Source: Leisingera daeponensis DSM 23529 (GTDB lineage Bacteria; Pseudomonadota; Alphaproteobacteria; Rhodobacterales; Rhodobacteraceae). Taken from it: a stretch of 64,000 nt of DNA. A program made the position numbers and the translations under genes. Positions 1 through 64,000 of this stretch are shown in pieces (the first letter of the stretch is position 1; every line of letters begins with the position of its first letter). Location of the stretch: the NCBI RefSeq assembly GCF_000473145.1, contig NZ_KI421502.1:210788-274787 (forward strand), written 5' to 3'. Under the pieces are notes generated by a model. That model ran no database searches and was not told where the DNA came from. It saw only the letters and a program-made list of their open reading frames with translations.

Positions 1-746
1 CGGGGCGGCCGGTCAGCGCGCTGGAGCAGGGCCGCTACGGCGCGCCCGCGCAGGCGGTGGCCAACCTCACCCGCGAGCTCTTGCGGATGGCCGGGCTGGT
101 CGGCGCCATGTTCCGCCCGGTGCTGGAGCTGTACGAGAGCGGCAGCAAGGAGCAGATCCGCGCGGTGCAGCAGATGGACGCGGAGGTGAACGCCTGCCTG
201 TCGGGCATCCGCCAGTATGTGGCGGCGATCCCGGCGGAGGCGTTCAGCAAGGACCAGCTGAAGACCGCCCGCAGCCTGATGGAATACGCCATCCGGCTGG
301 AGACCGCGGGCGATGTGGTGGCCCGCCGCCTGACGGTTCTGGCCGGGGAGATGCGCAAGAAGGAGCTGCGGTTTTCCCGCGACGGCTGGCTGGAGATCAC
401 CCGCATGCATGAGGCGATCCTGGCCAATCTGCAGCTGGCCTCCAACGTGCTGATCTCCGACGACCTGGAGAGCGCGCGGCTTCTGAGCCTGGAGAAGACC
501 GAGCTGAAACGGATGGAGCGCGACAGCCGCAAGCGCCACCTGCGGCGGCTGCAAGGCGGCGGGCGGGAGAGTTTCGACACCTCCGACATCCACCTGGAAA
601 CCCTGCGCGCGCTGCGCGAGTTCAACAGCCACATCGCCGCGGTGGCCTATCCGGTACTCTACCGAAACGGCCAGCTCTTGGAAACGCGGCTGATCGAGAA
701 TCTGCCTGATCAGAATGATGAAGGCCTGGAGGAACCCGCCCGCTGA
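1..746 (+). CDS. Na/Pi cotransporter family protein, C-terminal PhoU-like part (5' truncated by window)
   Basis: The reading frame is already open at base 3 and runs to a TGA at 744-746, so the true start lies upstream of the window. The visible 247 or so residues are helical and charged and look like the cytoplasmic PhoU-like tail that follows the membrane domain in NptA/YjbB-type sodium-phosphate cotransporters. The N-terminal stretch around GRYGAPAQAVANLTRE fits the start of that tail in this family. No membrane segment remains in the visible part. The family exports or imports phosphate with sodium. The function is inferred from the tail only. An internal GTG at 57 is not a credible start because the family similarity continues upstream of it. 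Confidence 0.72.
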   Translation, partial: GRPVSALEQGRYGAPAQAVANLTRELLRMAGLVGAMFRPVLELYESGSKEQIRAVQQMDAEVNACLSGIRQYVAAIPAEAFSKDQLKTARSLMEYAIRLETAGDVVARRLTVLAGEMRKKELRFSRDGWLEITRMHEAILANLQLASNVLISDDLESARLLSLEKTELKRMERDSRKRHLRRLQGGGRESFDTSDIHLETLRALREFNSHIAAVAYPVLYRNGQLLETRLIENLPDQNDEGLEEPAR

Positions 747-809
747 CCGCATCGGGACAAGATGCCTGGACCCGGGACTTTGCCAAAACCTTGTGCAGGA
801 AGGGTCCGT

Positions 810-1613
810 TCAGAGCAGCACGCTGCCGGACAAATCCGGCAGATCATCCTTGTCCGGCGTTTCCAGATAGTTCCGCACGGTCGGGTCGATCCGCGGGCTG
901 CGCACCGGGTAGACGCCGCAGGCCGCAATCGCCTCGCGCGCCGAAACGCGTTCGTCCAGCCGCTTCCAGATTGTCCGCGCCGCATAGGGGCGGGGAAACG
1001 GCCGCCAGGCCAGCCCCATGGTCATGCCGCGCAGGTATTTCAGCTGCTGCCGGTGGGCCGAGAACAGGATGGTCTGCGCCACGCTGCCCTCATGGGCGCG
1101 CTCGTGCTCGGTGATGAACAGCCGGTTGCCGCGCATCGCTACCAGCCCCCGGTAGCGCGAGATCTGCCGGATGCTCTGCTCCGGGTCATGGGCTATTTCC
1201 AGGTTCCGCGACAGGATGAACCCGTCCTTTTCAATGAACCGGGCCAGCGCGCAAAAGATGCCTTCGCCCCAGGAGGGGGTGTGGAAATAGGCGTGGTAAA
1301 AGCCCAGGTAGCGCTTCAGATTGCGCTGCTGGCCGCGGAACGGTTCCAGAAAACTGTCACTTGGGCCTGACGGTGTCGTGCGGGCGGCATCGCTGAGCTG
1401 GACCTCGAATTCCGCTTGGGGGGCAAACAGCCGGGCCTCCGGGATCTCGAAATACCGCGCAATCCGGCGCAGGTTGTGCGCGGAGGGCAGGCTGCTGCCG
1501 TTGAGGTAGCGGTTGAACTGCTGGCGGTTGAGGCCGATCTCGCGGCAGATCTGCGCAATGCTGCCATGCTCGGCACAGAGTGAGCGCAGGTTTTCAGAAA
1601 AATTACCGGACAA
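810..1613 (-). CDS. XRE-family helix-turn-helix transcriptional regulator
   Basis: The protein is 267 residues. Residues about 5-62 form a Cro/C1-type helix-turn-helix (SIAQICREIGLNRQQFNRYL, then SLPSAHNLRRIARYFEIPE). The remaining 200 residues are a ligand- or partner-binding region I do not recognise; it carries no known enzyme motif. The gene is divergent from the peptide-type ABC operon that starts at 1842, across a 228-base gap, so it is the natural candidate regulator of that operon. This is inferred from position. The downstream neighbour at 1-746 converges on it. Confidence 0.8.
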   Translation of the reverse strand: MSGNFSENLRSLCAEHGSIAQICREIGLNRQQFNRYLNGSSLPSAHNLRRIARYFEIPEARLFAPQAEFEVQLSDAARTTPSGPSDSFLEPFRGQQRNLKRYLGFYHAYFHTPSWGEGIFCALARFIEKDGFILSRNLEIAHDPEQSIRQISRYRGLVAMRGNRLFITEHERAHEGSVAQTILFSAHRQQLKYLRGMTMGLAWRPFPRPYAARTIWKRLDERVSAREAIAACGVYPVRSPRIDPTVRNYLETPDKDDLPDLSGSVLL

Positions 1614-1841
1614 GCGTCAGTTTCCTTCGCGTTCTGACGCGGGTGCAGATCATCCCGCGTCAGTCCGCGCATGTTTGCACAGTTTTGATTCCAGCGAAAC
1701 CGGCGTTTCTGAAAGCAAGCCGCGCGGGTCTGGAGAACCGCTTGACCGGCCGGGAGGGCTGGAGAGGGCAGGCGGCAGACAGAGCGGCCGGGGACGCCCC
1801 CTGCCGGCGGGCGGCAAGGATCTGATCCAAGGGAGGACACC

Positions 1842-3404
1842 ATGAAGATCGAATGGACCAAGACGGCACTGGGGCGCCGCGGATTTCTGAAAGGGGCCAC
1901 GGCGCTGGGGGCGGCCGCCGTCTTGCCGGCCGGCCTGGGCAGCCGTGCGCTGGCGGCGGAGGGCGGCACCTTGCGGGTGCGCTCCTACGGCGACATGCAG
2001 AGCATCGACCCCGCGTTTTCCAAGGGCGTGATCGACGAGGAGATCCACGCCGCGATCTACAACAAGCTGATCCAGTACAAGCCGGGCCGCGAATGGGACT
2101 GGCAGATGGATGCCGCCGCGATGATCGAGCAGGGCGACGAGACCCACATCAAGTTCGCGCTGCGCGATGATATCGGGTTCACGAACGGATTTGGCGCAAT
2201 GACCGCCGAAGACGTGAAGTTCAGCTTTGAGCGGATCGTGGATGAGGCCACCGACAGCCCCAACAAACCCGACATGGGACCGCTAAGCCATGTCGATGTG
2301 ACTGGCGAGCGCGAAGGCACCATCGTGCTGAAGGAACCGTTCGCACCGCTGTGGTCCATTGCGCTGCCCTATATCACCGGCAACATCGTGTCGAAAAAGG
2401 CCTGGGAGGCTGCGGGCGGCAAGGCAACCACCGATCCGCTGGCGGAATCCGGTCCTTACCTGCGCGCGAGCTGGTCGCCCAAGGAAAAGACCGTGCTCAA
2501 GCGCAACCCGGACTGGAAGGGTGACGCGCCCGCCTGGGACACCATCGAAATCCTGCCGATCGACGACGAGAACACCGCCGAGATCGCCTTTGAAGCCGGG
2601 GAGCTGGACTTTACCCGCGTCTCGCTCGGCTCGGTTCAGCGCTACCGCGACGGGGTGCCGGGCGGCGGCACGCTGCTGGAATATCCGTCGCTCTATTACA
2701 CTTGGCTCGGCATGAATCTGGATCACCCCAAGCTGCAGAACCCGAAGCTGCGCCAGGCGATCCAGCACGCGATTGATGTGCCGTCGGTGCTGGAAGCGGC
2801 CTATTTCGGTGCCGCCGAGCCCTCGACCGGTATCATTGCACCGGGTCTGGCAGGCCACCGTCCGCAATCGCTGGTGCCGCCGCAGGCGGATTTCGCCAAA
2901 GCCGCGGACCTGCTGGCGGACTCCGGTGAAACCAATGTGACGCTGAAGCTCGACACGCTGAACAAGACCACCTTCACCACCGCGGCGCAGGTGATCCAGG
3001 CGACGCTGGCGCAGATCGGCATCACGGTTGAAGTCAACGTGCTGGAATCCGGCGCCTTCTGGGCCAGCGCCGACAACGAGGACCTGCAGCTGGTGCTGAA
3101 CCGCTACTCGATGACCCCGGATCCCTATTACGCGACCTCCTGGTTCACCACCGAACAGGTCGGCCACTGGAACTGGGAGCAGTTCAGAAACCCCGAGTTC
3201 GACAAGATCCACGCTGAGGCCGCGCAGCTCACCGATGTGGCCAAGCGGGACGAGATGTACCGGCGCGCACAGGACCTGATGGAGGAGAGCGGCGCCTACC
3301 GCTTCCTGACCCACGAGGCGACGCCGGTGGTCCATTCGGCGGGTGTGGTGCCGGCGCTGCGGCCCGACGGGCTGGCGCTGCTGCGCTACTTCGGCAAGGC
3401 CTGA
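1842..3404 (+). CDS. ABC transporter substrate-binding protein, family 5 (peptide/opine/nickel type)
   Basis: The 520-residue protein starts with a twin-arginine signal (GRRGFLK at about residues 11-17, a hydrophobic stretch and an Ala-Leu-Ala-Ala cleavage region near 37), so it is probably exported folded to the periplasm. The rest has the SBP_bac_5 (DppA/OppA) layout, including an early LRVRSYGDMQSIDPAFSKG segment and the late Y-R-R-A-Q-D-L-M region. The family binds oligopeptides, opines or similar solutes. The start at 1842 is supported by a strong ribosome site GGGAGG at 1831-1836. It is the first gene of an operon that continues with two permeases, two ATPases, an amidohydrolase and an M81 peptidase, so a peptide or amide substrate is likely. 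The exact ligand cannot be read from the sequence. Confidence 0.9.
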   Translation: MKIEWTKTALGRRGFLKGATALGAAAVLPAGLGSRALAAEGGTLRVRSYGDMQSIDPAFSKGVIDEEIHAAIYNKLIQYKPGREWDWQMDAAAMIEQGDETHIKFALRDDIGFTNGFGAMTAEDVKFSFERIVDEATDSPNKPDMGPLSHVDVTGEREGTIVLKEPFAPLWSIALPYITGNIVSKKAWEAAGGKATTDPLAESGPYLRASWSPKEKTVLKRNPDWKGDAPAWDTIEILPIDDENTAEIAFEAGELDFTRVSLGSVQRYRDGVPGGGTLLEYPSLYYTWLGMNLDHPKLQNPKLRQAIQHAIDVPSVLEAAYFGAAEPSTGIIAPGLAGHRPQSLVPPQADFAKAADLLADSGETNVTLKLDTLNKTTFTTAAQVIQATLAQIGITVEVNVLESGAFWASADNEDLQLVLNRYSMTPDPYYATSWFTTEQVGHWNWEQFRNPEFDKIHAEAAQLTDVAKRDEMYRRAQDLMEESGAYRFLTHEATPVVHSAGVVPALRPDGLALLRYFGKA

Positions 3405-3407
3405 CCT

Positions 3408-3439
3408 GGCACGGCTGCAATATGCGGCGCAGCCGTGCC
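3408..3439 (+). promoter_or_regulatory. Intercistronic stem-loop after the binding-protein gene
   Basis: An 11-bp perfect inverted repeat, GGCACGGCTGC at 3408-3418 and GCAGCCGTGCC at 3429-3439, with a 10-base loop, starts 4 bases after the stop codon of the binding-protein gene. It is followed by GTTTTC, only a short T tract. Such hairpins between a binding-protein gene and its permease genes usually stabilise the upstream mRNA or partly terminate transcription, which would give more binding protein than permease. Confidence 0.7.
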
Positions 3440-3479
3440 GTTTTCATCCGCACCGCGAAGCTAAGGGAGCCATGCGGCC

Positions 3480-4418
3480 ATGTTACTTTATGCAATCCGG
3501 CGGTTCGGGCTGGCACTGCTGATCCTGATCGTGGCGGTCACCGTCATGTTCCTGATGATCCGCGCCGTGCCCGGCGATCCGGTTCAGATCATGCTGGGCC
3601 CGCGCGCCACGCCAGAGCTGCAGGCGCGGCTGACGGCGGAGCTGGCGCTGGATCAGCCGGTCTGGAAACAGCTGCTGATCTTCTATGGCAACCTGATGCA
3701 GGGCGACCTGGGGGTCGACGTGTTCTCGGGCCGGTCAGTGACGGCGATTGTCTTTGATCAGCTGCCGCACACGCTGGCGCTGATCTTTGCCTCGATCACC
3801 TGGTCGGCGCTGCTGGGCATCGGGCTGGGCGCCTATGCCGCGGCGCATCCCAATACGCTGATCGACCGCATCACCGCCGCTATCTCTGTCAGTTTCGTGG
3901 CCGCGCCCGCCTTTGTGGTCGCGCTGCTGTCGCTGCTGATCTTTGCGGTGCATCTGCAGTGGTTCCCGGCGATTGGCGCGGGCGAAGGGTTCTGGGGGCG
4001 CCTTGACCATCTGGTATTGCCCGCCTTTGCCATCGGCCTCAGCTGGGTCGGCTATATCGCCCGGCTGGTGCGCGCCTCGATGCTGGAGGTGATGGGCGAA
4101 AGCCACATCCGCACCGCCCGCGCCTTTGGCATCAGCGAGCGCCGGGTGGTGATGGTCTATGCGCTGCGCATCGCCATCCTGCCGGTGGTCACGGTGATCG
4201 GCGTCGGCATGGGGTTCCTGCTCAGCTCCGCCGTCTTTGCCGAGATCGTCTTTGCCCGCCCCGGCCTGGGCAAACTGGTGATCGACAGCATCACCACCCG
4301 CAACTACCCGATCGTAATGGGATCGGTGCTGATCTCGACCGGCCTGTTCGTGGCGTCCACCGCGCTGGCCGACCTGATCAACGCCTGGCTCGACCCGCGC
4401 GCCCGCACGGCCGATTAA
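3480..4418 (+). CDS. ABC transporter permease, DppB type
   Basis: The protein is 312 residues with six predicted membrane segments; the first is at about residues 9-30. The typical DppB/OppB elements are present: the N-terminal LLYAIRRFGLALLILI, the motif VPGDPV at about 35-40, and a cytoplasmic EAA loop around residues 200-230 (VRASMLEVMGESHIRTARAF) that contacts the ATPase subunits. It is the first of two permeases of the importer encoded from 1842. A weak ribosome site (AAGGGAG) lies just upstream of the ATG at 3480. Confidence 0.93.
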   Translation: MLLYAIRRFGLALLILIVAVTVMFLMIRAVPGDPVQIMLGPRATPELQARLTAELALDQPVWKQLLIFYGNLMQGDLGVDVFSGRSVTAIVFDQLPHTLALIFASITWSALLGIGLGAYAAAHPNTLIDRITAAISVSFVAAPAFVVALLSLLIFAVHLQWFPAIGAGEGFWGRLDHLVLPAFAIGLSWVGYIARLVRASMLEVMGESHIRTARAFGISERRVVMVYALRIAILPVVTVIGVGMGFLLSSAVFAEIVFARPGLGKLVIDSITTRNYPIVMGSVLISTGLFVASTALADLINAWLDPRARTAD

Positions 4419-4432
4419 GGAGGGGGTGAGAT

Positions 4433-5290
4433 ATGGCAAAATCCCGTTCCGAACTGGGCCAGATCGTCACCGGCGTCGCCCGCGACCCGCTGGGGCTGAT
4501 GGGGCTGATCATTGTCGGCACCATCGTGTTCTGCGCCATCTTTGCCGTCTGGATCGTTCCTTATGATCCGGTGGCGATGAACATCAAGGACCGCCTGCAG
4601 GGGCCGTCCGCGGCGCATCTGCTGGGCACCGACCAGCTGGGCCGCGATACCTTCTCGCGCGTTATCATGGGCGGCCAGGTTGCCTTGAAAGTGGCGCTGC
4701 CCGCGGTGTTCGGTGCCATGGCCATCGGCCTGACGCTGGGCATGATCGCGGGCTACGGGCCGAAATGGCTCGACAACCTCTTGATGCTGTTCTTTGACAC
4801 CATCCGCTCCTTCCCGACCGTGATGTTCGCGCTGGCGGTGGTGGCGCTGGTGGGGCCAAGCCTGCAAACCGTGGTGTTTGTGGTGATGGCGACCTCGATC
4901 CCGACCTATGGCCGGGTGGCGCGGACCCAGACGCTGACCTTGCGCAATTCCGAGTTCATCCTGGCCGAACGCTCCATGGGGGCCAGCATGAAACGCATTC
5001 TGGGCGTGCATATGCTGCCCAATATCGTCGGCGTGCTGGCGGTGCTGGCGGCGATGGACATTCCCACCGTGATCGCGCTGGAGGCGGGACTCTCTTTCCT
5101 TGGCCTCGGGGTGAAACCGCCGACGCCGAGCTGGGGCGCGCTGTTGAAGGACGGCTATTCCCTGATCCGCCAGACCCCCTGGCTGGTGGTGGGCGGCGGG
5201 CTGCCGATCATCCTGGCAACCCTTGGCTTCACCTTCCTGGGCGAGTCCCTGCGCGACGTGGTTGACCCGAAACTGAGGAAACAGCGATGA
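4433..5290 (+). CDS. ABC transporter permease, DppC type
   Basis: The protein is 285 residues. It has the DppC/OppC signature: an N-terminal hydrophobic anchor (LGLMGLIIVGTIVFCAIFAV), a periplasmic loop with HLLGTDQLGRDTFSRVI at about 62-78, then five membrane segments and an EAA loop near 160-190. It pairs with the permease at 3480-4418 to form the channel of the importer. A ribosome site GGAGGGGG precedes the ATG. Its last 4 bases (ATGA) overlap the next gene, indicating translational coupling. Confidence 0.93.
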   Translation: MAKSRSELGQIVTGVARDPLGLMGLIIVGTIVFCAIFAVWIVPYDPVAMNIKDRLQGPSAAHLLGTDQLGRDTFSRVIMGGQVALKVALPAVFGAMAIGLTLGMIAGYGPKWLDNLLMLFFDTIRSFPTVMFALAVVALVGPSLQTVVFVVMATSIPTYGRVARTQTLTLRNSEFILAERSMGASMKRILGVHMLPNIVGVLAVLAAMDIPTVIALEAGLSFLGLGVKPPTPSWGALLKDGYSLIRQTPWLVVGGGLPIILATLGFTFLGESLRDVVDPKLRKQR

Positions 5291-6267
5291 CTGAAAGCTT
5301 GTTGGAAATCGACCGCCTCAGCGTCGACTATGAAACCGCCCGCGGCGACCTGCGCGCTTTACGCGATATCTCCTTTGACGTCCGAAAGGGCGAGATTGTC
5401 GGGATCGTCGGCGAGTCCGGCTGCGGCAAGTCCACCCTGATCTCGTCCATACTGCGGCTGACTGCACCGAACACCCGGTTCCGCCAGGGCGCGGTGCGGT
5501 TCAAGGGCCAGGACCTGCTGCAATTGCCGGAGCGCAGGATGCGTGCCTTGCGCGGTGCCGATATTTCCATCGTGTTCCAGGACCCGATGCAGACCCACAA
5601 CCCGGTCCTGTCCATCGGCCAGCAGATGCTGGACATCCAGCACCGCTCCAGGGCCTCCAAGGCGGAAAAGCGGGCGCGCGCTGCGCAGATGCTGGGTGCG
5701 GTGGGTATTCCAGACCCTGAGGCGCGGCTTGACCAGTTCCCGCATGAGTTTTCCGGCGGCATGCGCCAGCGCATCGCCATCGCCATGGCGCTGATGTCGG
5801 AACCGGACCTGCTGATCGCGGATGAGCCGACCACGGCGCTGGATGCGACGCTGGAGGTGCAGATCATCGAGCGCCTGCAGGAGCTGCAGCAGCAGTTCAA
5901 CTGCGCCATCCTGTTCATCTCGCACCACTTGGGGGTGATAGCCGAACTCTGTGACCGGGTTGTCGTGATGTATGCGGGCGCCGTGGTCGAGAGCGGCGAG
6001 GTGCGCGAGATCTTCCACAATCCCAAACACCCCTACACCCGCCGCCTGATCGACTGCGACCCGGGCCACATCAAGGAGCGCGCCCGCGTGCTGCCGACTA
6101 TTCCCGGTGAGGTTCCGGATCTGGCCAACCTCCCCGGCGGCTGCATCTTCCGCGACCGATGCGGCGAGGCGATGCCGCGCTGCGCGGCGCAGGTGCCGCC
6201 GCTTGAGTTGCTGAAAGAAGGCCACCACGCCGCCTGCTGGCTGAACCACAAGGAGGCCGCAGAATGA
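5287..6267 (+). CDS. ABC transporter ATP-binding protein, DppD type
   Basis: The protein is 326 residues. It shows Walker A GESGCGKST near residue 40, the ABC signature FSGGMRQR near 155, Walker B LLIADEPTTALD near 178, and the H-loop SHHLG. The C-terminal extension has the oligopeptide-transporter domain with clustered cysteines (GGCIFRDRCGEAMPRC), which in DppD/OppD homologues can hold an iron-sulfur cluster. It energises the importer together with the next gene. The ATG overlaps the preceding permease stop by 4 bases, and its own stop overlaps the next start in the same way. Confidence 0.94.
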   Translation: MTESLLEIDRLSVDYETARGDLRALRDISFDVRKGEIVGIVGESGCGKSTLISSILRLTAPNTRFRQGAVRFKGQDLLQLPERRMRALRGADISIVFQDPMQTHNPVLSIGQQMLDIQHRSRASKAEKRARAAQMLGAVGIPDPEARLDQFPHEFSGGMRQRIAIAMALMSEPDLLIADEPTTALDATLEVQIIERLQELQQQFNCAILFISHHLGVIAELCDRVVVMYAGAVVESGEVREIFHNPKHPYTRRLIDCDPGHIKERARVLPTIPGEVPDLANLPGGCIFRDRCGEAMPRCAAQVPPLELLKEGHHAACWLNHKEAAE

Positions 6268-7187
6268 GCCTGCTGGAAGTCAAAGACCTCAGGACCAGCT
6301 ATGGCCAGGTCAACGTGCTGGCCGGTGTCAGTTTCACCGTGGAGCCGGGCGAAACCTATGCGCTGGTGGGCGAGAGCGGCTCCGGCAAGACGACGGTGAT
6401 CCGCGCAATCGCCGGTCTGGCCCCGGCGCAGGAGGGGTCTGTGAAATTCGAGGGTCAGGAAATCCGCGGTGCCTCGGAACGCCAGCTGCGCCCCTTGCGC
6501 AAGGACATCGCGATGATGTTCCAGGACCCGGTCGGCAGCCTGTCGCCGCGGCTGACAATCCGCAGCCTGATCACCGAACCCTACCGCATCCAGGGCATGA
6601 AGGACCGCGATCTGGACGCCGAGGCCAAGCGCCTTCTGGAGATGGTGAACCTGCCCGCGCATTTCGCAGACCGCTATCCTTACCAGCTGTCGGGCGGGCA
6701 GGCGCGGCGGGTGGGCGTTGCCCGCGCGCTGGCGCTGGAGCCTAAGCTGATCCTCGCGGACGAACCCACCGCAGGTTTGGACGTGTCGGTGCAAGGCGAG
6801 CTGCTGAACCTGATGAACGGCCTGCGCGAACGGCTGGGGCTGGCGATGGTGATCATCACCCACAACCTCAACGTCGTGCGCCATGTCGCCGACCGGATGG
6901 GCATCATGTATTTGGGCCGCCTGGTCGAGGAAGGCACAACAGAGGCGATCTTCAAGAACTCCCGCCATCCCTATACACGCTGCCTCTTGTCCGCGAACCC
7001 GGAACCCGATCCCGACGCCAGGCTGGAGCGCATCGCGCTGAAAGGCGAGCCGCCCAGCCTGCTGCGCCGCCCCAAGGGCTGCGAGTTCCGCGAGCGCTGC
7101 CCGTTTGCGCAAGAGGTCTGCAGCCAAACCCCGCGATGGGAGGTGGAGCACGGCCACGGCCTGCGCTGCCTCGCGCCCCTCGGCTGA
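6264..7187 (+). CDS. ABC transporter ATP-binding protein, DppF type
   Basis: The protein is 307 residues. Walker A is GESGSGKTT near residue 37, the signature is LSGGQARRVGVARAL near 140, and Walker B is LILADEPTAGLD. It carries the C-terminal oligopeptide-transporter tail with cysteines in CEFRERCPFAQEVC. It is the second ATPase of the importer. The start overlaps the previous gene by ATGA, so the two ATPases are probably made in equal amounts. The next gene starts 23 bases downstream. Confidence 0.94.
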   Translation: MSLLEVKDLRTSYGQVNVLAGVSFTVEPGETYALVGESGSGKTTVIRAIAGLAPAQEGSVKFEGQEIRGASERQLRPLRKDIAMMFQDPVGSLSPRLTIRSLITEPYRIQGMKDRDLDAEAKRLLEMVNLPAHFADRYPYQLSGGQARRVGVARALALEPKLILADEPTAGLDVSVQGELLNLMNGLRERLGLAMVIITHNLNVVRHVADRMGIMYLGRLVEEGTTEAIFKNSRHPYTRCLLSANPEPDPDARLERIALKGEPPSLLRRPKGCEFRERCPFAQEVCSQTPRWEVEHGHGLRCLAPLG

Positions 7188-7210
7188 AACCCCTCAACAT
7201 CTGAAAGACC

Positions 7211-8836
7211 ATGACCAGCACATTGTATTTCAACGGCGTTGTCCTGACGATGGACGCGGCCAATACCCGCGCCCAGGCGGTGCTGACCGAGGGCGAGATC
7301 ATCCGCGCTGCCGGCCCTGAGACGGACCTGCGCGCGCAGATGCCCGCGGGCACTGCCGAGGTGGATTTGCAGGGCCAGACCCTGATTCCCGCCTTCATCG
7401 ACCCGCATGGGCATTTCCCCGATCCCGGCTTCATCCGGCTGTTCCGGGTCAATCTGGCCTCTGCCCCCAGCGGCGACTGCCCGGATATCCCAACCGCGCT
7501 GGACCGGCTGCGGGCCAAAGCGGCAGAGACCCCGGCAGGCGAATGGGTGATGGGGGTGCTGTTCGACAACACCGCGATTGCCGAGGGCCGGATGCCGACC
7601 CGCGCAGAGCTGGACAGTGTTTCGACCGCGCATCCAGTCTGGGTGATCCATGCCTCCGGCCACAATGGAGCCGCCAACTCACTGGCCCTGGCACGCCACG
7701 GCGTGAACCGGGACACGCCCGATCCCTTGGGCGGGCGGTTCGGGCGCGACCCGGAGACGGGCGCGCTGACCGGGCTGATCGAGGGTCTCTCGGCGATGGG
7801 AGAGATGGGCGATACCGATTTCCTGATTGATCGCGACCGGTTCTGGGCCGGGTTCGACAGCTGCCGCGAAGAATACCTGGCGCATGGCGTCACCTACGCG
7901 CAGAACGCCTGGGCCACACGTCAGATGCTTGGGCATTTCGCTTCTCTGCCCGCCGATCAGGACCCCGGCTATGACCTTATGCTGCTGCCCATCGGAGAGC
8001 TGGAACCAGCGCTGAGCCAGGGCCCCGAGGCGCTGGACTGGCCCGGCAACCCGCATTTCACCCTTGGCCCGCGCAAGCTGTTCACCGATGGCGCGTTCCA
8101 GTTGCAGACCGCCTTCCTCAGCGCGCCTTACCACAAACCTGTGGACCCGGCGCACCCTTGCGGGATGCCCTATGCTGATGCCGCAGAACACCGCCGCGAA
8201 GTGAAAAAGCTGCATGATCTGGGCTTTCAGATCCACTGCCACTGCAACGGCGATGCCGGGGCGCAGATGTTCATCGACGCGGTGGCCGCCGCGCTGGAGG
8301 CGAACCCGCGCGCCGACCACCGGCACACCATCATCCACGGCCAGGCCTTGCGCGACGGCCAGCTCCGGGAGATGGCCAAGCTGGGCATCACGGTCAGCTT
8401 CTTCCCGGCGCATGTGCATTTCTGGGGCGACCGCCATTACGACACCTTTCTGGGACCGGAGCGGGCAGAGCGGATTTCCCCCTGCGCCTCGGCGGAACGG
8501 TTTGGCGTCCGCTACACCATCCACAACGACGCCTCGGTGACGCCAACACGGCCCATCCACCTGGCCCATTGCGCGGTGAACCGGCTGACTGCCAGCGGCC
8601 GGCGGCTGGGCGAGGCGCAGCGGATCAGCGTCCTGTCGGCCCTGCGCGCCCAGACCATCGACGCCGCCTGGCAGGTGTTTCAGGAAGGGATCCGCGGCTC
8701 CATCGAACCGGGCAAGCTGGCGGATCTGGCGGTTCTGAACCGCAATCCGCTGGAAGACCCGAACCGTATCGAGACCACCAAAGTCACCCGCACCATCCGC
8801 CGCGGACGCACTGTCTGGAGGCAGGATCAGCCATGA
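7211..8836 (+). CDS. Amidohydrolase family protein (amidohydrolase_3, YtcJ-like)
   Basis: The protein is 541 residues, the usual size for this metal-dependent hydrolase family. The metal-binding HxH is seen in FIDPHGHFPD at about residues 61-70. A middle-domain FQIHCHCNGDAG carries further metal-site histidine, HTIIHGQ follows, and a late Asp sits in IHNDASVTP. The C-terminal GKLADLAVLNRNPLEDP closes the composite beta domain. No signal peptide is visible, so it is cytoplasmic. Members hydrolyse amide bonds in formamides, hydantoins or similar compounds. Being sixth in the ABC operon it probably acts on the imported substrate. The ATGA at 8833-8836 couples it to the M81 gene. Confidence 0.87.
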   Translation: MTSTLYFNGVVLTMDAANTRAQAVLTEGEIIRAAGPETDLRAQMPAGTAEVDLQGQTLIPAFIDPHGHFPDPGFIRLFRVNLASAPSGDCPDIPTALDRLRAKAAETPAGEWVMGVLFDNTAIAEGRMPTRAELDSVSTAHPVWVIHASGHNGAANSLALARHGVNRDTPDPLGGRFGRDPETGALTGLIEGLSAMGEMGDTDFLIDRDRFWAGFDSCREEYLAHGVTYAQNAWATRQMLGHFASLPADQDPGYDLMLLPIGELEPALSQGPEALDWPGNPHFTLGPRKLFTDGAFQLQTAFLSAPYHKPVDPAHPCGMPYADAAEHRREVKKLHDLGFQIHCHCNGDAGAQMFIDAVAAALEANPRADHRHTIIHGQALRDGQLREMAKLGITVSFFPAHVHFWGDRHYDTFLGPERAERISPCASAERFGVRYTIHNDASVTPTRPIHLAHCAVNRLTASGRRLGEAQRISVLSALRAQTIDAAWQVFQEGIRGSIEPGKLADLAVLNRNPLEDPNRIETTKVTRTIRRGRTVWRQDQP

Positions 8837-10332
8837 GGCAAACCAAACCGCGGATCGCCATTGCGGGCTTTCAGCACGAAACCAACTGCTTTGGCACCAC
8901 CAAGGCCGGGCTGGCAGAGTTTGAGATGGCGGATTCCTGGCCCGCCATGCTGCACGGGGAGGCGGTGATCGCCGGGACCCGCGGCATGAACCTGCCCATC
9001 GCGGGCTTTGCCAAAGCGGCGGAAGAGGCCGGGATGAAACTGGCCCCGATCCTGTGGTGCGCGGCGGAACCCTCGGCGCATGTGACGGATCACGCCTTTG
9101 ACACCATCTGCGGCATGATCCTGAACGGGCTGCGCGCTGCCGGGCCGCTGGATGGCATATTCCTCGACCTGCATGGCGCGATGGTGAGCGAAAGCCACCC
9201 CGACGGCGAAGGGGAGATCCTGCGGCGGCTGCGTGCCTGGGCCGGGCCGGGGCTGCCCATCGCGGTCAGCCTGGACCTGCACGCCAATATCTCCGCAGCT
9301 TTGGTGGAGCTTGCGGATTATATCGCGATCTACCGCAGCTATCCGCATCTGGACATGGCCGGCACCGGCGGGCGCTGCGTGCCGGTGCTGCGGCATTTGC
9401 TGACGGGTGAGAGGCTGCACAAGGCGTTCCGGCAGATGGATTATCTGATCCCGCTGCACGCGCAGCACACCCGCGCAACGCCTGCGCGGGAGCTGTATGC
9501 CACGCTGCCGCCACTGGCGCAGGCAGGGGTGCTTGCGGATATCGCGCTGGGGTTCACGGCGGCGGATTTCCCGGACACGCGGCCCTCCTGTGTCGCATAT
9601 GCGCGGACCGCGGGGGCCGCAGCGCAGGCGGCCGATCACATCGCCAGGCTGTTCGCCAGGCTGGAACCCCATGCACACCACCCGATGCTGACGCCGCAGC
9701 AAGCGGCTAAGATCGCCTGCCAGCCGCGCACGGGCAAGCCGGTGGTGCTGGCGGACGTGCAGGACAATCCGGGCGCGGGCGGCACCTCAGACACCACCGG
9801 TCTGCTGGCGGCACTGGCACAGGCTGGTGCACAGGGCGTGCTGATGGGGCTGTTCCATGATCCGGCGGCGGCCGCGGCGGCGCATGAGGCGGGCCAGGGG
9901 GCCATCTTCCGCGCAGCACTTGGCGGGCGTTCCGGTGCGGCGGGCGACCAGCCGTTTGAGGCGGAGTTTCAGGTTCTCGCACTTGGCGATGGTTGCTGCC
10001 GCTATAGCGGGGAGATGTACGGCGGCGGGGTGGCGGCGCTTGGCCCGACAGCGGCGCTGCGGCTGACGGGAACCGGGGCGGACATCACGCTTGTCGTCAC
10101 CAGCCTCCGCAATCAATGCCTGGATCTGGCGCATTTCACCCACATCGGGCTAGACCCGGCGGCCTACAGCACAATCTGCGTGAAAAGCACCGCCCATTTC
10201 CGCGCTGACTTCGAACCGGTTGCCAGCGCCGTTTACCCGGTGGCCGCGCCCGGCGTGTTTCCCTGTGATCTGGGAAGCTTTCCCTACAAAAACCTGCACC
10301 CGGACGTCAGAACCACCCCTGCAAGGGGCTGA
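8833..10332 (+). CDS. M81 family metallopeptidase (MlrC/microcystinase-like)
   Basis: The protein is 499 residues. The ATG at 8833 is chosen because it overlaps the amidohydrolase stop as ATGA and because the family begins with RIAIAGFQHETNCF. M81 motifs are visible: FLDLHGAMVSESHPDGEGE and SLDLHANIS, which supply the Asp-His-His zinc site known from MlrC, and DVQDNPGAGGTSDTT in the second half. MlrC of sphingomonads cleaves linearised microcystin peptides; most homologues are uncharacterised amide or peptide hydrolases. As last gene of the ABC operon it likely finishes breakdown of an imported peptide-like compound. There is no signal peptide. Confidence 0.88.
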   Translation: MRQTKPRIAIAGFQHETNCFGTTKAGLAEFEMADSWPAMLHGEAVIAGTRGMNLPIAGFAKAAEEAGMKLAPILWCAAEPSAHVTDHAFDTICGMILNGLRAAGPLDGIFLDLHGAMVSESHPDGEGEILRRLRAWAGPGLPIAVSLDLHANISAALVELADYIAIYRSYPHLDMAGTGGRCVPVLRHLLTGERLHKAFRQMDYLIPLHAQHTRATPARELYATLPPLAQAGVLADIALGFTAADFPDTRPSCVAYARTAGAAAQAADHIARLFARLEPHAHHPMLTPQQAAKIACQPRTGKPVVLADVQDNPGAGGTSDTTGLLAALAQAGAQGVLMGLFHDPAAAAAAHEAGQGAIFRAALGGRSGAAGDQPFEAEFQVLALGDGCCRYSGEMYGGGVAALGPTAALRLTGTGADITLVVTSLRNQCLDLAHFTHIGLDPAAYSTICVKSTAHFRADFEPVASAVYPVAAPGVFPCDLGSFPYKNLHPDVRTTPARG

Positions 10333-10351
10333 CGCCTGTTGCAGGGGTGGT
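10312..10351. terminator. Bidirectional hairpin terminator between M81 and uspA genes
   Basis: A 13-bp perfect inverted repeat, ACCACCCCTGCAA at 10312-10324 and TTGCAGGGGTGGT at 10339-10351, overlaps the stop codon of the M81 gene (10330-10332). It lies between two convergent genes and is followed on the plus strand by CTTTGC. It probably serves both transcripts. Confidence 0.8.
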
Positions 10352-10391
10352 CTTTGCAGGCAGCCAGGGGGAAGTCGCCCGCGGGGAGGGG

Positions 10392-10895
10392 TCAGTCCGC
10401 GCCTTCGCCGTTATGATAAGGCACCACCAGTGTCGGGATCTGCGAACGGCGCAGCACGCGCTTGGCCACGGTGCCGAGGAACGTGTGGGAAAACCCGTGA
10501 TCATGGGCCCCCAGCACGATCAGGTCGCAGCCCAGCTCGACCGAGCGGCGCAGGATCACCTCTGCCGGGTGTCCGTCTGTCACCTCAACCGATGTAACCT
10601 GATTGCGGATCTTGGCCTCGTCGCCCTCGAAGGAGGCCCAGAAGCGGGCCTGCCGCTCTGCCAGGATCTGCTTGACCATTTCACGCCGCCGCTTGGCCGC
10701 AGACTTGCGGGTCTCTTCGTTCAGCACGAACATCTCGAAGGTGATGCGCGCATCCTCGGAAATCGGCTCATTCACATGCAGCACATGGATCTCCGCCCCG
10801 GTCGCATGGGCCAGGCTGGCGGCATGGCGCAGCGCCAGGGTGGAGTTGTGCGACAGATCAGTGGCAAACAGGATGCTCGTGATCATCGGTTTCAT
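10392..10895 (-). CDS. Universal stress protein family (UspA domain), linked to TRAP operon
   Basis: The protein is 167 residues, a single UspA fold. It shows the N-terminal ILFATDLSHNS strand and loop, and a nucleotide-binding end (GAHDHGFSHTFLGTVAKRVL, about residues 132-151) close to the ATP motif G-x2-G-x9-G-S/T. It is the last gene of the leftward TRAP operon, 17 bases after dctM. A UspA protein (TeaD) is known to be encoded with the ectoine TRAP transporter TeaABC of Halomonas, where it lowers transport activity. A similar role here is inferred from position. Confidence 0.88.
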   Translation of the reverse strand: MKPMITSILFATDLSHNSTLALRHAASLAHATGAEIHVLHVNEPISEDARITFEMFVLNEETRKSAAKRRREMVKQILAERQARFWASFEGDEAKIRNQVTSVEVTDGHPAEVILRRSVELGCDLIVLGAHDHGFSHTFLGTVAKRVLRRSQIPTLVVPYHNGEGAD

Positions 10896-10912
10896 GCCGG
10901 TCCCCTTTCAGA

Positions 10913-12253
10913 TCAATAGCCAAACAGCCGCGGCAGCCACAGCGAGATTTCCGGGAAGAATGCGATGATGAAGATCGCAATCGTGTTCACGGCAGCAAAG
11001 GGCAAGGCCCGCAGCGAGATCGTCTCGATCGAGATGTTCGAGATGCCCGAAGCGATGAACAGGTTCTCGCCCAAGGGCGGCGTCTGGAAGCCGATGCCAA
11101 GGGTGCAGACCATCACCACCCCGAAATGGATCGGGTCGATGCCCACCGAATAGGCCACCGGCAGCATCACCGGCACCAGGATCAGGATGGTTGCCAGGGT
11201 TTCCATGAACATGCCGACAAACAGCAGGAAGAAGATGATCAGCGCCCAGATCACATAGAGGTTCTGGGTAAAGCTCAGCATCGACTCCGCGATCATCGCC
11301 GGGATCTGGTTTTCCACCAGCAGCCGGCCGAATACGGTGGCGGTGAACAGGATCAGCAGCACCCGGCCGGTCAGCCAAGTGGTGGCCTCCAGCGATTGGA
11401 ACAGCGACGACCAAGTGAGTTCACGGTAGATGAAGACACCCACCACAAGGGTATAGAAGATCGCCACGATGGCCGCTTCGGTCGGGGTGAAGAAGCCGGT
11501 GTAGATGCCGCCCAGGATCACCAGCGGCGCCATCAGCGACCAAAACCCGCGGTACATCTCGCACATCACGTTGCGCACCGACCAGCCCTCAGCCGAGCCC
11601 TTGTAGCCGCGCTTCTTGGACATCACGAAGTTCACGATCAAAAGGCTGCCCGCAATCAGGAAGGCGGGCATGAACCCTGCGATGAACAGCTTGGAGATCG
11701 AAACCGACTGGAAGGTGCCGAATTTCTCGACCGCTTCCGGCGGCGGCGCCATGCCAAGTGCCGCGATGCCGAAGATCACCATCGGGATCGAGGGCGGAAT
11801 GATGATGCCCAGACCGCCGGAGGAGGCGGTGACGGCAGAAGCATAGCCCTTCTCGTAGCCGCGGCTGATCATCGCCGGGATCATGAGCATACCCACAGCC
11901 GCAGTGGTGGCCGGGCCGGAGCCGGAGATCGCGCCGAAGAACAGGCAGGCCATCACCGTGGCGGCGGAAATACCGCCGGTGAACGGCCCCGCCAGGCTTT
12001 CGGCCACGTTGATCAGGCGCTTGGAGATCCCCGCGGCCTCCATCAGCGCGCCGGCCAGAATAAAGGCGGGCAGCGCCATCAGCGGGAAAGACCCAACCGA
12101 GGTGAAAGCGATCTGTACGAATTTGATCGGGTTTTCGTCCAGGTAGAGGAACGAGATCAGCGACGACACCCCCAGCGCAACGGTGATCGGCGCCCCCAGA
12201 AGCAGCAGCAGCAGAAAGGATCCGAACAGGATCGTGACGATTTCGGTTTCCAT
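10913..12253 (-). CDS. dctM: TRAP transporter large permease subunit (DctM type)
   Basis: The protein is 446 residues with about 12 predicted membrane helices and the DctM pattern: an early LLLLGAPITVALGVSSL, the conserved GAISGSGPATTAAVG near residue 107, the IIIPPSIPMVIFG motif near 150, and a C-terminal GFQTPPLGENLFIA. It forms the Na+-coupled channel of a tripartite periplasmic transporter. It follows dctQ by 17 bases in the leftward operon dctP-dctQ-dctM-uspA. The solute is unknown; carboxylates are the common class. Confidence 0.94.
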   Translation of the reverse strand: METEIVTILFGSFLLLLLLGAPITVALGVSSLISFLYLDENPIKFVQIAFTSVGSFPLMALPAFILAGALMEAAGISKRLINVAESLAGPFTGGISAATVMACLFFGAISGSGPATTAAVGMLMIPAMISRGYEKGYASAVTASSGGLGIIIPPSIPMVIFGIAALGMAPPPEAVEKFGTFQSVSISKLFIAGFMPAFLIAGSLLIVNFVMSKKRGYKGSAEGWSVRNVMCEMYRGFWSLMAPLVILGGIYTGFFTPTEAAIVAIFYTLVVGVFIYRELTWSSLFQSLEATTWLTGRVLLILFTATVFGRLLVENQIPAMIAESMLSFTQNLYVIWALIIFFLLFVGMFMETLATILILVPVMLPVAYSVGIDPIHFGVVMVCTLGIGFQTPPLGENLFIASGISNISIETISLRALPFAAVNTIAIFIIAFFPEISLWLPRLFGY

Positions 12254-12270
12254 TGTTCCGTCCTTCCCGG

Positions 12271-12807
12271 TTACGTGCGGCGGTCCGCGCCAGCGGCTGC
12301 CTTGATCTCGTCAAGGTCGATCTGGTCGGGATCGTGGATATCTTCGCCGCGGATCAGCTTGCGGTAATTCACCTGCAGGATGCGGATCGTCATCAGGGCA
12401 AAGGCGATGGGCAGCACCATGTAGATGTACTTCATCTCGATGCCCAAGGTCTGCGACTTCCAGAACTTGTTCATCTTGTTGAAGACGAAATCGGTGGCCA
12501 GCCACAGGAAATAGCAGTTGAAGAACAGCCAGAAGAGGTCGGCAAAGGCCTCGATATACTTGACCGTGCCCGCCGGCAGGAACTTGAACTGGAAGGTGAC
12601 GCGGTTGTGCGCGCCCTTCAACGCCGCATATGAGGCGCCGAAGTAGACGAACCAGACGAACATATAGACCGACAGTTCCTCGATCCAGGAGAACGAATGG
12701 CCGAAAACCTCGCGCGAGACGATCTGCACAAACAGCAGAAGGACGAAGCCGGACAGCAGCAGGCGGCAGATATAGCTTTCTATGTTGTCCAGGAATTTCC
12801 AGACCAT
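12271..12807 (-). CDS. dctQ: TRAP transporter small permease subunit (DctQ type)
   Basis: The protein is 178 residues with four predicted membrane helices. The conserved DctQ pattern includes WIEELSVYMFVWFVYFGASYA at the second helix, here at about residues 41-60, followed by a charged HNRVTF loop. It bridges the binding protein and the large permease. The gene lies between dctP and dctM in the same direction. A GC-rich hairpin separates it from dctP upstream. Confidence 0.92.
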   Translation of the reverse strand: MVWKFLDNIESYICRLLLSGFVLLLFVQIVSREVFGHSFSWIEELSVYMFVWFVYFGASYAALKGAHNRVTFQFKFLPAGTVKYIEAFADLFWLFFNCYFLWLATDFVFNKMNKFWKSQTLGIEMKYIYMVLPIAFALMTIRILQVNYRKLIRGEDIHDPDQIDLDEIKAAAGADRRT

Positions 12808-12827
12808 GATGCACTCCTCCCCTGAGC

Positions 12828-12852
12828 GGGGCAGCGCCGCCGGCGCTGCTCC
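12828..12852. promoter_or_regulatory. Stem-loop between dctP and dctQ
   Basis: Bases 12828-12838 pair with 12842-12852 in an 11-bp stem (one G-T wobble, 3-base loop). On the plus strand it is followed by GG and six T, but the operon runs on the minus strand, where no T tract follows. In the direction of transcription it is therefore better read as an mRNA-stabilising or attenuating hairpin than as a strong terminator. Confidence 0.65.
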
Positions 12853-12877
12853 GGTTTTTTAGAAACAGGCCAGAGGT

Positions 12878-13891
12878 TTACTGGACAGGCTCACGGCCGA
12901 TGGTGGTCAGCACCGTGTTCAGCTTCTCGACACCGCCGATGGAGTCGTAGAACTTGGGCCAGACCGCTTCGGTCGCCAGCTTGATGAACTCGGCCTCATC
13001 ATTTGCCGGATCGTCGATCTGCATGCCCTTGGCGATCAGCTCATCCTTGATCTGTGCTTCGATATCGCGCAGATACTGGGCCGATTTCAGCGTGGCTTCC
13101 TTGCCCGCTTCGATCAGGATCTGCTGGTCCTCTTCGGCCAGATCCTGGAACACCGCTTCGGACACGATCAGCGGCTCGATCGAGAAGATGTAGCGCAGGT
13201 TGGTCACATATTCCTGCACCTCGTAGAACTTCATCGAGTTGATGGTGGTGTAGGGGTTGTCCTGGCCGTCCACCACCTTGGTCTGCAGGCCGGTAAAGGT
13301 CTCGGACCAGGCCATCGGGGTCGGGTTGATGCCCCAGGACTTGTAGGTTTCGATCATGATCTCGTTCTTGGGCACGCGGATGACCAGATCCTGCAGGTCG
13401 GCAACCTCGGTAACCGGCTTTTTGGAGTTGGTCAGGCGGCGGAAGCCGGTATAGGTCCAGGCCAGGATGCGCACACCGGCATCGCGGATGGTGTTTTCGG
13501 TCAGCTCCTGCCCGATCGGGCCTTGGGTCAGCTTTTCCGCGTCTTCCAGCGACAGGATCACATAGGGCAGGGTGAACACGCCCACGGTCGGCGAAAACGG
13601 GGTGACGTTGTTGATCGCCAGCAGAGACATGTCCAGGGTGCCGATGGCGGCCTCGTTCACGGTGTCCTGCTCAGACCCCAGCTGGCCGTTCAGGAACATC
13701 GTCGCGGTGTGCTTGCCGCCGGACTTTTCCTCCAGCGCCTCGATGAAAAACTTGCCGGTGCCTTCCTGCGAGCTGCCGGCACCGTCGCCCACGGCGATCT
13801 TGAAGTTCTTGGCGGATACCGCACCGGCGGTCAGCATCGCGGCGGCAGAAACGGCTGCGGTCAGCGTGCAGACCTTCTTGAGAAATGACAT
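12878..13891 (-). CDS. dctP: TRAP transporter substrate-binding protein (DctP type)
   Basis: The protein is 337 residues. The ATG at 13891 is preferred over an in-frame start further out because GGGAGGAAG lies just ahead of it and the protein then begins with a normal Sec signal (MSFLKKVCTLTAAVSAAAML, cleavage after AVSA near residue 27). The mature part has the DctP fold pattern, including DLQDLVIRVPKNEIM with the conserved arginine that grips a substrate carboxylate, and a central WSETFTGLQTKVVDGQDNP. It captures the solute in the periplasm for DctQM. It is the first gene of the operon and faces a divergent LysR regulator at 14045. Confidence 0.94.
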   Translation of the reverse strand: MSFLKKVCTLTAAVSAAAMLTAGAVSAKNFKIAVGDGAGSSQEGTGKFFIEALEEKSGGKHTATMFLNGQLGSEQDTVNEAAIGTLDMSLLAINNVTPFSPTVGVFTLPYVILSLEDAEKLTQGPIGQELTENTIRDAGVRILAWTYTGFRRLTNSKKPVTEVADLQDLVIRVPKNEIMIETYKSWGINPTPMAWSETFTGLQTKVVDGQDNPYTTINSMKFYEVQEYVTNLRYIFSIEPLIVSEAVFQDLAEEDQQILIEAGKEATLKSAQYLRDIEAQIKDELIAKGMQIDDPANDEAEFIKLATEAVWPKFYDSIGGVEKLNTVLTTIGREPVQ

Positions 13892-14044
13892 GGCTTCCTC
13901 CCGTATTGTCATCCTGGGGCCCAAGGCGCGCGCCGGCCCGCCCTCCACTGCGGTATTGCCAGTCCGATCCGACCTTGGTCCGCAGGACGCTACATTGCGT
14001 TCATTGTTTCTTGGATGTAAACTTTTGAGCGCAAAGTTTCACAA

Positions 14045-14995
14045 ATGACGAACATCCGGATGAGCCGCAAATCACACCTCAAACATGTTGCCGATGCCGA
14101 TCTCAAATTGCTGAGGGTGTTCAAGGCGGTGGCCGAAAGCGGCGGTCTGGCGGCGGCGGAAACTGAACTGAACATCGGCAAATCCACGATTTCAAAATAC
14201 ATCGCGGATCTGGAGCTGCGGCTGGATCTGAAACTGTGCAACCGCGGCCCGGCCGGGTTTGCGCTGACCGACGAAGGCAGCAAGGTTCTGAAGTCGGCGG
14301 AGGGTCTTCTGGCCTCGGTCTCCGGCTTCCGGGCCGAAGTGAACGAGATCAAGCAGCAGCTGGCAGGAACCCTGCGCATCGCGCTGTTCGATCAATGCGC
14401 CTCCAACCCGGAGGCCTATGTCGCCGGTGCCATCCGCGCCTTCAACAAGACCGCGCCCGCGGTTGAGATCGACCTGTCGCTGGAGCCGCCCAACGTGATT
14501 GAAACCAACGTGATCGGCGGCGGGATCGATGTCGGCATCCTGGCGCTGCACCGGCCGTCCCCCAGCCTGGACTACGCGCCGCTCTATGGTGAAAACATGT
14601 TCCTGTACTGCGGCAAGGGCCATCCGTTCATGGAGTGCGACCACGCCAGCCTCAGCCTTGCGGATGTGCAGGCGGCGAATTACGCCGGCATCCGGGTGAA
14701 CTCCCCCAACCTGCATGTCGGCCAGACCCTTGGTTTCCGCCGTGCCGCCAAGGTGCAGAACGAACAGGCGCTGGCGATCCTCGTCATGTCGGGCAGCTAC
14801 CTGGGGTTTCTGCCCGACCATCTGGCAGATGAATTTGTCCGTGCCGGCATGATGCGCAAGGTGCTGCCGGAGCAAATCTTCTACCGCAGCCAGTTCGCCG
14901 CCGTCACCCGCAAGCGCCCGGCGATGACCCGGATCACCAAGCTGTTCCTCGACACTTTGGTTGCAGCCCACGCAGCCCCGGACCCCGGCAGCTGA
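14045..14995 (+). CDS. LysR-family transcriptional regulator, likely of the dctPQM-uspA operon
   Basis: The protein is 316 residues. The N-terminal winged helix (ADLKLLRVFKAVAESGGLAA through NIGKSTISKYIADLELRL, about residues 16-60) is LysR-type, and residues 95-300 form the periplasmic-binding-like effector domain. It is divergent from dctP across 153 bases, the classic LysR arrangement. Control of the TRAP operon is inferred from that layout. It converges on the Lrp gene with only 15 bases between them. Confidence 0.9.
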   Translation: MTNIRMSRKSHLKHVADADLKLLRVFKAVAESGGLAAAETELNIGKSTISKYIADLELRLDLKLCNRGPAGFALTDEGSKVLKSAEGLLASVSGFRAEVNEIKQQLAGTLRIALFDQCASNPEAYVAGAIRAFNKTAPAVEIDLSLEPPNVIETNVIGGGIDVGILALHRPSPSLDYAPLYGENMFLYCGKGHPFMECDHASLSLADVQAANYAGIRVNSPNLHVGQTLGFRRAAKVQNEQALAILVMSGSYLGFLPDHLADEFVRAGMMRKVLPEQIFYRSQFAAVTRKRPAMTRITKLFLDTLVAAHAAPDPGS

Positions 14996-15010
14996 CACCA
15001 AGGCGCCGCG

Positions 15011-15460
15011 TCAGATGATGTCCAGCGAGACCTTGACGCGGTCCATCACCACCGAGGAGGTGAAGCGGCTGACATTGGATTCATCAAAGAAATACTCCTG
15101 CGTGAAGGCCTCGTATTCCTTGATGCCGCTGACGATGACCACCAGGATAAAGTCTGCTTCGCCGGTGGTGTAATAGCACTGCTGCACCTGCGGCGCCTTG
15201 CGCATCTTGCGTTTGAAGGCATCCAGGTGCATCCGGCTTTCCCGCTCCAGCACCACCTGCACGATCACGGTCATCTCCCGTCCCAGCCGCGCCGGAGAGA
15301 GAATGGCGATTTCCTTTTCGATCACCCCGGTGTCGCGCAGCTTCTTCAGCCGTTTCTGCACCGCGGGCGCGGACAGGCCAACCTCATGGCTGATGGCCTC
15401 AGCGGTCAGCTGCGCGTTGGACTGGATCAGCCGCAGAATGTCGTGGTCTTTGTCATCCAT
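15011..15460 (-). CDS. Lrp/AsnC-family transcriptional regulator
   Basis: The ATG at 15460 gives a 149-residue protein of normal Lrp size. Longer in-frame starts would add a Cys/Ala/Gly-rich segment unlike the family. Residues 1-60 are the AsnC helix-turn-helix (MDDKDHDILRLIQSNAQL, then AISHEVGLSAPAVQKRLKKL). Residues 65-149 are the RAM effector/oligomerisation domain. Target genes are unknown. An inverted repeat TTTGAC-N10-GTCAAA 28 bases upstream of the start may be its own operator. Confidence 0.9.
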   Translation of the reverse strand: MDDKDHDILRLIQSNAQLTAEAISHEVGLSAPAVQKRLKKLRDTGVIEKEIAILSPARLGREMTVIVQVVLERESRMHLDAFKRKMRKAPQVQQCYYTTGEADFILVVIVSGIKEYEAFTQEYFFDESNVSRFTSSVVMDRVKVSLDII

Positions 15461-15864
15461 GGCCGAGTTTTTGTCCGTTGCGGCGGATTTGACAACTTGT
15501 TTCGTCAAAATCCCCTGCGGGTGTGCCCCCGCCGCGCCGCGCCCCGCAGACACGCAAGAGGCGCCCTGCCGCGCCTGTAAGATCATCAAATCCGAATATA
15601 ACAGGACTGGACGGTTTGCGTCACAGGAAACCGGCCGCTCAGAAAAGATGCAGGCGGAATGCCGGTAAAAACAAAGCGCATCCCCCGATGTTTCTGCACA
15701 TTTTGACGCACTTCAAATTTGCGGCATAAAATTTCCCTGAATTCCGGAAAACTTCATTTGCGGTGCCCTTGCGGTACACACTTTTTCAGGACTTTGCCGA
15801 TTAACACTCTTGTATGCGCCCCTCGCAGACCGGGGCGTGCCGCCGATTGCAGGAGATTTTCGCA
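15461..15864. other. 404-base non-coding region between Lrp and chemoreceptor genes
   Basis: This gap between two divergent genes holds no credible coding frame. Its first half contains the inverted repeat TTTGAC (15488-15493) and GTCAAA (15504-15509) upstream of the Lrp gene. Its second half is AT-richer than its surroundings (about 15690-15800) and probably carries the chemoreceptor promoter. I could not assign a confident -10/-35 pair. Confidence 0.6.
15488..15509. promoter_or_regulatory. Inverted repeat upstream of the Lrp gene, possible autoregulatory site
   Basis: TTTGAC at 15488-15493 and GTCAAA at 15504-15509 form a dyad with a 10-base spacer, 28 bases ahead of the Lrp start codon. 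Lrp/AsnC proteins often bind such loose AT-rich dyads and control their own gene. The assignment is inference from position. Confidence 0.4.
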
Positions 15865-18108
15865 ATGCCCCGGACCACGAAACTGCCGCTGAAACTGAAA
15901 CTGCCGATGATCATGGTGGCACTGACGGGCGCGTTTCTCGTCACCGTGTCCCTGCTGGTCTATTCAATGGCGGAGCGCAGCATCCGGGAAAACGCCTTCG
16001 CCGCGCAGGAGATCGAGGCCAAGTCCGGCGCCCAGGCGCTGGAGTTCCTGATCAAGGCCGCGCGCTCCGATGTATCGAGCCTGGCAGGCCAGCCGGCGGT
16101 GTTCCGGGCGATCGGCAATTTCGAGCGGGTGATCGGCATGGTCGAGGAAGACGATCCTATCGCCTATCTGAAACAGACCTACGCAGAGGCAAACCCGCAT
16201 CCCGCGGACCAGCGGGAGGAACTGACGGACGCAGGCGACGGCAGCTATTACAACCAGTCGCATGTCACCTATCACCCCACTTTTCTGCAAAGCCTGAACC
16301 TGAACGGCTATCAGGACCTCTACCTGATCAGCGCCAAGGGGCAGGTGGTGTATTCCGTGAAGAAACAAGGCGATTTCCTGACGGATATCCAGCCCGGTTC
16401 CGGCGGCGGGCTGGCGCAGGTGTTTCAGGCTGCGCTGCAGGCCGAGGCCGGCACCGTGGTGGCCGCGGATTTCGCCGCCTACAGCCACAGCACCGATGGC
16501 GTCGCCGCCTTCATGGCCGCCCCGGTGTTCTCCAAAAGCCAGGAGGTGGCCGGGGTGATCGCAGTGCGGCTGGGCACAGCGGGCGTTGTCAGCGCGCTGA
16601 CCAGCAACCTGTCGGGCGGCACCCATCAGAACATCTTTGTGGTCAGCAGCGATGGCCTGGCCCGCAGCCCGTCATCGGCTGAAGGGGTGTTCCCGGTGCT
16701 CACGGCCCTGCCGGACACACCGCAGATCCTGGCCGCCAAGGCCCGCGAGGGCGGCCAGTTCGAGGCGGTGGTGTCCTCGCTCGGCGAACGGGCCATTGCC
16801 CTGGTGATGCCGCTGGACCTGCCGGGATTTGACTGGTCCCTGGTGCTGGAAACGGATGAGCATACCGCCTTTGCCGTGGTCGAGCGGATCCGTCTGACGG
16901 CGGCCGGGCTGATCGGCGCGGCGCTGCTGGCGGCGGTCGGCGTGTCCTGGCTTGCGGCGCGCAGCGTCACCCGGCCGATCCACGCCCTGCGCGAAGCCAC
17001 CAATGCGCTGGCGGACAGCAATTACGATACCGCAATCGACGGCCGCGACCGCGGAGATGAGCTGGGCGATCTGGCCCGAAGCCTCGACAGTTTCCGCGGC
17101 AAGCTGAAGGACGCCGACGAGGCCGCCGCGCGGGAGGTGGAGGCGGCACGCCACACCGCGGCGGTGGTCGACAGCATGAGCGCGGCGCTCTCTGAACTGC
17201 AGCGCGGCAACCTGGCCTGCGATATCCAGGCTCCGTTTGCTGGCCAGTACGAGGCGCTGCGGGAAAATTTCAACCGCAGCCTTGAGAAACTGCGCAGTTC
17301 GATGGCCCAGGTCGTCGGTGCCGCGGAGAATGTCGGGCGCTTCTCCGAGGAGCAGCGCAGCGCCGCCACCGAAATGGCGCGCCGGACCGAAAGCCAGGCA
17401 GCGACGCTGGAAGAAACCGCGGGCTCCATCCGCGAGCTGACAGAAGGCATCCGTGCCACTGCGGAACAGGCGGGCAAGATGGACCAAACCATGCGCGGCG
17501 CCCGCAGCGAAGCAGAACAAAGCACGGAGGTTGTGACATCCGCAGTCGAGGCGATGGACCAGATTCAGGAAGCCTCGTCGGAAATTTCCAAGATTATCAA
17601 TATGATCGACGATATCGCCTTCCAGACCAACCTGCTGGCGCTGAACGCCGGGGTGGAGGCCGCACGGGCCGGTCCCGCAGGCGCCGGCTTTGCCGTGGTT
17701 GCCTCCGAAGTGCGGGCCCTGGCGCAGCGGGCGTCCAACGCGGCCGGGCAGATCAAGGGGCTGACCAGCGCCAGCGAAGAATACGTGGCCAACGGGGTTT
17801 CGATGGTCGGGCGCGCCGGCGATGCGCTGACCAGGATCATCGAGCAGGTGTCGGCGGTGTCCGGTCTGGTCACCGACATTGCTGACGGCGTGCGCGCCCA
17901 GTCCCGCGGGCTGGAAAAGATCGATGGCGCCATGCACCAGCTCGACAGCATGACCCAGCAGAACGCGGCCATGTCGGAAGAAGCTGCGGCGGCCAGCCAG
18001 CTGTTGCAGAATGAATCGCACGGGTTGACAGAAATCGTCGGCCGCTTCGATCTGGGCGGCGCGGGTGCTGAAGCCCTTCACGCTGTGCCGCAGCGGCTGC
18101 GCGCGTGA
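15865..18108 (+). CDS. Methyl-accepting chemotaxis protein
   Basis: The ATG at 15865 follows AGGAGA at 15851-15856 and gives 747 residues. A first membrane helix is at about residues 14-34 ([20 protein letters not shown]). A periplasmic sensor of some 300 residues follows (Cache-like by size and position). The second membrane helix is near 342-362, and a HAMP domain follows ([20 protein letters not shown]). The methylation and signalling coiled coil has the conserved hairpin [20 protein letters not shown] at about 575-595. It senses an unknown periplasmic ligand and signals to CheA/CheW, which are not encoded here. Confidence 0.95.
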
Positions 18109-18147
18109 TCCTGAGGGCGGCCTTGCCGGGCCGTGCGCAGCAGGCCC

Positions 18148-18789
18148 TTAGCGGGAGGCTGCTTGCCAGGCCGGGCCGCGCGCAGGCGGAATGGTCCTGA
18201 CGGCATCAGGGGGGAGGGTGGCCTGCAGGCCCGCCAGCTGCAGGTCGGCCAGCCGTTTGTAAGTGCGGAACACGTCCTGTGCTCCCTCGGCAAGCACCGG
18301 CAGATCGGCCTCCGGGACCGCATCCAGAAGCTGGCACAGGGACCGCCAGGCCCCTAGGTCGCGCGGGACGACGAAGGACCTGGGGGCAGAAGGCACGGCG
18401 CGCCAGATCGTCTTGGCCAGCGCGGCAGCCCCGAAAGCGGACCCGTGGATGACGTAAAGCGCGCCAAGAAGGCCCGCGTCAGAGGTCAGGCACGCTTGCC
18501 CGGACTGCGGCGCCGGGCCCGGCTCATCGCCCAGGTCCCGTTCCAGCGCCGTCAGATGATCCGACAGGGAAATCTCCGGCCAGAGCTGCCGCCTGGCGCG
18601 GTCCGCCTCGACCGCCGAAGCGGCCGCATATGTCACTGCCGCAGTTGCCCTCAGCTCCTGATAGGTCAGGTCCGGCTCCGTCAAGCGGCGGTAAAGCGGA
18701 TGCTCATGCAGGTCCAGATGCAGCCGGTGCGTGGCCTCGCGCAGCCACAGGCGCGCGGGCCGCCGGGCGGCGTCCTGCGGGCGCGTCAT
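18148..18789 (-). CDS. Biliverdin-producing heme oxygenase (BphO-like)
   Basis: The protein is 213 residues, the size of bacterial heme oxygenases. The proximal-histidine helix is seen at about residues 14-35 (WLREATHRLHLDLHEHPLYR), and the distal-helix glycine motif in LYVIHGSAFGAAAL near 110-123. The enzyme would open heme to biliverdin, the chromophore of bacteriophytochromes. Its ATG overlaps the stop of the phytochrome kinase gene by 4 bases, so the apoprotein and its chromophore enzyme are co-translated. The family is divergent and the assignment rests on the motifs plus this coupling. Confidence 0.85.
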   Translation of the reverse strand: MTRPQDAARRPARLWLREATHRLHLDLHEHPLYRRLTEPDLTYQELRATAAVTYAAASAVEADRARRQLWPEISLSDHLTALERDLGDEPGPAPQSGQACLTSDAGLLGALYVIHGSAFGAAALAKTIWRAVPSAPRSFVVPRDLGAWRSLCQLLDAVPEADLPVLAEGAQDVFRTYKRLADLQLAGLQATLPPDAVRTIPPARGPAWQAASR

Positions 18790-21011
18790 TGCGGCTGGGC
18801 TTTCGGCAGTTCCAGAACAAACCGTGCGCCGGTTTCAACCGTCTTGTCGGCATAGATGCGGCCATGGTGCAGCCTGGCAATCTCGGCGCAGATCGACAGG
18901 CCGAACCCGCTGCCTTCGGCCTTGTCATCCGTCACCAGCCGCTGCGACGGCTCGAAAATCCGCTCCGCGTATTGCGGCGGGATGCCGGGGCCGTTGTCCT
19001 CGATCAGGATGCGGTGCCAGCTGCCGTCGCCCTCTGACGAAACCGCAATCCGTAGCGCCCGGTCCGCAGAGCGGCCGTATTTCAGCGCGTTTCCGATCAG
19101 GTTCAGGAACACCCGGATCAGCAGGTCCTGCGCCGCGACGCAGGACGGCAGGCCGCCTATCTGCACGTCGGCGCCAGCCGCCGCGATGTCGTGGCCCAGC
19201 AGCTCAACGGCTTGCTGCGCCAGTTTGCCGAGATCGGCACGCACCATTTTCGGCTTTTGCTCCTGCAGGACGGCCAGTTCCAGCAGGCTTTCCGTCAAAC
19301 GCTGCAGCTTCTGCGCCTGCTGCGCCGCCAGGTGGCGGTGTTCTTCGACGCTTGCGGGGTCTGCCTCATCCTCTTCCATCCACTGGAGCGCCGAGCTGAT
19401 GCCCCGCAGCGGCGCCTTCAGGTCATGCGCCGCCATATGCGCGAAGCGGCGCAGCGAGGAATTCTCCTCCTTCAGCAGCAGCTGCGAGGAGATAATATCC
19501 AGAAACTCCTGAAAGATCTCGCGCGCGGCCTGCAGCTCAGCCTCCTCCCAGGGCAGGCTTTGGTCGTCATGTTCATTGACCCATTTTTCAAACGATGTCC
19601 GCGGCCCCAGGGTGACACCCGTCTTTTCGTCTGCCACCATCTTGGCATCCGGGCGCCCGGCCCAGGTCACCTTTTGCGTGATTGGCCCGCGGAACCAAAT
19701 CAGCTGGCAGACCCGGTGCACGACAATTGGCTGCACCAGCACCCCGCAGGCGACGTCCTTATAGGGCACCGAAGCCGGGTAAATGGACTGCAGCGAGATC
19801 GTCTGAAACTGGTCCTCCCCGGTCAGGTTGTCCTTGGTCCAACGGATCAGATCGCGGATGAACTCCGGCGGCGGCGTCTCTCCGGATGTATGCAGATTAA
19901 GGCCGTACTGAAAGGCGAACCCGTCGGCGCGCAGGAATTTTTGCAGCACCGGAACAAGCGTTTTGATCACGTCCTCGACGTCGCCGGTCTGGCGCAGTTC
20001 GGCCGCGAAGTTGCTTTCGATCCGCCGCAGCTGCGAAATCATGTCCGCGGTTTCCGTGCGTTGCGCCTGATCGTAGCGCAGCATCAGCGCGGTGCTGATT
20101 TCCTGCGCCAGCGCCCAGCTGTCCGAGGGCACAATCGACTCCTCGACATGGTGGCAGGCAATCAGGCCCCACAGCTTTCCCTTGTCCATCAGGCTGCTGG
20201 AAAACGACGAGGACGCCCCGATGTTGCGCAGATAGGCGGTGTGCATCACGGAAACAGCACGCCCCATCGACCAGGTCATGTCCAGCTCGCCGGCGTGACC
20301 GGCCAGCGCGCGGATCGGCACGTTTTCGTCCTGAACCGACCCCACGAACCGGTAGGGCACGATGGTCATCAGCTCCCGGACCTGCTTGGGGATGTCGGTA
20401 TCGGGAAAGTGCATTCCCAGCATAGACACCATCTGGTCGTCCCGCGATTCCGCGATTGTCGCGCCCGACCAGTCGGGCAGGAACCGGTAGACCTTGACCC
20501 GGGACATGCCGGTCAGATCGCGCACCGCATTGGCGGCGACCTGCATCGCTTCCTCGAAGGTCACAGCGCCCATGATCTGCGAACAGGCCGAGCCGCAGCG
20601 CCGCATCCGCTTGCGCACCAGGGACGCCGACGGCGCCTCGTTGCGGATGAATTCGACAAACCGGCGGCCCGCATGGGTGTGGCTGACGACATCATAGACA
20701 GCGCCATCCGCCTCGAACTGCGCGTCGAGGATTTCATGGGAAATATGCGGGCTGTCCGTCAGTTCGGCCAGTTGCCCGGCAATATCCTCCGACAGCACCT
20801 CGATACTTGCGCCAAGCAATGCGTCAGCTGGCTTGCCCAGGATTTCATGAAGGTTCTCCGACACGCCGACGATGCGGCCATCGGCAGGATCCAGCACCAG
20901 CAGTCCGGTGCCCTTCTGGATCATGCCGACCAGATGAACCGGCTCACGGTCGCAGGTGTCGAGATTGGTCGTCGGAGTGCGTTCAAAGAATCTGGAGAGA
21001 GAAAGGTTCAT
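18786..21011 (-). CDS. bphP: Bacteriophytochrome sensor histidine kinase
   Basis: The ATG at 21011 gives 741 residues. Domains in order: PAS with the biliverdin-binding Cys20 (LDTCDREPVHLVG), GAF with the DIP motif (FPDTDIPKQV) and GLIACHHVEE, PHY with the tongue motif GPRTSFEKW, then HisKA with His529 in MAAHDLKAPLRG and an HATPase domain with NLIGNALKYG and DNGPGIP. It senses red/far-red light and phosphorylates a response regulator, none of which is encoded next to it. The usual PAS motif SIQPHGALL reads MIQKGTGLL here. The downstream heme oxygenase gene overlaps by ATGA. Two AAGCAA/TTGCTT dyads lie upstream. Confidence 0.95.
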   Translation of the reverse strand: MNLSLSRFFERTPTTNLDTCDREPVHLVGMIQKGTGLLVLDPADGRIVGVSENLHEILGKPADALLGASIEVLSEDIAGQLAELTDSPHISHEILDAQFEADGAVYDVVSHTHAGRRFVEFIRNEAPSASLVRKRMRRCGSACSQIMGAVTFEEAMQVAANAVRDLTGMSRVKVYRFLPDWSGATIAESRDDQMVSMLGMHFPDTDIPKQVRELMTIVPYRFVGSVQDENVPIRALAGHAGELDMTWSMGRAVSVMHTAYLRNIGASSSFSSSLMDKGKLWGLIACHHVEESIVPSDSWALAQEISTALMLRYDQAQRTETADMISQLRRIESNFAAELRQTGDVEDVIKTLVPVLQKFLRADGFAFQYGLNLHTSGETPPPEFIRDLIRWTKDNLTGEDQFQTISLQSIYPASVPYKDVACGVLVQPIVVHRVCQLIWFRGPITQKVTWAGRPDAKMVADEKTGVTLGPRTSFEKWVNEHDDQSLPWEEAELQAAREIFQEFLDIISSQLLLKEENSSLRRFAHMAAHDLKAPLRGISSALQWMEEDEADPASVEEHRHLAAQQAQKLQRLTESLLELAVLQEQKPKMVRADLGKLAQQAVELLGHDIAAAGADVQIGGLPSCVAAQDLLIRVFLNLIGNALKYGRSADRALRIAVSSEGDGSWHRILIEDNGPGIPPQYAERIFEPSQRLVTDDKAEGSGFGLSICAEIARLHHGRIYADKTVETGARFVLELPKAQPQ

Positions 21012-21059
21012 GAGCTGTACCTCGTTAGACCCCTTACATCCTATAAGAAGAGTATGAAA

Positions 21060-21088
21060 AAGCAATTACCGTTTAGCGTGTATTGCTT
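21060..21088. promoter_or_regulatory. Proximal AAGCAAT dyad upstream of bphP
   Basis: AAGCAAT at 21060-21066 and ATTGCTT at 21082-21088 form an inverted repeat with a 15-base spacer, 49 bases upstream of the bphP start codon. The half-site is the same as in the dyad at 21142-21167, which suggests one regulator binding both. Which regulator is unknown. Confidence 0.45.
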
Positions 21089-21141
21089 CAGGCCTGCCAG
21101 CGTCCGGGCCTGCAGGCAGAGATCCGCGCCGCGCGCCAGAA

Positions 21142-21167
21142 TTAAGCAATATGAATCAGTTGCTTAA
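21142..21167. promoter_or_regulatory. Distal TTAAGCAA dyad upstream of bphP
   Basis: TTAAGCAA at 21142-21149 and TTGCTTAA at 21160-21167 form a perfect 8-base inverted repeat with a 10-base spacer, 131 bases upstream of bphP. It shares the AAGCAA/TTGCTT half-site with the dyad nearer the gene. Confidence 0.5.
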
Positions 21168-21464
21168 CTGCTCACCTTCGCCCCGGACTGGGCCGCGAGT
21201 GCGGCCGGGAACAGGTGGCGGGGGCAATAAGTCAGCCCTCGAACGCTTAAGCGCAGATGTTGCGGCAATGCAGGGGACAATCGCTTGGAGGCCCGGCAGC
21301 CGCCGGTATCCGGCAATACCGCGCTTGCCTGTCTTCAGGCAAAGGTCAACATAATCAGGATTACAAGACCTGGAAGCGGCGCCGGGCAAAGGTTAAACCC
21401 GGCCGGTTCCAGATGGGGCTTGCCGCAGGGCTAGGGTTTGCACTCGCCCTGCGGCGCCAAGGTT

Positions 21465-21493
21465 TTCAGCCGCCGCGGTTTGCGGCGGCTGAA
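21465..21493. terminator. Hairpin at the 3' end of acnB
   Basis: A 12-bp perfect stem, TTCAGCCGCCGC at 21465-21476 and GCGGCGGCTGAA at 21482-21493, with a 5-base loop, lies 22 bases past the acnB stop. No run of U follows on the transcribed strand, so it may be a Rho-assisted terminator or a 3'-end stabiliser. Confidence 0.65.
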
Positions 21494-21515
21494 TGCCCAG
21501 TGGTATCAGCTGGGG

Positions 21516-24308
<2,793 letters not shown>

Positions 24309-24571
24309 GGCTGTCCCGGCGAGTAAGCGTTATAAGAAGCTTGCACCCCGGGCCCGGCAGCCGCTGCCAACACCCCGGATGCTGTTTGTATGCCGCGGTA
24401 TACGAAAAGATCCGGCTTTGCAATATGGCGGTGAGTGTCAAGTTGCCCCACCGGCCCCTACCCCGGCGCAGCGCAGCGGGCGCGAGGCCTCGCATCCGGC
24501 AGCGGAGTGCCAGAGTGAAGCCTTTTTTCAAACGTGACGAATCCACGCAGCGGTCCTGAACGGCCAGAGGC

Positions 24572-25462
24572 TCAACTCAGCGGCGCCGGGTCAAAGCTGC
24601 TCGCCAAAAGCTCTTGCACAATCGGGTTGGGAAACCGGCGCCGCAGGGTGATGGCGTAAAACGTCTCCCTGATCCGCGGATGCTCCCGGGCTTCCACCAG
24701 CCGCCCGGATGTCAATTCATCCTGCACCACGATCGGTGCCACCAGGGCCAGGCCGATATTTTCCCGCGCCAGCAAGCGCATCATCGCCATATCATCCACC
24801 TCCGCAGCCACCTGCGGGCGCACCGACAGCCGGCTGGCCATGGCATCGAAGGCGGTGCGCAGGGTGTTGTCGGTGGTCGGCAGAATGAACGGGTGCGCGC
24901 CCAGCAGCTCGCGGATGGGACGGTCCGGGTCGAACCGTTCCGGGGAGCCGACAATGCTGACGGCCTGTTCGGCGATCTGATGGGTTTCATAGGGCGCCAG
25001 ACTGTCGTCCGGCGGCTCCCGGTTCATCAGCACCAGATCCAGATTGAGCGTGCCCAGCCCCTCCAGCAGTTCCGCCGGGCTGCCGGAGCGCAGGATCACT
25101 TCGACGTCCGTCCGCGCCAGGATCGGGCGCAGGAACCCGATCTGAAAATTGCGGGACAAGGTGGCCAGCGCTCCCACGCGCAGCGCCTGACGGCTGCGGC
25201 CTGTCTCCTGCAATGTGGCGACCAGCTCCTGCCCGGCGGCGAAAATCGCATCGGCGTGGTCCAGGGCGATCCGGCCCGCCTCGGTCAGGTGCAACTGCCG
25301 CCCGCGGCGCTCGAACAGGGCATGGCCCAGACGCTCTTCCAGCTGCTTGATCTGCACGGACAGGGCAGATTGCGACAGGTTCAGCTGCTGCGCGGTCCGG
25401 GTCAGGTTCCCGTCATGCGCAACCGCCCAGAAATAGCGGAGATGGTGATAGTTCAGCGGCAT
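24572..25462 (-). CDS. LysR-family regulator (NhaR-like), likely of dabB-dabA
   Basis: The protein is 296 residues. The N-terminal winged helix is LysR-type (LNYHHLRYFWAVAHDGNLTR, then NLSQSALSVQIKQLEERLGH, residues 3-48), and the wording resembles the NhaR subgroup. Residues 90-290 are the effector domain. The gene is divergent from dabB across 115 bases, which contain a perfect dyad GTTCTA-N5-TAGAAC right at its start codon. Control of the carbon-pump operon is inferred from this layout. Confidence 0.9.
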   Translation of the reverse strand: MPLNYHHLRYFWAVAHDGNLTRTAQQLNLSQSALSVQIKQLEERLGHALFERRGRQLHLTEAGRIALDHADAIFAAGQELVATLQETGRSRQALRVGALATLSRNFQIGFLRPILARTDVEVILRSGSPAELLEGLGTLNLDLVLMNREPPDDSLAPYETHQIAEQAVSIVGSPERFDPDRPIRELLGAHPFILPTTDNTLRTAFDAMASRLSVRPQVAAEVDDMAMMRLLARENIGLALVAPIVVQDELTSGRLVEAREHPRIRETFYAITLRRRFPNPIVQELLASSFDPAPLS

Positions 25463-25465
25463 ACC

Positions 25466-25482
25466 GTTCTATTTATTAGAAC
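25466..25482. promoter_or_regulatory. Dyad in the LysR/dabB divergent region
   Basis: GTTCTA at 25466-25471 and TAGAAC at 25477-25482 form a perfect inverted repeat with a 5-base AT spacer. It begins 4 bases upstream of the LysR start codon and about 100 bases ahead of dabB. Its size and T-rich/A-rich symmetry suit a LysR binding site, most simply for autoregulation and dab control. Confidence 0.5.
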
Positions 25483-25577
25483 TAAACCTAGCAAACAATG
25501 AATTTTTTATATCAAGAAACCTGTCCTATCTCGGTATCAAACGCGATTCCGCCTGCTGAGACCGAGGAAATTGAACC

Positions 25578-27128
25578 ATGAGTCACCTGTTTCTGCCACT
25601 TCTAAGCCCGCTTATCCTGCTTGCCGCCGCTGCCTATGCGCGCCGGACACCCGGCCGCCGCCCGGGCCTGCTGCCCAAAGCGGCCGAGTGGTGCGCGCTT
25701 GCCGCCTTCGCAGCCGCAGCCGCCTCGGCCGTCCTGCTGCTGCTTCACGGCCCGGGAACCTCCGCGCTGATCGGCCTGTGGGGCGTTGGGATCTCGGTGC
25801 GGCTGGATGCGGTCAGCGCCACCATGCTGGTGCTGGTGAGCTTTATCGGCTGGATCGTCATGCGCTACGCGGCCACTTACATGGACGGCGAAGCGCGCCA
25901 GGGCGCCTTTGCGGGCTGGATGTCGGCGACCCTGGCCGCGGTTCTGCTGCTGGTGATGTCGGGCAATCTCATCCAGCTTTTGGCAGCCTGGGTGGCAACC
26001 AGCCTGCTGCTGAACCGCCTGCTCCTGTTCTACCCGGAGCGCACCACCGCCCGGCGCGCTGCGCGCAAGAAGGCTGTTGTGGCCCGGGCCAGCGAGCTGG
26101 CGCTGGCAGGCGCGGTGCTGCTGCTGGCGCTAAGCTACGGCACAACCGATATCTCCGCCATCCTGGCCGCCGCGCAGGCGGGCCCGGCGACGATTGCCGC
26201 CGCAATGCTGATCGCCTTGGCGGCAGTGCTGGCCTCGGCGCAGTTTCCGGCCCACGGCTGGCTGACCGAGGTGATGGAGGCCCCCACCCCGGTGTCGGCC
26301 CTGCTGCATGCGGGCGTCATAAACGCGGGCGGCTTCCTGCTGATCCGGTTCGCCGATGTGATGCTGGCCGCGCCGGGCGTGATGGCGCTGCTGGTCATGC
26401 TGGGCGGCTTCACGGCGCTGTTCGGCGGGCTGGTGATGCTGACGCAGGCCGCGGTCAAGACCTCGCTGGCCTGGTCCACGATCGCGCAGATGGGCTTTAT
26501 GGTCATGCAGTGCGGCCTGGCGCTGTTCCCGCTGGCGCTGCTGCACATCGTGGCGCATTCGCTGTATAAAGCGCACGCGTTCCTCAGCGCGGGCGAAGCG
26601 GTCCGCAATGTGGCCGCCATCCGCCGTCCCGGCCCCGTCGCGGTGCCAAGCGCGCGCAACGTGCTGCAGGCCTTTGCCATCGGCATCGTGATGTACGGGC
26701 TGATCGGGGCGGTCTTCGGCTTTGACGGCAAATCGGTTCAGGCCATCGCCCTGGGCGTGATCCTGATCTTCGGCGTGGCCTACATCCTGGCGCAGGGCCT
26801 TGCCGATGCGGCCCCCGGCGCGCTGACCCGCCGCACCGTGATCTATGCCTCCGCGACCTCCGTCAGCTACTTCCTGCTGCAATCGCTGGCCCTGCACATG
26901 ACCGCAGGCACGCTGCCCCCGGCCCCCGCCCCGGGCCCGCTGGAATGGGCGCTGATCGTTCTGGCGCTGGTCAGCTTCGGCGCGGTCGCCGTGGCCCAGG
27001 CCACCTTCCCGCTCTGGGCCACGCATCCGGCCGCCGCCGGGCTGCGCGTGCATCTGTCCAGCGGGCTTTACGCAAATGCGATCTTCGACAGGCTGCTGGA
27101 CGGCTGGTCGAACCGGAAAACCGCCTGA
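25578..27128 (+). CDS. dabB: DabB: proton-conducting membrane subunit of DAB inorganic carbon pump
   Basis: The protein is 516 residues with about 13 predicted membrane helices and is homologous to the NuoL/MrpA antiporter family (proton-pumping_NADH_Q_OxRdtase type). Conserved features include the quinone-family segment HGWLTEVMEAPTPVSALLHA at about 222-241 with its glutamate and histidine, and LHIVAHSLYKAHAFLSAGEA near 321-340. It is not part of a complex I operon. It is followed after 13 bases by dabA, and in characterised systems DabB with DabA converts CO2 to trapped bicarbonate using the proton gradient. Confidence 0.93.
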   Translation: MSHLFLPLLSPLILLAAAAYARRTPGRRPGLLPKAAEWCALAAFAAAAASAVLLLLHGPGTSALIGLWGVGISVRLDAVSATMLVLVSFIGWIVMRYAATYMDGEARQGAFAGWMSATLAAVLLLVMSGNLIQLLAAWVATSLLLNRLLLFYPERTTARRAARKKAVVARASELALAGAVLLLALSYGTTDISAILAAAQAGPATIAAAMLIALAAVLASAQFPAHGWLTEVMEAPTPVSALLHAGVINAGGFLLIRFADVMLAAPGVMALLVMLGGFTALFGGLVMLTQAAVKTSLAWSTIAQMGFMVMQCGLALFPLALLHIVAHSLYKAHAFLSAGEAVRNVAAIRRPGPVAVPSARNVLQAFAIGIVMYGLIGAVFGFDGKSVQAIALGVILIFGVAYILAQGLADAAPGALTRRTVIYASATSVSYFLLQSLALHMTAGTLPPAPAPGPLEWALIVLALVSFGAVAVAQATFPLWATHPAAAGLRVHLSSGLYANAIFDRLLDGWSNRKTA

Positions 27129-27141
27129 AACGGAGCGAGAC

Positions 27142-29550
27142 ATGTTTACCAAGCACGAAACCTACCCTGCGGCCCTGCTGGAATTTGTCGCCGAGGCGAA
27201 CAAGGCGGTGAAAGCGGTCCCGCCGCTGTTCCCGCTCTCCTCCAGCGTTGCGGTCAACCCGTTCCTTGGCCAGACCGGTGAACCCCTGGCGGTGGCGGCA
27301 GCGCGCATGGCGCGGGTCGCGGGTGCCCGGATCACGCCGGAGCGCGCGCATTGGGCAGCGAAATTCGACGCCGGAGAGATCGGTATCGAGGATCTGCGCG
27401 ACGCGCTGGCCAGTGCCGAAGGCCGCTTTGGCCAGCCGGATCTGGACACCGTCAAGGCGGCGCTCCGGACCCAAAGCACACCGCTGAGCGCGCTGCCCAC
27501 GGTGGCAGAGCTGGCGGCGGATGTGTCCGGCATCGACTGGCCGGGCCTGATCGAAGACCGGATCGGCGTCTGGGCGTCCAGCCATTTCGATCAGGGCCAG
27601 GCCCTGTGGCAGCCCAACCGCACCGGCGGCGCCTTCAGCGCCTGGCGCGAATTCGCCTCCCGCGATCTGACCCCGGAAATTCATGGGCTCAAGGGGTTTG
27701 GCGCCTTTGTTGCCGCCACCAACCGGTCGCACTGGCGGGCCATCGGGCGGGCGTCCGAGACCCTTGGCATCTCGGCCGAAGCTGCCGGCACCGCCTACCA
27801 CAGGTGGCTGATCACCCTGGGAGGCTGGGCGCAATATGCGCGCTACCTGCTGTGGCAGGCGGAACTGGACGGCAAGACGGACAACACCGCGGCTGAGCTG
27901 CTGGCGATCCGGATGGTCTTCGACGAGGCGCTGTTCCATCTCTATAAGGAGCAGATTGCCAGCCGCTGGGCAGAGGTTGCCGCACAGCACGAAATGCCGG
28001 TGACCCCCAGCCGGGATCTGGTCATCGACGCGGTGCTTCAGGACGCCGCCGAGCGGGCGCAGCAGCGCAAGCTTTCCGGTGTCCTGACCTCCCGCCAGCC
28101 GCGCCTGACCGCGGGACGCCCGGCCGTGCAGGCCGCCTTCTGCATCGACGTGCGCTCCGAGGTGTTCCGCCGGATGCTGGAAGCGCAGGACGCCGGGATC
28201 GAAACCATCGGGTTTGCGGGTTTCTTCGGCCTTGCCAGCGCACACCGGGCCGCCGGTTCGGACGTGACCGAGACCCGCGGCCCGGTCCTGCTGCAGGCCG
28301 GGGTGTCCTCCAGGGCCGCCGAGCCGGACACCGCCGATCAAAACCGGCGCTATGCGGCGCGGGCCAAACGCGCCTGGGGCCGGTTCAAACTGGCGGCGGT
28401 CTCCTCCTTTGCCTTTGTCGAGGCCACCGGCCCGCTGTACGTCAGCAAGCTGCTGCGGGACTCGCTTGGCCGCCCGGCTGGCGCCAAGCCGGACCCCGCC
28501 CCGCAGCTTGACCCTGCGATCGGTCTGGAAGCCCGCGTCGGCATGGCCAAATCCGTGCTGGCCGCGATGTCCCTGACGGAGAATTTCGCGCGGATCGTGA
28601 TGCTGGCAGGCCACGGCGCTGACGTCACCAACAACCCGCATGAAAGCGCCCTGCAGTGCGGCGCCTGCGGCGGCCATGCCGGCGATGTGAACGCGCGCCT
28701 GCTGGCCGGGCTGCTGAATGACGCCCAGGTGCGCGAGGGGCTGCGCGGCGAAGGCATCAGCATCCCCGCCGATACACTGTTCCTGCCGGCGCTGCACCAC
28801 ACCACCACCGATGCGGTCACGCTCTATGAGCAGGATCTGCCGGGCCAGGGCTGGAAGGCGGATGTCGCCCGGCTGAAGCGCTGGCTGGACGACGCCGGGC
28901 GGCTGGCCCGCACCGAACGCGCCGCCAGGCTGCCGCGGGCGAAGGGGGAGGCGGATATTGCCCGCCGGGCCAGCGACTGGGCCGAGCTGCGCCCGGAATG
29001 GGGTCTGGCCGGCTGCCAGGCGCTGATCGCCGCCCCGCGCCAGCGGACCGAGGGCGCGGACCTGTCCGGCAATACCTTCCTGCACAACTACGACTGGCAG
29101 GCCGATGCGGGCTTTGGCGTGCTGGAGCTGATCATGACCGCGCCGGTGCAGGTCGCGAGCTGGATCAGCCTGCAGTACTACGGTTCCACCGTGGCGCCGG
29201 AGCTGTTCGGCGGCGGCAACAAGCTGCTGCACAATGTGGCGGGCGGCATCGGTGTGCTCGAAGGCAACGGCGGCTCATTGCGCCCCGGCCTGCCCTGGCA
29301 GTCCGTGCATGACGGGGACGGCTTCCAGCATGACCCGCTGCGCCTGACCGTCATCATCGAAGCCCCGCGCGAGGCGATGACCGATGTGCTGAAACGGCAC
29401 GCCAATGTCAGGGCGCTGTTCGACAACCGCTGGCTGTCGCTGATTGCGATGGACAGCGAAGGCAAGCTGGCCTGGCGGTATGACGGCGGACTTGAATGGT
29501 CGCCGTTCCAGCCCGAAGACCGCGGCAACCGCGCAATCGCGGCGGAGTGA
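27142..29550 (+). CDS. dabA: DabA: carbonic-anhydrase-like subunit of DAB inorganic carbon pump (DUF2309/UPF0753)
   Basis: The ATG at 27142 gives 802 residues and sits 13 bases after dabB. The zinc and catalytic residues of DabA are present with their usual spacing: Cys334 and Asp336 in FCIDVRSEVFRRML, His491 in LAGHGADVTNNP and Cys506 in ALQCGACGG. The protein is soluble but membrane-associated through DabB. In Halothiobacillus the pair hydrates CO2 vectorially, accumulating bicarbonate. Here it would supply bicarbonate for anaplerotic carboxylation, as no RuBisCO is in the window. A strong terminator follows. Confidence 0.95.
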   Translation: MFTKHETYPAALLEFVAEANKAVKAVPPLFPLSSSVAVNPFLGQTGEPLAVAAARMARVAGARITPERAHWAAKFDAGEIGIEDLRDALASAEGRFGQPDLDTVKAALRTQSTPLSALPTVAELAADVSGIDWPGLIEDRIGVWASSHFDQGQALWQPNRTGGAFSAWREFASRDLTPEIHGLKGFGAFVAATNRSHWRAIGRASETLGISAEAAGTAYHRWLITLGGWAQYARYLLWQAELDGKTDNTAAELLAIRMVFDEALFHLYKEQIASRWAEVAAQHEMPVTPSRDLVIDAVLQDAAERAQQRKLSGVLTSRQPRLTAGRPAVQAAFCIDVRSEVFRRMLEAQDAGIETIGFAGFFGLASAHRAAGSDVTETRGPVLLQAGVSSRAAEPDTADQNRRYAARAKRAWGRFKLAAVSSFAFVEATGPLYVSKLLRDSLGRPAGAKPDPAPQLDPAIGLEARVGMAKSVLAAMSLTENFARIVMLAGHGADVTNNPHESALQCGACGGHAGDVNARLLAGLLNDAQVREGLRGEGISIPADTLFLPALHHTTTDAVTLYEQDLPGQGWKADVARLKRWLDDAGRLARTERAARLPRAKGEADIARRASDWAELRPEWGLAGCQALIAAPRQRTEGADLSGNTFLHNYDWQADAGFGVLELIMTAPVQVASWISLQYYGSTVAPELFGGGNKLLHNVAGGIGVLEGNGGSLRPGLPWQSVHDGDGFQHDPLRLTVIIEAPREAMTDVLKRHANVRALFDNRWLSLIAMDSEGKLAWRYDGGLEWSPFQPEDRGNRAIAAE

Positions 29551-29580
29551 CCGCAGCGGGCGGCACGCCACTCAAATGCA

Positions 29581-29614
29581 ATGGAAACCGGCAGGCCCGC
29601 TTGCCGGTTTCCAT
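29581..29614. terminator. Bidirectional terminator between dabA and the LacI gene
   Basis: ATGGAAACCGGCA at 29581-29593 and TGCCGGTTTCCAT at 29602-29614 form a 13-bp perfect stem with an 8-base loop, 30 bases after the dabA stop and 59 bases before the end of the convergent LacI-type gene. No long T tract is present on either side. Confidence 0.75.
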
Positions 29615-29672
29615 ACGTGAGGGGCAAGCTGCTGCTGCGCGCAGCTATGGTGCAAAAAAGCTGATGCCGTGC

Positions 29673-30701
29673 TTATGACAGGTCAGGCGGCGCAGCCAGC
29701 GACTGCCGCGTCACGACGTGCGTGCTGATGCACACCGGCTGCCCTGCCGATGTGCCTTCAACCATCGCGACCAGCTCCCGCGCGGCCTTGCGGCCCATTT
29801 CGCGGTGCGGAACATGCACCGTGGTCAGCGCCGGGCTGACAATTGCCGCCAATTCGATGTCATCGAACCCGGTGACAGAGACCTGCTCCGGCACCGCAAT
29901 GCCCATCCCTTTCGCCTCGCGCAAGGCTCCTGCCGCCAGCACATCGTTGCCGCACATCACCACGGTCGGGCGCGGCTCCAGCGCCATAAGCTGGCGGAAC
30001 GCCTCTGCCCCCTTGTCGATTTCATACGGGGTTTCGATCAGGGTCAGCGCCCCCTCCCCCAGGCCGGCCGCCTGCAATGCCTGCCTGACACCCTCCACCC
30101 GGCTCAGCGCCCGGTCGTTGCCCTCTGTCAGGCCGGAAATCATCGCAATCCGCCGATGGCCCGCCGCAAGAACGCTCTCCGCAAGCGCGCGCATGGCGCT
30201 GGCATTGCTGAACCCGACCGAAGGCCGCTTGGCCTCCGGCGCATAGGACCAGGCGACCAGCGACGGAACCTGATGCCGGTCGAGGTAGTCGTAAATCTCC
30301 GGGTCGCGCGCGTGCCCGATCAGCAGCAGCCCGTCCGCGCCGCGCGCAACCAGGGTGCGGATCTGCTCGCGTTCGGCCTCCGGATCATAGGCCGAGCTGG
30401 ACACCAGCAGCGTATAGCCGCGCTCCCGCAGCTCATCCTGAAAGGCCTGCAGGCCGCGGGCAAAGATCGCATTGTCCATCGTGGGAATGATCGCCCCGAT
30501 GGTAAAGCTGCGCTTGGCCGCCATCACCCGGGCCGCGAAATTCGGGGTGTAGCCCAGTGATTCGACCGCCTGCAGGACCCGCTGGCGGGTCGGTTCGATC
30601 ACCCGTTCCGGCGTGTTCAGGCAGCGCGACACCGTCGCGGTCGAGACGCCGGCCTCCCGTGCAACATCGGTAAGTGTCGGAGCTGAGCGGGTTTTTCCCA
30701 T
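29673..30701 (-). CDS. LacI-family transcriptional regulator of the DHPS operon
   Basis: The protein is 342 residues. Residues 6-60 are the LacI helix-turn-helix and hinge (PTLTDVAREAGVSTATVSRC, then VLQAVESLGYTPNFAARVMA). Residues 65-335 are the sugar-binding-protein-like effector domain, with the family's IPTMDNAIFARGLQAFQDEL and VTGFDDIELAAIVSPALTTV. It is divergent from the DHPS operon, and two LacI-type palindromes lie in the 131-base gap. Repression relieved by a DHPS-pathway intermediate is the simplest model; the effector is not known from sequence. Confidence 0.93.
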   Translation of the reverse strand: MGKTRSAPTLTDVAREAGVSTATVSRCLNTPERVIEPTRQRVLQAVESLGYTPNFAARVMAAKRSFTIGAIIPTMDNAIFARGLQAFQDELRERGYTLLVSSSAYDPEAEREQIRTLVARGADGLLLIGHARDPEIYDYLDRHQVPSLVAWSYAPEAKRPSVGFSNASAMRALAESVLAAGHRRIAMISGLTEGNDRALSRVEGVRQALQAAGLGEGALTLIETPYEIDKGAEAFRQLMALEPRPTVVMCGNDVLAAGALREAKGMGIAVPEQVSVTGFDDIELAAIVSPALTTVHVPHREMGRKAARELVAMVEGTSAGQPVCISTHVVTRQSLAAPPDLS

Positions 30702-30764
30702 ATCATGCCTGCCATTCCATTGCCCCCTGTCTTAGCACAATTTGCAGCCGTTGCCATCCACTCA

Positions 30765-30778
30765 TGTAAGCGCTTGCA
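30765..30778. promoter_or_regulatory. LacI-type operator 1
   Basis: TGTAAGCGCTTGCA is a near-perfect 14-base palindrome (12 of 14 bases symmetric) with the central CG typical of LacI/GalR-family operators. It lies in the gap between the LacI-type gene and the DHPS operon, 21 bases centre-to-centre from operator 2. Confidence 0.8.
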
Positions 30779-30785
30779 TTAATGA

Positions 30786-30799
30786 TGTAAGCGCTTACA
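30786..30799. promoter_or_regulatory. LacI-type operator 2
   Basis: TGTAAGCGCTTACA is a perfect 14-base palindrome with the LacI/GalR central CG. Its end is 33 bases upstream of the first operon gene at 30833. The 21-base centre spacing to operator 1 puts both sites on the same face of the helix, suggesting cooperative binding. Confidence 0.85.
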
Positions 30800-30832
30800 A
30801 ATGGTGTTGGGATCAAATAACGGGACCTAACG

Positions 30833-31018
30833 ATGTTTCTCTTCGCTGCCGTTGCCGTCTTCGCCGTGTTCTTTGCCAATGTCGCCCTGGGCGCGTTTGG
30901 CGGTGGCGGTTTTCTGAACGACGTGGGAGAGATGCTGGTCCTGTTTGCGGCATCGGTCCTGTTCGTGGCCGCGATCCTCAAGCGCGAGGCTGACCACAAG
31001 AAAAACAACGGCAGCTGA
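30833..31018 (+). CDS. Small two-helix membrane protein at head of DHPS operon
   Basis: The protein is 61 residues and I do not recognise a named family. It has two hydrophobic segments (about residues 2-22 and 33-48) separated by a glycine-rich turn (FGGGGFLNDVGE), and a short charged, lysine-rich tail (KREADHKKNNGS), so both ends probably lie on the same side of the inner membrane. It starts 33 bases after the second LacI operator and ends 23 bases before the TRAP binding-protein gene, so it should be the first translated gene of the operon. The ribosome site is weak. A role as accessory TRAP subunit is a guess from position. Confidence 0.6.
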   Translation: MFLFAAVAVFAVFFANVALGAFGGGGFLNDVGEMLVLFAASVLFVAAILKREADHKKNNGS

Positions 31019-31041
31019 CGGATTTCCAAGGGAGGAAGACA

Positions 31042-32187
31042 ATGACGACTGACAAGGATGGCCCCAAATCTGCGGAGCGCCGCAATTTTCTGAAACTGGC
31101 CTCGACCGGCTCCTTCACCGCGGCGCTGGTGGCGGGTGCGGGCGGGATTCTGTGGTCATCGGAAGCCGCCGCGCAGACCGCAAAGGAAGAGAAAGAGCGC
31201 GAGCGTGCGGCAGAGCATATCATGACCGTGGCGACCGCTTATGTGCTGGGCGCCTCGCGCAGCTATCCGATCATGCAGCTGGACCTGAAGGAAAACATCC
31301 AGAACGCGACCAACGGCAAGATCTACGTCAAGCTTGCCCCCGGCGGCCAGCTCGGCGCGGGCGGCGCATTGGTGCAGAAGGTGCAGGGCGGCACGATCCA
31401 GGCGGCGCAGCATTCGCTGTCGAACTTCGCGCCCTTCGCCTCCACCGTTGACCTCATCAACATGCCCTATCTCTGCGGCTCCAACCAGCGGTTCACCAAT
31501 CTGGTGAACTCCGATTTCTGGAAGGCAGAGGTGCACCCCAAGGTCGAGGCCGCCGGTTTCAAGGCGCTGTTTTATGTGAACATCGACCCCCGTGTGGTGG
31601 CGGTGCGCAAGGGCGGCAACGCGGTGATGTCACCCGGTGACATGGCGGGGGTGAAATTCCGGGTGCCGGGCTCGAAAATGCTGCAGCAGTATTACCGCAT
31701 GGTTGGCGCCAACCCGACGCCGGTGGCTTGGGGCGAAACCCCCTCGGCGATCAAACAGGGTGTGGCGGATGCGCTCGACCCTTCGGTCGGGGCGCTCTAT
31801 GTCTTTGGTTTCAAGGACATTCTCAGCCATGTGACCTTTACCCAGGCGGTGCCGGACAGCCAGGTCTATTCCTGCAATCTGGAATGGTTCAACTCGCTGC
31901 CCGCCGATGTGCAGGACGGCGTGATGTGGGGGTCGGAGATGACCGCGCATCAGAACCTGTCCAAGGTGCCGTCCGCCCGCGCCTATGCAATGGCGGAACT
32001 GACCAAGGCAGGCGTCGAGTTCCATTCGCTGAGCGATGACCAGCTGGCAGAATGGAAAGACGCGGGCGGCTACCAGCGCAGCGAATGGGATTCCTTCAAG
32101 ACAGAGCTGGCCGGGTCGATGGACAATTTCGCCAAGCTGGAGGAGGCCGCAGGCGCCCAGGGCAAATACTTCGTCCACGACGCCTGA
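31042..32187 (+). CDS. hpsK: TRAP transporter substrate-binding protein, probable DHPS binder (HpsK)
   Basis: The protein is 381 residues with a twin-arginine signal: SAERRNFLKLASTGS at about residues 10-24, followed by a hydrophobic stretch and an AAAQT cleavage site near 45. The mature part is a DctP-type fold, with VKFRVPGSKMLQQYYRMVGA carrying the conserved arginine at about 208 and PVAWGETPSAIKQGVADALD following. A ribosome site GGGAGGAAG precedes the ATG. Position directly before hpsL, hpsM and hpsN supports DHPS as ligand; the symbol follows the naming of this transporter in other roseobacters. Confidence 0.87.
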   Translation: MTTDKDGPKSAERRNFLKLASTGSFTAALVAGAGGILWSSEAAAQTAKEEKERERAAEHIMTVATAYVLGASRSYPIMQLDLKENIQNATNGKIYVKLAPGGQLGAGGALVQKVQGGTIQAAQHSLSNFAPFASTVDLINMPYLCGSNQRFTNLVNSDFWKAEVHPKVEAAGFKALFYVNIDPRVVAVRKGGNAVMSPGDMAGVKFRVPGSKMLQQYYRMVGANPTPVAWGETPSAIKQGVADALDPSVGALYVFGFKDILSHVTFTQAVPDSQVYSCNLEWFNSLPADVQDGVMWGSEMTAHQNLSKVPSARAYAMAELTKAGVEFHSLSDDQLAEWKDAGGYQRSEWDSFKTELAGSMDNFAKLEEAAGAQGKYFVHDA

Positions 32188-32246
32188 CCGCTGCCGGGGC
32201 GCGCGCCGCAGCCCGGCCGCCGCCCGCCACCGAAACCGCCGCTTCT

Positions 32247-32270
32247 GCAGCAGCCCGCCGGGCTGGCTGC
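32247..32270 (+). promoter_or_regulatory. Stem-loop between hpsK and hpsL
   Basis: Bases 32247-32256 pair with 32260-32270 in a GC-rich stem with one bulged G and a 3-base loop, inside the 112-base spacer between the binding-protein and permease genes. No T tract follows. It likely separates the expression levels of the two parts of the transporter. Confidence 0.5.
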
Positions 32271-32299
32271 GGGGGTGTGCCTGAACCCCGGGAACAGCG

Positions 32300-32812
32300 A
32301 TGAAGATCCTGCGAACGATAGACAAGAACGCGGAGCGCTGGCTGCTCCTGGTGTTCTACGTGATGCTGGTCATCACCATGGCGATCGAGGTCATCCGGCG
32401 CGAGCTGTTTGCCTTCTCCTCGATCTGGGGCGAGGAGATCGTCCGCTATTCCTTCATCTATCTGGCCTGGATCGGTGCCGCCGCGGCGGTCAAGGAACGC
32501 GCGCATATCCGCATTGATGTGCTGATGCACTACCTCGGCCCAAGGCCCAAGGCGCTGCTCTACATCTTCGGCGATCTGGTGATGTTCATCGTGGCGCTGG
32601 TGGCGCTCTACTGGTCGTTTGAGACGGTTCTGGTCTCCGCCAAGTTCGGATCGGTCAGCCACGGGCTGCGGGTTTCGATGGTGTGGTTCCTGATGGCGGT
32701 GCCCGCGGGGTTCGCCCTGATGATCTGGCGCCTGCTGCAATCCTTCCTGCGCGACTGGCGCAGCCTTCGCGACGGCACTCCCGTCTTTGAAGGCGACAAG
32801 CTGTTTGATTGA
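32300..32812 (+). CDS. hpsL: TRAP transporter small permease subunit (HpsL)
   Basis: The protein is 170 residues with four predicted membrane helices. The DctQ hallmark is seen at about residues 40-60 (IWGEEIVRYSFIYLAWIGAA), followed by the VKERAHIRIDVL loop. It joins the binding protein to the large permease. It sits between hpsK and hpsM in one operon; hpsM follows after 13 bases. Confidence 0.9.
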   Translation: MKILRTIDKNAERWLLLVFYVMLVITMAIEVIRRELFAFSSIWGEEIVRYSFIYLAWIGAAAAVKERAHIRIDVLMHYLGPRPKALLYIFGDLVMFIVALVALYWSFETVLVSAKFGSVSHGLRVSMVWFLMAVPAGFALMIWRLLQSFLRDWRSLRDGTPVFEGDKLFD

Positions 32813-32825
32813 GGGGCCTTAAGCG

Positions 32826-34154
32826 ATGCTGTGGAATTCACTCAATCAAACGGTCGAGCTGGGCTGGGATTTCTACCTGCCGGTGATCATGTTCGTGGCG
32901 CTGATTGCGCTGGCGGTGCCGGTCTGGGCGGCCATCGGTGCTGCTGCCATCACCATGCTGGTGATGTCGGGAGATCTGCCGCTCAGCGCCATCGGCGAAA
33001 GCCTGTTCACCGGCATCGACGCCTTTGCGCTGACCGCAGTGCCGCTGTTCATCCTGACCGGCGACGTTCTGGTGCGCACCGGCCTCAGCAAGAAATTCCT
33101 CGATGTGGCAGAGGCGCTGACCTGCTGGACGCGCGGCGGCTTCGGCTCTGCCACGGTGCTGGTCTGCGGCATGTTCGCGGCAATCTCCGGCTCTGACGCA
33201 GCCGGCGCCGCCGCTGTCGGGCGGATGACCATCGCCCGGCTGGTCGAAAGCGGCTACCCCCGCCCCTATGCCTGCGCGCTGGTGGCAGCGGGCGCCTGCA
33301 CCGGCATCCTGATCCCGCCCTCCATCGCCTATATCATCATCGGCCTGGTGCTGGGCATTTCCGCCTCCACCCTGTTCTTGGCGGCGCTGATCCCGGGCCT
33401 TGCGATCCTGGTGTCGATCCTGGTCACCAATATCATCATGAACCGGCTTTATACCTATGAAACCGGCGGCAACATGGGGCTGGGCGAATGGCTGGGCAAC
33501 CTGGGCCATGCGCTGAAAACCGGCTGGTATGCCTTCATCGTGCCGGGGATCATCTTCTACGGCATCTTCTCCGGCCGCCTGACCCCGACCGAGGCCGGCG
33601 CCACGGCGGTGGTCGTCACCATCCTGATGGGCTTCATCCTGGGCACCCTCAAGCTCTCGGACTTCCCGGCGATGCTGGTCAGCTCCGCCAAGGTGAACGG
33701 GGTGATCCTGCCGATCATCGCCTTCTCCGCCCCGCTGGCAGAGGCGCTGGCGATCATGGGCGTGCCGCAGGGGTTCGTCACTGCGGTGACCGGGCTGACC
33801 GATGACCCCTCCGTGCTGATCCTGCTGATGATCTGCATCCTGATCGCCGCCGGCTGCGTGATGGAAACAACCCCCAATATCGTGATCCTGGCACCGATCC
33901 TGAAGCCCTTGGCCGACAACATCGGCATGAACGAAATCCAGTTCTGCATCATGATGATCACCGCGCTGGGGGTCGGCTTCATCACCCCGCCCTTGGGCCT
34001 GAACCTGTTCGTCGTCTCCGGCATCACCGGCGAGTCCATCCTCAAGATCGCCGCCCGTGCCATCCCCTTTGTTCTGACCATGCTGATCGTGGTGCTGCTG
34101 ATCGCCTACATCCCGCCGATCTCGACCACGCTGCTTCCTGACATCTACAAGTAG
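32826..34154 (+). CDS. hpsM: TRAP transporter large permease subunit (HpsM)
   Basis: The protein is 442 residues with about 12 membrane helices. DctM-family motifs are visible: AAISGSDAAGAAAVGRMT near 119-136, CTGILIPPSIAYIIIG near 158-173 and GVGFITPPLGLNLFVVSG near 385-402. It is the sodium-driven channel subunit for the solute bound by HpsK. It is followed after 12 bases by hpsN, the first catabolic gene. Confidence 0.93.
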   Translation: MLWNSLNQTVELGWDFYLPVIMFVALIALAVPVWAAIGAAAITMLVMSGDLPLSAIGESLFTGIDAFALTAVPLFILTGDVLVRTGLSKKFLDVAEALTCWTRGGFGSATVLVCGMFAAISGSDAAGAAAVGRMTIARLVESGYPRPYACALVAAGACTGILIPPSIAYIIIGLVLGISASTLFLAALIPGLAILVSILVTNIIMNRLYTYETGGNMGLGEWLGNLGHALKTGWYAFIVPGIIFYGIFSGRLTPTEAGATAVVVTILMGFILGTLKLSDFPAMLVSSAKVNGVILPIIAFSAPLAEALAIMGVPQGFVTAVTGLTDDPSVLILLMICILIAAGCVMETTPNIVILAPILKPLADNIGMNEIQFCIMMITALGVGFITPPLGLNLFVVSGITGESILKIAARAIPFVLTMLIVVLLIAYIPPISTTLLPDIYK

Positions 34155-34166
34155 GACCCCCTGAAA

Positions 34167-35474
34167 ATGACCCGAGAATACCTGAAGAAGGCTGCCCTGA
34201 CCCCCAAGTCGGATGCCTCCGAGACCCATAAGACCGTGCAGGGCATCCTGGACGACATCGAGGCCGGCGGCGACGCCAAGGCGATGGAATATGCCGCCAA
34301 GTTCGACCGGTATGAGGGCAATGTGCTGCTGACGGCAGAGGAAATCGAGGCCGCCTGCGCGCAAGTGCCGGAGAAGCTGAAGGCCGACATCCGGTTTTCC
34401 CACGACAACGTCCGCCGCTTTGCAGAACTGCAGAAAAGCACGATGCAGAATGTGGAAACCGAAATTTCCCCCGGCTTCATCACCGGGCAGAAGGTCATCC
34501 CCGTAGAAGCGGCAGGCTGCTATGTGCCCGGCGGCCGCTACAGCCATATCGCCAGCGCCATTATGACCGTGACCACCGCCAAGGTCGCGGGCTGCAAGCA
34601 TATCACCGCCTGCTCGCCGCCGCGCCCCGGCGTGGGCGTGGCCCCCGCTATCGTCTATGCCGCCCATATCTGCGGCGCGGACAAGATCATGGCGATGGGC
34701 GGCGTGCAGGGGGTTGCGGCGATGACTTTCGGCCTGTTCGGTCTGCCCAAGGCCAATATCCTGGTCGGTCCCGGCAACCAGTTCGTGGCGGAGGCCAAGC
34801 GCATCCTGTTCGGCCGCGTCGGCATCGACATGATCGCAGGCCCCACCGACAGCCTGATCCTGGCCGACAGCACCGCCGACGCCCATATCGTCGCAACCGA
34901 TCTGGTGAGCCAGGCGGAGCATGGCTACAACTCCCCGGTCTGGCTGGTCACGGATGACCGCGCCCTGGCGGAAGAGGTGATGCGGCGGGTTCCGGACTAC
35001 ATCGACGACCTGCCCGAGGTGAACCGCGAGAACGCCACCGCCGCCTGGCGCGACTATGCCGAGGTGATCCTGTGCAAAGACCGCGAAGATATGGCGGCCT
35101 GCTCCGACGAATACGCGCCCGAGCATCTGACCGTGCAGGCAGCGGATCTGGACTGGTGGCTGGAGCAACTGACCTGTTACGGCTCGCTGTTTCTGGGCGA
35201 GGAGACCACGGTGTCCTACGGCGACAAGGCGGCGGGCACCAACCACGTGCTGCCGACCTCTCGCGCGGCCAGCTATACCGGCGGGCTGTCCGTTCACAAA
35301 TACATGAAGATCGTCACCTGGCAGCGCGCCACCCGCGAAGGCTCGAAACCGGTGGCGGAGGCCACAGCGCGCATTGCCCGGCTGGAGGGGATGGAGGGCC
35401 ACGCCCGTGCCGCCGATGTGCGGCTGGCCAAGTATTTCCCGGACGAAACCTTTGACCTGACCGCAAATGGCTGA
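34167..35474 (+). CDS. hpsN: Sulfopropanediol 3-dehydrogenase (HpsN), histidinol-dehydrogenase family
   Basis: The protein is 435 residues and of the HisD fold. The zinc-site regions of HisD are all there: SQAEHG near 247-252, DEYAPEHLTVQ near 312-322, NHVLPT near 358-363 and GHARAADVRL near the C terminus. It differs from true HisD in its N-terminal half and sits directly after TRAP genes and before two more dehydrogenases and comDE, which is the DHPS context. HpsN oxidises (R)-2,3-dihydroxypropane-1-sulfonate to (R)-sulfolactate with two NAD+. Its end overlaps hpsO by 8 bases. Confidence 0.92.
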   Translation: MTREYLKKAALTPKSDASETHKTVQGILDDIEAGGDAKAMEYAAKFDRYEGNVLLTAEEIEAACAQVPEKLKADIRFSHDNVRRFAELQKSTMQNVETEISPGFITGQKVIPVEAAGCYVPGGRYSHIASAIMTVTTAKVAGCKHITACSPPRPGVGVAPAIVYAAHICGADKIMAMGGVQGVAAMTFGLFGLPKANILVGPGNQFVAEAKRILFGRVGIDMIAGPTDSLILADSTADAHIVATDLVSQAEHGYNSPVWLVTDDRALAEEVMRRVPDYIDDLPEVNRENATAAWRDYAEVILCKDREDMAACSDEYAPEHLTVQAADLDWWLEQLTCYGSLFLGEETTVSYGDKAAGTNHVLPTSRAASYTGGLSVHKYMKIVTWQRATREGSKPVAEATARIARLEGMEGHARAADVRLAKYFPDETFDLTANG

Positions 35475-36228
35475 CCCGCGCGCCCTGTTCGATCTGTCAG
35501 GCCGCACCGCCTGCATCACCGGCGCCAGCTCCGGGCTGGGGCGGCGCGCGGCCATCGCGCTGGCCGCCGCCGGGGCGCAGGTGGTGGCGGTGGCGCGCCG
35601 GGCGGAGGCTTTGGAAAGCCTTTGTGCAGAGATCGGACCAAGCGCGGCTTACGCGGTCGCGGATGTGGCAGACCGCAGCGCGCTGGAGGCGCTGCGGGAC
35701 ACCGTCACAGCCCCCTTCGGCGCGCCGGACATCCTGATCCACGCAGCCGGCATCAACACGCGGCAGCCTGCGGATGACGTGACCACGGAAGGCTGGGACC
35801 GGACCCTGGCGCTGAACCTGACGGCGCCCTTCTTCCTGAGCCAGGCCTTGGTGCCTGCGATGAAGGACCGGGGCTGGGGGCGGATCGTCAATTTCGCCTC
35901 GCTCCAGACAACCCGCGCCTTTCCCGGCGGCATCGCCTATGGCGCCAGCAAGGGCGGGATCGGCCAGCTGACCCGCGCCATGGCAGAGGCCTGGTCGCCC
36001 CACGGCATCACCGCCAACGCGATCGGACCGGGCTTCTTCCCGACCGAGCTGACCCAGGCGGTGTTCAAGGATGACGCCCGCGCCGCCCGCAATGCCGCGC
36101 AGACCTGCATCGGCCGCAACGGGCGGCTGGAGGATCTCGACGGGCCGCTGCTGTTCCTGTGTTCGGAGGCGTCGGCCTATGTCACCGGGCAAATCCTGAT
36201 GGTTGACGGGGGGTTCACCGCGAAATGA
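35467..36228 (+). CDS. hpsO: Short-chain dehydrogenase (HpsO-like, DHPS 2-dehydrogenase)
   Basis: The protein is 253 residues, a classical SDR. The cofactor motif is TGASSGLG at about 16-23, NAG is replaced by HAAG near 90-93, and the catalytic triad is Ser near 141 with Tyr and Lys in YGASKGG near 155-161. In Cupriavidus, HpsO and HpsP are thought to interconvert the two DHPS enantiomers through a keto intermediate so that HpsN can use both. The gene overlaps hpsN at its start and hpsP at its end (ATGA). Confidence 0.88.
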   Translation: MADPRALFDLSGRTACITGASSGLGRRAAIALAAAGAQVVAVARRAEALESLCAEIGPSAAYAVADVADRSALEALRDTVTAPFGAPDILIHAAGINTRQPADDVTTEGWDRTLALNLTAPFFLSQALVPAMKDRGWGRIVNFASLQTTRAFPGGIAYGASKGGIGQLTRAMAEAWSPHGITANAIGPGFFPTELTQAVFKDDARAARNAAQTCIGRNGRLEDLDGPLLFLCSEASAYVTGQILMVDGGFTAK

Positions 36229-37205
36229 AAGCCTTGGTTTATGAAGGGGTTGAGACGCTTGCGGTCCGTGATGTGCCGATGGCCGCGGGCCAGCCGGGCG
36301 AGCAGCTGATCCGCATTCATGCCTCCGGCATCTGCGGGTCTGACATGCACGCCTATCTGGGCCACGACAACCGCCGGCCCGCACCGCTGATCCTCGGGCA
36401 CGAGGCCGCCGGAGTGATCGAGGACGGGGCGGATGCGGGCCGGCGGGTGACAATCAACCCGCTGGTCACCTGCGGCAGCTGCGCCGCCTGCGCATCGGCG
36501 CGCGAAAACCTCTGCGCCAGCCGCCAGATCATCTCGATGCCCCCGCGCGAGGGCGCCTTCGCCCAGTTCGTGACGATGCCGGAGCGCAACCTGGTGACCG
36601 TGCCGGATGCAGTACCGCTGGCAAAGGCCGCGCTGGCCGAGCCGCTGGCGGTCAGCTGGCACGCCGCCCGGCTGGCGCTGGAGGCGCTGCACCCGGACAC
36701 CGAACGCCGCGCGCTGGTGATCGGCGGCGGTGCCATCGGGCTGGCGGCGGCACTGGCGCTGCGGGCGATGGGGGTGGAGGACGTCACGATCCAGGAACCC
36801 AACGCTGCGCGCCGGGCCTTCCTGACCGGCCGCTGCGGCCAGCAGGCGGTGGCGGAGTTTCGGGGCATGGTGCCGCTGGTGGTCGACGCCGTAGGCTATG
36901 CCGCCACCCGCGCCGCCGCCTCGGCGGCTGCCGCACCGGGCGGGGTGATTGCCCATACCGGCCTGGGCGAAGACACCGGCGGTTTGGATATCCGGCGCAT
37001 GACCCTGCAGGAAATCACCTTCATCGGCACCTACACCTATACCGCGCAGGACTTCCGCGACACCGCGCAGGCCATCTTTGACGGCCGCCTCGGCCCGCTG
37101 GACTGGCCCGAAACACGGCCGCTGTCAGACGGCGCCGCTGCCTTTCGCGATCTGCGCAGCGGCGCGGTGGCGGCGCCCAAGATCATCCTCGACCCCTGGG
37201 CCTGA
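36225..37205 (+). CDS. hpsP: Zinc-dependent alcohol dehydrogenase (HpsP-like)
   Basis: The protein is 326 residues, a medium-chain dehydrogenase. Catalytic zinc ligands are in ASGICGSDMHAYLGH and the GHEAAG segment; structural zinc cysteines are in CGSCAACASARENLC near 81-95. The Rossmann motif is VIGGGAIGLAAAL. It probably works with HpsO in racemising DHPS via 2-dehydrogenation. The ATG overlaps the hpsO stop. It ends 30 bases ahead of a UspA gene. Confidence 0.88.
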   Translation: MKALVYEGVETLAVRDVPMAAGQPGEQLIRIHASGICGSDMHAYLGHDNRRPAPLILGHEAAGVIEDGADAGRRVTINPLVTCGSCAACASARENLCASRQIISMPPREGAFAQFVTMPERNLVTVPDAVPLAKAALAEPLAVSWHAARLALEALHPDTERRALVIGGGAIGLAAALALRAMGVEDVTIQEPNAARRAFLTGRCGQQAVAEFRGMVPLVVDAVGYAATRAAASAAAAPGGVIAHTGLGEDTGGLDIRRMTLQEITFIGTYTYTAQDFRDTAQAIFDGRLGPLDWPETRPLSDGAAAFRDLRSGAVAAPKIILDPWA

Positions 37206-37235
37206 GCCCGCACCCCAAACAAACGGAGAGCAACC

Positions 37236-37646
37236 ATGTATGACAATATCCTGGTTCCCATGGCCCTGGATCACGGGGTGTCCGGAACAACGCTGAAGGC
37301 CGCCGCCACCCTATGCAATCCCGGCGGGCAGATCACCGCGCTGCACGTCTATGAGCCGCCGCACAGCTCGGTCACCGCCTACCTGGACGAAGACACCGTG
37401 CGCGAAGGCTTCGACAAGGCCCGCGAGGCGCTGGCCCTGAAAACCGCAGGCCTCGGCAATGTCACCGCAGAAATCGTCAAGGGACGGTCCTACCGGGCCA
37501 TTGTCGAATACGCCGAACAGCACGGCATGGACTGCATCGTCGTCGGCTCCCACAAACCGGGGCTCAGCGACTTTTTCCTCGGCTCTACCGCCGCCCGCGT
37601 GGTCCGCCACGCGCCCTGCGCGGTGCATGTCTGCCGCACTTCCTGA
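37236..37646 (+). CDS. Universal stress protein family (UspA domain) in DHPS operon
   Basis: The protein is 136 residues, a single UspA fold beginning MYDNILVPMALDHG. The ATP-binding type motif is complete: GSHKPGLSDFFLGSTAARVV at about 108-127. This is the second UspA gene in the window that lies in a TRAP operon. Modulation of the HpsKLM transporter by ATP state, as suggested for TeaD, is inferred. A ribosome site GGAGAG precedes the ATG. Confidence 0.9.
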   Translation: MYDNILVPMALDHGVSGTTLKAAATLCNPGGQITALHVYEPPHSSVTAYLDEDTVREGFDKAREALALKTAGLGNVTAEIVKGRSYRAIVEYAEQHGMDCIVVGSHKPGLSDFFLGSTAARVVRHAPCAVHVCRTS

Positions 37647-37683
37647 CCCCGAAACAAGACCCCCGAAGCAAAGGCAACCGACC

Positions 37684-38190
37684 ATGAATATCGACAAGAG
37701 GATCGCTGACGATCTGGCGGCCAACGGCGTCTCCTTCGTCACGACCGTGCCCTGCAAGCAGCTGGCCGGCGTGATCGAGGAGATCGACCAGCGCGACGAC
37801 ATCTTCCATATCCCCTCCAACAAGGAGGATGAGGGCATGGGGCTCTGCGCCGGCGCCTGGATGGGCGGCAAGCGCCCGGCCATCATCATGCAGAACACTG
37901 CCATCGGGGTCACCATCAACACGCTGGCGACGCTGATCCAGTATTACCGGATGCCGCTGCCGATGCTGATCTCCTACCGCGGCGAGCTGCGCGAGCCGGT
38001 GGCCTGCCAGGTGGAGATGGCAGTGCATACCAAGGCGCTCTTGGGCCAGCTCAACATCCCCACCTACCACTTCCACTGGCAGCGGGATGTCGAGGAGTTC
38101 GACAACATCCTGAAATACACCTTCATGTGCAACAAGCCCGTTGCCATCCTGACCGACGCCAACTTCTGGGGAGGCTATGGCGACCAATGA
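37684..38190 (+). CDS. comD: Sulfopyruvate decarboxylase subunit alpha
   Basis: The ATG at 37684 gives 168 residues, the length of the PYR-domain subunit. The conserved glutamate region SNKEDEGMGLCAGAWMGGK at about 40-58 holds the residue that activates the thiamine cofactor. With ComE it decarboxylates 3-sulfopyruvate to sulfoacetaldehyde. Its stop overlaps the comE start by 4 bases (ATGA), as expected for subunits of one complex. Phosphonopyruvate decarboxylase is a related family, but that enzyme is normally one chain and the neighbours here are sulfonate genes. Confidence 0.9.
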   Translation: MNIDKRIADDLAANGVSFVTTVPCKQLAGVIEEIDQRDDIFHIPSNKEDEGMGLCAGAWMGGKRPAIIMQNTAIGVTINTLATLIQYYRMPLPMLISYRGELREPVACQVEMAVHTKALLGQLNIPTYHFHWQRDVEEFDNILKYTFMCNKPVAILTDANFWGGYGDQ

Positions 38191-38741
38191 TCCGTTCCGA
38201 AATCCTGAAAGAGATCGCGCCGATCCTGCGCAACGAGCTGGTGGTCTGCAACATCGGCATTCCGTCGCAAGAACTGCACGCCATCGACGACCAGCCCAGC
38301 AATTTCTACATGCTGGGCACCATGGGGCTGGCCTCCTCCATCGGCTTGGGGCTGGCGCTGGCGCAGCCGAAGCCGGTCATCGTGATCGACGGGGACGGCT
38401 CGATCCTGACCAACCTCGGCACCCTGCCCACCATCGGCAACAACGCGCCCGGCAACTACATCCTGATGATCATCGACAACGGCTCCTACGGCTCCACCGG
38501 CGATCAGCCGACCTACACCAGCCAGCGCACCGATCTAGCCGGCATGGCCCGCGCGGCCGGCTGCGCCCGGGTGGTGGAGGTGCAGGACAAGGACACCGGC
38601 CCCGCGCTGGAGGACGCGCTGGCCAGCGGCGAGGCGACGGTTCTGGTGGTCAAATGCGACAGCGGCAACGCCAAGATGCCGGTGATCACGATGGACCCGG
38701 TGGTGATCCGCGACCGCTTCATGAAGGCCGTGGCCGGCTGA
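38187..38741 (+). CDS. comE: Sulfopyruvate decarboxylase subunit beta
   Basis: The ATG at 38187 gives 184 residues, the thiamine-diphosphate-binding subunit. The TPP motif is IDGDGSILTNLGTL near 69-82, with IIDNGSYGSTGDQPT after it. It forms the active site with ComD. The start overlaps comD; the stop shares one base with the start of the following 2-hydroxyacid dehydrogenase (TGATG). Confidence 0.9.
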   Translation: MIRSEILKEIAPILRNELVVCNIGIPSQELHAIDDQPSNFYMLGTMGLASSIGLGLALAQPKPVIVIDGDGSILTNLGTLPTIGNNAPGNYILMIIDNGSYGSTGDQPTYTSQRTDLAGMARAAGCARVVEVQDKDTGPALEDALASGEATVLVVKCDSGNAKMPVITMDPVVIRDRFMKAVAG

Positions 38742-39852
38742 TGGCCGCAGGCGCCATCCATTCGGCTGAGGACGCCCGCCGCCTGGCCCGGCGGCGGCTG
38801 CCCTGGATGGTGTTTGACTATATCGACGGCGCAGCCGGGCAGGAAACCGGGGCGGCGCGCAACCGTGCGGCCCTGGATGCCCTCACCCTGCGGCCCCGCA
38901 TCCTGCGCGATGTCAGCCGCCGCTCGCTTGCCGCCAAGGTTTTCGGTGCCGAGGCAGACCGGCCCTTCGGGATTGCCCCCATGGGCATGTGCAACCTGTC
39001 AGCCCCCGGCGCCGACCTGATGCTGGCCCGGCTGGCGGCGCGCTACCGGGTGCCGCATGGAGTTTCCACCGTGGCGTCGACCCCTTTGGAGACCATCCTG
39101 GAAGCGGCAGAGGGCTATGCCTGGTTCCAGCTTTACTCAGCGGTGACGGCAGCGGCACCTTCAAGCTGGCGGAGCGTGCCCGCGCAGCCGGATACCAGAC
39201 GCTGGTGCTGACGGTGGATGTGCCCGAGGTGGGCCGCCGCCCGCGCGAGCTGCGCCATGGCTTCAAAATGCCGTTCCGCATCGGGCCGCGGCAGTTCGTC
39301 GATTTTGCCCTGCACCCGCGCTGGTCGCTGAGCACCCTGCTGAAGGGCAGGCCGGTGATGGCGAATTTCGAGATGGACGGCTACGACTTCGACCGCACCG
39401 AAAGCCGGGCGCGCGCCACTTGGGACACGCTGGCCCGGCTGCGCGATCTCTGGCCCGGCAAGCTGGTGGTGAAGGGTGTGCTGGACGTTGAGGACGCGCG
39501 CGCCCTTGCGGCGGTGAGCGTGGACGCGATCCAGGTCTCCAGCCATGGCGCCCGGCAACTGGAGGCCGCGCCGGCGCCGATTGAGATGCTCGCGAAAATC
39601 CGGGCCGCGCTGGGGCCGGACATTCCGGTATTTTACGACAGCGGCCTCCGGTCGGGCGAGGACGTGCTGAAGGCGTTGGCGGCGGGGGCGGACTTCACCT
39701 TCCTGGGGCGGATTTTGCAGTTTGCCATTGCGGCAGGGGGCGAAGCAGGGCTGCAACAGCTGTGGGAAGCGCTGAGCGAAGAGCTGAGCATCGCCATGGC
39801 GCAAACCGGACTTACGTCATTGTCAGCTGACAATTTTGAAGGACGATCATAG
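38741..39852 (+). pseudogene. FMN-dependent 2-hydroxyacid dehydrogenase, frameshifted (candidate sulfolactate dehydrogenase)
   Basis: Two overlapping frames make one protein. The first (from ATG 38741) encodes the N-terminal half, including PWMVFDYIDGAAGQE, FGIAPMGMCNLSAPGAD and a break after WFQLYS at 39122-39139. The second encodes the rest from GDGSGTFKLAERARAAGYQT at 39142 to the TGA at 39850-39852, with the active-site His in VSSHGARQLE and YDSGLRSGEDVLKAL. One base is missing near 39138-39142. Restored, the length would be 370 residues, normal for the lactate/glycolate oxidase family. By position after comDE it should oxidise sulfolactate to sulfopyruvate (SlcD role). Unrepaired, the first frame ends at 39211. 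A sequencing error is possible. Confidence 0.82.
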
Positions 39853-39906
39853 CAGCGCACGTCTGATCTGAAGGATTTATTATATAAAACAATATATTGA
39901 CCGGCT

Positions 39907-39932
39907 GCCCGCCTGTTCCCGTCAGGCAGGGC
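39907..39932. terminator. Hairpin between DHPS operon end and DUF1330 gene
   Basis: GCCCGCCTG at 39907-39915 pairs with CAGGC and GGGC at 39923-39932 (one bulged A, 7-base loop). It lies between convergent genes. On the minus strand it is followed, after a short GC stretch, by an AT-rich tract (39870-39900), so it may terminate the DUF1330 transcript and that of the DHPS operon. Confidence 0.5.
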
Positions 39933-39962
39933 GGCAAGCAACCGGTGCAAAGGCAGGCCCAC

Positions 39963-40256
39963 TCAGCCGGGCGCGCCTTCGACAATCACGATATTGGCCA
40001 GCCCCGCGCCCTCGCGGTGCGCTTTGGCGGCCTGGTATTCCGGCGAGTTGTAGCAGCTCAGCGCGGCTTCCATCGAGTCGAACTCGATCACCACGTTGCG
40101 CGGATGGCCGTCGCCCTCCATCTGCTCGCAGGCGCCGCCGCGGGCCAGAACGCGGGCGCCGAATGTCTTGAACGCCTCCGTCGCGCCTTCGGCATAGAGC
40201 TTGTAGGGATCGGGATTGGTCACAGTGACATGGGCAATCCAATAGGCTTTGGGCAT
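39963..40256 (-). CDS. DUF1330 domain protein
   Basis: The protein is 97 residues with the DUF1330 dimeric alpha/beta-barrel pattern: KAYWIAHVTVTNPDPYKLYA at the start, RNVVIEFDSMEAALSCYNSP at about 53-72 and PEYQAAKAHREGAG after it. The biochemical role of the family is not established. It lies downstream of the NCS1 permease gene in the same direction, separated by a good terminator, so it may be read from its own promoter or by read-through. Confidence 0.85.
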   Translation of the reverse strand: MPKAYWIAHVTVTNPDPYKLYAEGATEAFKTFGARVLARGGACEQMEGDGHPRNVVIEFDSMEAALSCYNSPEYQAAKAHREGAGLANIVIVEGAPG

Positions 40257-40283
40257 GGGAACTCCGCTTGTCCGAAAAGGAAA

Positions 40284-40307
40284 CCGGGGCGGCAGGCACC
40301 GCCCCGG
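40284..40307 (-). terminator. Rho-independent terminator after the NCS1 permease gene
   Basis: A 9-bp stem, CCGGGGCGG at 40284-40292 and CCGCCCCGG at 40299-40307, with a 6-base loop, is followed on the minus strand by TTTCCTTTTC. It begins 8 bases past the permease stop codon. Confidence 0.85.
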
Positions 40308-40314
40308 CCAAAGG

Positions 40315-41805
40315 TCACTTGTTCAGGATCTTGGACAGCACCAGATAGGCGGCGCCGGCCACGAACAGGCCCACGAACCAGGCGTAGGTGTAGATCGTGG
40401 CAAAGAAGTCCGAGGTGCCCGCAGTGATGCCGACACCGGCCAGGAAGCCCGGCAGGTTCGGCAGGATGCCGATCACCAGCGCCCAGACACCGGCCCAGTT
40501 GGTGCCGTTGCTGCCGGAATAGATGCCGTTCATCTTGAACAGGTCAGCCACTTCAAGCTTGGTCTTGCGCAGCAGGTAGTAGTCCGCCAGCATCACGCCC
40601 GCGATCGGACCCAGGAGCGCCGAATAGGCGATCAGCCAGCCGATGATGTGGTTCACCAGGACCCAGGGGAACATGGCAATGCCGATACCTGCGGTGATAT
40701 AGCCGCCGCGCTTGAGGTTGATCTTGCTCGGCGCCAGGTTCGAGAACCCGTGCGCCGGGGCCACCACGTTTGCCGCCAGGTTGGTGGTCAGCGTCGCCAC
40801 GATCAGCGCAAACAGCGCGATGATCACCGAGAACCCGCCCATCTTCTCAGACAGCTGGATCGGATCCCAGATCGCTTCGCCATAGATCACCACGGTGGCC
40901 GAGGTCACGGCGGAGGCGATGAAGGCAAACAGCGCCATCGGGATCGGCAGGCCGACCAATTGGCCCAGCAGCTGGTCTTTCTGGCTTTTGGCGTGGCGGG
41001 TGAAGTCGGGGATGTTCAGCGCCAGCGTCGCCCAGAAACCGATCATGCCGGTGAGGCTCGGCCAGAAGACGACCCAGAACTGGCCTTCCTGCGGCTGGCC
41101 CGGATCAAAGGCGCTGGGGGCCGACAGCATCTCGCCGAAGCCGCCCGCGTTGACATAGGCCCAGGCCAGGAGCGCCAGGCCCATCGCCAGCAGGAACGGG
41201 GCTGCATAGGTCTCCAGCCAGCGGATCGACTCGGTGCCGTTGGCGATGAAGTAGAGGTGCAGCGCCCAGAAGGCGAGGAAGCAGATGAACTCGCCCGCGC
41301 TGATGCCCAGCACCGGCAGCGCCTCGCCCGCCAGCGCACCGCCGGTCAGGGTGTTGAGGATCACAAAGATCGCCGAGCCGCCGACCCAGGTCTGGATGCC
41401 GAACCAGCCGCAGGCGACGATGCCGCGGGCCACGGCCGGGATCTTGGCGCCGGTCGGCCCGAAGGAGGAGCGCAAGAGCACCGGGAAGGGGATGCCGTAT
41501 TTGGTGCCGGCATGGCCCACCAGCACCATCGGGATCAGCACGATGGCATTGGCGGCGAGAATGGTCAGCACCGCCTGATCCCAGCTCATGCCGGAGCCGA
41601 TCAGGTAGGAGGCCAGCAGGTAGGTCGGGATACAGACCACCATGCCCACCCAAAGCGCGGCAATTGCCAGCCAGTCCCAGGTGCGTTCCGCTGCCGTCGT
41701 CGGCAGCTGGTCCTCGTTATAAAGTTCGGGGTCGATCCCGGTCAGATCCACCCGCGGCGGCGCCTCGGCGCCGGACGCGGAATACCCGCTGGTTACATCA
41801 GCCAT
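40315..41805 (-). CDS. NCS1 family nucleobase/allantoin/hydantoin permease
   Basis: The ATG at 41805, preceded by GGGAGGAAAC, gives 496 residues. About 12 membrane helices are predicted. NCS1 (Mhp1/PucI/uracil permease) features include the N-terminal ELYNEDQLPTTAAERTW, a helix-1 region AIAALWVGMVVCIPTYLLAS, YGIPFPVLLRSSFGPTGAKI near 127-146, and the C-terminal GPIAGVMLADYYLLRKTKLE. The family imports uracil, hydantoins, allantoin or cytosine with Na+ or H+. Its place after the dihydropyrimidinase gene suggests import of a pyrimidine or hydantoin. Confidence 0.93.
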   Translation of the reverse strand: MADVTSGYSASGAEAPPRVDLTGIDPELYNEDQLPTTAAERTWDWLAIAALWVGMVVCIPTYLLASYLIGSGMSWDQAVLTILAANAIVLIPMVLVGHAGTKYGIPFPVLLRSSFGPTGAKIPAVARGIVACGWFGIQTWVGGSAIFVILNTLTGGALAGEALPVLGISAGEFICFLAFWALHLYFIANGTESIRWLETYAAPFLLAMGLALLAWAYVNAGGFGEMLSAPSAFDPGQPQEGQFWVVFWPSLTGMIGFWATLALNIPDFTRHAKSQKDQLLGQLVGLPIPMALFAFIASAVTSATVVIYGEAIWDPIQLSEKMGGFSVIIALFALIVATLTTNLAANVVAPAHGFSNLAPSKINLKRGGYITAGIGIAMFPWVLVNHIIGWLIAYSALLGPIAGVMLADYYLLRKTKLEVADLFKMNGIYSGSNGTNWAGVWALVIGILPNLPGFLAGVGITAGTSDFFATIYTYAWFVGLFVAGAAYLVLSKILNK

Positions 41806-41867
41806 TTTGAGTTTCCTCCCTGTTATTTGGCTTAATTGCTGCCTGCTTCTGCGGCAGGCAGTAAATG

Positions 41868-41892
41868 CAAAAGCCCCCGGCCTGCGCCGGGG
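41868..41892 (-). terminator. Terminator between dihydropyrimidinase and NCS1 permease genes
   Basis: CCCCGGC at 41875-41881 pairs with GCCGGGG at 41886-41892 and is followed on the minus strand by GGGCTTTTGC. A second hairpin (CTGCCTGC at 41839-41846, GCAGGCAG at 41854-41861) lies just beyond. Together they could attenuate transcription into the permease gene. Confidence 0.7.
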
Positions 41893-41899
41893 ACCGTGA

Positions 41900-43360
41900 T
41901 CAGACGCAGGCCGGCATGTTTTCAGCCGAGCGCACAACCTGGCGCGGCGCGGTGACCTGTTTCCACTTGGACAGCGCCTTGCTGACCTCGGGGAACGCGG
42001 GCCGTTCGACAAAACGCCCATGCCCCGGGGTGGCGCAGACGGTGCCGTCGTCCACCGCCAGTTCGCCGCGGCTGAGGGTATAGCGCGGCAGGCCGGTCAC
42101 CTCGCGGCCGGAGAAGACGTTGTACTCCACCACCGACTGCTGGGTTTCGGGCGAGATCACCTTGGACTTCTTCGGATCCCACACCACCAGATCGGCGTCG
42201 GAGCCTTCCACGATCGCCCCTTTGCGCGGGTATATGTTGAGGATACGCGCGATATTGGTCGAGGTCACGGCCACAAACTCGTTCGGTGTCAGCCGCCCGG
42301 TGTTCACGCCCTCGCTCCACAGGACCGGCATCCGGTCCTCCAGCCCGCCGGTGCCGTTCGGGATCTTGGTGAAATCGCCGATGCCAAAGCGTTTCTGATC
42401 CACGGTAAAGGCGCAGTGGTCGGTCGCCACCACCTGCAGAGAACCTGCCTGAAGACCGGCCCACAGGCTGTCCTGATGCGCCTTGTCGCGGAACGGCGGC
42501 GACATCACCCGCTGCGCGGCGTGGTCCCAATTGGGGTTGCGGTATTCGCTTTCGTCCAGCACCAGATGCTGGATCAGCGGCTCGCCATAGACGCGCATGC
42601 CCTTCTGGCGCGCCCGGCGGATCGCCTCATGCGCCTGCTCGCAGGAGGTATGCACGACGTACAGCGGCACGCCCGCCATGTCGGCGATCATGATGGCGCG
42701 GTTGGTGGCTTCGCCCTCGACCTCGGGCGGGCGCGACAGCCCATGGCCTTCGGGGCCGCGGATGCCGTCGGCCAGCAGCTTCTGCTGCATGGTGGCCACC
42801 ACGTCGCCGTTTTCCGCATGCACCATCGGCAGCGCGCCAAGCGCGGCGCAGCGGCGGAAGCTGTCAAACAGCTCGTCATCGTCCACCATCAGCGCGCCCT
42901 TGTAGGCCATGAAATGCTTGAAGGTGTTGATGCCCAGATCCACGACCTGCTGCATTTCATTGAACACCTGCTCGCTCCACCAGGTCACCGCCATGTGGAA
43001 GGAGTAGTCGGCACAGGCGCGTTTGGACTTGGCGTGCCAGGCCTCCAGCGCCTCCAGCATCGACTGGCCGGGGCTGGGCAGGCAGAAGTCCACCACCATG
43101 GTGGTGCCGCCGGCAAGGCCCGCGCGGGTGCCGGATTCAAAGTCGTCCGCCGAATGGGTGCCCATGAAGGGCATTTCCAGATGCACATGCGGGTCGATGC
43201 CGCCCGGCATGACATAGCAGCCCTCGGCGTCCAGCACCTTGTCGCCAGTGAGGCCCGCGCCGATCTGCACGATCTTGCCATCCTCGATGGCGACATCGGC
43301 GGCATAGCTGCGGTCGGCGGCAACGATAGCGCCGCCCTTGATCACGGTTCTTGCAGTCAT
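41900..43360 (-). CDS. hydA: Dihydropyrimidinase (D-hydantoinase family)
   Basis: The ATG at 43360 gives 486 residues. Metal ligands are His58 and His60 (GGIDPHVHLEM), the carboxylated lysine lies in TFKHFMAYKG near 150, and further ligands in YVVHTSCEQAH and VATDHCAF near 315. It hydrolyses 5,6-dihydrouracil or dihydrothymine to N-carbamoyl-beta-amino acids, and usually also hydantoins. It follows the carbamoyl-beta-alanine amidase by 5 bases in the leftward operon, giving the second and third steps of reductive pyrimidine breakdown. No dihydropyrimidine dehydrogenase gene is present in the window. Confidence 0.95.
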   Translation of the reverse strand: MTARTVIKGGAIVAADRSYAADVAIEDGKIVQIGAGLTGDKVLDAEGCYVMPGGIDPHVHLEMPFMGTHSADDFESGTRAGLAGGTTMVVDFCLPSPGQSMLEALEAWHAKSKRACADYSFHMAVTWWSEQVFNEMQQVVDLGINTFKHFMAYKGALMVDDDELFDSFRRCAALGALPMVHAENGDVVATMQQKLLADGIRGPEGHGLSRPPEVEGEATNRAIMIADMAGVPLYVVHTSCEQAHEAIRRARQKGMRVYGEPLIQHLVLDESEYRNPNWDHAAQRVMSPPFRDKAHQDSLWAGLQAGSLQVVATDHCAFTVDQKRFGIGDFTKIPNGTGGLEDRMPVLWSEGVNTGRLTPNEFVAVTSTNIARILNIYPRKGAIVEGSDADLVVWDPKKSKVISPETQQSVVEYNVFSGREVTGLPRYTLSRGELAVDDGTVCATPGHGRFVERPAFPEVSKALSKWKQVTAPRQVVRSAENMPACV

Positions 43361-43365
43361 AGTCT

Positions 43366-44616
43366 TCACTCCACGACTTCTGCCGTTTCCAGCACGGCAT
43401 GCAAGAGCACATCTGCCCCTGCCGCGGCCCATTCACGGCTGATTTCCTCGTCCTCGTTGTGGCTGAGCCCATCGACGCAGGGGCACATCACCATCGCGGT
43501 CGGCGCCACCTTGTTGATCCAGCAGGCGTCATGGCCTGCGCCCGAGATGATGTTGCGGTGCGAATAGCCCAGCTGCTCGGCGGCACGGCGCACGGCAGAG
43601 ACGCAGTTTTCGTCGAACGTCACCGGGTCGAAATGGCCGACCTGCTCGATTTCCAGGCCCAGTTCCAGCTCCTCGGCGATCTTGGCGGCACCCTCGCGCA
43701 GGCGGCGCTCCATGTCCGCTTGCGTGTCAAAGCTGGGCGAGCGGAAGTCGATGGTGAACACCACCTTGCCCGGCACGATGTTGCGGCTGTTGGGGTAATA
43801 ATCGCAGTGGCCCACGGCACCAACGGCGTCGGGCTGGTGGCTCATCGCGATTTCATGCACCAGCGTCGTGATCCGCGCGGCCCCCAGGCCCGCATTGCGG
43901 CGCATCGGCATCGGGGTGGAGCCGGTGTGCGCCTCCTGGCCCGTCAGCGTCACCTGCAGCCAGTTCAGGCCCTGGCCATGGGTCACGACGCCGATGTCCT
44001 TGCCCTCGGCCTCCAGAATGGGGCCTTGCTCGATGTGCAGCTCGAACATCGCGTGCATCTTGCGGTTGCCCACCGGCTCATCGCCCGCGTAGCCGATGCG
44101 GGCCAGTTCCTCGCCGAACTTCTTGCCTTCCGCATCCTCGCGCGCATAGGCCCAGTCCTGTGTATGAACGCCCGCAAAAACGCCGGAGGACAGCATCGCG
44201 GGCGCAAACCGCGTGCCTTCCTCGTTGGTCCAGTTCACCACCACGATCGGGCGGCGGGTCCGGATGCCCTGATCGCGGATCGAGCGCACCACCTCAAGCC
44301 CTGCCAGCACGCCCAGCACGCCGTCGTATTTGCCGCCCGTGGGCTGGGTGTCCAGATGGCTGCCCATCATCACCGGATCCAGATCCGGCTCGGCCCCTTC
44401 CAGGCGGGCGAACATGTTGCCCATGCTGTCGACGCCGACGGACATGCCGGACTCCTCGCACCAGCGTTTGAACAGGTCGCGGCCTTCCTTGTCGGCGTCG
44501 GTCAGCGTCTGGCGGTTGCATCCGCCGCGCAGGCCGGGGCCTTTCTGCGCCATCTCCATCAGCGTGTCCCACAGGCGGCTGCCGTTGATGCGGGCGTTGC
44601 TTTGCACGTCTTTCAT
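43366..44616 (-). CDS. N-carbamoyl-beta-alanine amidase (Zn-dependent hydantoinase/carbamoylase family)
   Basis: The protein is 416 residues, an M20-like carbamoylase. Metal-binding and catalytic segments are visible: GSHLDTQPTGGKYDG near 83-97, NWTNEEGTRFAPAMLSSGVF near 125-145, LHIEQGPILE near 190-200 and SGAGHDA near 360. It splits N-carbamoyl-beta-alanine (or the 2-methyl form) into the beta-amino acid, CO2 and ammonia. It lies between the aminotransferase and dihydropyrimidinase genes, exactly fitting the reductive pyrimidine pathway (PydC role). Allantoate amidohydrolase is a relative, but the neighbours do not support that. Confidence 0.93.
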   Translation of the reverse strand: MKDVQSNARINGSRLWDTLMEMAQKGPGLRGGCNRQTLTDADKEGRDLFKRWCEESGMSVGVDSMGNMFARLEGAEPDLDPVMMGSHLDTQPTGGKYDGVLGVLAGLEVVRSIRDQGIRTRRPIVVVNWTNEEGTRFAPAMLSSGVFAGVHTQDWAYAREDAEGKKFGEELARIGYAGDEPVGNRKMHAMFELHIEQGPILEAEGKDIGVVTHGQGLNWLQVTLTGQEAHTGSTPMPMRRNAGLGAARITTLVHEIAMSHQPDAVGAVGHCDYYPNSRNIVPGKVVFTIDFRSPSFDTQADMERRLREGAAKIAEELELGLEIEQVGHFDPVTFDENCVSAVRRAAEQLGYSHRNIISGAGHDACWINKVAPTAMVMCPCVDGLSHNEDEEISREWAAAGADVLLHAVLETAEVVE

Positions 44617-44679
44617 ATCTCTCTCCCTATGCCGCCCCTGCCCCGCGCGCCGCTTGGGGCGCAGGCCAGGGGCAGGTCC

Positions 44680-45999
44680 TCACGCGACGAGCGACTCGGC
44701 CAGAATGCCGATCAGCTCGTCGATTTCCTTCTTTTCGATGATCAGCGGCGGCGACATGGCGATGATGTCTCCGGTGGTGCGCAGATGCGCCCCCTTGTCC
44801 CAGGCGCGCAGGTAGGTGTCGAAGGCGCGTTTGGTCGGCACCCCCGCAACCGGCTCCAGCTCCACCGCGCCGACCAGGCCGGAGCAGCGGATATCCTTCA
44901 CATGCGGCATCCCTTGGAGGCTGAACAGGGCATCGGCCCAATAGTCCTCCAGCGACGCCGCACGCTCGAACAGCTCCTCCTCGCGGTAGGTGTCCAGCGC
45001 CGCCAGCGCCGCAGCGCAGGCGACCGGGTTGCCGGAGTAGGTATAGCCATGGAACAGCTCGATCATGTGCTCCGGGCCGGTCATGAAGGCATCGTGGATG
45101 GCGCTGCTGATCATCACCGCGCCCATCGGAATGACCCCGTTGGTCAGCCCCTTGGCGGTGGTGATCATGTCCGGCTCCACGCCATAGTAATCCGCGCCAA
45201 ACGCCCGGCCCAAGCGGCCATAGGCGGTGATCACCTCGTCAAAGATCAGCAGGATGCCATGCTCCCGGGTGATTTCGCGCAGGCGCTGCAAGTACCCTTG
45301 GGGCGGCAGGATCACCCCGGCGGAGCCCGCCATCGGCTCGACGATCACCGCGGCGATGGTTTCCGCGCCGTGCAGCTCGATCAGCCGCACCAGATCCTCC
45401 GCCAACTCCGCGCCATGCTCCGGCTGGCCCTTGGTAAAGGCGTTGCGCTCGGGATCATGGGTGTGGCGCAGGTGGTCGACACCGGTCAGCAGGCTGCCGA
45501 AATGGCGGCGGTTGTTGACGAGGCCGCCCACCGAAATGCCGCCGAAATTGACCCCGTGATAGCCCTTCTCGCGCCCGATCAGCCGGGTGCGGCCCTGCTC
45601 GCCATTGGCCTTGTGGTAGGCCAGCGCGATTTTCAGCGCGGTCTCCACCGATTCCGAGCCGGAGTTGGTGAAGAACACATGGTTCAGATCGCCCGGCGCC
45701 AGCTCCGCCAGCCGGTTTGCCAGCTCAAACGCCTTGGGGTGGCCCATCTGGAAGGCGGGCGCATAGTCCAGTTCGATGACCTGTTTCTGCACCGCTTCGG
45801 TGATGCGCGGCGCAGCGTGGCCCGCGTTCACGCACCACAGGCCCGCGGTGCCATCCATCACCTTCCGCCCGTCGGTGGTGGTGTAATACATGCCCTCCGC
45901 GGCAGCGACCATGCGCGGCGTCTGCTTGAATTGCCGGTTGGCCGTAAACGGCATCCAATAAGCATCCATGGCGTTCGGCCGCTTCAGTTGGTTATCCAT
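44680..45999 (-). CDS. Omega-amino acid:pyruvate aminotransferase (class III), likely beta-alanine:pyruvate
   Basis: The ATG at 45999 gives 439 residues. The class III fold shows AYWMPFTANRQFKQTPRMVA at the N terminus, the cofactor segment FTNSGSESVETALKIA near 108-123, FDEVITAYGRLG near 250 and the PLP lysine in MITTAKGLTNGVIPMGA near 279. The N-terminal WMPFTANRQF wording is typical of beta-alanine:pyruvate transaminases. It would turn beta-alanine into malonate semialdehyde, the fourth step of reductive pyrimidine use. It lies between pntB and the carbamoylase gene. Confidence 0.93.
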   Translation of the reverse strand: MDNQLKRPNAMDAYWMPFTANRQFKQTPRMVAAAEGMYYTTTDGRKVMDGTAGLWCVNAGHAAPRITEAVQKQVIELDYAPAFQMGHPKAFELANRLAELAPGDLNHVFFTNSGSESVETALKIALAYHKANGEQGRTRLIGREKGYHGVNFGGISVGGLVNNRRHFGSLLTGVDHLRHTHDPERNAFTKGQPEHGAELAEDLVRLIELHGAETIAAVIVEPMAGSAGVILPPQGYLQRLREITREHGILLIFDEVITAYGRLGRAFGADYYGVEPDMITTAKGLTNGVIPMGAVMISSAIHDAFMTGPEHMIELFHGYTYSGNPVACAAALAALDTYREEELFERAASLEDYWADALFSLQGMPHVKDIRCSGLVGAVELEPVAGVPTKRAFDTYLRAWDKGAHLRTTGDIIAMSPPLIIEKKEIDELIGILAESLVA

Positions 46000-46024
46000 G
46001 TCCAAGTCCTTTTCTAAAGAGCGT

Positions 46025-47455
46025 TCAGGCCGCAATCTGGCCCAAAAGCGTGTCGAGGCTTTGCTTTGCATCGCCATAGAACATGCGGGTGTTTTCCTTG
46101 AAGAACAGCGGGTTCTCGATGCCGGAATAGCCCGTGCCCTGGCCGCGCTTGGAGACAAACACCTGTTTGGCCTTCCAGCACTCCAGCACCGGCATGCCCG
46201 CGATGGGGGAGTTGGGGTCCTCCTGCGCGGCAGGGTTCACGATGTCGTTGGAGCCGATCACGATGGCCACGTCGGTGTCCGGGAAATCCTCGTTGATCTC
46301 GTCCATCTCCAGCACGATGTCGTAGGGCACCTTGGCCTCCGCCAGCAGCACGTTCATGTGGCCCGGCAGGCGGCCCGCGACCGGGTGGATGGCAAAGCGC
46401 ACAGTCTTGCCTTTCGCGCGCAGGCGGCGGGTCAGCTCGGCCACGTTCTGCTGCGCCTGCGCCACCGCCATGCCGTAGCCGGGGATGATCACCACGCTGT
46501 CGGCCTCCTCCAGCGCCGCGGCCACGCCGTCGGCGTCGATGGCGATCTGCTCGCCGTCGATCTCCATCGCCGGACCGGAGGTGCCGCCGAAGCCGCCCAG
46601 GATCACGCTGACAAAGGAGCGGTTCATCGCCTTGCACATGATGTAGCTGAGGATCGCACCGGAGGAGCCCACCAGCGCGCCGACCACGATCAGCAGGTCA
46701 TTGCCCAGCGAGAAGCCGATCGCCGCCGCGGCCCAGCCCGAGTAGCTGTTCAGCATCGAGACCACCACCGGCATGTCGGCGCCGCCGATGCCCATGATCA
46801 GGTGGTAGCCGATGAACAGCGCCGCCAGCGTCATCAGCACGAGGGGCAGGAAGCCGCCGGTGTTGAAGTACCAGATCAGGCAGAGCAGGGAGAGCCCCGC
46901 GGCGCTGGCGTTCAGCATATGCCCGCCCGGCAGCTTGGTGGCCGCCGAGGTGACCTTGCCCGCCAGCTTGCCGAAGGCAATCACGGAGCCGGTGAAGGTG
47001 ATCGCCCCGATGAAGATGCCGAGGAACAGCTCCACCCGCAGGAAGGCGATCTCGGCCGGGGTCTTCTTGGCGATCAGCTTGGCGAAGGTGCCGAGGTCCC
47101 CGGTGCTGGCAGCCGCCGCCACATTTCCGATCTCGAAATGCGCGATGAAGCCGACGAACACCGCGGCGAGGCCGACCAGCGAGTGCATCGCCGCGACCAG
47201 CTGCGGCATCTCGGTCATCTGCACCTTCTTGGCGACATAGGTGCCGATGATCCCGCCGCCCGCGATCAGCAGCAGCGACAACAGCCACAGGCCCGAGCCG
47301 GGGCCGATCAGAGTGGCGAAAACCGCCAGCCCCATGCCCGCGATGCCGTACCAGACCGCGCGTTTGGCGCTTTCCTGATTGGACAGCCCGCCCAGGCTGA
47401 GGATGAACAGAACAGCCGCAACGACATAGGCGGCGGTGGTGAAACCGTAATCCAT
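46025..47455 (-). CDS. pntB: NAD(P) transhydrogenase subunit beta
   Basis: The protein is 476 residues. Nine or so membrane helices fill the first 260 residues, and the C-terminal 180 form the NADP(H)-binding domain III, with [20 protein letters not shown] near 324-343, [20 protein letters not shown] and [12 protein letters not shown] at the end. With PntA it uses the proton gradient to reduce NADP+ with NADH. It is encoded together with pyrimidine-degradation genes, which suggests that the pathway needs NADPH. Confidence 0.97.
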
Positions 47456-47470
47456 GAACTCGGCCCTTCT

Positions 47471-49042
47471 TTAAGATTTCTGGAACATGGCAAGCATGCG
47501 CCGGGTGACGAGGAAGCCGCCGAAGATGTTGATCCCGGCCATGAAGACGCTGAGCGCCGCCAAGAGGATCACCAGGAACGAGCCGGAGCCGATCTGCATC
47601 AGCGCGCCCAGGATGATGATCGAGGAGATCGCGTTGGTGACCGCCATCAGCGGCGTGTGCAAGCTGTGCGCGACGCCCCAGATCACCTGGAAGCCCACGA
47701 AACAGGCCAGCGCGAAGACGATGAAATGCTGCATGAAGCTGACCGGCGCAAAGAGGCCCACCAGCAAAAGCAGCGCGCCGCCGCCCGCCAGCATCGCGAC
47801 CTGGCTCTTGGTCTGCGCCTTGAAGGCCTCAACCTCCCTGGCGCGTTTCTCCTCCGGCGTCAGCTCCGGCACCGCGGCCTTGGGCTTGGCGGCAATCGCC
47901 TGCACCTTGGGCGGCGGCGGCGGGAAGGTGATCTCGCCCTCGAACGCCACGGTGGCGCCGCGGATCACGTCGTCCTCCATGTTGTGGTTGACCTGGCCGT
48001 CCTTGTCCGGCGTCAGGTCGGCCATCATGTGGCGGATGTTGGTGGCGTAAAGCGACGACGACTGCGCCGCCATCCGGCTGGGGAAGTCGGTGTAGCCGAT
48101 GATGGTGACGCCGTTTTCGGTGACGATCTTCTCATCCGCGACGGTCAGCTTGCAGTTGCCGCCCTTCTCCGCGGCCAGGTCGACGATGACCGAGCCGGGC
48201 TTCATTGCGGCGACCATGTCCTCGGTCCACAGCTCTGGCGCTTCGCGGTTGGGGATCAGCGCGGTGGTGATGACGATGTCGACCTCCGGCGCCAGCTCGC
48301 GGAACTTGGCCAGCTGCGCTTCACGGAATTCCGGCGAGGACACAGAGGCATAGCCGCCGGTGGCGGCACCGTCCTGCTGCTCCTCCTCGAAATCGAGATA
48401 GACGAACTCGGCGCCCATCGATTCCACCTGCTCGGCCACTTCCGGGCGCACGTCGAAGGCATAGGTGACGGCCCCCAGCGAGGTCGAGGTGCCGATGGCG
48501 GCAAGCCCGGCGACGCCTGCGCCGACCACCAGCACCTTGGCGGGCGGCACCTTGCCTGCGGCGGTGATCTGGCCGGTGAAGAAGCGGCCGAAGTTGTTGC
48601 CCGCCTCGATGACCGCGCGGTAGCCCGCGATATTGGCCATGGAGCTGAGCGCATCCATCTTCTGCGCGCGGGAGATCCGCGGCACCATCTCCATGGCGAT
48701 CACATTGGCGCCCTTGGCCTTGGCCAGCGCCATGCCTTCTTCGTTCCCGGCCGGATTGAAGAAGGAGATCAGCGTCTTGCCCCTGGCCAGCCGCTTCAGC
48801 TCGGCGGCATCCGGCTGGCGCACCTTGGCGATGATATCGGCGGCCTTCCACAGCGCCGCCGCTGTCTTGATGATCTCGACCCCGGCGGCTTCATAGGCGG
48901 CATCGGAAAACCCCGCCGCCGCCCCGGCCCCCGTCTCGATCGCGCAGTCATACCCCAGCTTCTGCAGCTGAACCGCAGACTCCGGCGTCATCGCAACGCG
49001 CGACTCTCCAGCCGCCAGCTCCCTTGGCGTTCCAATAAGCAC
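47471..49042 (-). CDS. pntA: NAD(P) transhydrogenase subunit alpha (fused, full-length type)
   Basis: The protein is 523 residues and keeps the NAD(H)-binding domain (about 1-370, similar to alanine dehydrogenase, with [20 protein letters not shown] near 167-186) and the membrane part (about 400-520) in one chain, as in E. coli. Many alphaproteobacteria split this subunit in two. It is the first gene of the leftward operon pntA-pntB-aminotransferase-carbamoylase-hydA. It is divergent from cofG across 238 bases, with a good promoter-like pair at 49103-49131. Confidence 0.97.
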
Positions 49043-49280
49043 TTCAATGTCCTCCCTTTTCGCGGATGCGTCCGGCGGACCGGCTGCCTGCGATTGGGAA
49101 GAAGTATTTGGTTGTTTTACTTAGTAGTCAATATTTTTGTCAGCTCATATTTTTAGCAGTTTAAAAACAGCCTGTTATGATGGCAATCTTTGCCTTCACG
49201 GTATTTTTTTTGACTTACAGCTAAAAAAATATTTGACATGGCGCGCCCTCCTCCACAGTCTTTGAGGCAGGGAGGACACC
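49043..49280. promoter_or_regulatory. Divergent promoter region between pyrimidine (pntA) and F420 (cofG) operons
   Basis: This 238-base gap is strikingly AT-rich for the genome. It contains related T-tract elements: TCAATATTTTTGTCAG at 49128-49143, TCATATTTTTAGCAG at 49145-49159 (17 bases on), TATTTTTTTTGACTTACAG at 49202-49220, and an inverted copy CTAAAAAAATATTTGACA at 49221-49238. The first overlaps the -35 of the predicted pntA promoter. This looks like a shared operator array. A strong ribosome site GGGAGG ends the region ahead of cofG. Confidence 0.65.
49103..49131 (-). promoter_or_regulatory. Predicted sigma-70 promoter for the pntA operon
   Basis: On the minus strand TTGACT (49126-49131) and AATACT (49103-49108) are separated by 17 bases, a good match to the housekeeping consensus. 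The expected transcript would start near 49096, leaving a leader of about 54 bases to the pntA start codon. Confidence 0.5.
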
Positions 49281-50423
49281 ATGAACACCCAATCGCTCAG
49301 CACAGGCACCGCCTGGGCGGAGACCGGGGATTTGCGCGCCCTGATGATGCGTGCAGCCGGGATCCGCGACGCCCAATGGGGCCGCACGGTCACCTATTCG
49401 CGCAAGGCCTTCGTGCCCTTGACCAACATGTGCCGCGACACCTGCGGCTATTGCACCTTCGTCAAGCATCCGGATTCGCCGGAGGCCAATATCATGACGC
49501 CGGAGCAGGTGCTGGCGGTGGCGCAGAAAGGCGAGCGCGAGGGCTGCAAGGAGCTGCTGTTCAGCCTCGGCGAGAAGCCGGAGCTGCGCTATGAGAAGGC
49601 CCGCAAGGGGCTGGAACGGCTCGGCTATTCCCGCCTGACCGATTACCTGCGCGACATGTGCGAGCTGGTGCTGACGGAGACCAGCCTGCTGCCGCATGTG
49701 AACGCGGGCACCCTCACCGATGACGAGATCGACCTGCTGCGCCCGGTCTCCGCCTCGATGGGGATGATGCTGGAAACCGTCAGCCGCCGCCTGACCCGCA
49801 AGGGCCAGCCGCATTATGCCTGCCCTGACAAGGTGCCGGTGCAACGGCTGCGCACGCTGGAACGCGCGGGCCAGAAGCAGGTGCCCTTCACCACCGGCCT
49901 GCTGATCGGCATCGGCGAGACATTTGCCGAGCGGATCGAGGCGCTGCACGCGATCAATGACGCCCACGCCCGCCACGGCCACATTCAGGAAGTCATCATC
50001 CAGAACTTCCAGCGCAAACCGGATATCGAGATGGCGAACCACCCGGAACCGGCGCTGGAGGACATGCTGCGCACCATCGCCGCCGCCCGCATCATCCTGG
50101 CGCCGGAGATCAGCCTGCAGGCGCCGCCGAACCTCAGCACCCGCCACATCGCCTATCTGGAGGCGGGCATCAACGACTGGGGCGGCATCTCGCCCGTGAC
50201 CATCGACTTCATCAACCCGCAGCACGAATGGCCGGAGATCCGGGCGCTGGCAAGCTCCTGCACCGGGGCCGGGTTCGAACTGCGCGAGCGGCTTACCGTC
50301 TACCCCCGCTACCTGACCGGGGACAGCGGCTTCATCAACCCCGGCGTGCTGGCCCGGGCGGCCGGCATGGCCCAGGAAAACGGCCTCGCCCGCGATCAGC
50401 GCCACATCGGAGAGACAGCATGA
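49281..50423 (+). CDS. cofG: 7,8-didemethyl-8-hydroxy-5-deazariboflavin synthase subunit CofG
   Basis: The protein is 380 residues, a radical-SAM enzyme. The cluster motif CxxxCxxC is Cys51, Cys55, Cys58 in NMCRDTCGYCTFVKHP. CofG-specific wording includes QEVIIQNFQRKPDIEM near 233-248 and WGGISPVTIDFINPQHEWP near 297-315. With CofH it makes FO, the deazaflavin core of coenzyme F420. The ATG follows GGGAGGACACC. It is the first gene of the rightward F420 operon; its stop overlaps the cofH start by 4 bases. Confidence 0.97.
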   Translation: MNTQSLSTGTAWAETGDLRALMMRAAGIRDAQWGRTVTYSRKAFVPLTNMCRDTCGYCTFVKHPDSPEANIMTPEQVLAVAQKGEREGCKELLFSLGEKPELRYEKARKGLERLGYSRLTDYLRDMCELVLTETSLLPHVNAGTLTDDEIDLLRPVSASMGMMLETVSRRLTRKGQPHYACPDKVPVQRLRTLERAGQKQVPFTTGLLIGIGETFAERIEALHAINDAHARHGHIQEVIIQNFQRKPDIEMANHPEPALEDMLRTIAAARIILAPEISLQAPPNLSTRHIAYLEAGINDWGGISPVTIDFINPQHEWPEIRALASSCTGAGFELRERLTVYPRYLTGDSGFINPGVLARAAGMAQENGLARDQRHIGETA

Positions 50424-51694
50424 CCATCCAGCACCCCGCCGAGAATTTCGCCACTGTCCCGGCTGCCGTCAGCGCCGCCTCCGCCCCGGTCCGCGCCATC
50501 CTGGAGATGGCGCTGGAGGGCGGCGAAGTGTCCGAGGCCGAAGGCATCGAGCTGTTCCGCGCCACCGGCGCTGACGCCGAAGCGGTCTATGCCGTGGCCG
50601 ACGCGCTGCGCCGCCGCGCCAATGGCGACCGCGTTTCCTTTGTGGTGAACCGCAACATCAACTTCACCAATATCTGCTATATGGGCTGCCGGTTCTGCGG
50701 CTTTGCCAAGCGCAGCGAGGACAAGGACGCCGAGTGGCTGGAGCCCGCGCAGATCGTGGCGCGCGCGCAGGAAGCCTGGGACCGCGGCGCCACCGAGGTC
50801 TGCATCCAGGGCGGCCTGCATCCCAAGATGGAAGGCACCTATTACCGGGACATCGTGCGCGCCATCAAGGCGGCGCTGCCGGACATGCACATCCATGCCT
50901 TCTCGCCGTTTGAGATCTGGTACGGCGCGTCCAAGACAAAGATGTCCTACCGCGACTTCCTGGCGGATCTGAAGGAGGCGGGCCTCGGTTCGATGCCCGG
51001 CACCGCGGCGGAGATCCTGGATACCGAAGTGCGGATGCAGCTGACCAAGAACAAGCTGAGCGCCGAAAAATGGGTGGAGATCATCCGCGCCGCGCACGAG
51101 GTCGGCATCCCGACCACCGCCACCATCATGTACGGCCATATCGACGGGCCGCAGCATTGGGCCGCGCACATCCGCCTGCTGCGCGACATCCAGAAGGACA
51201 CCGGCGGCTTTACCGAGCTGGTGCCGCTGTCCTTCGTGCATACCGAGTCGCCGCTCTGGTCGCAGAACCCGGACAAAGTGCGCCCCGGCCCGACCGCGCT
51301 GGAGGTGGACCTGATGCACGCGGTGTCGCGCATCATGCTGCACGGCTGGATCGACAATATCCAGGTGAGCTGGACCAAGCTGGGCGCGGCGCGGGCGCAA
51401 GAGATGCTGTCGCGCGGGGTGAATGACCTCGGCGGCACGCTGATGAACGAAAGCATCTCGCGCTCGGCCGGGTCGGACCACGGGCAGGAGATCACCGCGC
51501 GCGAACTGGCGCAGATCATCCGCGCCGCGGGCCGGGTGCCGGTGCGCCGCAACACCATCTACGACATCCGCGAGGTTTACGAACACCACGACCCCGAGGT
51601 GATCGCGCCGCTGGTCGACCGTCAGGGCCGCGACCCGCTGGCGTTTCTGGAAATGTTCCCCGAACGCGGGCCCAAGCTGGAGGCAGCGGAATGA
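50420..51694 (+). CDS. cofH: FO synthase subunit CofH (5-amino-6-(D-ribitylamino)uracil--L-tyrosine transferase)
   Basis: The ATG at 50420 overlaps the cofG stop and gives 424 residues. The radical-SAM cysteines are Cys86, Cys90 and Cys93 (NICYMGCRFCGFAKR). CofH features include CIQGGLHPKMEGTYYRDIVR and the C-terminal LGGTLMNESISRSAGSDHGQ. It joins tyrosine to the pyrimidine 5-amino-6-ribitylaminouracil. As in many bacteria outside actinobacteria, CofG and CofH are separate chains rather than a fused FbiC. It overlaps cofD by ATGA. Confidence 0.97.
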   Translation: MTIQHPAENFATVPAAVSAASAPVRAILEMALEGGEVSEAEGIELFRATGADAEAVYAVADALRRRANGDRVSFVVNRNINFTNICYMGCRFCGFAKRSEDKDAEWLEPAQIVARAQEAWDRGATEVCIQGGLHPKMEGTYYRDIVRAIKAALPDMHIHAFSPFEIWYGASKTKMSYRDFLADLKEAGLGSMPGTAAEILDTEVRMQLTKNKLSAEKWVEIIRAAHEVGIPTTATIMYGHIDGPQHWAAHIRLLRDIQKDTGGFTELVPLSFVHTESPLWSQNPDKVRPGPTALEVDLMHAVSRIMLHGWIDNIQVSWTKLGAARAQEMLSRGVNDLGGTLMNESISRSAGSDHGQEITARELAQIIRAAGRVPVRRNTIYDIREVYEHHDPEVIAPLVDRQGRDPLAFLEMFPERGPKLEAAE

Positions 51695-52656
51695 ACGCGC
51701 AAAAGCATAAGGTCACCCTGCTGGCGGGCGGCGTCGGCGGCGCCAAGATGGCCGAGGGCTTGGCCGCGCTGCCGGATGTGGCGCTGTCGGTGATCGGCAA
51801 TGTGGCGGATGACGATGATTTCCACGGCCTCTGGGTCTCGCCCGATATCGACACGCTGACCTACAGCCTGGCGGATGTGATCGACCGCACCCAGGGCTGG
51901 GGCGTGGCGGATGAAAGCCACCGGGCGCTGGAAACGCTGAACAAGCTGGGCGCAGACACCTGGATGTCGCTGGGCGACCGCGACTTTGGCCTGCACATCC
52001 ACCGCACCATGCGCCGCCTGCAGGGCGACCGGCCCAGCGATATCGCCCGCGACGTGGCGCGCGCCTTTGGCGTGCAGGCGGAAATCCTGCTGCCGACGGA
52101 TAATAAGGTGCAGACACGGGTGCGCACCGATGCCGGCTGGCTGAGCTTCCAGGAGTATTTCGTCCGCGAGCGCTGCGCGCCGGAGGTGCGGGAGCTGGCC
52201 TTTGACGGGCTGGACAAGGCCCGCCCCGCGCCAGAGGCGCTGGCGGCGATCCGGCAGGCGGATCTGATCGTGATTGCGCCCTCCAACCCGCTGGTCAGCA
52301 TCGCCCCCATTCTGGGCGTGCCGGGGATCACCGCGGCGCTGCGGGCGGCACGCGCGCAGAAGGTTGCTGTCAGCCCGTTCATCGGCGGCAAGGTGGTCAA
52401 GGGGCCGGCCGACCGCATGATGGCGGCGCTGGGGGAGCGGGCCGATGCCGCCGGTGTGGCCGCGCGCTACCGCGGGCTGGCCGGTACGCTGGTGATCGAC
52501 CACGCCGATGCCGGGCTGGCGGGCGAAATCCGCGCGATGGGGCTGGCACCGGTCTGCAGCGGCATTCTGATGAAAACCCAGGACGATAAGGCCCGGCTGG
52601 CGCGGGAAGTGGCGGATCTGGGCCTTGCCCGCGCGAACCGGGAGACGGCGGCATGA
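51691..52656 (+). CDS. cofD: 2-phospho-L-lactate transferase CofD
   Basis: The protein is 321 residues. The nucleotide-binding N terminus reads LLAGGVGGAKMAEGL (residues 10-24), and SIAPILGVPGITAALRAARA follows near 210-229. It moves the phosphoester moiety from the activated guanosine precursor to FO, giving F420-0 or dehydro-F420-0. The three-carbon unit (2-phospholactate, phosphoenolpyruvate or 3-phosphoglycerate) varies among bacteria and cannot be read from sequence. It overlaps both neighbours by ATGA. Confidence 0.96.
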   Translation: MNAQKHKVTLLAGGVGGAKMAEGLAALPDVALSVIGNVADDDDFHGLWVSPDIDTLTYSLADVIDRTQGWGVADESHRALETLNKLGADTWMSLGDRDFGLHIHRTMRRLQGDRPSDIARDVARAFGVQAEILLPTDNKVQTRVRTDAGWLSFQEYFVRERCAPEVRELAFDGLDKARPAPEALAAIRQADLIVIAPSNPLVSIAPILGVPGITAALRAARAQKVAVSPFIGGKVVKGPADRMMAALGERADAAGVAARYRGLAGTLVIDHADAGLAGEIRAMGLAPVCSGILMKTQDDKARLAREVADLGLARANRETAA

Positions 52657-53312
52657 GCGCGGCGGCGAAATCCGGCAAGCGGCTGGCGGTGATCCCGATG
52701 AAGGATCCCTCCCGGGCCAAGACGCGGCTGAGCCTCGCGCTGGCGCCGCGGGACCGCGAAGCGCTGGCCCGGGGCCTGTTCCGCTCCACCATCATGCGGC
52801 TGCAGGAGGCGGTTGCCAGGCTGCCCGACGGTGCCGCCGACATTGCCGTGGTGTCCAACAGCCCGGCGATTGCGCGCATTGCGCGGCAGGCCGGTCTGAT
52901 CTGCATCGACGACAACGACCCCGGCACCCTGTCGCTGGCGGTGGCGGCGGCGGCGGATTGGGCAGCGGCCAAAGGGTATGAGGCACTGTGCGTGCTGCCG
53001 GGCGATCTGGCGGACCCGTCGCCGGACGATCTGGCGCAGCTTCTGGCCTATCCGGTTGACGGCACCCGCGCAGTGCTGTGCCCGGCGACCGACCTTGGCA
53101 CCAACGCGCTTTTGGTGCCGCTGCCCTGCCCCTTTGCCTTTGCCTACGGGCAGAAATCGCTGATCGCCCACCGGCGCGCGGCAGAGGCCGCGGGCCTGTG
53201 CCCGGTGGTGCTGCCGCTGGACAGCCTGCGGGTTGACGTTGACACCGCCGAGGACCTCAGCTGCCTGCTGGCGCAGAACCCGCAGGCGCTGATGCGGGAG
53301 GGCGCGCGATGA
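52653..53312 (+). CDS. cofC: 2-phospho-L-lactate guanylyltransferase CofC
   Basis: The protein is 219 residues. It begins with the nucleotidyltransferase motif VIPMKDPSRAKTRLS (residues 13-27) and shows LCVLPGDLADPSP near 111-123 and the metal-site segment SLRVDVDTAED near 190-200. It activates the three-carbon phosphate with GTP for CofD. It overlaps cofD and cofE by ATGA, so all five biosynthetic genes are translationally chained. Confidence 0.94.
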   Translation: MSAAAKSGKRLAVIPMKDPSRAKTRLSLALAPRDREALARGLFRSTIMRLQEAVARLPDGAADIAVVSNSPAIARIARQAGLICIDDNDPGTLSLAVAAAADWAAAKGYEALCVLPGDLADPSPDDLAQLLAYPVDGTRAVLCPATDLGTNALLVPLPCPFAFAYGQKSLIAHRRAAEAAGLCPVVLPLDSLRVDVDTAEDLSCLLAQNPQALMREGAR

Positions 53313-54082
53313 GCCTTTCGGTCTCTCTCACCGCCGTGCCCGGCGTGCCGGATATCCAGAACGGCGACGATCTGGCGGCCATCCTGGGCGATTGCCTGGA
53401 GGCCGCAGGCCTGGGCCTCGAGGACGGCGATATCCTGTGCATCGCACAGAAGGTGTTTTCCAAGGCCGAAGACTGCATCATTCCGCTGGCCTCGGTCACG
53501 CCCTCGGCGGAAGCCATCAAATACGGCGAGGAGCTGAACAAGGACCCGCGCAAGGTGGAAATCGTCCTGCGCGAAAGCACCCGCGTTGTGCGCGCCTTCC
53601 GCCGCCCGGATCAGAACACCGGCACGATGATCTGCGAGCACCGGCTGGGCTTCATCTCCGCCAACGCGGCGGTGGATGAGTCGAACCTCGGCGAGGAGGA
53701 GGCGGCGATGGTGCTGCCGCGCGATCCCGATGCCAGCTGCGAGCGTTTGCGCGCGGCGCTGGCCGCCCGGTTCGGCGCGCAGATCGGCGTGGTGATGACC
53801 GACACCTTCGGCCGCCCCTGGCGGCTGGGCCAGGTCAACGTGGCCATCGGGCTGAGCAAGGTTCCCGCCACCATTCAGGAGCAGGGCAACCTGGACGCAT
53901 GGGGGCGGCCGCTGCAGGTGACCGAACCGGCGCTGGCCGATGAGATTTCCGCCGCCTCCGGTCTGGTGGTGCGCAAGAACGGAAAAACACCGGCGGTGCT
54001 GCTGCGCGGGCTCGACTGGCAGCCCGCCGACAGCCGCGGCGCCGACATACTCAGGAAAAAACAGGAGGATATGTTCAGATGA
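53309..54082 (+). CDS. cofE: Coenzyme F420-0:L-glutamate ligase CofE
   Basis: The protein is 257 residues, the stand-alone CofE without the FbiB nitroreductase-like domain. Conserved segments are [20 protein letters not shown] near 38-57, [13 protein letters not shown] near 113-125 and [22 protein letters not shown] near 156-177 (metal and GTP site). It adds one or more glutamates to F420-0. It overlaps cofC upstream and npdG downstream by ATGA. Confidence 0.96.
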
Positions 54083-54747
54083 AGATCGCAATCATTGGCG
54101 GCACCGGGCCGCAGGGCCAGGGGCTGGCACTGCGCTTTGCCCGCGCAGGGATCGCCGTGGCACTGGGTTCGCGCGATGGCGAGCGCAGCGCCGGCATCGC
54201 GGCGGAGCTGATGGCAAAGCTGCCCGCGGGCGCCGCAGAAATCACCGGCCTCGACAACGAAGGCGCCACCGCGGCGGCGGATGAAATGGTCATCCTCGCG
54301 GTGCCGTTCTCGGCCCATAACGCCACGCTGGAGGCGCTGAAGCCGGGCCTGACGGGCAAGATCCTGGTCGATATCGTGGTGCCGCTGAAAGAAGGCGACC
54401 CCAAGAAGGTGGAGATGCCGCCCGAAGGCTCCGCCACCGAGGCCGCGCAGGCGCTCTTGGGCGACGAGATCCCGGTGATCGGCGCGCTGCACAACGTGTC
54501 GGCCACCACGCTGAACAACCTCGACTGGCCGATCAACTGCGACATCCTGGTCTGCGGCAACAGCCTGCCCGCCCGCAAGAAGGTGATCGAGCTGGTCAGC
54601 GCGCTGGACGTTCAGGCCTACAACGCCGGCGACGCCGAGGCCGCCCGCTGCATCGAGGCGATCACCCCGATCCTGATCCGCCAGAACATTTCGAAGGCGG
54701 TTCCTTTCACCCATGCGGGCATCCGCATCTGGGCCCCCGAACACTAA
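54079..54747 (+). CDS. npdG: NADPH-dependent F420 reductase (Fno/NpdG type)
   Basis: The protein is 222 residues. The Rossmann motif is [20 protein letters not shown] at residues 5-24, with the NADP-phosphate grip in SRDGERS near 34-40. [20 protein letters not shown] near 137-156 is typical of F420:NADP oxidoreductases. It passes hydride between NADPH and F420. In this setting, with a proton-driven transhydrogenase encoded divergently, reduction of F420 by NADPH is the likely direction. It overlaps cofE by ATGA and is followed by the LLM gene after 24 bases. Confidence 0.93.
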
Positions 54748-54771
54748 GATTCCAACAGGGAGAAAACACAA

Positions 54772-55773
54772 ATGGAATTCGGTATTTGCTTCAAGGGCTT
54801 CGTTGAGCCCGAACGCGCCCGCGCACTGGTCCGCCAAGCGGAAAACGCAGGCTTTGCCTACTGCTGGTTCTACGACAGCCACATCCTGTGGCGCGAAAGC
54901 TTCGTCGCCATGGCGATGTGCATGGAGCACACCACCAAGATGCGCTTCGGCCCGCTGGTGACCAACCCGAACTCGCGCGAGTGGTCGGTGGCCGCCTCGC
55001 TGTTCGGCTCGCTGGCGAAACAGTCCGGCGGCCGCTTCGACATCGGCCTCGGCCGCGGCGACAGCGCCGTGCGGGTGATGGGCAAAAAGCCCTCGACCAT
55101 CAGCCGGATGGAAGAATTCACCCACGTCGTCAAGTCGCTGATCCGCGGCGAGGAAGTGCAGTACGGCGAATGCCCCGAGCCGGTGAAATTCCCTTGGGCC
55201 CAGGGCTATGAGCTGCCGGTCTGGATCGGCGCCTACGGTCCCAAGGCCCTGGCCTCGGCCGGCAAGGTCGGTGACGGTGTTGTCCTGCAAATTGCTGAAC
55301 CCAAGATCATCAAGTGGCTGGCGGATCAGGCCAAGGCCGGCGGCGAGGCCGAAGGCCGCGACATGTCGAACTACCGCGTCATGGCCGCAGCACCCGCCCA
55401 TACCGGCCCGATCGAGGAAGGTATTGAGAAGACCAAGTGGTTCCCCGCCATGGTCGGCAACCATGTCGCTGACATCGTTGAAAAATACGGCACCGACGGT
55501 GATCACGTCCCGACCAGCCTGACCGACTACATCAAGAACCGCAAGGGCTACGATTACTCCAAGCACGGGCAGAGCGATAACCCGTACCTGGACTTCATCA
55601 CCGAAGACATCGTCAAGAGCTTCTGCGTGCTGGGCACCCCGGACGAGCATATCGCCAAGATCCGCGATCTGCAGGATGCCGGCACCACCCAGTTCAACAT
55701 CTATCTCGACAGCGGCGACGAAGAGAAAATCATCGCCGACTACGCCGAGAAGATCATCCCGGCCTTCCGCTGA
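54772..55773 (+). CDS. Luciferase-like (LLM class) F420-dependent oxidoreductase
   Basis: The protein is 333 residues, a TIM-barrel of the luciferase-like/Mer superfamily. Visible features are MEFGICFKGFVEPERARALV at the start, FYDSHILWRESFVAMAMC near 34-51, the family glycine stretch GRFDIGLGRGDSAVRVMG near 83-100, and VWIGAYGPKALASAGKVGDG near 149-168. It is the only F420-using enzyme besides NpdG in the operon, so it is the likely reason the cofactor is made. By context it is a candidate F420H2-dependent reductase of uracil, thymine or a related ring. Its codon use looks highly optimised, hinting at strong expression. The substrate is unproven. Confidence 0.88.
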   Translation: MEFGICFKGFVEPERARALVRQAENAGFAYCWFYDSHILWRESFVAMAMCMEHTTKMRFGPLVTNPNSREWSVAASLFGSLAKQSGGRFDIGLGRGDSAVRVMGKKPSTISRMEEFTHVVKSLIRGEEVQYGECPEPVKFPWAQGYELPVWIGAYGPKALASAGKVGDGVVLQIAEPKIIKWLADQAKAGGEAEGRDMSNYRVMAAAPAHTGPIEEGIEKTKWFPAMVGNHVADIVEKYGTDGDHVPTSLTDYIKNRKGYDYSKHGQSDNPYLDFITEDIVKSFCVLGTPDEHIAKIRDLQDAGTTQFNIYLDSGDEEKIIADYAEKIIPAFR

Positions 55774-55799
55774 ACTGCGCCGGGCACCAGCCCGGAAAC

Positions 55800-55835
55800 G
55801 GCACCGTCCGGACAAATCTCCCCGCGGACGGTGCC
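55800..55835 (+). terminator. Stem-loop after the LLM oxidoreductase gene
   Basis: GGCACCGTCCG at 55800-55810 and CGGACGGTGCC at 55825-55835 form an 11-bp perfect stem with a 14-base loop, 27 bases after the stop codon. No T tract follows. It marks the likely end of the F420 operon. Confidence 0.65.
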
Positions 55836-55943
55836 TATTGGCGGGCGGCTCCGGCTGCCCGCTCCTTTCTTTGCCGCGCGGTCTGCCTGCACCGGCAGAT
55901 TGTTTTGACCCGGCCTTTTGCGCGCGACCGCTGGCAACAGCCT

Positions 55944-55973
55944 TTGACTTGTGCCAATAGGGCGTCAGATAAA
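55944..55973 (+). promoter_or_regulatory. Predicted promoter of the RutR-like regulator gene
   Basis: TTGACT at 55944-55949 and GATAAA at 55968-55973 are separated by 18 bases. The expected transcript start near 55980 lies after an in-frame GTG at 55951, which favours the ATG at 55999 as the true start of the regulator. Confidence 0.45.
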
Positions 55974-55998
55974 CATTTTTATAAGTGGCGGAATTTAC

Positions 55999-56631
55999 AT
56001 GGCGCGCATGGCAGCTGAAAAGCCGAAGACCCGGATTCAGCGGAAAAAGACGGAACAGATCCTGGCCGCCGCACTGGAGGTTTTTGCCCAGCACGGATCC
56101 TCCGGCGCGTCGATCAACCTGATTGCCAAGAACGCCGGGCTGACCACGCCGAACCTGCTGTATTACTTCGAAAGCAAGGACGCGATCCGCCAGGAGCTGC
56201 TGGCCCGCACCCTGCAGCTGTGGATGGCGCCTTTGAACATGCTGAGCCAGCACGGCGACCCGATCGACGAAATCTGCCAGTACATCCGCCGCAAGCTGGA
56301 AATCTCGCGGAATTTTCCCAAGGAAAGCAAGTTCTTCGCCAATGAGATCCTCAGCGGCCTGCCGCAGTCGCGCAGCGAGATCTTCGGCCCGCTGAAAGAG
56401 CTTTACAACACCAAGATCACGGTGCTGGAGGACTGGATGCGCGAGGGCCGGATTGCTACCGTCGATCCGCACCATCTGCTGTATTCGATTTGGGCCACCA
56501 CCCAGCACTACGCCGATTTCGACGTGCAGATCGAGGAAATCGCCCCCGCCAAGGCACAGGACCGCTATGCCGAGGCCGAGGTGTTCCTGCTGGAGATGTA
56601 CCAGAAGCTGCTGGCCGTAGACGCCGGCTGA
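55999..56631 (+). CDS. TetR-family regulator, RutR-like (pyrimidine-responsive type)
   Basis: The protein is 210 residues. The TetR helix-turn-helix covers about 15-62 (AALEVFAQHGSSGASINLIA, then NLLYYFESKDAIRQELLART). The C-terminal half resembles RutR/YcdC closely in wording: LQLWMAPLNM, IRRKLEISRNFPKESKFF, DPHHLLYSIWATTQHYADFD. RutR of E. coli senses uracil and controls pyrimidine degradation. Its place right after the F420 operon suggests control of the pyrimidine and F420 genes. I found no match to the E. coli RutR box in the promoter regions. Confidence 0.88.
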   Translation: MARMAAEKPKTRIQRKKTEQILAAALEVFAQHGSSGASINLIAKNAGLTTPNLLYYFESKDAIRQELLARTLQLWMAPLNMLSQHGDPIDEICQYIRRKLEISRNFPKESKFFANEILSGLPQSRSEIFGPLKELYNTKITVLEDWMREGRIATVDPHHLLYSIWATTQHYADFDVQIEEIAPAKAQDRYAEAEVFLLEMYQKLLAVDAG

Positions 56632-56653
56632 CGGCCGCGGACCGCCGCGGCGG

Positions 56654-57118
56654 TTACGGGATCCGCGCCCGGTCGATGAATTTGCGCAGCGCAAAGCGGG
56701 ACCGCACCACGCGGATGCCCGGAATGCGCAGCAGCTTGGTCTGCAGGAAGGTTTCGAATTCCTCCAGGCTTTCCACCACGATTTCCAGCAGAAAATCCTG
56801 CGCGCCGGTCATCAGCGTGCCGGTGACCACCTCCTCGAACTGGGCAGTCCTCTTCTGGAACCGGGCGATTTCGTCCGCGTCCTGGCGCTCCAGCTCCACC
56901 GAGACAAAGGCGGTGATGCCAAACCCCGCAGCCTTGCGGTCGATGCGGGCGATGTAGCCGGAAATCAGGCCGCTTTCCTCCAGCCGCTGCAGGCGCCGCT
57001 TGCAGGGCGTCTGGGACAGGCCGACTCGGGCCGCCAGCTGCACCAGCGGAATCCGCCCGTCATCGCGCAGCGCGCGAAGTATCTCCCGATCAACTGAATC
57101 CGTAGCGAGAACCACCAT
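56654..57118 (-). CDS. Lrp/AsnC-family regulator of the bkd operon (BkdR-like)
   Basis: The ATG at 57118 gives 154 residues. The helix-turn-helix is at about 5-50 (DSVDREILRALRDDGRIPLV, then RVGLSQTPCKRRLQRLEESG), and a RAM domain follows. It is divergent from the branched-chain 2-oxoacid dehydrogenase operon across 156 bases. In Pseudomonas the Lrp homologue BkdR activates that operon in response to branched-chain amino acids; the same is inferred here from layout. A longer in-frame TTG start at 57187 is less likely. Confidence 0.9.
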   Translation of the reverse strand: MVVLATDSVDREILRALRDDGRIPLVQLAARVGLSQTPCKRRLQRLEESGLISGYIARIDRKAAGFGITAFVSVELERQDADEIARFQKRTAQFEEVVTGTLMTGAQDFLLEIVVESLEEFETFLQTKLLRIPGIRVVRSRFALRKFIDRARIP

Positions 57119-57259
57119 AAATTTTGCTTTTCCGAGTGTATTTTCTCTGATTTTTGCTTCAGTACCCCCATATTCGTTATTTTTCAACCATGCGGTTTTG
57201 CTAAGCTGGGCAGACAGGCCCTGCCGCGCGCGGCGCGTGCTGCCTTGCAGGGGCTTTGA

Positions 57260-58510
<1,251 letters not shown>

Positions 58511-58511
58511 A

Positions 58512-59525
58512 ATGGCCAGCATGACCATGATCGAGGCCATCCGCGAGGCCCATGACGTCGCGATGGCAGCAGATGACCGCGTCGTCGTCTTCGGCGAGGA
58601 TGTGGGGTTCTTCGGCGGCGTCTTCCGCTGCACCGCGGGCTTGCAGCAGAAATACGGGAAATCCCGCTGCTTTGACGCGCCGATCAATGAATCGGGCATC
58701 GTCGGCACCGCCATCGGCATGGCGGCCTACGGGCTGAAGCCGGTGATCGAGATCCAGTTCGCCGATTACGTCTATCCGGCCTACGACCAGATCGTCTCGG
58801 AGGCGGCGCGCCTGCGCCACCGCTCCAACGCCGATTTCACCTGCCCGCTGGTGATCCGCATGCCCACCGGCGGCGGCATCTTCGGCGGCCAGACCCACAG
58901 CCAGAGCCCGGAGGCGCTGTTCACCCATGTGTCGGGGCTGAAGGTGGTGGTGCCGTCCAATCCGCGCGACGCCAAGGGGCTGTTGCTGGCCGCCATCGAG
59001 GATCCCGATCCGGTGATCTTCCTGGAACCCAAGCGGCTTTATAACGGCCCCTTCGACGGCTACCATGACCGCCCGGTGACCAGCTGGAAAAACCACCCCA
59101 AGGGCGAGGTGCCGGAGGGCGCGGAAATCGTGCCGCTGGGCAAGGCCAGCATCACCCGCGAAGGCGCGGATGTGACCGTTCTGGCCTATGGCACCATGGT
59201 CTATGTGGCTGAGGCCGCGGCTGAAGCCAGCGGCATCGACGCCGAGGTGATCGACCTGCGCACGCTGCTTCCGCTTGATCTGGACACGATCCAGGCCTCG
59301 GTCGAAAAGACCGGCCGCTGCGTGATCGTGCATGAGGCGACGCGCACCTCAGGGTTCGGCGCCGAACTGATGAGCCTGGTGCAGGAGACCTGTTTTTACC
59401 ACCTGGAGGCGCCGATCATCCGCGTCACCGGCTGGGACACGCCCTATCCGCACGCGCAGGAATGGGAGTATTTCCCCGGCCCTGCCCGCGTCGGCGAGGC
59501 CTTGAAAAAAGTGATGGAGGGCTGA
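58512..59525 (+). CDS. bkdA2: Branched-chain 2-oxoacid dehydrogenase E1 subunit beta
   Basis: The protein is 337 residues. Conserved beta-subunit segments are VVFGEDVGFFGGVFRCTAGL near 24-43, PINESGIVGTAIGMAAYGLK near 57-76 and VIRMPTGGGIFGGQTHSQSP near 114-133, and a transketolase C-terminal domain with VIVHEATRTSGFGAELMS near 275-292. It forms the E1 heterotetramer with BkdA1. It starts one base after the bkdA1 stop. Confidence 0.97.
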   Translation: MASMTMIEAIREAHDVAMAADDRVVVFGEDVGFFGGVFRCTAGLQQKYGKSRCFDAPINESGIVGTAIGMAAYGLKPVIEIQFADYVYPAYDQIVSEAARLRHRSNADFTCPLVIRMPTGGGIFGGQTHSQSPEALFTHVSGLKVVVPSNPRDAKGLLLAAIEDPDPVIFLEPKRLYNGPFDGYHDRPVTSWKNHPKGEVPEGAEIVPLGKASITREGADVTVLAYGTMVYVAEAAAEASGIDAEVIDLRTLLPLDLDTIQASVEKTGRCVIVHEATRTSGFGAELMSLVQETCFYHLEAPIIRVTGWDTPYPHAQEWEYFPGPARVGEALKKVMEG

Positions 59526-59529
59526 CCGG

Positions 59530-60834
59530 ATGGGTGTTTATGCCATGCGACTTCCCGATGTGGGGGAAGGCATTGCCGAGGCGGAGCTGACAGAATGGCA
59601 CGTCAAGCCCGGCGATATCGTGCGCGAGGACGATATCCTGGCGGCGGTGATGACAGACAAGGCCGCAGTCGAGGTGCCCTCGGCAGTGTCCGGCAAGGTT
59701 CTGGAGCTGGGCGGCGAGATCGGCCAGATGATGGCGATCGGCTCGGTGCTGATCCGCATCGAGGTCGAGGGCGAGGGCAACGAGGCCCCCGGCTCGGCGC
59801 CGGAAACAGCCAAGGCCAGCGCCCCGGCACCGCAGCCCGCGCCGGATAAAGACGCGGACGCGGGCAAGGATGCGGGCGCGCCGGCGCCGGAAGCGCGGCC
59901 AGCGGCACCGGCTCCGGCACCTGCGGCCAAGAAACCCGGCCACCGCCTGCCGCGGCCCGAGGGCAGCAAACCGCTGGCGGCGCCGTCCGTGCGGGCGCGG
60001 GCGCGCTCCGAAGGGGTCGACCTGCGCCATGTCCCCGGCACCGGCCCGGGCGGGCGCATCAGCCACGAGGATCTGGACAGCTGGATCGAATCCGGCGGCA
60101 TCCGCCAGGGCGGCGTCACGCGGGGCCGCAACACCGGCGTCGAGGAGCAGCGCGTCATCGGGATGCGCCGCAAGATCGCCGAGAAGATGGCGCTGTCCAA
60201 ACGCCATATCCCGCATATCACCATCGTCGAAGAGGTGGAGATGGGCGCGCTCGAAGACCTGCGCGCCGCGCTCAACAAGAAGCACGAGGGCAGCCGCCCC
60301 AAGCTGACGCTGCTGCCCTTCCTGATGCGCGCCATCGTCGAGGCGGTGCGCGAACAGCCCGGGCTGAACGCCCGCTACGATGATGAGGAAGGCGTGATCT
60401 ACCGCCACGGCGGCGTCCATATCGGCGTTGCCACGCAGACGCCCCAGGGGCTGAACGTGCCGGTGCTGCACCACGCCGAGGCAAACAGCCTGTGGGACAA
60501 CGCAGGCGAGCTTGCCCGTCTGGCCGACGCCGCCCGCGACGGCTCGATCAAGCGTGAGGAGCTGACTGGCGGCACCATCACCATCACCTCGCTCGGGCCG
60601 CTTGGCGCGATTGCCACCACCCCGATCATCAACCACCCCGAGGTGGCGATTGTCGGCGTCAACAAGATGCAGATCCGCCCGGTCTGGGACGGCCAGCAAT
60701 TCCGGCCGCGCAAGATGATGAACCTCTCCTGCTCCTTCGATCACCGGGTGATCGACGGCTGGGACGCGGCGGTCTTTGTGCAGAAACTGAAATCCCTGCT
60801 GGAAAATCCGGCCATGCTGTTTGTCGAGGGCTGA
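59530..60834 (+). CDS. bkdB: Branched-chain 2-oxoacid dehydrogenase E2 (dihydrolipoyl acyltransferase)
   Basis: The protein is 434 residues. The single lipoyl domain spans about 5-80 with the lipoylated Lys44 in VMTDKAAVEVPS. An Ala/Pro-rich linker (about 85-140) precedes the peripheral-subunit-binding domain (PSVRARARSEGVDLRHVPGT, about 153-172). The catalytic domain ends in CSFDHRVIDGWDAAVF, with the active-site His and Asp. It transfers branched acyl groups to CoA. It starts 4 bases after bkdA2. Confidence 0.96.
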   Translation: MGVYAMRLPDVGEGIAEAELTEWHVKPGDIVREDDILAAVMTDKAAVEVPSAVSGKVLELGGEIGQMMAIGSVLIRIEVEGEGNEAPGSAPETAKASAPAPQPAPDKDADAGKDAGAPAPEARPAAPAPAPAAKKPGHRLPRPEGSKPLAAPSVRARARSEGVDLRHVPGTGPGGRISHEDLDSWIESGGIRQGGVTRGRNTGVEEQRVIGMRRKIAEKMALSKRHIPHITIVEEVEMGALEDLRAALNKKHEGSRPKLTLLPFLMRAIVEAVREQPGLNARYDDEEGVIYRHGGVHIGVATQTPQGLNVPVLHHAEANSLWDNAGELARLADAARDGSIKREELTGGTITITSLGPLGAIATTPIINHPEVAIVGVNKMQIRPVWDGQQFRPRKMMNLSCSFDHRVIDGWDAAVFVQKLKSLLENPAMLFVEG

Positions 60835-62193
60835 ATGACTGATCTGAAGTGCAAACTGCTCATCATCGGCGCGGGCCCCGGCGGCTATGTCTGCGCCATC
60901 CGCGCGGGCCAGCTGGGGGTCGACACCATCGTGGTGGACGAGGCCAACCCCGGCGGCACCTGCCTGAATGTGGGCTGCATCCCCTCCAAGGCGCTGATCC
61001 ACGCCGCGGACGAGTTCCACAAGATGAGCCACGCAAGCGAAGGGCCGCTGGGGATCACTGCGGGCAAGCCGGAAATCGACCTGAGCCAGACGGTCGCCTG
61101 GAAGGACGGCATCGTGAAGCGGCTGACCGGCGGCGTCAGCGGGCTGATGCGCAAGGCGGGCGTTCGTGTGGTCGAGGGCCGCGCGCGGTTCCTGGACGGC
61201 AAGACGGTGGCGGTAAAGAAGGGTGATGAAACCACCCAGATCCGCGCCGAGCGCATCGTGATCGCTTCCGGGTCTGCGCCTGTGGAGCTGCCCTCCCTGC
61301 CCTTCGGCGGCGATATCCTGTCCTCGACCGAGGCGCTGTCGCTGCAGGCGGTGCCGGAAACCCTCGCCGTGGTGGGCGCGGGCTACATCGGGCTGGAGCT
61401 GGGCACCGCTTTTGCCAAGCTGGGTGCCAAGGTCACCGTGGTTGAGGCCGAGGACCGTATCCTGCCGCTTTACGATCAGGCCCTGACCCGGCCGGTTGCC
61501 AAGCGGCTGGAAACCCTGGGTATCAAGGTGATGACCGGCGCCAGGGCCGAAGGCTTTGCCGATGGCGTTCTGAGCACCAGCCAGGGCGAAATCAAGGCCG
61601 AGAAAGTCCTGGTCACAGTCGGCCGCCGCCCGCGCATGGACGGCATCGGCGTTGATGAGCTGGCGCTGACCCTGAACGGCCCCTACATCCGGATCGACAA
61701 GACCTGCCAGACCTCGATGCGCGGCATCTACGCCATCGGCGACGTCACCGGCGAGCCGATGCTGGCGCACCGGGCCATGGCGCAGGGCGAGATGGTGGCC
61801 GAACATGCCGCGGGCCACGCGGTGGAATGGGACAAGCGCGCCATTCCGGCGGTCTGCTTCACCGACCCGGAGATTGTCACCTGCGGCGCTCTGCCGGGCG
61901 AGGTGGAGGGCAGCAGCAGCACCGAATTCCCCTTTGCCGCAAATGGCCGCGCCATGACAACAGAGCGCGAGGACGGTTTCATCCGCGTTGTCTGGCGCGA
62001 TGCCGACAAGGCGGTGCTGGGGCTGCAGGCGGTTGGGGCCGGCGTGTCGGAACTGTCGGCGGCGTTTTCGCTCGCCATCGAAATGGGCGCCTGCCTGGAG
62101 GACATCGCGGCAACCATCCACGCGCATCCGACCCAGTCGGAAGGCCTGCAGGAAGCCTGCCTGCGCGCGCTGGGTCACGCGCTGCATATCTAA
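60835..62193 (+). CDS. lpdV: Dihydrolipoyl dehydrogenase (E3) of the branched-chain complex
   Basis: The protein is 452 residues. The FAD motif is IIGAGPGGYVCAIRAGQLG near 10-28, the redox-active disulfide is in GGTCLNVGCIPSKALIHAAD near 40-59, the NAD motif is VVGAGYIGLELGTAFAKLG near 180-198, and the C-terminal HAHPTQSEGLQEA holds the catalytic His-Glu pair. It reoxidises the E2 lipoyl group with NAD+. It directly follows bkdB, and a hairpin terminator follows its stop. Confidence 0.96.
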   Translation: MTDLKCKLLIIGAGPGGYVCAIRAGQLGVDTIVVDEANPGGTCLNVGCIPSKALIHAADEFHKMSHASEGPLGITAGKPEIDLSQTVAWKDGIVKRLTGGVSGLMRKAGVRVVEGRARFLDGKTVAVKKGDETTQIRAERIVIASGSAPVELPSLPFGGDILSSTEALSLQAVPETLAVVGAGYIGLELGTAFAKLGAKVTVVEAEDRILPLYDQALTRPVAKRLETLGIKVMTGARAEGFADGVLSTSQGEIKAEKVLVTVGRRPRMDGIGVDELALTLNGPYIRIDKTCQTSMRGIYAIGDVTGEPMLAHRAMAQGEMVAEHAAGHAVEWDKRAIPAVCFTDPEIVTCGALPGEVEGSSSTEFPFAANGRAMTTEREDGFIRVVWRDADKAVLGLQAVGAGVSELSAAFSLAIEMGACLEDIAATIHAHPTQSEGLQEACLRALGHALHI

Positions 62194-62198
62194 GGCCG

Positions 62199-62234
62199 CA
62201 GGCCGCCCGGAGCGATCGCAGCGCGGGCGGCCTG
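62199..62234 (+). terminator. Terminator of the bkd operon
   Basis: CAGGCCGCCCG at 62199-62209 and CGGGCGGCCTG at 62224-62234 form an 11-bp perfect stem with a 14-base loop, 5 bases after the lpdV stop, followed by TTAACTT. Confidence 0.75.
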
Positions 62235-62395
62235 TTAACTTGACAAAAGAACTAAGGTAATTTAAGCGTCCGCACGCACCCTGACGGGCGCCTTTCAGCG
62301 AGACGCTCCGCGCCATTTGCGCGGCACACAGTCCAGCCATCAACGGATCAACATCCCGGCGCAGCCCGATTCTGCGCCGACGGCTGGAGTGAATT

Positions 62396-63418
62396 GTGAA
62401 GCTGGCTCTGTTTTTTCCAAATGCGCGCGCCCGGCTGGGCGCCTGTATGCTGCTGGCGGCAGCGGCGCTTGCGCCTGCGGCCTGCGCGGCGGATGCGTTT
62501 CCGGCGGTTATCGAGCACCGCTTTGGAACAACGATTGTACCGGCCAAACCGCAGCGCATCGTCTCGCTCAGCTACATCGGCCATGATTTCCTGATGGCGC
62601 TGGGGGAAAAACCCCATGCCCTGCGCAAGTGGTTCGGCGACCACCCCTATGGCGTCTGGCCCTGGGCGCAGGCGGCCCTGGGCGATGCCAGGCCCATCGT
62701 GCTGCAGGGCCAGATCGACATCGAACGCATCGCCGCGATGAAGCCGGACCTGATCACCGGCCAATGGTCCGGCATGAGCGAACGCGAATATGCGCTGCTG
62801 TCGCGGATCGCGCCGACCATCCCGCCGATGGCCGCCCACGGCAGCTACGGCTCCCCCTGGCAGGTCATGCTGCGCACCCTGGGCACGGCAACCGGAAACG
62901 CTGCCAAGGCCGAACAGATCATCACCCGGATCGAAGGCCGCTTTGCCACGATCCGCGCCGCGCACCCGGAGTGGCAGGGCGCAAGCGCCGTCATGGTCTC
63001 GGTCCCCCGGACCGGCGCCTATTCCGCCAGCGACATCCGCGGCCAGTTCCTGGCTGCTCTGGGGTTCACCGTGCCGGAGGTGGAAAACCCGTTTGCGCCT
63101 GCAAACGCTTACTATGCCCTGCTTCCCGATGAGGATCTCTCGCCCATCGACACGGATGCGCTGATCTGGATTGACGCACGCGGATCGGCGCCGCGCCTCA
63201 AACGCCTGCCGCTGCGCCCTACCCTGCGCGCCTACCGCGAGGGGCGGGAGATCTATGCCGGGCGGCTGCTGTCCTCGGCGCTGTCCCATTCGAGCCCCTT
63301 GAGCCTGGATGCCGCGCTGGACCAACTGGTGCCGCAACTGGAGGCGGCGCTGGACGGCGACCCTGGCACCCCCGTTTCCAGCATGGCCGAAGCCGGCCTG
63401 CTGCCGGAGGTCCGCTGA
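62396..63418 (+). CDS. Iron-siderophore/cobalamin-type ABC transporter substrate-binding protein
   Basis: The likely start is the GTG at 62396, giving 340 residues with a signal peptide (about 1-31, LGACMLLAAAALAPAACA, cleavage before ADAFP). The cluster A/FecB-type fold is seen in PQRIVSLSYIGHDFLMALGE near 45-64 and IDIERIAAMKPDLITGQWSG near 104-123. The following gene is a FecCD-type permease. Ferric siderophore is the most common ligand of this group; heme or cobalamin are possible. A small hairpin (GGCGCAG 62358-62364, CTGCGCC 62372-62378) lies just ahead of the ribosome site, and a TTGACA at 62240-62245 may be its -35 element. Confidence 0.88.
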   Translation: MKLALFFPNARARLGACMLLAAAALAPAACAADAFPAVIEHRFGTTIVPAKPQRIVSLSYIGHDFLMALGEKPHALRKWFGDHPYGVWPWAQAALGDARPIVLQGQIDIERIAAMKPDLITGQWSGMSEREYALLSRIAPTIPPMAAHGSYGSPWQVMLRTLGTATGNAAKAEQIITRIEGRFATIRAAHPEWQGASAVMVSVPRTGAYSASDIRGQFLAALGFTVPEVENPFAPANAYYALLPDEDLSPIDTDALIWIDARGSAPRLKRLPLRPTLRAYREGREIYAGRLLSSALSHSSPLSLDAALDQLVPQLEAALDGDPGTPVSSMAEAGLLPEVR

Positions 63419-63419
63419 C

Positions 63420-64000
63420 ATGTCCGTCTCAGCCATCGGTGTGTCTCCGCCACGCCCCGCCGCCAGCCTGCGCGGCCTGCGGCTCACCGGATCCCTGCTG
63501 GGACTGGCCATCCTGTCGGCCGCCGCGCTGCGCTTCGGCTTCCGGCCCGCCGGCTGGGACACCGTCTGGGCGGCGCTGACCGCTTACGACCCGGACGATG
63601 CCGGCCATATCGTGATCCGCAGCATGCGCCTGCCGCGGCTGGCGGGCGCGGTGCTTGCCGGCGCGGCGCTCGGCATCTCCGGCGCGCTGATCCAGGGGAT
63701 GACCCGCAACCCGCTGGCCGATCCGGGCCTGCTGGGCATCAACGGCGGCGCCGCGCTTGGCGTGGTGATCTGCATTCTGGGCTTCGGCATCACCGATCCG
63801 GCAGCCTTTGTCTGGGTGGCGCTTGGCGGCGCGCTGGCGGCCTCGGTTGCGGTGTTCCTGCTGGGTGGCGGCAGCGGCGCCAGCCCGCTGCGGCTGGTGC
63901 TGGCGGGCGCGGCGCTCAGCGCGCTGATCCTGGCGCTGACCCGGGCGCTGCTGCTGGTCAGTTCGCAAACCCTGGATATTTACCGTTTCTGGGTGCTGGG
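63420..64000 (+). CDS. FecCD-family ABC permease (3' truncated by window)
   Basis: The ATG at 63420 sits 1 base after the stop of the binding-protein gene and the frame is open to the window end, giving about 193 residues of a roughly 330-residue protein. A membrane helix is at about 18-38, and the FecCD hallmark RLPRLAGAVLAGAALGISGA is near 66-85, followed by IQGMTRNPLADPGLLGINGG near 87-106. It is the membrane channel of the iron-siderophore type importer. The ATPase gene presumably follows outside the window. Confidence 0.93.
   Translation, partial: MSVSAIGVSPPRPAASLRGLRLTGSLLGLAILSAAALRFGFRPAGWDTVWAALTAYDPDDAGHIVIRSMRLPRLAGAVLAGAALGISGALIQGMTRNPLADPGLLGINGGAALGVVICILGFGITDPAAFVWVALGGALAASVAVFLLGGGSGASPLRLVLAGAALSALILALTRALLLVSSQTLDIYRFWVL

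Follow-up and report, generated by a model that had tools for sequence, protein, structure and literature searches.

The window analysed here is a 64 kb stretch of the genome of Leisingera daeponensis DSM 23529, in which two divergent operons are arranged around a common promoter region (Table 1). The left operon consists of the transhydrogenase genes pntA and pntB, an omega-aminotransferase, an amidase, a dihydropyrimidinase and, as its last gene, an NCS1-family symporter that was missing from the gene list of the initial annotation and has an orthologue at the equivalent position in another locus (L158). The right operon contains a complete F420 biosynthesis set, with cofC, cofD, cofE, cofG and cofH each above its cut-off, together with npdG and an LLM-class oxidoreductase, and is followed by a RutR-like TetR regulator. 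Gene identities were scored against NCBIfam cut-offs; the genes, gene order and strands named in the initial annotation were borne out, as was its 238-base common promoter region. The symporter start was taken from the Leisingera caerulea orthologue (the open frame reaches 42021), and that of the dihydropyrimidinase likewise from an orthologue (open frame to 43432). The window sits on a 276 kb contig that is probably a plasmid, and the Leisingera and Paracoccus copies of the cluster are also plasmid-borne.

Table 1. Features of the F420–pyrimidine locus, with profile scores and family cut-offs in bits
Feature	Position	Strand	Evidence and remarks
NCS1-family nucleobase:cation symporter	about 40315..41805	-	TIGR00800, 363 vs cut-off 353
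Dihydropyrimidinase (hydA/pydB)	41900..43360	-	TIGR02033, 608 vs 393
Beta-ureidopropionase / N-carbamoyl-beta-alanine amidohydrolase type, M20 amidase, pydC type	43366..44616	-	TIGR01879, 406 vs 204
Omega-aminotransferase AptA	44680..45999	-	NF052567, 742 vs 500; open frame to 46158
pntB, transhydrogenase beta subunit	46025..47455	-	NF006974, 659 vs 689, slightly below cut-off
pntA, transhydrogenase alpha subunit	47471..49042	-	NF006942, 801 vs 383; first gene of left operon
Common divergent promoter region	49043..49280	.	238 bases between pntA and cofG frames
Weaker RutR-type operator candidate	49115..49132	.	3 mismatches to TTTKACCNNNNGGTMAAA
RutR-type operator candidate	49209..49226	.	2 mismatches to TTTKACCNNNNGGTMAAA; about 55 bp before cofG
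cofG	49281..50423	+	TIGR03550, 453 vs 213
cofH	50420..51694	+	TIGR03551, 507 vs 374; frame open from 50228, start from orthologue
cofD	51691..52656	+	TIGR01819, 283 vs 257
cofC	52653..53312	+	TIGR03552, 140 vs 105
cofE	53309..54082	+	TIGR01916, 225 vs 181
npdG/fno, NADPH:F420 oxidoreductase	54079..54747	+	TIGR01915, 189 vs 150
LLM-class F420-dependent oxidoreductase	54772..55773	+	TIGR03842, 504 vs 295
RutR-like TetR regulator	55999..56631	+	TIGR03613, 198 vs 368; frame open from 55951, start from orthologue

The unit pairs a predicted dihydropyrimidinase with a predicted beta-ureidopropionase, both of them enzyme types of the classical reductive pyrimidine pathway. The top solved relative of the former is itself a dihydropyrimidinase (3dc8, 842 bits), and the amidase is related to an N-carbamoyl-L-amino-acid hydrolase (8apz, 642 bits) and an N-carbamoyl-beta-alanine amidohydrolase (8c46, 629 bits). 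AptA enzymes act on beta-alanine. No PreT/PreA or PydA lies within the unit. The nearest solved sequence relatives of the LLM protein are the F420-dependent Mer enzymes (130 bits), and the first 17 Foldseek matches are all F420 enzymes, with Mer at E 4e-24 and 25–28% identity and Adf (1rhc) as match 12. The RutA family (TIGR03612) gave no match for this protein.

The RutR-likeness of the regulator, as initially annotated, holds for its relatives and fails at both RutR family cut-offs (198 vs 368 and 175 vs 230 bits): the nearest solved structures are those of RutR (6z1b/3loc, 156 bits; the next other protein scores 37). All 50 of the 50 cluster TetR proteins have a W-x-x-(T/S)-Q-(H/T)-Y stretch that also occurs in RutR, where the W and Q contact uracil. 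A RutR-type operator pattern, TTTKACCNNNNGGTMAAA, was read from palindromes upstream of cofG in 16 inspected loci. Allowing up to two mismatches, it was found in 50 of 70 cofG upstreams, a count that includes the 16 discovery loci and whose shuffles preserve base composition only. The other 20 had no site at this threshold, nor was one found in the LLM-positive loci L191, L192, L195 and L198 or in the separate cofG locus (L279) of genome G288. On loci outside the discovery set, the pattern at the same threshold preceded preT in 17 of 17 cases and the LLM gene in 7 of 7 loci of the CofGH/FGD type; upstream of cofG in LLM-less loci it occurred in 0 of 20. The better candidate in Table 1 is the sole window site with up to two mismatches, and several relatives have sites at an equal distance from cofG. 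The second is weak alone, there being eight window sites with up to three mismatches. Two further two-mismatch sites in the host PreTA region (L006) show that this threshold is not strict. An earlier search of the window with TTGACCANNTGGTCAA, taken as the E. coli RutR consensus, had given five sites, all with three mismatches and none in the divergent promoter. Overall, the matches support a putative RutR-type operator pattern that the unit and preT have in common.

The initial annotation presumed that no PreTA was available and that the module was self-contained from need. This premise had to be dropped for the host genome, whose chromosome holds a complete preT-preA-amidase-dihydropyrimidinase cluster outside the window; the genome's single PreA above cut-off is located there (C2:1317700-1318992, 724 vs 335 bits). 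A functional PreTA elsewhere that is required for growth on uracil had been named as contrary evidence, and its presence, which is half of that statement, was found. The two host copies of the dihydropyrimidinase and the amidase, the second and third pathway enzymes, are mutually 73 and 72% identical, and LLM clusters contain counterparts, at 53–86% identity, of the amidase, dihydropyrimidinase and ABC genes that accompany the chromosomal PreTA. In this genome the F420 module would be a second route beside the chromosomal PreTA cluster, perhaps serving other conditions or substrates.

F420 genes occur repeatedly as a unit with the LLM enzyme and genes of reductive pyrimidine breakdown, and the co-occurrence with hydA expected from the initial annotation was seen in other loci. 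Named LLM loci with F420 and pyrimidine genes span Alpha- and Gammaproteobacteria, and the finding of the same gene set in distant genomes places it beyond chance; gene order changes among these clusters, and the transporter is of NCS1 or ABC type. An amidase or dihydropyrimidinase lies near the LLM gene in 46 of 80 named loci, and neither was seen in the stretch examined (up to 10 kb each side) in the remaining 34. The 20 control F420 loci (12–20 kb each), from class-level genomes without an above-cut-off LLM, had no dihydropyrimidinase and one amidase, a weak match of 30% identity. With regard to electron supply, npdG is present in 28 of 33 loci from genomes lacking PreA, and seven loci with fused CofGH carry an FGD-like gene instead (TIGR03554, 494 vs 420 bits in the one scanned). 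In G288, the LLM gene adjoins an amidase-dihydropyrimidinase pair while cofG sits on a different contig. The evidence from Actinobacteria is one Streptomyces plasmid record, in which a dihydropyrimidinase is directly followed by TIGR03842 (590 bits), and an aminotransferase and a CN-hydrolase are close by. A Paracoccus alcaliphilus plasmid had no amidase or dihydropyrimidinase within 20 kb.

CofG was above cut-off in 8 of 198 family-level genomes, all of them LLM-positive (p = 2e-13), and this 8/8 co-occurrence with TIGR03842 may serve as a proxy for F420 use. PreA was present in 2 of 9 LLM-positive vs 163 of 189 LLM-negative family-level genomes (p = 5.6e-5). Among those with a dihydropyrimidinase, the LLM occurred in 6 of 17 without PreA vs 2 of 160 with it (p = 8e-6), and 11 of the 17 were without the LLM too. 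The predicted anticorrelation with preTA was therefore seen within the family and was absent at class level, where PreA was found in 1 of 4 LLM-positive vs 48 of 285 LLM-negative genomes (p = 0.53); PreA is rare in that sample (49 of 289 genomes, with the LLM in 4), and the test thus rests on the family-level sample. The PreA survey covered the genomes of 48 of the 80 named LLM loci. PreA was above cut-off in 15 and not in the other 33, which agrees with the expectation that the unit occurs in genomes without PreTA. The dihydropyrimidinase was kept in 47 of the 48, and RutA was above cut-off in one (G317) and not in the other 47, with matches in G308 and G309 (223 bits) below the cut-off of 498. 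In 24 of the 33 genomes without PreA, coordinates place a dihydropyrimidinase about 8–12 kb away from the LLM gene, and in 17 of the 33 one is visible, at least partly, within the examined locus. Linkage by coordinates is quoted for PreA-lacking genomes only, being unreliable for some PreA-positive rows whose nearest coordinate is on the PreA-bearing contig, and L116 was left out as its contig is uncertain. Because PreTA is present in the host genome and PreA in 15 of 48 LLM-positive relatives, replacement of PreTA is not obligatory.

From the alternation with PreA, we infer that the TIGR03842 LLM reduces the pyrimidine ring and has dihydropyrimidine dehydrogenase function. We estimate a probability of about three in four that the cluster encodes reductive uracil/thymine breakdown in an F420-dependent form, with the LLM replacing the PreTA step. 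The NCS1 transporter would import the pyrimidine, PntAB would use the proton gradient to form NADPH, and NpdG would transfer hydride from NADPH to F420. With F420H2, the LLM would then reduce uracil or thymine at the C5=C6 bond, a reaction otherwise assigned to the flavin/iron-sulfur enzyme PreTA, and the dihydropyrimidinase, beta-ureidopropionase and AptA transaminase would convert dihydrouracil to beta-alanine and malonate semialdehyde. The RutR-like regulator, acting at the RutR-type operators of the divergent promoter, may allow pyrimidine supply to govern F420 synthesis and the pathway together. The model predicts which reaction is catalysed and in which direction, what the ligand is and which regulator binds the operators. 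The initially annotated replacement of PreTA by F420H2 is consistent with the recurrent unit and the within-family alternation, and loses its argument from need to the host PreTA.

A module of the same pathway kind could instead act on a different ring compound that PreTA handles poorly (thymine alone, a modified pyrimidine or some other cyclic ureide), the two systems being complementary and not interchangeable. We consider this improbable, even though PreA is retained in the host and in the 15 relatives, mean dihydropyrimidinase copies are 2.07 in LLM-positive genomes with PreA vs 1.18 in those without, transporters vary between loci, and dihydropyrimidinases are established to accept hydantoins. 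However, similar amidase-dihydropyrimidinase-ABC sets accompany PreTA in one genome and the LLM in others, preT and cofG are preceded by the same operator pattern, and partners switch inside one dihydropyrimidinase lineage. The dihydropyrimidinase tree (rows with fewer than 400 aligned residues dropped) has at least four PreA/LLM partner label changes, a count that omits eight rows tied to neither and stays at four without the Streptomyces and gamma rows; L249, L250 and L254–L257 were labelled LLM-linked by coordinates and the others by position inside the examined locus.

Action of the LLM on a later intermediate, such as reduction of malonate or methylmalonate semialdehyde, appears quite unlikely, since the gene missing in step with LLM presence at family level is PreA, which a semialdehyde reductase would leave indispensable. 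In its favour, the Rut pathway has a malonate semialdehyde reductase, RutE, and some F420-dependent LLM enzymes, such as Adf, are alcohol dehydrogenases, but the closest relatives are Mer rather than Adf. It is very doubtful that the F420 and pyrimidine genes are mere co-regulated neighbours, with F420 used elsewhere and the control reflecting the uracil-derived precursor of CofH. FO synthesis does use up ribityldiaminouracil, according to excerpts of a 2021 review (PMC8498797), and the 34 LLM loci without a visible pyrimidine enzyme gene would fit; against this, F420 loci without the LLM lack both the operator and the dihydropyrimidinase (0/20 each), the LLM gene and cofG are separated in G288, and the operator stands directly upstream of the LLM gene in all seven CofGH/FGD-type loci. 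Chance clustering or plasmid hitch-hiking, suggested by the plasmid locations, is contradicted by cross-class recurrence with shifting gene order and by the correlation and operator tests, and its probability is negligible.

Beyond the window, we lean towards the view that TIGR03842 proteins are F420H2-dependent uracil/thymine reductases without flavin or iron-sulfur, repeatedly exchanged with PreTA in Alpha- and Gammaproteobacteria and also present in Actinobacteria, and that they are the main reason why carrier proteobacteria make F420, its synthesis being under pyrimidine control in many. In the excerpts of the 2021 review, F420 occurs in trace amounts in Paracoccus denitrificans and Oligotropha carboxidovorans with its role unassigned, bacterial F420-using enzymes outside Actinobacteria were then without experimental study, and the reason for F420 production by proteobacteria was an open question (PMC8498797). 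These excerpts propose no role in pyrimidine use for the two producers, and F420 is assigned to pyrimidine breakdown in none of the excerpts of open-licence papers. The unit offers a specific answer that can be tested in the laboratory species P. denitrificans, a reported maker of F420 traces, of which strain DSM 413 (L054) carries the unit with neither PreA nor RutA above cut-off. The pairing of F420 and pyrimidine genes in distant bacteria, often without the usual first enzyme of the pathway, suggests a specific task for F420 there. If true, a catabolic step that is widespread would have a second chemistry.

Several known systems resemble the unit in part. In Chloroflexota, excerpts of PMC12507026 propose that a putative F420-dependent LLM protein serves as 'yanthine' reductase in the reductive breakdown of uric acid, where other phyla use YgfK or UacX on a purine-derived ring; the pathway and phylum differ, and the likeness drawn here is one of role. 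Mer, the F420-dependent methylenetetrahydromethanopterin reductase, is nearest in solved sequence and fold, with the difference that identity is 25–28% and tetrahydromethanopterin genes were not seen in the window cluster. The Rut pathway also combines an LLM superfamily enzyme, the flavin monooxygenase RutA, and a RutR-like regulator with pyrimidine genes, whereas the window LLM has no RutA family match and RutA is above cut-off in one of the 48 LLM-positive genomes surveyed. The classical PreTA/PydA pathway has second and third enzymes of the same kind, a RutR-type operator pattern and an ABC transporter of the kind found in other LLM loci; in the window unit an F420-dependent LLM would take the place of PreT-PreA as first enzyme, and the genes for F420 synthesis are included.

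The profile search of the window recovered all the genes that the initial annotation had named in the two divergent operons, and the gap between them is 238 bases, as described there. The leftward operon comprises pntA, pntB, an AptA-type omega-aminotransferase, an amidase whose solved relatives include N-carbamoyl-beta-alanine amidohydrolase and a hydrolase whose best solved relative is dihydropyrimidinase; the next gene, beyond the extent first annotated, encodes an NCS1 nucleobase symporter. The rightward operon comprises cofG, cofH, cofD, cofC, cofE, npdG and a TIGR03842 oxidoreductase of the LLM class (hereafter LLM), followed by a RutR-like TetR regulator. The LLM protein has 98% identity to Leisingera and other Roseobacteraceae proteins. 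The window contig is 276 kb in a genome of 4.64 Mb, and Leisingera caerulea carries an identical layout (L158) on a 250 kb plasmid. The window has unfused cofG and cofH, like most of the best 80 of 303 LLM loci; according to a review, proteobacteria carry fused FbiC (PMC8498797).

F420 in these bacteria is very probably tied to reductive pyrimidine breakdown (probability about 0.93). Linkage was surveyed in the best 80 of 303 confirmed LLM loci, from named genomes and with close relatives of the window LLM protein, many of these loci being closely related to one another. Counted as matches of at least 100 bits, and as lower bounds because many clusters run past the flanks, which span at most 10 kb, cofD was found in 74, cofE in 75, npdG in 71, a RutR-like gene in 48, the amidase in 42 and either amidase or dihydropyrimidinase in 46 of the 80. 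Gene order varies, and the hosts are Alphaproteobacteria and Gammaproteobacteria, the latter including Marinomonas, Oceanospirillum and Pseudomonas. Controls were F420 loci (12-20 kb) from 20 of the 39 class genomes with CofG and without LLM over the cut-off. The expected co-occurrence with the dihydropyrimidinase gene hydA was borne out (33/80 LLM loci versus 0/20 controls), and the amidase gave one weak match among the 20 controls. On a Streptomyces plasmid, in one record only, the gene immediately after a dihydropyrimidinase (554 bits) encodes a TIGR03842 protein (590 bits), with a class-III aminotransferase and a CN-hydrolase nearby. CN-hydrolases are the superfamily of the other, unrelated beta-ureidopropionase type, and the plasmid protein presumably functions as one.

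A Paracoccus alcaliphilus plasmid (L157) counts against the link, since its cof-npdG-LLM unit has no dihydropyrimidinase or amidase match within 20 kb. This unit has its own SBP/ABC transporter. A contig labelled Nocardioides marinus DP1N28-1 (L040) carries cof genes and an LLM protein 98% identical to that of the window, and is probably a mislabelled or contaminated assembly. Another F420 operon (L219) has separate cofG (64% identical) and cofH; its genome, G081, has PreA but no TIGR03842 over the cut-off, and F420 may serve something else there.

The initial annotation proposed that F420H2 drives uracil or thymine breakdown where the classical dihydropyrimidine dehydrogenase, PreTA, is absent. 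A genome-wide search found a complete cluster on the chromosomal contig C2 of the same genome, in the order preT-preA-amidase-dihydropyrimidinase followed by ABC transporter genes (PreA, 724 bits against a cut-off of 335). The inference from absence therefore fails in this genome, while the idea survives in outline. Identity to the window copies is 73% for the C2 dihydropyrimidinase and 72% for the C2 amidase, and the window and C2 dihydropyrimidinases are the only two in the genome over the cut-off. The genome thus carries two pyrimidine-breakdown sets.

Whether LLM stands in for PreTA elsewhere was assessed in a sample of the window's family comprising 198 genomes, each from a different genus. 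TIGR03842 exceeded the cut-off in nine, with a clean gap in scores (at least 486 versus 63 bits), PreA in 165 and dihydropyrimidinase in 177. CofG was over the cut-off in eight, all among the nine; the ninth genome has a completeness of 74%, and the contig breaks off within its cof genes. With absence meaning a score below the profile cut-off, and with genomes that are partly draft and not independent where related, the anticipated anticorrelation held in the family (PreA in 2/9 genomes with LLM versus 163/189 without, p=5.6e-5) but not at class level (1/4 versus 48/285, p=0.53; 49/289 class genomes overall). Among family genomes with dihydropyrimidinase, LLM was found in 6/17 lacking PreA versus 2/160 with it (p=8e-6). 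The other 11 of those 17 include four with partial PreA matches and four less than 90% complete, one being both, and four remain unexplained. In 48 named genomes with LLM, taken from those of the best 80 loci, PreA was over the cut-off in 15, RutA in one and dihydropyrimidinase in 47. Of the 33 without PreA, 24 have coordinates that place a dihydropyrimidinase some 8 to 12 kb away from the LLM gene, and in 17 the fetched locus contains the dihydropyrimidinase at least in part. Mean dihydropyrimidinase copies were 1.18 in genomes without PreA versus 2.07 in those with it, as expected if the latter carry both sets. Neither PreA nor RutA was over the cut-off in Paracoccus denitrificans DSM 413.

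The two systems also appear with each other's partners. The PreTA-linked amidase, dihydropyrimidinase and ABC genes of C2 have 53-86% identical counterparts in LLM clusters of other genomes. When 65 dihydropyrimidinases are labelled by neighbour, their tree requires at least four switches between PreA-linked and LLM-linked, with eight rows linked to neither left out of the change count. One LLM-linked sequence (G391) falls within a PreA clade beside a PreA-linked copy (99/99), one PreA-linked sequence is nested in an LLM clade (100/99), and the window group (97/97) holds LLM-linked and unlinked rows only. In genome G288, where cofG is on a separate contig, the LLM gene directly precedes amidase, dihydropyrimidinase and ABC genes; PreA was not over the cut-off there, nor in the two other LLM-carrying class genomes besides that of the window. 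In L196 (G507, C16 and C10), LLM-amidase-dihydropyrimidinase-ABC genes are linked to cofD, cofE and npdG, and cofG is on another contig.

A candidate operator, TTTKACCNNNNGGTMAAA, was derived from palindromes upstream of cofG in 16 inspected loci; it is similar to the RutR consensus. When at most two mismatches are allowed, the 340 bp preceding cofG contain it in 50/70 loci, against 0.6% in base-composition shuffles and 3% in random same-locus stretches, which may include real sites, and in none of 20 F420 loci without LLM. In the window it has a single candidate at this threshold in 64 kb. At least one site with at most one mismatch is present in 47 of the best 80 of 303 LLM loci, and none of the 76 such sites lies inside a cluster gene match. 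Two sets that played no part in pattern discovery served as tests. Of 19 preT upstream regions fetched from family genomes, two were too short and all of the other 17 contained candidates (shuffles 0.24%). In the own PreTA region (L006), a one-mismatch site precedes preT and an exact site sits immediately ahead of the probable amidase start, with two further two-mismatch sites in the 20 kb. Where CofGH is fused and an FGD-like gene is present (seven loci), each locus has exactly one candidate, at most 125 bases before the LLM gene. L191, L192, L195 and L198, all with LLM, had no site with up to two mismatches, and neither did the cofG locus that G288 carries separately; control therefore varies from lineage to lineage.

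The nearest solved sequences to the LLM protein are F420-dependent Mer, and the first 17 Foldseek matches to its AlphaFold2 model (pLDDT 83) are all F420-dependent (Mer, FGD2, Adf, FGD1), ahead of any flavin enzyme. In the seven fused-CofGH loci (L072, L074, L077, L082, L086, L099, L101), an FGD-like gene takes the place of npdG; one such gene was scanned, and it exceeds the cut-off for TIGR03554. Together with PntAB in the window, this replacement suggests a supply of reduced F420 and hence a reductive role for LLM. These loci form a second architecture, with the TIGR03842 gene divergent from cofD and preceded by its own RutR-type operator candidate, and contain no dihydropyrimidinase within the fetched stretch. 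The LLM enzyme is best explained as a putative ring reductase, which we consider likely. Uracil C6, a Michael acceptor, would receive the hydride, which would suit F420H2 as an obligate hydride donor.

Elsewhere in the window, the NuoL-like/DabA pair is by its sequence a predicted DAB-type inorganic carbon transporter. The TRAP transporter region resembles a dihydroxypropanesulfonate/sulfolactate catabolic locus. In L158 the counterparts of the 2-oxoacid dehydrogenase genes carry a branched-chain annotation and are accompanied by an Lrp-type regulator and lpdA.

Positions of features in the window
Feature	Position	Strand	Remarks
Phytochrome-like histidine kinase	18786-21065	minus	PHY and HATPase domains
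NuoL-like membrane protein, then DabA	25578-29550		PF10070, 822 bits (DabA)
TRAP transporter (DctP, DctM), HisD-like dehydrogenase, further genes	31042-39852		compare L158 1-5485
SDR, alcohol dehydrogenase, sulfopyruvate decarboxylase comDE, alpha-hydroxy acid oxidase	within 31042-39852		synteny with L158
Operator candidate	49209-49226		
cofG and cofH	49281-51694		unfused
2-oxoacid dehydrogenase E1 alpha, E1 beta, E2	57275-60834		after RutR-like regulator

A search of open-licence literature for F420 or TIGR03842 with pyrimidine breakdown found no paper on an F420-linked pyrimidine case. According to a 2025 report, an F420 LLM reductase has been proposed for uric acid breakdown in Chloroflexota, at the position where others have YgfK or UacX; it parallels the pyrimidine case in another pathway (PMC12507026).
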